A stretch of DNA of 22,620 nucleotides, taken from a virus. The stretch covers positions 1 through 22,620 of IMG/VR virus record IMGVR_UViG_3300042731_005119. One strand, written 5' to 3'. This document shows positions 1-22,620 of this stretch, piece by piece (position 1 is the first letter of the stretch; every line of letters starts with the position of its first letter). Made by a program: the position numbers and the translations under genes. The notes beneath the pieces are model-generated. The model did not search any database and had not been told where the DNA came from. It saw only the letters and a list, made by a program, of their open reading frames with translations.

Positions 1-1262
1 TTAAATGGTATGCAAATGAAAATAATGGAGCTAGTTACTTGTATTGTGATGCAAGCGAAAACTTAATATATACAACTGGAGTAGACTTGCAATTTAAAGA
101 TAGTGATGTCTTGGTATTTGGAACAGGAGCAGGAGCAACAGGAGACGTAGGAATAACTTGGGACGGTACTAATTTGATTATTAGTGCAACAGCAGACGAC
201 ACACTTATAGAAATAGGAGATTCAGCAGCAACACAGCTATCTTTTGATTTAAAATGGTATGGAGATGACGCGAACGGTGCAAAATATCTATACTTTGATG
301 CTTCTGAAAACATGATATACACAACAGGAGTAGATTTTAAATTTAAGGATAATGATTATTGCTTATTTGGCAGTGGTGGGGACGTTACTATAACTTGGGA
401 TACTGCAAAATTAGTAGTAAATGCCCAAGCAGACGACACGCTAATTCAAATTGGCAAATCTGCAGCCACACAAAAGAGTTTTGATTTGCAATGGTTCGCG
501 GAGGCTGCAAATGGAGCAAATTATTTATATGCAGATGCTTCAAGAAATCTCATAGAAACAACTAATATTGAGATTTCTACAAGAAAAAGAGTTGATGTTT
601 TTGATGACTTTTTCCAACAAACGATCGCTGAAACTGATACTCCATGGATATTGAATAGCGGGACAGACCCTCAAGCACTAGACCCGGCTATTGATACCCA
701 AGAAGGCGGCGTAATTAAACTAACATCTGGAGACGCAAGTGGAGCAGTTGCGGCAGATGGAAGTCAGATAGTTTGCTCTATTCCAATGCAGGCTGATTCA
801 GGAGGTTTGGTATTTGAAACAAGATTGCATTTAAATACAGCAATAACAGGGATTAGTTGTAATGCAGGTTTCACAGATACAACAGCTCTAGAAGAACCAT
901 TTACGAACGCGGCAGATGTAATCACAGCCGTAGCTAATGACGCGGTTTGTTTTGTTTTCGACGATGGAGCGACAACAAAGGAATGGTTTGCGGCAGCAGT
1001 GGATAGCACTACGCAAGATGCTGGAAATGCTGCTTCTGGCGACGCTCCAGTAGCCGACACTTATCAAACACTAAGAATCGAAGTAAGCGCAGATGGCGCA
1101 ACTATAAATTTCTACGTTGACGGAACATTAACACATACTTTAAGTGGTGATGAGGGTGTATCTCCAGACGTTAATCTATATGCAACTGTAGTGATTTGTA
1201 GTACTACAACAGCAAGTGTAACAGCAGATATAGATTATCTGTATTGTGGACATAATAGATAA
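1..1262 (+). CDS. Repeat-containing virion structural protein (5' truncated), possible head fibre or decoration protein
   Basis: The frame is open from base 3, so the true start lies before the window. The visible part begins with tandem repeats. Units start at about bases 3, 252 and 489 with KWYANENNGA, KWYGDDANGA and QWFAEAANGA, each followed by YLY-DAS-N-I-TT, then FG-G, TWD and ADDTLI-IG-SAATQ. The first two units are 83 and 79 residues; the third is cut short. From about base 590 a globular, beta-rich domain of about 220 residues follows (from RVDVFDDFF to the C-terminus), with a pattern typical of concanavalin-like jelly-roll domains in phage structural proteins. The same domain recurs in the gene at 3808. 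Its place before the tail adaptor suggests a head-associated surface protein. The repeat type is familiar from phage structural proteins; the exact role is inferred. Confidence 0.7.
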   Translation, partial: KWYANENNGASYLYCDASENLIYTTGVDLQFKDSDVLVFGTGAGATGDVGITWDGTNLIISATADDTLIEIGDSAATQLSFDLKWYGDDANGAKYLYFDASENMIYTTGVDFKFKDNDYCLFGSGGDVTITWDTAKLVVNAQADDTLIQIGKSAATQKSFDLQWFAEAANGANYLYADASRNLIETTNIEISTRKRVDVFDDFFQQTIAETDTPWILNSGTDPQALDPAIDTQEGGVIKLTSGDASGAVAADGSQIVCSIPMQADSGGLVFETRLHLNTAITGISCNAGFTDTTALEEPFTNAADVITAVANDAVCFVFDDGATTKEWFAAAVDSTTQDAGNAASGDAPVADTYQTLRIEVSADGATINFYVDGTLTHTLSGDEGVSPDVNLYATVVICSTTTASVTADIDYLYCGHNR

Positions 1263-1329
1263 CAACGTAGATCTAGTTACACCAAAAAGAATGACGTAAA
1301 GTTCTAATAAATTCAGTATAATATAACCT

Positions 1330-1361
1330 AGGTATCATTTTGATACCTGGAAAATTTTTTT
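1330..1361 (+). terminator. Hairpin with downstream T tract, probable partial terminator
   Basis: AGGTATCA (1330-1337) and TGATACCT (1341-1348) form a perfect 8-bp stem with a TTT loop. Seven T residues follow at 1355-1361 after a short A-rich spacer. The T tract is six bases from the stem, so termination may be leaky. It lies between the structural gene ending at 1262 and the small gene at 1376, and could set their relative expression. A TATAAT-like hexamer sits just upstream at 1317-1322 but has no convincing -35. Confidence 0.5.
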
Positions 1362-1375
1362 AGGAGGAAACAGAA

Positions 1376-1594
1376 ATGGCAAATATGAATATAAATGAGC
1401 AAATTAAAATAAGGGAAAGCAGAATAAAGCAATTACAAGAAGAAATGACAAAATTAAAATCTAATATAGCAGCATGTAATGAAAGACTACAACTTTTATC
1501 AAATGAAGCATACAAGCAACAAGGAGCCATGGACGCATTGAAAGAACTGTTAGAACCAATTGACAAACCAAAAGTTTCAGGGAAAACAAATTAA
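1376..1594 (+). CDS. Small coiled-coil protein, function unknown
   Basis: A 72-residue protein, not recognised. Residues 5-60 form one long charged heptad-like helix (I-K-R-IKQLQEEMTKLKSNI), with no membrane segment or signal peptide. The start is well supported by TAGGAGG at 1361-1367, eight bases before ATG. It lies between the head and tail genes of the late operon, where podoviruses often encode small scaffold, head-completion or chaperone-like proteins; that is only positional inference. Its stop codon overlaps the start of the next small gene (TAATG). Confidence 0.7.
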   Translation: MANMNINEQIKIRESRIKQLQEEMTKLKSNIAACNERLQLLSNEAYKQQGAMDALKELLEPIDKPKVSGKTN

Positions 1595-1752
1595 TGGATA
1601 TGTTTAATAATAAATTTGAGATTAAAAAAGACTCTAGAATGACAAAGGCTGAAAGATTACTTTTTAATATTTATTTAGAGTTGAAGGAATTAAACTCAAA
1701 TTTAACCAAAAATATGAAAAATATCAATAATAAAAAATCTACAAAAAAGTAG
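1594..1752 (+). CDS. Small basic protein, function unknown
   Basis: A 52-residue open frame starting at the ATG that overlaps the previous stop codon (TAATG at 1592-1596), which implies translational coupling. The protein is lysine- and asparagine-rich, with one predicted helix around AERLLFNIYLELKELN, and ends in a very basic tail. There is no clear independent ribosome binding site. It fills the gap exactly between the coiled-coil gene and the tail adaptor, whose ribosome binding site begins at the stop of this frame. Both points favour a real gene. No family recognised. Confidence 0.6.
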   Translation: MDMFNNKFEIKKDSRMTKAERLLFNIYLELKELNSNLTKNMKNINNKKSTKK

Positions 1753-1761
1753 GTGATAATG

Positions 1762-2415
1762 ATGGCAACAGTTCAAAACATAATTGATAGGGCCGCAACT
1801 ATTTATCCTACATCTCGAAGTGCAGCAGATCAAATATTGAGTTTAGCAAGAATCCAAAGAAGATTGTATACAAGACTTGGTCTAGATTCTGAACAATACA
1901 CAACTGACGAATCAGATGTGACAGTTGCAGACCAAGAGGAATATGATTTACCATCTGATTGTCAAATTTTTAATATTGTGAACATGACAATTGAAGTTGA
2001 AACAGTTGAAAGTAGCGGAGAATATGATGAATACAAATTTAGGGCATTTGATGAAATTTCAGTTGATTCAACAGGTAACTATTTTACAAGAGGATCAACA
2101 TCTTCAAAATATTTTATATATGAATCTGGAGAAATTATAGATGATAATGACAGGACCATAAGAATAAGATATTATCCAGACCCTACAATTATTGATTCTG
2201 CTGATGATACTCCAACACTGAGTTCTATGTATCATGATTATTTTATTTATATGCTAGCTGCTGAAAATGCAGCTTGTGGCACTGACCCTGATGTGGAATT
2301 AGCAAATTATTGGCGTAGCGAAGCAGAGGAATACTATAATGAAATGAAATATAGAATACTAGACAATTTTAACAATACAGACACTAGAAGTACAGGAGCA
2401 AAGGAGTATATGTGA
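1762..2415 (+). CDS. Tail adaptor / head-tail connector protein (T7 gp11 / P22 gp4 type)
   Basis: About 217 residues. The helical N-terminus (TVQNIIDRAATIYP then a long helix ending YTRLGLDSEQY) is followed by a beta-rich middle (YDLPSDCQIFNIVNM, FRAFDE, YFTRGS, IRIRYYPDP) and a helical C-terminus (YHDYFIYMLAAENAA, WRSEAEEYYNEMKYRI). This layout is typical of the podovirus tail tubular A/adaptor family, which forms a 12-subunit ring joining portal to nozzle. A GTG at 1753 is also in frame, but AGGTGA (1751-1756) fits the ATG at 1762 best; the ATG at 1759 is too close. The next gene encodes the nozzle, which supports the call. Identification rests on fold pattern and synteny. Confidence 0.72.
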   Translation: MATVQNIIDRAATIYPTSRSAADQILSLARIQRRLYTRLGLDSEQYTTDESDVTVADQEEYDLPSDCQIFNIVNMTIEVETVESSGEYDEYKFRAFDEISVDSTGNYFTRGSTSSKYFIYESGEIIDDNDRTIRIRYYPDPTIIDSADDTPTLSSMYHDYFIYMLAAENAACGTDPDVELANYWRSEAEEYYNEMKYRILDNFNNTDTRSTGAKEYM

Positions 2416-3806
2416 TGGCATATTTTAGTCAATCTCAAAGAAAAGAAAATATAAAAATATTATTAGGTGATGGAATAAATACATACACTCCTGATGGGTT
2501 AATAAAGCGTTCTGAATGTATATCTAATTTAAATATGTCATCTAGGAAATATCCAAGTCTATGTACTCGAGCAGGACGTACACATGCAGCCGACTCAATA
2601 ACAAACACAAATGGGATTGGATCATATAGAGACAGTTATTATTATAAGAATCTTGACATTTACTTACATGCGGTAGATGGCACAGTTTGGAAAAGATGGA
2701 ACGCTAATGCATGGGCAAACGTACAAACAGGACTTACCAATGGAACTGCAAATTTTGTTAATTTCAACACATCTACAAAAAACTACATAATCATGGTAAA
2801 TGGGTATCAAAAATTTGCTTGGGATGGTTCGTCGGTTACTACTTTAACAGACGCACCAGCAACTAATTTATACACCGTAGACGACAGACGATTATATGCA
2901 TTGAAAGGAGACGTGTTATATATTTCTGCAGGTGGAAGTATAACAGACTGGACTACTGTAAATGATGCTATGCAATTGGTTATAAACGGTTCGAGAGGTC
3001 TAGCTACTTGTATCTGCACATACAAAGACACTGTTATATGTTTCTTTGAAAATTCTATGCATATTTTATATGGAAATGACCCTTTTGATTTTGATTTGTC
3101 TGACCCTATATCAATAGGTTGCGTTGGTTCAAAAGCAGTGATAGAGCATAATGGAATACTATATTTTGTGTACAATGACGGACTATACAGATTTGCAGGT
3201 GGACAACCTGAGAAATTAAGTCAAAAAGTAGATGGCTATTTTAGTGATATTCCTTTTTTATATTGGACATTAGTATGTTTAGGAAAATATGACAGATGGA
3301 TATATATGTCAATAACATATGGAGCAGCAGCAACAGACAATAATATTACTTTGGTCTATGACACGCATTATGGAGTTTGGAATGTGCATAATGTAGGCTA
3401 CGCTGACTTTACACAAATAGCAGGCGACTTAATTGGCATAGACACAGATGGACAAACGTGGGTTTTAAATTCTGGGAATGATGATAATAGTGTTGCTATT
3501 GCTAGTCAATGGATAAGTGGATGGATAGATATGAGCGTAATTAGCAAAAAGAAAAGATTAACAAAGCAATATTATTTATTATATTTACCAACAGGTTCTA
3601 CTTTGACATTGTATTATTCGAATGATGGAAGTTCATGGACTAGTTTAAAAGCTTTTAGCACTTCATCATCAGAACAAATAGTAGCCGTTCCTGTTTCTTT
3701 GTCAGTTCTTAGTTCAGTTTCTAGATATAAATTTAAATTTGTTGGGACTGGACAATGGAGAATAAATCAAGTCGATGAATACTTTAATATAAAGAAGAGG
3801 CTATAA
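2415..3806 (+). CDS. Tail nozzle protein (T7 gp12 / P22 gp10-like)
   Basis: About 463 residues. The N-terminus (LLGDGINTYTPDGLIKRSECISNLNMSSRK) resembles the start of podoviral nozzle/stabilisation proteins that read 'gG-nt...p.g.l..e....eN'. The body is a run of short beta blades (GIGSYRDSYYY, LYLHAVDGTVWKRWN, YIIMVNGYQKFAWDG, LYALKGDVLYISAGG, GILYFVYNDGLYRFAGGQPEKLS), as expected of the beta-propeller nozzle, and ends in a jelly-roll-like region (SGWIDMS to YKFKFVGTGQWRI). The ATG at 2415 overlaps the adaptor stop as TGATG, with AGGAG at 2402-2406; a GTG at 2412 is also possible. The adaptor-nozzle gene pair is characteristic of short-tailed phages and defines the morphotype here. Confidence 0.75.
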   Translation: MAYFSQSQRKENIKILLGDGINTYTPDGLIKRSECISNLNMSSRKYPSLCTRAGRTHAADSITNTNGIGSYRDSYYYKNLDIYLHAVDGTVWKRWNANAWANVQTGLTNGTANFVNFNTSTKNYIIMVNGYQKFAWDGSSVTTLTDAPATNLYTVDDRRLYALKGDVLYISAGGSITDWTTVNDAMQLVINGSRGLATCICTYKDTVICFFENSMHILYGNDPFDFDLSDPISIGCVGSKAVIEHNGILYFVYNDGLYRFAGGQPEKLSQKVDGYFSDIPFLYWTLVCLGKYDRWIYMSITYGAAATDNNITLVYDTHYGVWNVHNVGYADFTQIAGDLIGIDTDGQTWVLNSGNDDNSVAIASQWISGWIDMSVISKKKRLTKQYYLLYLPTGSTLTLYYSNDGSSWTSLKAFSTSSSEQIVAVPVSLSVLSSVSRYKFKFVGTGQWRINQVDEYFNIKKRL

Positions 3807-3807
3807 A

Positions 3808-4635
3808 ATGAGCATATGGAAATTTTTAAAAGAAAATACAATTGAAAATACATTAGAATCACTTTTAAGAAGATTGAACTGGATATTTAGTAATCTTGAT
3901 TCTAAAAATGTAAAAAGATTAAACTTTTCCGAAACTGACATTATAACAAGTAGGAACAAGGTTGAAATCTTTGACGATTTTTTGTATCAGGCTATAAGTG
4001 AAAATGATACGCCATGGATATTGAATAGCGGAGCAGATGCCCAGGCAGTAGACCCGGCAATTGATAATCAAGAGAGCGGTGTGTTAAAGTTTGTTTCTGG
4101 AAATGCAGATGGTACGGTTGTGAATGATGGATGTCAACTTGTATGTTCTTTACCTGTGCAGGCACAAAAAGGAAATTTAATATTTGAAACTAGACTCCAT
4201 ATTAATACAGCAATAACAAATCTAAGTATTTGTGCAGGCTTTACAGATTCTACAGTACTTGAAGAACCATTTACGAACGCTGCGGATGTAATTACTAGCA
4301 ATGCAAGTGATGCAGCTTGTTTTGTATACGATGATGGAGCAACAACAAAAGAATGGTTTATGTGTGCAGTAGATAGTAATACAGATGATACAGGTAACAC
4401 AGCTTTAGGAACTGCTCCAATTGCTGACACATGGCAAACACTAAGAATTGAAGTGTCTGAGGACGGAACAGAAATAAAATTTTTCATTGATGGTGAAAAA
4501 GTTGGGACATTAAACAAAGATGCTGGAGTTTCTCCGGACGTTAATTTATTTGCAACTATAGTCATTTGCAGTACAACAACATCATCAAAGGATATAGATG
4601 TAGACTATGTATTTGTATCATACAATCGAGAATAG
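3808..4635 (+). CDS. Virion surface protein with lectin-like domain, paralogue of the first gene
   Basis: A 275-residue protein. A short N-terminal part (residues 1-50, helical, then KNVKRLNFSETDI) may be an attachment segment. From about residue 53 it carries a 220-residue beta domain (VEIFDDFLYQAI, ENDTPWILNSG, LIFETRLHINTAIT, ICAGFTDST, LEEPFTNAADVIT, LRIEVSEDG, NLFATIVICSTTT). This is clearly homologous to the C-terminal domain of the gene ending at 1262, and the similarity is visible at DNA level (shared CCATGGATATTGAATAGCG). The domain probably has a concanavalin-like fold, often used in phages for carbohydrate or cell-surface binding. It starts at ATG 3808 with AGAGG seven bases before, directly after the nozzle gene. 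The role in the tail is inferred. Confidence 0.65.
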   Translation: MSIWKFLKENTIENTLESLLRRLNWIFSNLDSKNVKRLNFSETDIITSRNKVEIFDDFLYQAISENDTPWILNSGADAQAVDPAIDNQESGVLKFVSGNADGTVVNDGCQLVCSLPVQAQKGNLIFETRLHINTAITNLSICAGFTDSTVLEEPFTNAADVITSNASDAACFVYDDGATTKEWFMCAVDSNTDDTGNTALGTAPIADTWQTLRIEVSEDGTEIKFFIDGEKVGTLNKDAGVSPDVNLFATIVICSTTTSSKDIDVDYVFVSYNRE

Positions 4636-4650
4636 AAAGCAGGTGAGAAA

Positions 4651-6555
4651 TTGGCTAATAAAACCTATAATGGTGTAATGTATGATCCTGCGACAAATTA
4701 TCAATCATTGATAAACAAAGCAGGAACAGACAAAAGTTCTTTAGATACCTTATATAAACAAAGAGCAGCTAAAATATACGGTGAAGGGATAACCAGTAAG
4801 TATTCAACAGTGCCAGGGCAACTACAATATTTGCAAAATGCAAGTTCGCCGCAACAAGTGGAAACAAATACTCAAAAAGTAACTCCAACTACAAAAACTC
4901 AATACTCAGATCAAATAACTCAAAGTTTAGGTGACTTAGCAGACATGTTAAAAACTCCATTAACATACGATTCTAGCAAAGACGAAGCATTCCAGGCAGC
5001 ACAAACAAACATATCTAATGATGTATATAGGAACTTAGCAAGAAGGAATATTGCGGATAGTTCTTTTACTCCTCAGCAAATTTACGAGTTAAGTATGTCA
5101 GCATTACCGCAATATCAACAATTATGGCAAGCTAATCAACAACAAAATTTAGCAAATAATTTTGAAATGTTATCTCAGTTGCAAAATCTTGATACAACTG
5201 AGTTTAATAAAACACAAGCATTAGCACAATTTGATCAAGAGAAACAACAAGCATTAGAGCAATTGCAGTTACAAAAAGGTCAACTAACAGGAGATTACTT
5301 AACTCCAGAGCAAGCAGCTTTACTGGAGAATATTGACCCAATGCTAAATATGTATGCAAATTATGACGGAGGATATCAGGCAGAAATAAATCGAAGGTCT
5401 GCAATAAATCCAAACGACCCTGTTATTACTCAACTGAAATATTTGAGGAATCAAAAGATTAATAATCTTGGATTGACATATCCTGAGAGCGTGCTAGGTG
5501 ATAAAACACTAGAACAAGCACAAGCAGAATATAGCAATCAATTTAATACTGCGCAACTGACAGGATATTATTTAACACCACAACAGCAGAGGGCAGTAAA
5601 TAACGGAGTTGCAGCAGAAGATAAGGAAAGAATTGATAAGATTGTAGCTAATTTGCAAGGTGGTTATCAAGCATATATGAATCAATTAGATCCTAGCAGT
5701 GCTGAATTTGCAAAAGCTCAAATGTTAAGAAATGAAAAGATTGCTAAGCAAGGATTACCATATGAACCAACATATGGAGGCGAAACCTTGGCAGGAAAAG
5801 AATATAAATTAACAGAGCAAGAGGCTGAAATGAATCAAAAACTTGCTAAACAAGATTTATTTACAAAACAGACACAAAATAATTATCTTGAGCAACAATT
5901 GCAAGCAGACTTAAGTCAAACAGAGTTGCAAAACGTAGGTTTAGATGTAGCGAATGAAATATCAAAAATTAATTTAAACTATTTACCTAAAGAGAAACGG
6001 TCGGCTTTAAAACAAGCTCAAGTTGAGCTTAAGAATGGTAAATTACAAAATGCATATCAGAAAATTATAAATGCTAATTTACCAGATCAGCTAGAAGCGG
6101 ACTTGAAAAAAACAATAGCTGACATAGAATACACTTATTCAAGTACATCAAACTCAAACATTGACACAGCATTAAAATCAGGTTCTGTTACTGGGACAGG
6201 TGCGTCCGTAATTGCTTATGCTAGTAACTATATAGGTACTCCATACTTGTGGGGTGGTGAAAGCTCGAAAGGTATTGATTGTTCTGGGTTAACACAAGCA
6301 GCTTTCAAGAAAATTGGTGTGAATTTGCCTAGACACACAGGTGATCAGGTAGAAAAAGGAACAGCAGTAAAAAAAGCTGACTTGCAACCAGGAGACCTTG
6401 TTTTTTTTAACACATATAAAAAAAATGGGCATGTTGGAATTTATATAGGTGGTGGACAAATGATACATGCTGGTAGTACAAAAGGCGTATCAATCACAAG
6501 TATAGATTCTAGTTACTGGGCACCTAGATATTCAACGGCAAGAAGAGTAATATAA
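4651..6555 (+). CDS. Virion-associated NlpC/P60 cell-wall peptidase with long helical N-terminus
   Basis: 634 residues with a TTG start (AGGTGA at 4641-4646). Residues 1-510 are glutamine-, asparagine- and alanine-rich, mostly helical, with repeated LTGDYLTPEQ/LTGYYLTPQQ and GGYQAEIN/GGYQAYMN segments, so the middle contains an internal duplication. This composition resembles podoviral internal (ejection) proteins. Residues about 525-634 are an NlpC/P60 domain with DCSG (catalytic Cys544), GHVGIYIG (His594) and MIHAG (His606), ending in the family-typical ARRVI. NlpC/P60 enzymes cut D-glutamyl peptides in peptidoglycan stems, so this protein probably opens a local hole for DNA entry or acts at lysis. 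The gene is followed by the group I intron and then a transglycosylase gene, giving the virion two complementary wall-cutting activities. Confidence 0.82.
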   Translation: MANKTYNGVMYDPATNYQSLINKAGTDKSSLDTLYKQRAAKIYGEGITSKYSTVPGQLQYLQNASSPQQVETNTQKVTPTTKTQYSDQITQSLGDLADMLKTPLTYDSSKDEAFQAAQTNISNDVYRNLARRNIADSSFTPQQIYELSMSALPQYQQLWQANQQQNLANNFEMLSQLQNLDTTEFNKTQALAQFDQEKQQALEQLQLQKGQLTGDYLTPEQAALLENIDPMLNMYANYDGGYQAEINRRSAINPNDPVITQLKYLRNQKINNLGLTYPESVLGDKTLEQAQAEYSNQFNTAQLTGYYLTPQQQRAVNNGVAAEDKERIDKIVANLQGGYQAYMNQLDPSSAEFAKAQMLRNEKIAKQGLPYEPTYGGETLAGKEYKLTEQEAEMNQKLAKQDLFTKQTQNNYLEQQLQADLSQTELQNVGLDVANEISKINLNYLPKEKRSALKQAQVELKNGKLQNAYQKIINANLPDQLEADLKKTIADIEYTYSSTSNSNIDTALKSGSVTGTGASVIAYASNYIGTPYLWGGESSKGIDCSGLTQAAFKKIGVNLPRHTGDQVEKGTAVKKADLQPGDLVFFNTYKKNGHVGIYIGGGQMIHAGSTKGVSITSIDSSYWAPRYSTARRVI

Positions 6556-6586
6556 AAAAATTGCATAAACAATTAAAAGCTACACC

Positions 6587-6876
6587 CTATGTTCGGCGAC
6601 GAGCGTAGAAAACTTTGTGAACTGCTTGGATTGGTTATTATGCTTATGCAGCTACAACATATCTGGAAACGGAAAGTGTGAACGCTGGGAAACCTGAAAA
6701 AATGCATAAGATGGCATAAGGTTAAATCCTAAGTGCAGTTATAAGCCACGTCTAGCAGGTAAGCCGCTAAGTACTTTTTAGTATATGCGGAAACTTCAAC
6801 GACTATCCATTTTGGAGTAGGGGAAACCCGAAGTGCTAAGCTCTCATTAAATTGAGATGATGATATAGTCTAACAG
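6587..6876 (+). ncRNA. Group I self-splicing intron (IA-like), no homing endonuclease
   Basis: The core motifs are plain. The R-type element CTTCAACGACTATCC (6794-6808) and S-type element GATATAGTC (6862-6870) pair as P7, with GACTAT (6801-6806) against ATAGTC (6865-6870). P1 is formed by exon CTATGT (6587-6592) and guide sequence GCGTAG (6603-6608), with the required U.G pair at 6592/6603, placing the 5' splice site after 6592. GTGAACTGCTTGG and GTGTGAACGCTGGG resemble conserved upstream group I segments. TCTCA/TGAGA (6842-6846, 6854-6858) can form P8. CCGC/GCGG and AACCT/AGGTT hairpins precede P7. No P9 hairpin is obvious, so the 3' end is uncertain; G6876 is the most upstream candidate. 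It lies between two virion lytic-enzyme genes rather than inside an evident reading frame. Identity is high-confidence; the ends are approximate. Confidence 0.85.
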
Positions 6877-6890
6877 TAGCAGGAGGATTA

Positions 6891-7325
6891 ATGCAAACAA
6901 CTGGAAATACATCTATTGATAAAGCATTTACAACTAATGCGGCAACATATGGATTAGACCCAAACTTGATATATGCTATTTCTCATGTAGAAACAGGAGG
7001 AACTTTTGACCCAACTTTACAAAATAATATCGAAGGTGGGCATTTTGGATTAATGCAAGTATCAACAAACTTGCTAAATGACTCGAATATTGGCAACTGG
7101 AAAAGTCCTCAGTTGAATACAATGGTAGGTGCGAAATATTTAAATTATTTATTAAAATATTTCGACAATGACATGGAAAAGGCAATTTGTGCATACAATG
7201 CAGGTGAAGGGACTATAGGCGGATTAGTGAGAGACTACGGTAATAATTGGAAGAAACATTTATCGCCAGAAACAAAAAAATATTTACCTGCAGTTTTGAA
7301 AATATATACATCTTTAAAAACCTAA
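6891..7325 (+). CDS. SLT-type lytic transglycosylase (virion-associated)
   Basis: 144 residues, essentially one soluble lytic transglycosylase (SLT) domain. YAISHVETGG contains the probable catalytic Glu34, followed by GHFGLMQVS and AICAYNAGEGTI, the three hallmark motifs of the family. It cleaves the MurNAc-GlcNAc backbone of peptidoglycan to 1,6-anhydro ends. There is no signal peptide, as expected for a protein carried into the wall by the particle. AGGAGG (6881-6886) is four bases from the ATG. The frame is open upstream to 6864, and splicing at 6592/6876 would place an exon-1 ATG in frame, adding MLAGGL before this start. It lies between the P60 peptidase and the large ejection protein, and probably works with both during DNA entry. 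Confidence 0.85.
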   Translation: MQTTGNTSIDKAFTTNAATYGLDPNLIYAISHVETGGTFDPTLQNNIEGGHFGLMQVSTNLLNDSNIGNWKSPQLNTMVGAKYLNYLLKYFDNDMEKAICAYNAGEGTIGGLVRDYGNNWKKHLSPETKKYLPAVLKIYTSLKT

Positions 7326-7340
7326 CTAGAAGGTGATTTA

Positions 7341-10300
7341 ATGTCTAATATAACAAATAGAATAAATGAAATAAGACAAAAGTATAATTTGCCTGTTAGC
7401 ACTGGAATGAGTGTTAGCAGGCAAATTGATAATATAAGAAATAAATATAACAACATGGAAAATGTATACTTAGAAAATATAAAAAGAAGTGAAGAAATAA
7501 GAAAAAAAAGAGAAGAAGAAGAGTATAAAATTTGGAAGGCAAGAGCAGATAAAGCAGTTGAAGAATCAGTCGAAAGAAGAAAAAGAGAAAATCAGAAGAA
7601 GCAAAAGGATAAAGCTTCAAGAGAAGCGGCAATCAAAAATGAAGCATTAAAAAGAATGGGTATAGCAGGAGGGCAAACACAGTTACAGCAAGCGACAGGA
7701 AGCAATTTTACTCCAAAAAAAAGCACATGGGATAAGGTTAAAGATTTTGGTCTTACTTCTTTAGTTTCTAATCCTTTACTAGCTGCAATTGACGCAAAAT
7801 TTAACGCTGGAAGAGGAAGCAATTTAGCAAAAAGTGCTATATATGGGGTAGGTGAAACAGTCGCAAAACCGCTAAATTATCTAGCCGACAAAGCAATGTT
7901 TGAATGGAACAAAAAAGCAAACTATAATGTAGATGGATCCAAGAGTAAATATCCTCAAGGATACAGCAAAGAGACGGACGCCATAGCAAAAAAAAAATCT
8001 AAGGAAGAAATTGAAAAAGCTAGATTACTAGATGAGATAGAATTAGAAAGAGTCGCAACAAATAGACCCTATGGCTGGACTCCAAGCAATGCTGAATCAA
8101 TCGCAAAGGGTGTAGGTAGCACAGCCGCAGAGTTCGCACAAATGGCAGCTTTAGGGAATGTAGCAGGTGGCATGTCAGCAGCAACAAAGTTACCTAAATA
8201 TGGTAAATTTGCGTTGGAATCTGGGATAGTTGGAACTGGATTAGGACTATTGAGGAGCATGGACAAAAAAGATAATACTTATAAAGACTACTTAAGAAAT
8301 ATTGCAGGGGAAACAGCTTTTATGGGAGCTGGAGGGCTGGCAGGAAAAGGAGCCGGAAGAATAGTCGGAAAAGGATTAAGCTATTTAAACAAACCTGCTA
8401 TAGAAAAAATAGGATCAACAGTAGCACGTGGAATGGCTTTTGGTGGTGGTGGAAGTATTGCACAAGCACCATTTAGCGACGAAAAATTAACATCGGAAAA
8501 TATTGCTACAAATGCATTGGTTGGAGCAGGATTTGAACTTGGACTAAATGCAAAAGGAATGGTCAATAATTATAACAAGACTCATATTGAGTATAACAAG
8601 TCTTTAGAAGGACTAAATAGATCTATACAAAGACAATCTGAGAAAGGAATTAATAAAATTGATTTCAATGAAAGGTATGGATTAAATCAAGATATATCAG
8701 GAATGAATCAAAATGAAAAAAAAATACTTTTGAAAAAATCCTTAAATAAAATCCTTGAGGCTTCAGGTAAAAATATATCTGGAAATTTAAAAACAGATAA
8801 TATTTACAAAATTGCTCAACATTACAAAGAAAAATATAATTTGCCTGATTTGAAAATAACTACAACAATAAAACCTGGGGGAGAACCAGCAACTACTTAC
8901 TTTAGCCAAGACGGATCGGCTAAAATAGAAATAAATAAAAGTTATACTAAAAATCAACAAGTAGCTGGGTTAAGGCACGAAATAGAACATGTAATTGATA
9001 GTAAGGCTGGATATAAAGGAAGTGACAAAATAGCAGAACCAGAAGGTACTTTCAACAAATTAGAAGAGCTATATAACAGCGTATACAAAGGACATCATAG
9101 AGATTACAATTCTTTTGATGTAGAATACCTGAAGAATTACAACAAAAAAAGTGAATTAATGGGAAATCAAAAAAATGATATTGCTTTCAATGAGCCAAAT
9201 AAAGTTGATGGGGTTAAAGCAGGATATGAAAGAGATATCGACAAGTTAGAAAAAATAAATATAAATATAAAAGATAGAAAACTAACTAATGAAACAATGC
9301 ACATGACAGAAAGGTCAAGTAAGAAAATAAAGGAAAGATATCTTGATACTAAAGAAGCTATAAAGACTATATGGCTAGATAGATATGAAGCAATTAAAAA
9401 AATATCAAGGAAAGCAAATGAACTATTTAATCTGGAAACTCAAAGTAGCGGAACAGTTGATTATATTATAAACAAAAGGTTAGTTAATAGAGAAGGTGAT
9501 GAACTAGCAAACAAAGGGTTTAAAGATGTTTTAGGGATAAAAAACAAAAATGTAAAAAAGCAATTCTATAACTATCTTTATAACAAGCACAATGTAGATA
9601 GAGCAAAATATGAAAAAACTTTATTGACAGACTTAGAAGGAAATCAAATATCGGCAAAGAGATCAAAAGAAATAATCAATGAATATGAACAAACTTATCC
9701 AGAATTCAAAAAAATGTCAGAGCAATACAACCAATTATGGCAAACATTTACAAAAGAATGGTTAAGTGATTTTGTGGACCAGAAAACAATTAATTATTTG
9801 CAGAAAAAATATCCAAACTATGTACCTTCGTATAGACAGTTAGAAAGTTTTTTGACTGAAATCCCAACAAATAGAATTGTATCTGGTGTAAAAATAAAAC
9901 AAGCAACAGGAAGTAAGAAAAAGATTAAGCCTTTTGACGAACAACTTGTAGCTCAAATAAACAAAATAGTAAAAAGCAATAGAAGAAATGAAGCATATAA
10001 AGAAATGTTAAAGCCAGTTTTGAAGAACCCTGGCAAATACAAAAATGTATTAGAAGTAGTTAAAATAGATAAAAATAGTAGTGAAATGAGTGAAAAAGAA
10101 ATCGCTAATCAAATAGCAGAACTAAAGGAAGGAATTGTAAGTGGCGAAGATTCATTAAATTTACTTATGGACTTGATGGAAAATCCACTGAAACAAAAGT
10201 CTGGCATGGATGGATATCTTACTATATTTGACAAAGGGATACCAATTACAGTAAAAATAAAAGATAAAAGGATATATACAGCATTAAAAAAATATCAACA

Positions 10301-11816
10301 AGATGGAGAATTGTGGAAACTATTAGGGATTTGGAAGAAATTCGTTGTTCAACCATTTAAATCTCTTATAACTCAGAATCCTTTTTTTGCAACTAGAAAC
10401 ATAACAAGAGATACTCCAACCGCTTATGTCCAAGGAAACGAAGGTAATCCTATTAAATTTACTAGAGATAATGTAAAAGCCATGGTAGATATAACATTAA
10501 AAAATCCATTATGGAAAAAATATTCGGCTTTAGGAGGACGATTAACTAACATAAGAGATAACCCATTGGCACCGAATTTAACAGGTAAACTATCAAAAGC
10601 AAAAGATAATATATTTTCAATTATGGAAGTAGCAGAACAATTAAACAGATTTGCAGAATTTGAAAGAGTATATAAAAAGACTGGAAATGTACAAGATGCA
10701 AGGATAGCAGCAGCAAATATAACAACAAATTTCGGTAAAGGTGGTACACTTTCAAAGTTTTTAGAGAATCTTCTTCCTTTCTCAAACGCAGCAGTTCAGG
10801 GCTTAGCAACAACAGTAAGGGCATTTAAAAATAAACCAGTACAATCTTTAATTAGAACATTAGTATCAACAACAATCCCAGGTGGTTTGTTTTACTGGAA
10901 TATCATTAGAGATGATGAAAAATCAAAAATTTATGATGAGATACCAAATAATATAAAAAATAGCAATTTTATAATTGTGAAAGATAAAGATACTGTAATT
11001 AAAATACCAAAAAATTACACAACTGGACTAATATTTACAAGTTTAGGAGAACGTTTTTACGACTATGCAAAAAGAAATGATGATAAAGCATTTGATGAAC
11101 TTAAAGAAAGTTTTATCAATTCTTTTTTGCCATATAATTTTAAAGGGAACATTCTCGCGCCAGCTACAAACCTAGTCATGGGAGGAAATAAAGATTATTT
11201 TGGTAGGGAAATCGTCCCACAATCAATGAAAAATTTGTCTAATAAAAATCAATATGATGAGAGGACGACAACTGTAGGTAAATTCCTAGGACAACAATTT
11301 AATTGGAGTCCAAAAAAAGTAGACTATGCTATGGATAGCTACATAGGTTCAATATATGATTTTATGCGAAAAACAGGAAAAGAAGAAAAAAATATACCTG
11401 GAAAAGTGATAGATATGGGAAAAGCTAATTTTACGGTAAACACTTCATATACGCGCACACAGAATGAATACTATGATGTTTTAGACAAATTCAGAACTAA
11501 AAAAGCAGACTTTGATAAAAGTATTCAAGATAAAAAAAATGAAGTAAAAGAAGCAGGCTACAAACTAACTACAAATGCAGGGAAATCATATCTACAAGAA
11601 TTACTTACAAGTACTGAAAGTGAAAAAATGCAGGAATACAAAGACATAAACAAAAGAATAAGTGAGCAATTAGAGGAATTGCAAGGAATTGAAGAAAGAG
11701 AAAAAACTAGTACTTTGCGAGACTATATAAATGAATTAAAAGACTTTAAACCATCTAATAACGATAACTATGGAGGAATGAGCAGCAATCCTTTATATTA
11801 CGACTATAGGAAATAG
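7341..11816 (+). CDS. Giant internal virion / DNA-ejection protein with HEXXH motif and LPD38-like region
   Basis: 1491 residues, by far the largest gene here. The N-terminus has two copies of an I--IR-KYN motif, then a highly charged coiled coil (about 45-105). Residues about 230-400 contain glycine/alanine-rich hydrophobic stretches (GIVGTGLGLL, MGAGGLAGKGAG) that could enter a membrane. RHEIEH (H546, E547, H550) is an HEXXH zinc-metallopeptidase motif. From about residue 1005, NPFFATRNITRD, then FLENLLPFSNAAVQG and the following WNIIRDDE and IPKNYTTG segments match the pattern of the LPD38-type region of large phage polyvalent proteins. The C-terminus is again coiled coil. Such a size and position match podoviral core proteins (T7 gp16-like role), which form a conduit into the cell. 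AGGTGAT precedes the ATG. Role inferred from size, context and motifs. Confidence 0.7.
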   Translation: MSNITNRINEIRQKYNLPVSTGMSVSRQIDNIRNKYNNMENVYLENIKRSEEIRKKREEEEYKIWKARADKAVEESVERRKRENQKKQKDKASREAAIKNEALKRMGIAGGQTQLQQATGSNFTPKKSTWDKVKDFGLTSLVSNPLLAAIDAKFNAGRGSNLAKSAIYGVGETVAKPLNYLADKAMFEWNKKANYNVDGSKSKYPQGYSKETDAIAKKKSKEEIEKARLLDEIELERVATNRPYGWTPSNAESIAKGVGSTAAEFAQMAALGNVAGGMSAATKLPKYGKFALESGIVGTGLGLLRSMDKKDNTYKDYLRNIAGETAFMGAGGLAGKGAGRIVGKGLSYLNKPAIEKIGSTVARGMAFGGGGSIAQAPFSDEKLTSENIATNALVGAGFELGLNAKGMVNNYNKTHIEYNKSLEGLNRSIQRQSEKGINKIDFNERYGLNQDISGMNQNEKKILLKKSLNKILEASGKNISGNLKTDNIYKIAQHYKEKYNLPDLKITTTIKPGGEPATTYFSQDGSAKIEINKSYTKNQQVAGLRHEIEHVIDSKAGYKGSDKIAEPEGTFNKLEELYNSVYKGHHRDYNSFDVEYLKNYNKKSELMGNQKNDIAFNEPNKVDGVKAGYERDIDKLEKININIKDRKLTNETMHMTERSSKKIKERYLDTKEAIKTIWLDRYEAIKKISRKANELFNLETQSSGTVDYIINKRLVNREGDELANKGFKDVLGIKNKNVKKQFYNYLYNKHNVDRAKYEKTLLTDLEGNQISAKRSKEIINEYEQTYPEFKKMSEQYNQLWQTFTKEWLSDFVDQKTINYLQKKYPNYVPSYRQLESFLTEIPTNRIVSGVKIKQATGSKKKIKPFDEQLVAQINKIVKSNRRNEAYKEMLKPVLKNPGKYKNVLEVVKIDKNSSEMSEKEIANQIAELKEGIVSGEDSLNLLMDLMENPLKQKSGMDGYLTIFDKGIPITVKIKDKRIYTALKKYQQDGELWKLLGIWKKFVVQPFKSLITQNPFFATRNITRDTPTAYVQGNEGNPIKFTRDNVKAMVDITLKNPLWKKYSALGGRLTNIRDNPLAPNLTGKLSKAKDNIFSIMEVAEQLNRFAEFERVYKKTGNVQDARIAAANITTNFGKGGTLSKFLENLLPFSNAAVQGLATTVRAFKNKPVQSLIRTLVSTTIPGGLFYWNIIRDDEKSKIYDEIPNNIKNSNFIIVKDKDTVIKIPKNYTTGLIFTSLGERFYDYAKRNDDKAFDELKESFINSFLPYNFKGNILAPATNLVMGGNKDYFGREIVPQSMKNLSNKNQYDERTTTVGKFLGQQFNWSPKKVDYAMDSYIGSIYDFMRKTGKEEKNIPGKVIDMGKANFTVNTSYTRTQNEYYDVLDKFRTKKADFDKSIQDKKNEVKEAGYKLTTNAGKSYLQELLTSTESEKMQEYKDINKRISEQLEELQGIEEREKTSTLRDYINELKDFKPSNNDNYGGMSSNPLYYDYRK
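7386..7427 (+). other. 18-bp hairpin near the 5' end of the ejection-protein mRNA
   Basis: AATTTGCCTGTTAGCACT (7386-7403) pairs along its whole length with AGTGTTAGCAGGCAAATT (7410-7427), with two G.U wobbles and a GGAATG loop. It starts 45 bases inside the coding sequence, immediately after the intron and transglycosylase genes. A stem this long could slow ribosomes, protect or process the mRNA, or shape expression of this very large gene. The function is unknown. Confidence 0.6.
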
Positions 11817-11823
11817 GTGAATC

Positions 11824-12099
11824 ATGGAAAAATTACAAGAAAAACTAAATGAGGCAATAATAAGAATCGCAGTCCTTGAAAATGGCTATGATTCAGTGAA
11901 GGACGATATAAAGACGTTGAAAGAGGATATGAAGAATATCCATCAAGAAATAATAAAATTAAATAAAGTACTAGAAAATAAATTTACAGAATTAGATAAA
12001 CAAAAAATAAATGAATTAAAGACATCTAGAGCAATGATTATAGGCATAATAATTAGTATCTTAACAAGTATTATTGTTCCTTTTATTACAGGAAGGTGA
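11824..12099 (+). CDS. XhlA-like holin / lysis membrane protein
   Basis: 91 residues. Residues 1-66 form a charged coiled coil with a regular heptad (LQEKLNEAIIRIAVLE, DIKTLKEDMKNIHQEIIKLNKVLE), followed by one C-terminal membrane segment (AMIIGIIISILTSIIVPFI) and a two-residue tail. This layout is that of the hemolysin XhlA family, found in lysis cassettes of Gram-positive phages, where XhlA acts with a holin and endolysin at the cytoplasmic membrane. AGGTGA just before the ATG overlaps the end of the ejection-protein gene. No endolysin gene is adjacent, so the P60/SLT enzymes may serve lysis, or an endolysin lies outside the window. Confidence 0.75.
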   Translation: MEKLQEKLNEAIIRIAVLENGYDSVKDDIKTLKEDMKNIHQEIIKLNKVLENKFTELDKQKINELKTSRAMIIGIIISILTSIIVPFITGR

Positions 12100-12105
12100 T
12101 GATGT

Positions 12106-13848
12106 ATGTTCAAATTGGCATATAACGTAAATAGTGATTCAGGAAGCCAACCTCGCATTCATAAAATTGCTAGTAATACAGCAATAGAAAAAGGAGAACT
12201 AACAAAAAAACACAATGGATTAATAGTAAGTTATACAAATGGGAATTTTTATGACCCAGTAGCAGGTGTTGCAGCAGAAGATCACGACGGGACTACAACA
12301 GGAAGGCAGACTGGAAATGAAATAAAAATTTTTGATCATCATGATGATGTATTTTCATATATACCGCGCGAATTGATAACAGCTACAGGAGGTTCGACTA
12401 CAACATTTGTAGATACTAATTTAAAGTTTAATGATGATGAGTTGAATGGTGGGTTTATAATTATTGTAAGTTGTGCGGCTAGTAGTACTATGAATAATAG
12501 AATGATACATATAAATGACTATACAGCAAGCACGGGAACAATTACATTATCTGAAACATTGCCATATACTTTATCAAGTGGAGATACAGCATATTTGTGT
12601 CCTGGGAAACAGGCAACAGGATGGAAAAATTGGGGATTAAATAGTGATGGAACAGGCATTAATTGGGAAGATGATAATGATGGGGAATCAATAGAGTTTT
12701 TTGATGTAAATCCTGAAACATTCACTATTATGTTAAAGTTTTCAATAAATAAAATTGATTCAGGCAATACAATTAATGCTATAAATTTGATAAGTATATA
12801 TCCAGAAAGCAAAATTATACAATCAGCTATTAACTTAGCTTATACATCAGGGAAAAAAGTAATTGTCCCGCCGGGAACTTACACTACAAGTGAAAAAATA
12901 ACAATAAAAGAAAATGTAAATATAGAATTTATAGAAGCTACAATAAAGCCAGATGGCAATTTTGATGTTATACAAATAAAACCTAAAACAAAGATAACAG
13001 GGCTAACAATTGATTGCAGTGAAGTTCCTGGCTGGGATAGTTCTGCAATAGTTATTTATGGTGGAGATACTTTTAGAGGCTATGACAGATGTTATTTGAA
13101 AGATATAACATTAATCAATACAGTAACAGGGGATGGCACTAAACATACCGGGAATGGGATAAAGATGTATTGTGATGTTTTGAGTCAAGCTATAGAATTT
13201 TTGAATTTTGAAAACATATACACTCAAGGATTCGGCAAAGGAATATATATCCATAGCACTATAGCAAATAGTTACACTAACAGTCCTTGGATAAACGGAA
13301 ATAATTTTTCTAATTATAAAAGCTTTAAAGATACAAACGCAATTTACATTGACTGTAAATATCAAGCAGAGGGAAATATATTTTCAAACTTTCAAATTCA
13401 AGGGGATTACTATGGTAGCAGTGAATATGCTATATATTGCAAAGCTAGCCGAAATAAATTTAGTGGTTCAGTATATGACTGGGGAGGTGCTATACAAACA
13501 GAAACAGGAATTTATATAGCTTCAGGAAGTATAAATAATTATATAAATATTACTTCTCAGTCAAAGTACTCAGAAGAAAACATTATAGTAGACTATGGAA
13601 CTAGGACAGTAATAGAAAGTAATGTAACAAAATCATTGAAACTTAATAAGCCAAATACATGTGATGAACATGGCATGAATGGAATACAAGATAATTTTTT
13701 ATCATATGCAGATAAAAAATTTACTTGTACTTTGACAGGTACCCCAGCGTACGGAGGACTAACAAGAATTTTTGACCCCAATAATTACCTTTTAACCCCA
13801 TTTTCTGAGCAAACTATTAAAAGTAGTTATGTGCGAATCAGATATTGA
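12106..13848 (+). CDS. Tailspike / receptor-binding protein with right-handed beta-helix
   Basis: 580 residues. The first 220 or so form a beta-rich head part that probably attaches to the tail (VSYTNGNFYDPVAGV, IKIFDHHDDVFSYIPRELI, TGTITLSETLPY, LCPGKQATGW). From about residue 240, IYPESKIIQSAINLAY and GKKVIVPPGTYTTSEKI is the classic entry to a pectate-lyase-like beta-helix, followed by regular coils of 20-25 residues to about 500. Such proteins recognise and sometimes cleave surface polysaccharides. No definite catalytic residues can be assigned. The ATG at 12106 is the only in-frame start near AGGTGA (12094-12099). It is the last gene of the late operon, where host-range genes often sit. 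Confidence 0.75.
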   Translation: MFKLAYNVNSDSGSQPRIHKIASNTAIEKGELTKKHNGLIVSYTNGNFYDPVAGVAAEDHDGTTTGRQTGNEIKIFDHHDDVFSYIPRELITATGGSTTTFVDTNLKFNDDELNGGFIIIVSCAASSTMNNRMIHINDYTASTGTITLSETLPYTLSSGDTAYLCPGKQATGWKNWGLNSDGTGINWEDDNDGESIEFFDVNPETFTIMLKFSINKIDSGNTINAINLISIYPESKIIQSAINLAYTSGKKVIVPPGTYTTSEKITIKENVNIEFIEATIKPDGNFDVIQIKPKTKITGLTIDCSEVPGWDSSAIVIYGGDTFRGYDRCYLKDITLINTVTGDGTKHTGNGIKMYCDVLSQAIEFLNFENIYTQGFGKGIYIHSTIANSYTNSPWINGNNFSNYKSFKDTNAIYIDCKYQAEGNIFSNFQIQGDYYGSSEYAIYCKASRNKFSGSVYDWGGAIQTETGIYIASGSINNYINITSQSKYSEENIIVDYGTRTVIESNVTKSLKLNKPNTCDEHGMNGIQDNFLSYADKKFTCTLTGTPAYGGLTRIFDPNNYLLTPFSEQTIKSSYVRIRY

Positions 13849-13919
13849 CGGAAAAATATTAATAGACATAGTAAGAGAGTTATGATAATATGTCAATGAG
13901 ATTTCTTATAGATCCAGAT

Positions 13920-13957
13920 AAAAAACTTGCTTTTATTCTTTTGTGCAAGTTTTTTAT
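13920..13957 (+). terminator. Bidirectional intrinsic terminator ending the late operon
   Basis: AAAAAACTTGC (13920-13930) pairs with GCAAGTTTTTT (13945-13955); the stem ends in six T residues and the A run serves the opposite strand. It lies about 70 bases after the tailspike stop and cleanly separates the virion genes from the next module. Confidence 0.85.
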
Positions 13958-14125
13958 TTGTGATAAATTAAAAAGGTTATCTAAGTAAAAGCAAGAAATC
14001 AATTTTGAATGCGCTAGCATCAAAAATAAAGCACTTCAAATATTAATCTTAGAATTTTTTACAAGTCAATAAATAAAAGTCTCTTATTCAATGTGTTAAA
14101 ACATCAATATTCATTTTTAAATTTA
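13958..14125. other. Non-coding spacer, nothing recognised
   Basis: AT-rich spacer between the late terminator and the next promoter. I see no frame with a ribosome binding site, no RNA fold and no repeat of note. Confidence 0.4.
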
Positions 14126-14166
14126 TCAAATAATTATTTGACATTATGATAGTATGATGGTATACT
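14126..14166 (+). promoter_or_regulatory. Sigma-A promoter with overlapping palindromic operator
   Basis: TTGACA (14138-14143) and TATACT (14161-14166) are separated by exactly 17 bases, close to consensus. A perfect 16-bp palindrome, TCAAATAATTATTTGA (14126-14141), overlaps the -35. The spacer holds a near-tandem TATGATAG/TATGATGG. This suits repression by a dimeric regulator, most simply the RHH protein encoded at 14305 (inference). Confidence 0.75.
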
Positions 14167-14199
14167 AAAAATAAATAAATTTAAAGGAGATTATATATT

Positions 14200-14271
14200 A
14201 TGAATAAAATAATTAATCTGCTAAATTTTTACTTAGGAAAAGGGAGAATGATTTATCATTCTTCCTTTTAA
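14200..14271 (+). CDS. 23-codon leader peptide overlapping an attenuator-like hairpin
   Basis: A short frame with a strong ribosome binding site (AAAGGAGA at 14183-14190) downstream of a near-perfect promoter. Its last ten codons lie inside the stem-loop at 14238-14269. A ribosome finishing the peptide would therefore cover or open the hairpin, as in translation-dependent attenuation. The peptide (ends GRMIYHSSF) resembles nothing I know. It may only be a regulatory uORF. The next gene is the RHH regulator. Confidence 0.5.
   Translation: MNKIINLLNFYLGKGRMIYHSSF
14238..14269 (+). terminator. Strong hairpin, probable attenuator
   Basis: AAAAGGGAGAATGA (14238-14251) pairs with TCATTCTTCCTTTT (14256-14269), 14 bp with one G.U and a 4-base loop; the 3' arm ends in TTTT. 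It lies about 70 bases after the promoter and before the RHH gene, so it may prematurely end transcription of the module. Confidence 0.6.
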
Positions 14272-14304
14272 CATAAGAAAATATAATATGAAAGGAGTGA
14301 ACTT

Positions 14305-14460
14305 ATGTCAAAAGTAAAAAAAACATTTCATTTAGATGAAAGTATTAATGAAAAATTAAGAAAAGCTGCATACCTTTCTAAAAAATCTGAAAATAAAATT
14401 GTAAGCAACTTTTTAGTTGCGTACTTGGACGATTTCATTTTGCTATATACAAAGAAATAG
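14305..14460 (+). CDS. Ribbon-helix-helix (Arc/CopG-type) DNA-binding protein
   Basis: 51 residues. KKTFHLDESI is the beta-strand that inserts in the DNA major groove, followed by helix A (NEKLRKAAYLSKKS) and helix B (ENKIVSNFLVAYLDDF). The length is standard for a single RHH domain; the protein acts as a dimer. AAAGGAGTG at 14291 precedes the ATG by a normal distance. Such proteins autoregulate plasmid and phage operons and, in transfer modules, bend oriT DNA for relaxosomes. The palindrome over its own promoter and the inverted repeats at its 3' end are plausible targets. The last third of the gene forms the first arm of the hairpin cluster. Confidence 0.8.
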   Translation: MSKVKKTFHLDESINEKLRKAAYLSKKSENKIVSNFLVAYLDDFILLYTKK

Positions 14461-14582
14461 CATATAGCAAAATAGAAAATCCTTGCATGATAATGGATCA
14501 ATAATCATGCAAGGACATGGGAATAAAAACGTTCTACATAGAGATAATAACACATCTATGTAGAGAAAGGAAGTGTTATTAT
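14437..14582. repeat. Cluster of four perfect inverted repeats, oriT- or origin-like, possible pseudoknot
   Basis: Within 146 bases there are four uninterrupted dyads. ATTTTGCTATAT (14437) pairs with 14462-14473. TCCTTGCATGAT (14480) pairs with 14504-14515. TCTACATAGA (14533) pairs with 14555-14564. ATAATAACAC (14544) pairs with 14573-14582. The last two interleave as arms A1-B1-A2-B2, so they form either alternative hairpins or an H-type pseudoknot, and the ribosome binding site of the next gene sits between A2 and B2. None has a downstream T tract, so they are not terminators. Their place between an RHH gene and TcpD-like/FtsK genes resembles a transfer or replication origin. Confidence 0.65.
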
Positions 14583-14584
14583 TG

Positions 14585-14824
14585 ATGGATGTAAATACAA
14601 TAAATATAGATACTATAATAGGAGTTTCAACAGTGCTTGTAGGATTTATATTATTCGCTAAGATGGTATTTAATGGCGGATTTAACTTCAAAAATTTAAT
14701 ATGGGCAGTTGTTGGTATTGCTATCATGGTAAATGTAATAAAAAATCCTGAGATGTTAGAACCTCTCGGGAAAAAACTGATTGATTTATTATTAATAGTA
14801 TTAGAAAATTTAACAAAAAAATGA
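14585..14824 (+). CDS. TcpD-like small membrane protein
   Basis: 80 residues with two membrane segments (about 10-29, IIGVSTVLVGFILFAKMVF; about 37-53, LIWAVVGIAIMVNVI), then KNPEMLEPLGKKLIDLL. The pattern 'F--LI--V-G-AI---V-NP----LG' is that of TcpD-type membrane proteins from Gram-positive conjugative plasmids, which assemble with the FtsK-like coupling ATPase TcpA. The start is uncertain: AAAGGA (14566-14571) favours TTG 14582 or ATG 14585, while GTG 14573 is too close. The ribosome binding site lies in the putative pseudoknot, so initiation may be structure-controlled. An unknown gene and an FtsK-type ATPase follow, supporting a DNA-transfer role. Family assignment is by pattern, not by alignment. 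Confidence 0.6.
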   Translation: MDVNTINIDTIIGVSTVLVGFILFAKMVFNGGFNFKNLIWAVVGIAIMVNVIKNPEMLEPLGKKLIDLLLIVLENLTKK

Positions 14825-14840
14825 CATAACAATAAAGATA
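14817..14840 (+). repeat. 24-bp direct repeat, copy 1
   Basis: AAAA followed by ATGACATAACAATAAAGATA, identical to 15146-15169. This copy covers the TcpD-like stop codon and the leader of the next gene; the second lies in the first codons of the FtsK-type gene. The pair flanks the 94-residue gene. Confidence 0.85.
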
Positions 14841-14855
14841 AATAGGAGGATTAAT

Positions 14856-15140
14856 ATGGATAGTTATTTAAGGGAAATAATATTAGGTATCATGAAAGCA
14901 ATAGCAACACTTTACGATAAAGAAATAGTCCGTGACCAATACGGATTGACTCTATTCAAAGATGGAAAATTCTTTGAATTAGATAGCGAGGACAAATGGA
15001 AGGAGTACAATAATAAAAAATGTATAGATGATATGGTAGGGGATTTAGAGGGAGTAGTTGAGGAATTAAGAAAAGAAGGGTTAGAGATAAACTATGAAGT
15101 TAAAAGGATATTTCAAAATAATGACGGTGAAAAAACATGA
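14856..15140 (+). CDS. Protein of unknown function between TcpD-like and FtsK-type genes
   Basis: 94 residues, acidic, not recognised. It has a helical N-terminus (LREIILGIMKAIATLYDKEI), a short beta hairpin (YGLTLFKDGKFFEL) and a helical acidic C-terminal half (CIDDMVGDLEGVVEELRKEGL). There is no membrane segment or known motif. TAGGAGG (14843-14849) precedes the ATG. The stop overlaps the FtsK-type start by four bases (ATGA), so the two are translationally coupled and probably work together. A 24-bp direct repeat flanks the gene almost exactly, which suggests it arrived by, or was boxed in by, a recombination event. Confidence 0.65.
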   Translation: MDSYLREIILGIMKAIATLYDKEIVRDQYGLTLFKDGKFFELDSEDKWKEYNNKKCIDDMVGDLEGVVEELRKEGLEINYEVKRIFQNNDGEKT

Positions 15141-16957
15141 AAAAGAAAAATGACATAACAATAAAGATACTATTGTTTATATTTAAGAAAACAATAAAAG
15201 TTCTAGCAACAATTGCTAGAGCTTCTATAAAGGAGATTAAATACTTCGTAAAGAAAAGGACCAAACAATCAATATTAACTTACCTTTTCTTTACTTCAAT
15301 TTGTGTAGTCTCAATTTGTGTAGTCTTTGACTATCAATTGAATTATATTACTGTTTTGCTTTGTACCACCTTATATTTTATCATTTTTGGAACAATAAGA
15401 GAAGTAATCTCAAGGATTAAAAAAGCAAAAAATAAAGCAAAAATTAAACTATTAAATAGGAGGTATAAAGCTATTAGAGCATTGTTTAATAACAAAATTA
15501 ATATTGTTTCAGCTACTAACTCAGAAATTATTATTTTCAGTGATAGTATTACGACAAAAGATTTATTACAGCAAAAAGACAGATTAGAAGTGTTTTTTAA
15601 CCGAAAAATATCATATATTCAAAAAAGAAGTAATTTTAAGTACAATAGAATAATTTTTCATACAGAAACTAAGTTTAAGAAATTTTACAGGTTTGATCAT
15701 TACATGAATTTTGTTGACAAGAACAAAATCAAAAAAATGGAACTTCCTTTTATTTATGGAATAGATCAACAAGAAAATATCCTAATCGGAGACATGGCGA
15801 AAATAAAATATCTTTTTGTAGCTGGCGAGGCTGGCGGTGGGAAAAGTGTTATGTTAAACTGTATAATTCAATCACTCATGATTTTTAAAAATGATGTAAT
15901 TTATCTCTTAGTTGATCTAAAAGAAGGTGTTGAGATGAGTGATTATAATAAATTTCCTAATTGTATTATTTGCAGTACTCCAGAAGAATTTAGCCAGGTG
16001 TTGAAAGTGCTAGATAACATGATGATAGAAAGACTAAGAAAAATAAAAGAGACCGATAACTGTAAGAATATACAGTCTTACAATGCAAAAAAGCATACAG
16101 CGAACATGAGCTATATTGTATTTGTGATTGACGAGATGGCAGAACTAAAACTTAGTTCCGATAAAGCAGGAAAGAGTGATGAAGAGAAAACACTACTAAG
16201 AATATTACAAAAAGGTCGAGCAGCTGGAATATTTGGTATAGGTGCAACACAGCGTCCTGGTACTGGTCAAATAGATTCAGATGTAAGAGCAGGGTTTCAT
16301 AAGAGTATTAGTTTTGGTATATCTAGAATTGAAACTCAAAGGATGGTAAAAGTTTATGGAACTGAAAACTTAAAGGAAGGTGAATTTAAAACGGATTTAC
16401 TTGACACAAATACTGTATACAAGGGATTTCTAATTATGGAAGAAGAAAACAAAATGAAGAAGTTACCTGAATGTAATGGTGTTTTTTCTAGTTTATATTT
16501 GAAGTTAGTTCTTGGAATTGAACCAATACAAATTAAACATAAGAAGAAAACAAACACTAATAATCTAATACAAAAGTTTCTAAGTAACAGAAACAAAGGT
16601 TATGACCTTAGTTATGACCTTAGGCAAAGTTATGACCTTAGAATAAAATACCCTACAGCCCACGTAGTAAAAGAGATTGAAGTAATTTTAAAAGCTTCAA
16701 ATTTTAAAAAAAACGCTAAAGATATACATACGGATCTCGAAGGTCATAACGATTTTTCATACGAAAATTTTATTCAATTTTTAGAGTCTTATTCTGAACC
16801 AAAAACTGGAATAATACCAACTGCAAAAAAAACCTTCGAAAAGCTTGGTATTACTGAAAAGAAAAGAACTCTATTATTGAAACAAGCAGAAAAAGATGGC
16901 TACATAGTAAAAAACGGTCAAACCCGCTTTAAACTAAAAGTAAACAAGCATATTTAA
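15137..16957 (+). CDS. FtsK/TcpA/TraB-family DNA translocase
   Basis: 606 residues. Basic N-terminus, two membrane helices (about 44-63 and 70-90), a soluble linker, then an FtsK-type motor. GEAGGGKS is the Walker A (G230-S237), FVIDEMAEL the Walker B (D332, E333), and LQKGRAAGIFGIGATQRP is the sensor region of the family. The last 70 residues (KTGIIPTAKKTFEKLGITEKKRTLLLKQAEKDGYIV) look like a winged helix, the DNA-reading part in FtsK and TraB. The motor is a hexamer that pumps double-stranded DNA or feeds single strands to a conjugation channel. The TcpD-like partner upstream favours TcpA-like coupling. The gene contains direct repeats of GTTATGACCTT that may be recognition sites. No relaxase gene is in the window. 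A host-independent segregation role for a plasmid prophage is an alternative. Confidence 0.82.
   Translation: MKKKNDITIKILLFIFKKTIKVLATIARASIKEIKYFVKKRTKQSILTYLFFTSICVVSICVVFDYQLNYITVLLCTTLYFIIFGTIREVISRIKKAKNKAKIKLLNRRYKAIRALFNNKINIVSATNSEIIIFSDSITTKDLLQQKDRLEVFFNRKISYIQKRSNFKYNRIIFHTETKFKKFYRFDHYMNFVDKNKIKKMELPFIYGIDQQENILIGDMAKIKYLFVAGEAGGGKSVMLNCIIQSLMIFKNDVIYLLVDLKEGVEMSDYNKFPNCIICSTPEEFSQVLKVLDNMMIERLRKIKETDNCKNIQSYNAKKHTANMSYIVFVIDEMAELKLSSDKAGKSDEEKTLLRILQKGRAAGIFGIGATQRPGTGQIDSDVRAGFHKSISFGISRIETQRMVKVYGTENLKEGEFKTDLLDTNTVYKGFLIMEEENKMKKLPECNGVFSSLYLKLVLGIEPIQIKHKKKTNTNNLIQKFLSNRNKGYDLSYDLRQSYDLRIKYPTAHVVKEIEVILKASNFKKNAKDIHTDLEGHNDFSYENFIQFLESYSEPKTGIIPTAKKTFEKLGITEKKRTLLLKQAEKDGYIVKNGQTRFKLKVNKHI
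15146..15169 (+). repeat. 24-bp direct repeat, copy 2
   Basis: Identical to 14817-14840; here it encodes residues 4-11 (about KNDITIKI) of the FtsK-type protein. Because this copy is coding, it is probably the original and the upstream copy the duplicate. Confidence 0.85.
16599..16750. repeat. Four GTTATGACCTT sites inside the FtsK-type gene
   Basis: GTTATGACCTTAG occurs three times in direct orientation (16599-16611, 16611-16623, 16629-16641), spaced 12 and 18 bases, and AAGGTCATAAC (16740-16750) is an 11-base inverted copy. The direct copies encode YDLS-YDLRQS-YDLR in a linker between motor and winged helix. The inverted copy is in a different protein context, so protein repetition alone does not explain it. 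Confidence 0.75.
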
Positions 16958-16969
16958 TGCTTGTTTACT
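16939..16969. repeat. Perfect 13-bp hairpin at the end of the FtsK-type gene
   Basis: AGTAAACAAGCAT (16939-16951) and ATGCTTGTTTACT (16957-16969) flank the loop ATTTA, and the stop codon lies in the loop region. No T tract follows on the plus strand; on the minus strand the arm is followed by CTTTTAGTTT. It could be a 3' stability element, a weak minus-strand terminator or a protein site. Confidence 0.65.
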
Positions 16970-17011
16970 AAAGAAAGAGTAATAAATAAAAAAAATCAAA
17001 GGAGTAATACA

Positions 17012-17341
17012 ATGTTAAAAATGTTAAAACTAATTCATTATTTGTTTAATAGAAACAATAGAAAGATTTCTATCAAAAAATCTTACAAAAAACATTATAT
17101 AACAAAAATCATAAATTTTAAATTGGAGAATAAAATATATTTTAGAATGATTGACTATTGGGCAATTGATGAAGAAAATAATTTTTTCGTTGACTGTAAA
17201 AGAGATAAAACAGACAATGGAATAACAAAAAGGTTCTATATTACCGATGACATAGTAATAAATCAAATAGTAAACAGTAACAAAAACTTAATAACTCTTG
17301 ACCATGATTTAAATAGAGTGTATTCTATTCAGTATAAGTAA
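17012..17341 (+). CDS. Small basic protein of unknown function
   Basis: 109 residues. The frame extends upstream to a TTG at 16961, but AAAGGAG (16998-17004) points to ATG 17012. The N-terminal 35 residues are lysine/arginine-rich (LFNRNNRKISIKKSYKKH). The rest is a small alpha/beta domain with YFRMIDYWAIDEENNFFVDCKRDK and a strand-rich end (FYITDDIVIN, LITLDHDLNRVYSI). No family recognised. It follows the FtsK-type gene in the same direction and may belong to the transfer module, for example as an accessory DNA-binding protein; this is inference from charge and position. Confidence 0.6.
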   Translation: MLKMLKLIHYLFNRNNRKISIKKSYKKHYITKIINFKLENKIYFRMIDYWAIDEENNFFVDCKRDKTDNGITKRFYITDDIVINQIVNSNKNLITLDHDLNRVYSIQYK

Positions 17342-17363
17342 TTTATAAAAGGAGATAGATACA

Positions 17364-17441
17364 ATGTTAAAAGACTTTAAAATTTTTGATACTGACTCAG
17401 TGTTTCTGAATCCTGAAGAACGGTCAAGCATTACAAATTAA
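17364..17441 (+). CDS. 25-codon ORF, possibly a truncated gene
   Basis: It starts with a good ribosome binding site (AAAGGAGA then ATGTTAAAA, echoing the leader of the gene at 17012) but stops after 25 codons (ends ERSSITN). Its end overlaps the 3' end of the convergent recombinase by 11 bases. The strong start and very short length suggest a gene cut off when the recombinase block was joined here, or a genuine micropeptide. No homology recognised. Confidence 0.45.
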   Translation: MLKDFKIFDTDSVFLNPEERSSITN

Positions 17442-18003
17442 GATTTGTATATACTTCGTTCATCTCATCTTGCGTTATTCCTATGTATTTTAGTGTTATT
17501 GCCGGGGACGAATGATTAAATATCTTTTGTAATAGAGTTATATCAATCCCTTGTCTATATGACCAATATCCAAAAGTTTTTCTCAGAGTATGTGTCCCAA
17601 ATCTACCATGTATACCTGCATGTTTAGCAGCTTCATTGATTATCACCCATGCGTGATTTCTGCTTATATGCTTATTACTACATTTTCTACTTCTAAAAAT
17701 ATAGTGATTACTGTCTGATTCATATTCAATGTCTTTCAAATACAGTAGCAAAGCTTTTTTACTTTGTTTGTTTATTTTAAAAGTCCTGGTTTTACCTGTT
17801 TTTTTCTCATTTATTGTTACTTCCCATTTGATTTTGTTTTCGTTTAATACATCAGATATTCTCAATTCAAGTAAATCAGATATTCTCAGTCCTATATTTA
17901 TTCCAAGCACAAATAAACAATAGTTCCTGAGATTTTTTTCTTTGAGAAATTTTTTTATTTTTTCAATTTTATTTTTGTCTTTTATTGCATTTACTTCAAT
18001 CAT
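17431..18003 (-). CDS. Minimal tyrosine recombinase (integrase or resolvase)
   Basis: 190 residues, only the catalytic half of a tyrosine recombinase. GLRISDLL carries Arg40, the KKTGKTR hairpin the catalytic Lys (about 68), THTLRKTFG His138 and Arg141, FNHSS His164, and LKYIG the nucleophile Tyr173. The usual N-terminal arm-binding and most of the core-binding domain are missing (full phage integrases are about 350-400 residues). Short forms of this kind act in phage or plasmid integration, inversion or dimer resolution, often with Xer-like simple sites. It is the only minus-strand gene here. A terminator lies about 15 bases before its start. GGAG repeats (ATGGAGTATGGAGT) precede the ATG. 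Dyads at 18158-18244 are candidate target sites. Confidence 0.85.
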   Translation of the reverse strand: MIEVNAIKDKNKIEKIKKFLKEKNLRNYCLFVLGINIGLRISDLLELRISDVLNENKIKWEVTINEKKTGKTRTFKINKQSKKALLLYLKDIEYESDSNHYIFRSRKCSNKHISRNHAWVIINEAAKHAGIHGRFGTHTLRKTFGYWSYRQGIDITLLQKIFNHSSPAITLKYIGITQDEMNEVYTNLNL

Positions 18004-18018
18004 ACTCCATACTCCATT

Positions 18019-18041
18019 AAAAAAAATCCCCTTAAGAGGGG
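18019..18041 (-). terminator. Minus-strand intrinsic terminator just upstream of the recombinase
   Basis: On the minus strand CCCCT, loop CTTA, AGGGG is followed by A and eight T residues. It sits between any upstream minus-strand promoter and the recombinase start, so it should attenuate recombinase expression or insulate it from the origin-like region. Confidence 0.75.
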
Positions 18042-18107
18042 AGCTTTTGAGTTTGTAAAAACATTACATACAAAAGTTTTGCATATATAAAAATTTCATA
18101 AAAAAAT

Positions 18108-18135
18108 TGTACCACATTTTTTTTATATGTACCAC
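18108..18135. repeat. Two TGTACCAC direct repeats, 20 bp apart
   Basis: TGTACCAC at 18108-18115 and 18128-18135, about two helical turns apart, in the leader region of the recombinase. They are candidate arm sites for the recombinase or operators; both are inference. Confidence 0.5.
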
Positions 18136-18157
18136 TTGTTTTGTAAAGGTCGGTGCA

Positions 18158-18244
18158 ATTTACGAATATTTTCGTAAATGTTTTTGGAATCTTTACGAAT
18201 GCAAGAAAAGGCTAAAATACGTTTTGATTTTTAGCATTCGTAAA
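18158..18244. promoter_or_regulatory. TTTACGAA dyads: candidate recombination core or operator
   Basis: ATTTACGAA (18158-18166), TATT, TTCGTAAAT (18171-18179) is a perfect 9-bp dyad. Then TTTACGAATGC (18192-18202) is mirrored by GCATTCGTAAA (18234-18244), with GCTAAAA/TTTTAGC nested inside. So four copies of TTTACGA lie within 87 bases. If read as ATTTACGA, 6-bp spacer, TCGTAAAT, the first dyad has the geometry of a Xer-like core site. Proximity to the recombinase favours an att/res site; an operator for an early regulator is equally open. Confidence 0.6.
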
Positions 18245-18398
18245 CCTATAGGTTTAATTTTTCTCTTTCGAAAATACCAATTGCCATTTTATAGAGAAAA
18301 GTCGTAAGTAAATTTCTGGAATAAAATTATTTTGTACTAGATTATCAAGTCAAAGAATTATATTTGCAAAAATTATAATATAGACAAATAATGTCAAG

Positions 18399-18407
18399 TT
18401 ATCCACA
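18399..18407 (+). promoter_or_regulatory. Perfect DnaA box
   Basis: TTATCCACA matches the bacterial DnaA consensus exactly. It lies in the middle of about 1 kb of gene-free, very AT-rich DNA with dyads on one side and a pyrimidine-rich tract on the other. This suggests a host-DnaA-assisted origin. One box alone is not proof. Confidence 0.5.
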
Positions 18408-18960
18408 AAATTAGAGTCAATTTTGGGGAAAATGGTCATTGTCACCAAAAAATGTTAGGTCAAACTAACTGCAATAAACAAAATGATAATATCAGCTCTG
18501 ACTCAGAAATATCAAGAAACAGAAATATTATACATAAATAGGAAATTGATCAATAAATGCAAATATCTATAGAAATTTATCGAACAAAATAATTATTCAA
18601 TTTTTTACAAATAGAAGAAAAATGCGTGTTGAATCTAATGTTTGTATATTGTGTCATATTCAAAATTAATTTATTACTGTTTTTGCCCTAAATTACTATT
18701 TTTTTGTCACGTTTTTATTTTTTGCATTATTTTTGCCTATCTCTCCTGTCGAAATTACATTTTTTGTAACTCTCTCTCTTTTTTGTATATACTTGTTTAT
18801 TAATCCTTTTTGTTTTTATATTCCAAAGTTTGTTATTCATTTCACAATCTTTTCCCTATTTTTTTCTAATATTGTCATGTTTTCTATTTTGTACGTTTTT
18901 CTCGCTTTGTCTCTACCTTTTCATGTTTCATATTACAGATATATTACATTGTGAAAAAAG
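18408..18960. other. Gene-free AT-rich region with strong pyrimidine bias
   Basis: No credible gene. Bases about 18655-18935 are T/C-rich on the plus strand, and the frames there encode only low-complexity Phe/Leu/Ile strings without ribosome binding sites. Small dyads include ATTGATCAAT (18545-18554), GTTAG/CTAAC (about 18454-18469) and TTACA/TGTAA (about 18765-18779). The bias and lack of genes would suit an origin's unwinding or single-strand region. Confidence 0.5.
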
Positions 18961-18962
18961 TA

Positions 18963-18991
18963 TTGACAAAGTGAGAATAATGTTATACAAT
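18963..18991 (+). promoter_or_regulatory. Sigma-A promoter of the early operon
   Basis: TTGACA (18963-18968), 17-base spacer, TACAAT (18986-18991). It drives the series of co-oriented small genes that ends at the terminator at 21825. Confidence 0.8.
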
Positions 18992-19042
18992 GGTTTCGTA
19001 CCAAGCAATACAAAAAAAATAAAAATTAAAGGAGATTATATT

Positions 19043-19462
19043 ATGACAAAAATTAAAATGATTGGCTATGGCCACGGACAAGGCGAAGAAGTGGAAGTAT
19101 TGGAAAGAAGACAATTAGAAGAAAAAATTGAAAGTCTTGAAAGTACGGACATAATTAAAACTGCATGGGATGGATTTAATGCTGGATATAAAACAGGGTA
19201 TGCAGTAATAGATTTACGTAATGGAGAATTATACACTGAATCTTTAGGTCAAAATGAAACAAATCAAGCCATTGACAACACTTATATTATTATTTATAAA
19301 TTTGATCAAAACTTTGACATAGGAGATATTGTCGATTTTGACATTGAAGAGGATGAAGATGTAGTTGAAGTAATGATTGAAACGCTGGATTATGATTTTT
19401 CATTAGATTACATTGACATAGATAGACAATTAGATGAATTCTATTGTCCAGAAATGGAATAA
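19043..19462 (+). CDS. Highly acidic early protein, function unknown
   Basis: 139 residues. Although the frame is open far upstream, the early promoter and AAAGGAG (19028-19034) fix the start at ATG 19043. After a short start (KIKMIGYGHGQGEEVEVLERRQ) comes an alpha/beta core (WDGFNAGYKTGYAVIDLRNGELYTES, YIIIYKF). The C-terminal third is extremely acidic (FDIGDIVDFDIEEDEDVVEV, LDYIDIDRQLDEF). The charge distribution would suit a DNA-mimic or nuclease/restriction inhibitor, common among first-expressed phage genes, but there is no motif to prove it. The last 13 bases of coding and stop region are part of a repeat shared with the next gene. Confidence 0.65.
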   Translation: MTKIKMIGYGHGQGEEVEVLERRQLEEKIESLESTDIIKTAWDGFNAGYKTGYAVIDLRNGELYTESLGQNETNQAIDNTYIIIYKFDQNFDIGDIVDFDIEEDEDVVEVMIETLDYDFSLDYIDIDRQLDEFYCPEME

Positions 19463-19479
19463 TTGAATGGAATAATTGA
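19454..19479 (+). repeat. ATGGAATAATTGA tandem repeat (third copy at 19956)
   Basis: ATGGAATAATTGA at 19454-19466 and 19467-19479 in tandem, across the stop of the first early gene; a third copy at 19956-19968 spans the stop of the second. Both proteins therefore end in EME. It looks like recombination or slippage at gene borders. Confidence 0.8.
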
Positions 19480-19526
19480 GAAGCAATACAAAAAAAATAA
19501 AAAATTATTAAAGGAGATTGAATATT

Positions 19527-19964
19527 ATGACAAAATTAAAAATTGAAACTTATATTATGCAAAGCATAGCTGCTATTATGAATAGCAAAAACGGAAGAGA
19601 TGAGGAATTGAAACTTTTGGAACAAATAATCAATAATATCTGGGAATTAAGCGGAGTTATTGACGCAAGATTGATTGATTATAATTTATTATTTGAAGTT
19701 CATAATTTTTTTGAAGAAAATAGAGATAAATTTTCTCTATATACTGAAAATAGAGAAGTTGTTTTCAACTTGAAAGATAATACTATAGTAATAATTAAAG
19801 ATGAAGAGAAAAAAGGTACTATTTATCTCTCAGATGATGAAATATCTGATGAATTATACGATTTTATTACAGAATTCTATTTTAATAAAAAATTCGAGAT
19901 TGACTTATCAAAATTAAACGAAAAAACAGAAGTAGAAAGACTTCCCGAACTTGAAATGGAATAA
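19527..19964 (+). CDS. Acidic early protein, function unknown
   Basis: 145 residues, start at ATG 19527 (AAGGAG at 19511-19516); an in-frame TTG at 19518 is less likely. The N-terminal half is helical (IMQSIAAIMNSKNGRDEELKLLEQIINNIWELSGVI), followed by strands (SLYTENREVVFNLKDNTIVIIKDEE, GTIYLSDDEI) and an acidic helix. Not recognised. Its leader (AAGCAATACA followed by A-rich DNA and AAAGGAG) is a near copy of the one before the preceding gene, and the two genes share their 3' end sequence, so they probably arose through cassette duplication with later replacement of the coding part. Confidence 0.65.
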   Translation: MTKLKIETYIMQSIAAIMNSKNGRDEELKLLEQIINNIWELSGVIDARLIDYNLLFEVHNFFEENRDKFSLYTENREVVFNLKDNTIVIIKDEEKKGTIYLSDDEISDELYDFITEFYFNKKFEIDLSKLNEKTEVERLPELEME

Positions 19965-19988
19965 TTGAGGGGACAAATGTCCTCTCAA
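19965..19988 (+). other. Intergenic 10-bp hairpin
   Basis: TTGAGGGGAC (19965-19974) pairs with GTCCTCTCAA (19979-19988) with one G.U and loop AAAT. There is no T tract, so this is more likely an mRNA processing or stability element than a terminator. Confidence 0.55.
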
Positions 19989-20024
19989 AACTAAAAAAAT
20001 AAAAAATTAAAGGAGATTAAAATT

Positions 20025-20276
20025 ATGAATAATAAAAAATTTAAAGAAATTGTAAAGTGGGCAAGGAAAAATTCACATTCACATATTATAAGTCTTTATG
20101 ATGATGATTATGGCATATATCGGCTAGATATATGCCAGCAGGAAGATGAAAACGGCCAATGTGGCCGTTATTGTAATTGCTCCTGTTCAAATTGGAGCAG
20201 AAGTATAGAAATTTCAGAAATGACTACTCAACAATATAACGAAATTGAAGATATTATCGAAGGAGATTTAAAATGA
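20025..20276 (+). CDS. Small cysteine-containing early protein, function unknown
   Basis: 83 residues. The middle has a cysteine cluster (CQQEDENGQCGRYCNCSCSNW) with five cysteines in about 19 residues, which might bind metal. The rest is helical. AAAGGAG (20007-20013) precedes the ATG, and the stop overlaps the next start (ATGA). The coding DNA contains two strong perfect hairpins: TGGCATATAT (20111) with ATATATGCCA (20128-20137), and AACGGCCA (20151) with TGGCCGTT (20162-20169). The second encodes part of the cysteine cluster. No family recognised. Confidence 0.6.
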   Translation: MNNKKFKEIVKWARKNSHSHIISLYDDDYGIYRLDICQQEDENGQCGRYCNCSCSNWSRSIEISEMTTQQYNEIEDIIEGDLK

Positions 20277-20599
20277 ATATAGAAAAAACAAGAATATTTC
20301 TCGATATTAAATATAATATTGAGAAAAGAATGCAAAAACTTCATACAACCAAAAGAGACTTGAGTAAGTCTCTCGGAATAAAAGAAAGCAGCTTGTCAAT
20401 GAAACTCGCTGGTAAGCGAGGACTTACCATCGAAGAGGGGGTTATAATTTCAAAATTCCTAGAAATTTCCATGGATGAATTGTTCATGGGAAAAAAACTA
20501 AAGAAGAATGAAGTTAAGGAAAAATTGCAAGATATATCTAAAAGCATTTTGGATATATCAGATAAAATCCACGTATTGGAGGAATATAGAAAAAAATAA
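20273..20599 (+). CDS. Xre/Cro-type helix-turn-helix regulator
   Basis: 108 residues. Residues about 16-70 are an Xre helix-turn-helix: TTKRDLSKSLGIKESSLSMKLAGKRGLTIEE, then ISKFLEISMDELF, the usual end of the domain. The C-terminal 35 residues are a basic/amphipathic coil (KEKLQDISKSILDISDKIHVL), probably for dimerisation. Translation is coupled to the previous gene (ATGA overlap), with GGAG upstream. It likely represses or activates promoters in this phage, perhaps the early one at 18963. A damaged copy of its C-terminal part lies at 21100-21228. Confidence 0.8.
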   Translation: MNIEKTRIFLDIKYNIEKRMQKLHTTKRDLSKSLGIKESSLSMKLAGKRGLTIEEGVIISKFLEISMDELFMGKKLKKNEVKEKLQDISKSILDISDKIHVLEEYRKK

Positions 20600-20619
20600 A
20601 ATTAAAGGAGATTGAAACT

Positions 20620-20922
20620 ATGAATGATAAGATTAACAAGCTAGTAAATATGTTAGATGATGTTTTTGAAAATTATAATTTATATGAGTTAAATCAAGAA
20701 ATAGTCTGGGACGGAGGGACTACTAATTTAGACGGATATATTCTTCAATCTAACCGGCTTGACGAAAAGTCTTTTGCAGATTTAGTCTCAAAAGAGACTT
20801 GGGCTAGATTAGGAAAAGACTTAAACAAGATAAGTAAATTTGCACTTAAATTATATAATGAAAAGATAATAGAAGAATTCGATTACCATTACCTTGTAAC
20901 TGGCGAAAAAGGTAAATGGTAA
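20620..20922 (+). CDS. Small early protein, function unknown
   Basis: 100 residues with the standard early ribosome binding site (ATTAAAGGAGATT) before the ATG. It has a helical start (KINKLVNMLDDVFENYNLYE), a short beta region (IVWDGGTTNLDGYILQ) and a helical end (WARLGKDLNKISKFALKLYNEKI). No motif recognised. AGTCTC-AAAA-GAGACT (20784-20799) is one of the in-gene hairpins typical of this operon. Coding status rests on the ribosome binding site, length and operon position. Confidence 0.6.
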   Translation: MNDKINKLVNMLDDVFENYNLYELNQEIVWDGGTTNLDGYILQSNRLDEKSFADLVSKETWARLGKDLNKISKFALKLYNEKIIEEFDYHYLVTGEKGKW

Positions 20923-20981
20923 ATACAAAAAGGTTGAGGGATCACCTTGAAGCTCCCAATAAACAAAAAGGAGATTAAATC

Positions 20982-21155
20982 ATGAACTATAGTAAAAAGG
21001 TTTCAATAAATAAAGTTATAGAAATTTCAAATAAAATAATATCTCTTGACTTTGTTAAAGAGATATTAAATACAGCTCAATATAAAATTTCATTGGTAAA
21101 CTTTATTTATTCAGATGAAACATCTATATCTTGGAAAAAAATTAGGCAAAAATGA
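20982..21155 (+). CDS. 57-residue early ORF, possibly a damaged gene
   Basis: A strong ribosome binding site (AAAAGGAGATTAAATC before ATG) and operon position support translation. The protein (starts NYSKKVSINKVIEISNKII) is not recognised. In its last third another frame carries recognisable Xre C-terminal sequence (see 21100-21228), so the 3' end of this gene may be the product of a frameshift or of a recombination joint. An AATATCTCT/AGAGATATT hairpin (21038-21046, 21059-21067) lies inside. Confidence 0.5.
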   Translation: MNYSKKVSINKVIEISNKIISLDFVKEILNTAQYKISLVNFIYSDETSISWKKIRQK

Positions 21156-21228
21156 ATTAAAGGAAAAATTGCAAGATATATCCAAGATACTTTTGGATAT
21201 ATCCGATAAAATTCATATATTACAATAA
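21100..21228 (+). pseudogene. Remnant of the Xre regulator C-terminus
   Basis: Reading from 21100, the frame gives MKHLYLGKKLGKNE, then LKEKLQDISK, LLDISDKIHIL and a stop. This matches the C-terminal 35 residues of the regulator at 20273 (ELFMGKKLKKNE, VKEKLQDISK, ILDISDKIHVL). There is no ribosome binding site before the ATG at 21115, and the helix-turn-helix part is missing. The intact and broken copies lie about 620 bases apart, a sign of local duplication and decay. Confidence 0.7.
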
Positions 21229-21253
21229 AAATAAACTAAAGGAGATTAAAACT

Positions 21254-21814
21254 ATGAGTAAAAAATTGATTTTTGACATTGAAAGTGATGGTCTTTTTGG
21301 TAAGGGTTTTGCATATGCTTATGTGAAACTTGATGAAAATAATAACATCATCGAACTTGACTCTTGTATGAGTCAAATTGAAGTAAAAGATGAGTGGGTA
21401 AGACAAAATGTTTTACCAATGCGTACGTTAAAAAACGTACATACAAATAAAGCTTTAAGAAATTCATTCTTTGAAGTTCTGAAAAAATCTAAAGATTGTC
21501 AAATTTGGGGAGATGTTGTTTTTCCAGTTGAAACAAATTTTCTTGAAGAAGTAGCGAATGATGATATAGAATCAAGAAAGTTTGAAATGCCATATCCTTT
21601 ATTTGATATTTCAACTATTAGGGATATAAACATACCGAGGATAAAAACATTTAATGAGGATATGTATAAGCTATATCCTCAGTTAATAAATTCGCTAAGT
21701 GTATACAATCTAAAAGAACACAATCCGCTACACGACGTGTTAGCAAGTACTTACTTGCTAACACATAACAAAAATATAATTAATTATTATATTGATAATT
21801 TAATAAACTTATAG
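21254..21814 (+). CDS. DEDDh-family 3'-5' exonuclease (DnaQ/RNase T-like)
   Basis: 186 residues. FDIESDG supplies Asp8 and Glu10 (Exo I). The middle WGDVVFPVETNFL with the aspartate region is Exo II-like. HNPLHDVLAS gives His156 and Asp161 with the H-x4-D spacing of the DEDDh class (Exo III). It removes nucleotides from 3' ends of DNA or RNA using two metal ions. In phages of this type it may serve proofreading, recombination or host nucleic acid breakdown. It has a normal early ribosome binding site (ACTAAAGGAGATT) and is the last gene before the terminator at 21825. The coding DNA carries four perfect hairpins, including a 13-bp one at 21737-21764. Confidence 0.75.
   Translation: MSKKLIFDIESDGLFGKGFAYAYVKLDENNNIIELDSCMSQIEVKDEWVRQNVLPMRTLKNVHTNKALRNSFFEVLKKSKDCQIWGDVVFPVETNFLEEVANDDIESRKFEMPYPLFDISTIRDINIPRIKTFNEDMYKLYPQLINSLSVYNLKEHNPLHDVLASTYLLTHNKNIINYYIDNLINL
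21737..21764. other. 13-bp perfect palindrome in the exonuclease gene
   Basis: GTGTTAGCAAGTA (21737-21749), CT, TACTTGCTAACAC (21752-21764). It is centred on the codons after the Exo III motif. As RNA it would fold into a very stable hairpin with a small loop; as DNA it is a near-perfect protein site. Confidence 0.6.
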
Positions 21815-21824
21815 AATAATATAC

Positions 21825-21854
21825 AAAAAAGACATATGCCCATATGTCTTTTTT
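21825..21854 (+). terminator. Strong bidirectional terminator ending the early operon
   Basis: AAAAAAGACATATG (21825-21838), CC, CATATGTCTTTTTT (21841-21854): a perfect 14-bp stem ending in six T residues, 11 bases after the exonuclease stop. The A run serves the other strand. Confidence 0.9.
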
Positions 21855-22016
21855 GTTTTTTACATAGTTAAATACAATCCTCTATTTTCAGCACTTCCAA
21901 AACTCAATTTTCTATATTCAATTTTGTAGCGATTCTATTTTATTTTTTCGTACAAGTATACGTTAGAAAAAACTGTGGGTCTAGAAATGATTATTAATTT
22001 TCATGAATTGTACTAT

Positions 22017-22123
22017 AAACCAGTAATAACGCTGGATAGAATGTGTTTTTGTAAAACACAGTGTTAACGCTGGTTTCGCGGAGTGGTAAAAAATCTTTAG
22101 AAAATCACCTAGATTTTTTTACC
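22017..22123. other. Structured non-coding element between early operon and replication genes
   Basis: AAACCAG (22017-22023) closes on CTGGTTT (22070-22076). Inside are a perfect TGTGTTTT-TGT-AAAACACA hairpin (22042-22060) and two TAACGCTGG direct repeats (22027, 22065). A second hairpin, GGTAAAAAATCT (22085-22096) with AGATTTTTTTACC (22111-22123, one bulge), follows. No gene lies between 21855 and 22215; the first 160 bases show nothing clear. The structure could be a regulatory RNA, a 5' leader, or an origin or packaging element. Confidence 0.5.
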
Positions 22124-22153
22124 TGGATATTTTTAAAAGCTTAATTTAATTTG

Positions 22154-22199
22154 TTGACTTACTTAAAAAGTTATGTAATAATATATTTAATATATTATT
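22154..22199 (+). promoter_or_regulatory. Promoter with AT-rich operator over the -10
   Basis: TTGACT (22154-22159) is followed after 16 bases by TAATAA (22176-22181), preceded by TG-type bases. A perfect 10-bp dyad, AATAATATAT (22177-22186), TTA, ATATATTATT (22190-22199), covers the -10 and start. The RHH gene follows at once, so autoregulation is likely. Confidence 0.6.
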
Positions 22200-22215
22200 T
22201 AAAGGAGGCTTTTAT

Positions 22216-22368
22216 ATGAAAGTAAAAGAAAAGGTTATCAGAAAAACAATTTCTATTTATCCTAAGATAAATAGACAAATTAAAACTATTGCCAAAAAAT
22301 ACCAACGGTCAGAAAGTGAAATTATAAAAATAGCAATAGAAAAATTATTAGAAGAAGAAGAAAATTGA
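22216..22368 (+). CDS. Second ribbon-helix-helix protein (CopG-like)
   Basis: 50 residues: RKTISIYPKI as the DNA-contacting strand, helix A (NRQIKTIAKKYQRS), helix B (ESEIIKIAIEKLLEEEEN). AAAGGAGG (22200-22207) precedes the ATG. Its place before a replication gene recalls CopG-type copy-control proteins that repress the cop-rep promoter. The dyad at 22177 and the phased AAATCAATAT repeats downstream are the natural candidate sites. It is only distantly like the RHH protein at 14305. Confidence 0.78.
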   Translation: MKVKEKVIRKTISIYPKINRQIKTIAKKYQRSESEIIKIAIEKLLEEEEN

Positions 22369-22437
22369 ATTATTTTGTCGGTAATAGTAAAATAAAAGAG
22401 AAAATAATCGCCCTGGTTCTCAGGACGAAATAACCTT

Positions 22438-22500
22438 AATATTGATTTGTATAATGATTATAACATGCAAATCAATATAAATCAATATAAATCAATATAA
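22438..22500. repeat. Phased 10-bp iterons before the replication gene
   Basis: ATCAATATAA is repeated three times without gap (22471-22500); with the two preceding bases the unit is AAATCAATAT. AATATTGATTT (22438-22448) is an inverted copy. The period of 10 puts all sites on the same DNA face. They may be iterons for initiation or an array for the adjacent RHH regulator. A small hairpin (CCTG/CAGG, about 22413-22426) lies just upstream. Confidence 0.7.
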
Positions 22501-22521
22501 CAAGCTAAGGAGATGATTTTA

Positions 22522-22620
22522 TTGGGAGAAAAAAGATATTTTTGGTTACAGTTGCCTACTGATTTTTTCAAAGATAGAGTTATGAAAAAATTAAAGAGGA
22601 TGGCTGGTGGTACAACTTAC
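22522..22620 (+). CDS. Phage replisome organizer, DnaD-like (3' truncated)
   Basis: Only the first 33 residues are visible: MGEKRYFWLQLPTDFF then KDRVMKKLKRMAGG. Start (L/I)-K-LP-dFF----i--L---pgG is the typical opening of the N-terminal domain of Gram-positive phage replisome organizers, a winged helix that binds the phage origin and loads the helicase. AAGGAG (22507-22512) suits TTG 22522; the in-frame ATG 22513 directly abuts the site. Being preceded by iterons and an RHH regulator supports the call. The gene continues past the window. Confidence 0.75.
   Translation, partial: MGEKRYFWLQLPTDFFKDRVMKKLKRMAGGTTY

Follow-up and report, generated by a model that had tools for sequence, protein, structure and literature searches.

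The window, that is, the whole 22,620-nucleotide stretch of the virus record that was analysed, carries on one strand a run of genes from a ribbon-helix-helix-like (RHH) ORF to an FtsK/TcpA-branch ATPase, with a cluster of hairpins near its start and a convergent integrase gene at its end (Table 1). An ORF of ~4.5 kb (7341-11816) has tblastn relatives in the Bacillus Pagevirus podoviruses and the tail spike ends at position 13848, upstream of the cassette, so that the initial annotation was right in placing the locus directly after the tail genes of a podovirus-type genome. The host is probably a low-GC member of the Bacillota.

Table 1. Genes and hairpins of the ATPase cassette and its flanks (window coordinates)
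Feature	Position	Strand	Basis and remarks
RHH-like (Arc-like) protein, 51 aa	14305..14460	+	PHROG 582, pattern KKTFHLDESINEKLRKAA...; weak
Hairpin 1	14437..14473	.	Perfect 12-bp arms, 13-nt loop; overlaps end of RHH ORF
Hairpin 2	14480..14515	.	12-bp arms (TCCTTGCATGAT / ATCATGCAAGGA), 12-nt loop
Hairpin 3	14533..14564	.	10-bp arms, 12-nt loop; excludes simultaneous hairpin 4
Hairpin 4	14544..14582	+	Alternative RNA fold; pairs stretch directly 5′ of the 14585 start codon
Membrane protein, two predicted helices, no family match	14585..14824	+	79 aa; hydropathy peaks at residues 5 and 34
Soluble ORF, family-less, 94 aa	14856..15140	+	Stop overlaps ATPase start (ATGA)
FtsK/TcpA-branch ATPase, 606 aa	15137..16957	+	Pfam, PHROG, phmmer, hydropathy, structure model, Foldseek
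ORF of no recognised family, 109 aa	17013..17341	+	Directly 3′ of ATPase; own AAAGGAG site; not PF13814
Short Xer-like tyrosine recombinase/integrase, 190 aa	17431..18003	-	PF00589 (E=5e-30); PHROG 216 integrase (E=1e-64); HTLR motif

The central gene is, judging from its sequence, a genuine member of the FtsK/TcpA branch, as had been proposed: its product matches PF01580 (E=6.9e-20) and PHROG 1358 (E=5.5e-40), contains a Walker A motif (GEAGGGKS, residue 230) and a Walker B motif (IVFVIDE), and is modelled with the corresponding motor. By sequence and by predicted fold it is about equally near to TcpA, the conjugation coupling protein of pCW3, and to FtsK, with phmmer E-values of 1e-14 and 4.5e-15 and Foldseek values for the predicted motor of 3.0e-18 and 3.1e-18, respectively, TcpA (PDB 6o1w) being the top match. 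Identity to TcpA (residues 96-344 of PDB chain 6o1z) reaches 35% across 208 motor residues, compared with 24% to Orf21 of Tn916 and just 21-25% to the ATPases of the FtsK + PF13814 cassettes discussed below. Scans of viral and genome contigs with the ATPase as sole query returned no true relative, and neither did a scan with an alignment of P0001 and TcpA; broader alignments retrieved motor domains at 25-37% identity and nothing nearer, and tblastn of the C-terminus against phages gave no match. Two candidate relatives, L006 and L007, turned out to be unrelated: the first reads as a phosphorothioation-type ATPase, and the second looks like chromosomal DNA around FtsK that had been classed with the phages.

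Hydropathy predicts two N-terminal membrane helices (residues ~43-63 and ~70-90), which are followed in the model by the alpha and motor domains (~120-430) and by a helical C-terminal extension of ~160 residues, part of which (~506-597) may form a winged helix. The AlphaFold model built with a 76-row alignment has a mean pLDDT of 76.5 (mostly >90 in the motor and middling in the C-terminus), against a mean of 38 from the single sequence. The motor model superposes on FtsK with Z 30.7 (rmsd 3.0, 348 residues) and on TcpA with Z 28.8 (rmsd 6.8, 315 residues), and clearly less well on the VirD4-type TrwB (Z 16.9); no terminase is among the fold matches listed. A Pfam search of the C-terminal piece gave no match at E<=1, neither to the FtsK gamma domain nor to any other family.

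An RHH-type product of the first ORF is plausible but weak, given that its best match is to the Arc-like repressors of PHROG 582 (E=0.0068), whereas it has no match in Pfam and phmmer against the PDB reaches only E=0.47. The 79-aa membrane protein is a real ORF with two hydrophobic helices, but Pfam and PHROGs gave no match to it, NCBIfam gave one at chance level only (E=0.02; 14.9 bits, where the cut-off is 100), and tblastn retrieved no relative from either phages or plasmids. Since it matches no transfer family, the TcpD-like label given to it initially is unsupported. The 94-aa ORF, which had been overlooked, gave no significant match in Pfam, PHROG or NCBIfam, and neither did the TTG-start version of the ORF downstream of the ATPase give any match there.

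The inverted repeats are far beyond chance, in line with the initial annotation. Specifically, the cluster at 14437-14582 folds with z=-7.6 as DNA and z=-7.5 as RNA, none of 200 shuffles being equally stable, and only 0.3% of shuffles of the region give three or more such hairpin sites. Both the minimum free energy and the centroid RNA structures favour hairpin 4, making a translational switch for the 14585 ORF possible, and by the same folding a structured RNA leader would be enough to explain the hairpins. Rfam returned no match. Four TTTACGAA sites were also noted.

The initial annotation saw in these features a conjugation-like module in the gene order expected for DNA transfer. The pCW3 tcp locus is ordered otherwise, TcpK, oriT and TcpM being adjacent and TcpD belonging to the VirB3-like channel proteins (PMC6137059, PMC12857230), and on this ground, together with the absent family match, a TcpD identity of the 14585 product was rejected. 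What stands is an ATPase that is close to TcpA in motor identity, top Foldseek match and an N-terminal membrane domain, but that FtsK fits equally well. What does not is the remainder of the machinery: scans of the ORFs of the 22.6-kb fragment found no relaxase of the TcpM, MobT or other families, as had already been remarked, and no Pfam or NCBIfam match to the channel proteins TcpC/VirB8, TcpD-TcpE/VirB3, TcpF/VirB4 or TcpH/VirB6. Two findings had been named beforehand as speaking against transfer: a 14585 product outside the transfer families, which is the case, and an ATPase clustering with packaging or chromosomal paralogues, which is not seen in motor-domain trees, where its long branch (support 23/0) could not be assigned to any group. 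Conjugation-like transfer by the cassette is possible. In one version, the ATPase would be a TcpA-type coupling protein: a relaxase, either unseen or encoded by the host, would nick the phage DNA, and the ATPase would deliver it to the channel of a conjugative element in the same cell, as is thought for TcpA-carrying integrative mobilisable elements. TcpA genes are widespread in such mobilisable elements and adjoin tyrosine integrases (PMC5357655), TcpM of pCW3 is itself related to tyrosine recombinases (PMC12857230), the hairpin cluster could be a putative oriT, and the paired N-terminal helices recall Orf21 of Tn916 and the FtsK-like proteins of small Rep-bearing plasmids. However, TcpA elements pair the ATPase with a relaxase gene, the neighbouring recombinase, with its HxxR motif, looks like an ordinary integrase, and an RNA leader can account for the hairpins; mobilisation of this kind seems unlikely.

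The initial annotation also considered a TraB-like, relaxase-free mechanism. Double-stranded DNA would then be transferred between cells in the manner of Streptomyces TraB, with no components other than the ATPase and the small membrane protein. The motor is of the FtsK branch, the helical C-terminus is possibly a DNA-binding winged helix, and the small membrane protein could take the place of the Spd proteins (PMC12857230). The NCBIfam TraB profile does match (E=1.3e-7), but over the motor part only and with 30.5 bits, far under the curated cut-off of 800, and all strand-biased repeated 7/8-mers in the fragment are ribosome-binding-like, so that neither a clt/TRS-like repeat set nor an FtsK-type guide octamer was found there. 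TraB operates in mycelial Streptomyces, while the host here is probably one of the low-GC Bacillota. Such a mechanism appears very improbable, and still more doubtful is a temperate podovirus with a self-contained, relaxase-free TcpA/TraB-like pump, by which its double-stranded genome would reach other cells free of particles, the hairpin cluster serving as recognition site.

The arrangement resembles a cassette known from other Bacillota phages and plasmids, consisting of a small membrane or RHH protein, an FtsK-like ATPase and a PF13814 (Replic_Relax) protein. Its members include SpaA1 P26-P28, Page gp25-27, a group of IMG/VR contigs (within L123-L174) and plasmids (L002, L176, L177), L002 being a circular element that carries phage structural genes; many relatives lie in phage-plasmid or plasmid cassettes. 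The Pagevirus podoviruses have the cassette at the same position as the ATPase of the window, and other Bacillota phages at a comparable one. A small membrane protein precedes FtsK in both SpaA1 and Page and in many of the relatives from IMG/VR, and small RHH-looking ORFs can be seen by eye, in poor alignment, at the equivalent place in L002, L127, L138 and L139. PF13814 is matched in 16 of 19 relatives, but neither in the downstream ORF of the window nor in the C-terminus of its ATPase (hhalign probability 0.2%). The idea of a split PF13814 remnant, formed by the C-terminal winged helix and a nuclease-like motif in a 126-aa ORF, was not supported by hhalign. In L125 and L139 the cassette neighbourhood is partition-like, lying 3′ of an actin-like ParM-type gene (ALP_N E=6.7e-18 and 2.9e-15) and a small RHH-looking ORF. 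The role of the phage cassette has been called unclear (PMC3335513), a survey of streptococcal elements groups PF13814 with MobC relaxases (PMC5357655), and a tested function was not found in the literature for any phage FtsK-like member.

An alternative is a lytic role, with the ATPase unlinking concatemeric phage DNA, feeding it to packaging or changing the movement of the host chromosome during infection. FtsK genes occur in Page-type podoviruses, which have no annotated integrase, and in Herelleviridae, and concatemer handling has been proposed for a podovirus FtsK (PMC13299392). In the window, however, the gene adjoins an opposite-strand integrase, its product has the FtsK/TcpA fold, terminases being absent from the fold matches listed, and many relatives are housed in the phage-plasmid or plasmid cassettes just described; a lytic role is rather improbable.

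The best explanation, with about an even chance of being correct, is a phage-encoded, membrane-anchored double-stranded DNA translocase cassette associated with lysogeny or maintenance, which has diverged from the FtsK-like cassettes found in many temperate Bacillota phages, phage-plasmids and plasmids. The hairpins, the gene order and the adjacent integrase are there in the DNA, while the motor fold and membrane helices are predicted. An ATPase hexamer, tethered by its two N-terminal helices and perhaps partnered by the 79-aa protein, would thread phage DNA, in circular or concatemeric form, in the lysogen or when the prophage is induced, and the element would thereby be moved through or off the septum, for segregation or for placing DNA before the neighbouring recombinase. 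Expression would most likely be under the control of the RHH protein and the hairpin leader. This explanation is favoured because of the translocase fold, the Pagevirus position, the upstream membrane protein, the partition-like L125 and L139, the circular L002, the adjoining integrase and the timing in phage Fah, where FtsK is a delayed-class gene; phages related to Fah have a lysogenic integrase close to the module (PMC4113786, PMC3335513). It is weakened because the fragment contains neither a partition gene nor a replication origin nor a proven repressor (and shows no excess of DnaA boxes), because gamma domain, guide octamer and PF13814 were not found, and because ftsK is not a core podovirus function, being missing from three non-Page contigs (L181, L183, L184) that have a relative of the large ORF and extend at least 5 kb past it. 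Should the motor act in segregation, it would be an unrecognised maintenance system, and if any such phages are mobilisable as well as packaged, the boundary between phages and conjugative elements blurs further.

Among known DNA pumps, the chromosomal FtsK/SpoIIIE proteins have the motor fold in common with the ATPase of the window, but they have four membrane helices instead of two, and the window protein is phage-located and has no recognisable gamma domain. Orf21 of Tn916 and the FtsK-like proteins of small plasmids (L004, L175) likewise combine a single motor domain with two N-terminal membrane helices, yet their elements carry a MobT or Rep-type protein, a partner absent from the window. 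With the FtsK + PF13814 cassette, the window has in common an FtsK-branch motor (PF01580, PHROG 1358) 3′ of a small membrane or RHH-looking protein, the Bacillota setting, and a location after tail or lysis genes and, in several phages, near an integrase; Page in addition has an ORF related to the large one of the window. FtsK-like motors recur in Bacillota phages and phage-plasmids, mostly alongside PF13814, and a podovirus variant that lacks it but retains the motor and adds a membrane anchor suggests that the pump does something by itself. The window carries what looks like a diverged form of this cassette, in which PF13814 is missing and the ATPase is anchored in the membrane by helices of its own and extended at the C-terminus by further helices.

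The analysed sequence is an incomplete virus contig of 22,620 bases, listed with no estimate of completeness, in which the candidate transfer region comes after the late genes of a podovirus-type phage. By tblastn, the LPD38 protein among these is related to Bacillus Pagevirus podoviruses, Palmer and Page for example, the identity being 21-22% across roughly half of the protein. The initial annotation, which read the region as a conjugation-like module, was largely sound in what it had observed in the sequence.

Features with coordinates (contig positions, unless another contig is named)
Feature	Position	Description
Late genes	1-13848	SU10-type adaptor, internal virion protein, NlpC/P60 tail protein, transglycosylase, 1491-aa LPD38 protein, tail spike
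Two ORFs with a common domain	39-1262; 3808-4635	about 200 residues, duplicated, tail-associated, without Pfam match; ..VFDDF..AE.DTPWILNSG.D.QA.DPAID.QE.GV.KF.SG..
Membrane protein	14585 (start)	79 aa
ATPase ORF	15137-16957 (+)	606 residues
Inverted repeat	16939-16969	31 bases, covers ATPase stop codon; terminator-like for minus strand
25-codon ORF	17364-17441	strong AAAGGAGA site; between 109-aa ORF and integrase
TTTACGAA, four copies	18159-18244	two per orientation; long non-coding stretch upstream of integrase gene
Gene row, phage contig L125	6158-8936	actin-like (ALP_N) gene, small RHH-looking ORF, FtsK, PF13814-type protein
Gene row, phage contig L139	6506-8954	same four genes

The ATPase is indeed of the FtsK/TcpA type: it has a clear FtsK/SpoIIIE domain (PF01580, E=6.9e-20), matches PHROG 1358 (E=5.5e-40) and keeps both Walker A and Walker B intact. 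A phmmer search of the PDB gave a near tie between E. coli FtsK (4.5e-15) and TcpA of pCW3 (1e-14; 35% identity across 208 residues), and Foldseek, run on an AlphaFold model (76-row alignment, motor-domain confidence mostly >90), ranked TcpA first (E=3.0e-18) and FtsK second (E=3.1e-18). VIA-align of the model gave Z values of 30.7 for FtsK, 28.8 for TcpA and 16.9 for the VirD4-type TrwB, the modelled difference between the first two being small. The ATPase lacks close relatives and sits on a long branch, so the motor-domain tree does not choose between roles. Two hydrophobic helices are predicted at the N-terminus; the C-terminal 170 residues gave no family match and are modelled, with middling confidence, as helical with one small hairpin, possibly a winged helix. 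The best-supported explanation, to which we give about an even chance, is that the protein would be a membrane-anchored translocase of double-strand DNA, presumably hexameric and working with partner proteins, that serves phage lysogeny or maintenance. Of this picture, the fold and the membrane helices are supported by prediction, while the hairpins and the synteny are shown.

Upstream, the proposed RHH protein (51 aa) is plausible but weak, its best match being the Arc-like PHROG (E=0.0068). The inverted-repeat cluster is real: folding of the 161-base region scores z=-7.6 as DNA and z=-7.5 as RNA, and 0.3% of dinucleotide shuffles contain three such hairpin sites. The arms differ in sequence from one hairpin to the next, which speaks against a set of operators bound by a single protein; because hairpins 3 and 4 are predicted to be mutually exclusive and hairpin 4 ends two bases 5′ of the membrane protein's start codon, an RNA leader controlling translation is as good a candidate reading as an oriT. 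A 94-aa ORF, previously missed, shares four bases with the ATPase start, which suggests translational coupling. On the integrase side, TTTACGAA occurs seven times in the whole window (1.1 expected), and its copies could be arm-type or operator sites.

Features that would define a transfer module are absent from the available fragment: neither a relaxase, as already noted, nor a type IV channel protein was found in the incomplete contig. The relaxase-free, TraB-like self-transfer that had been proposed is the least likely alternative and quite improbable, given that the TraB profile scores 30.5 bits where its cut-off is 800, and that among strand-biased octamers only ribosome-binding-like sequences stand out.

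Comparable motors occur elsewhere. In Bacillus phage Page, the homologue of the large LPD38 ORF and the lysis genes are followed by three genes, whose products are a two-helix protein of 55 aa, a protein resembling FtsK and a ‘replication initiation protein’; SpaA1 has the same three-gene set adjoining an integrase, and at 25 IMG/VR loci with an FtsK like that of SpaA1, Page or L002 a homologue of the third protein lies immediately downstream (PF13814 match in 16 of 19). The cassette is also found on two plasmids (L176, L177). L002, which has it too, is circular, carries structural genes of a phage and is probably a phage-plasmid (CP026602.1, Clostridiaceae bacterium 14S0207 plasmid unnamed2; 38.8 kb, typed non-mobilisable, myovirus structural genes). 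In L125 and L139 the genes preceding the cassette form a partition-like module. A GenBank ‘Bacteriophage sp.’ fecal contig (MT837146.1) resembles a piece of bacterial chromosome that includes an FtsK gene, and is probably mislabelled.

FtsK modules have been described in most related B. cereus-group phages, their role termed unclear (PMC3335513). In streptococcal mobilisable elements PF13814 was classed under MobC relaxases and TcpA adjoins non-canonical relaxases (PMC5357655), so the phage cassettes may have a mobilisation role; that the ATPase acts as a coupling protein in mobilisation is the main rival, at roughly one chance in five. A lytic role ranks next and is slightly less probable still. 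Seven contigs have a relative of the large ORF (two, L180 and L186, are too short to judge); of these, only the two Pagevirus genomes carry FtsK and three extending 5 kb or more past that ORF have none, so the motor is an accessory gene rather than a core podovirus function.

The gene order differs from the tcp locus of pCW3, where TcpK, oriT and TcpM form one group and TcpD belongs to a pair of VirB3-like channel proteins (PMC6137059, PMC12857230). The supposed transfer order is not supported, nor is the TcpD likeness of the 79-aa protein, which has two predicted helices and for which none of the libraries searched yielded a relative. Unlike the cassettes of phages and plasmids, the window yielded no PF13814 protein, and whereas most phage FtsK proteins of those cassettes have no N-terminal hydrophobic helices, the ATPase, with its predicted two, resembles Orf21 of Tn916 and the FtsK-like proteins of small plasmids.
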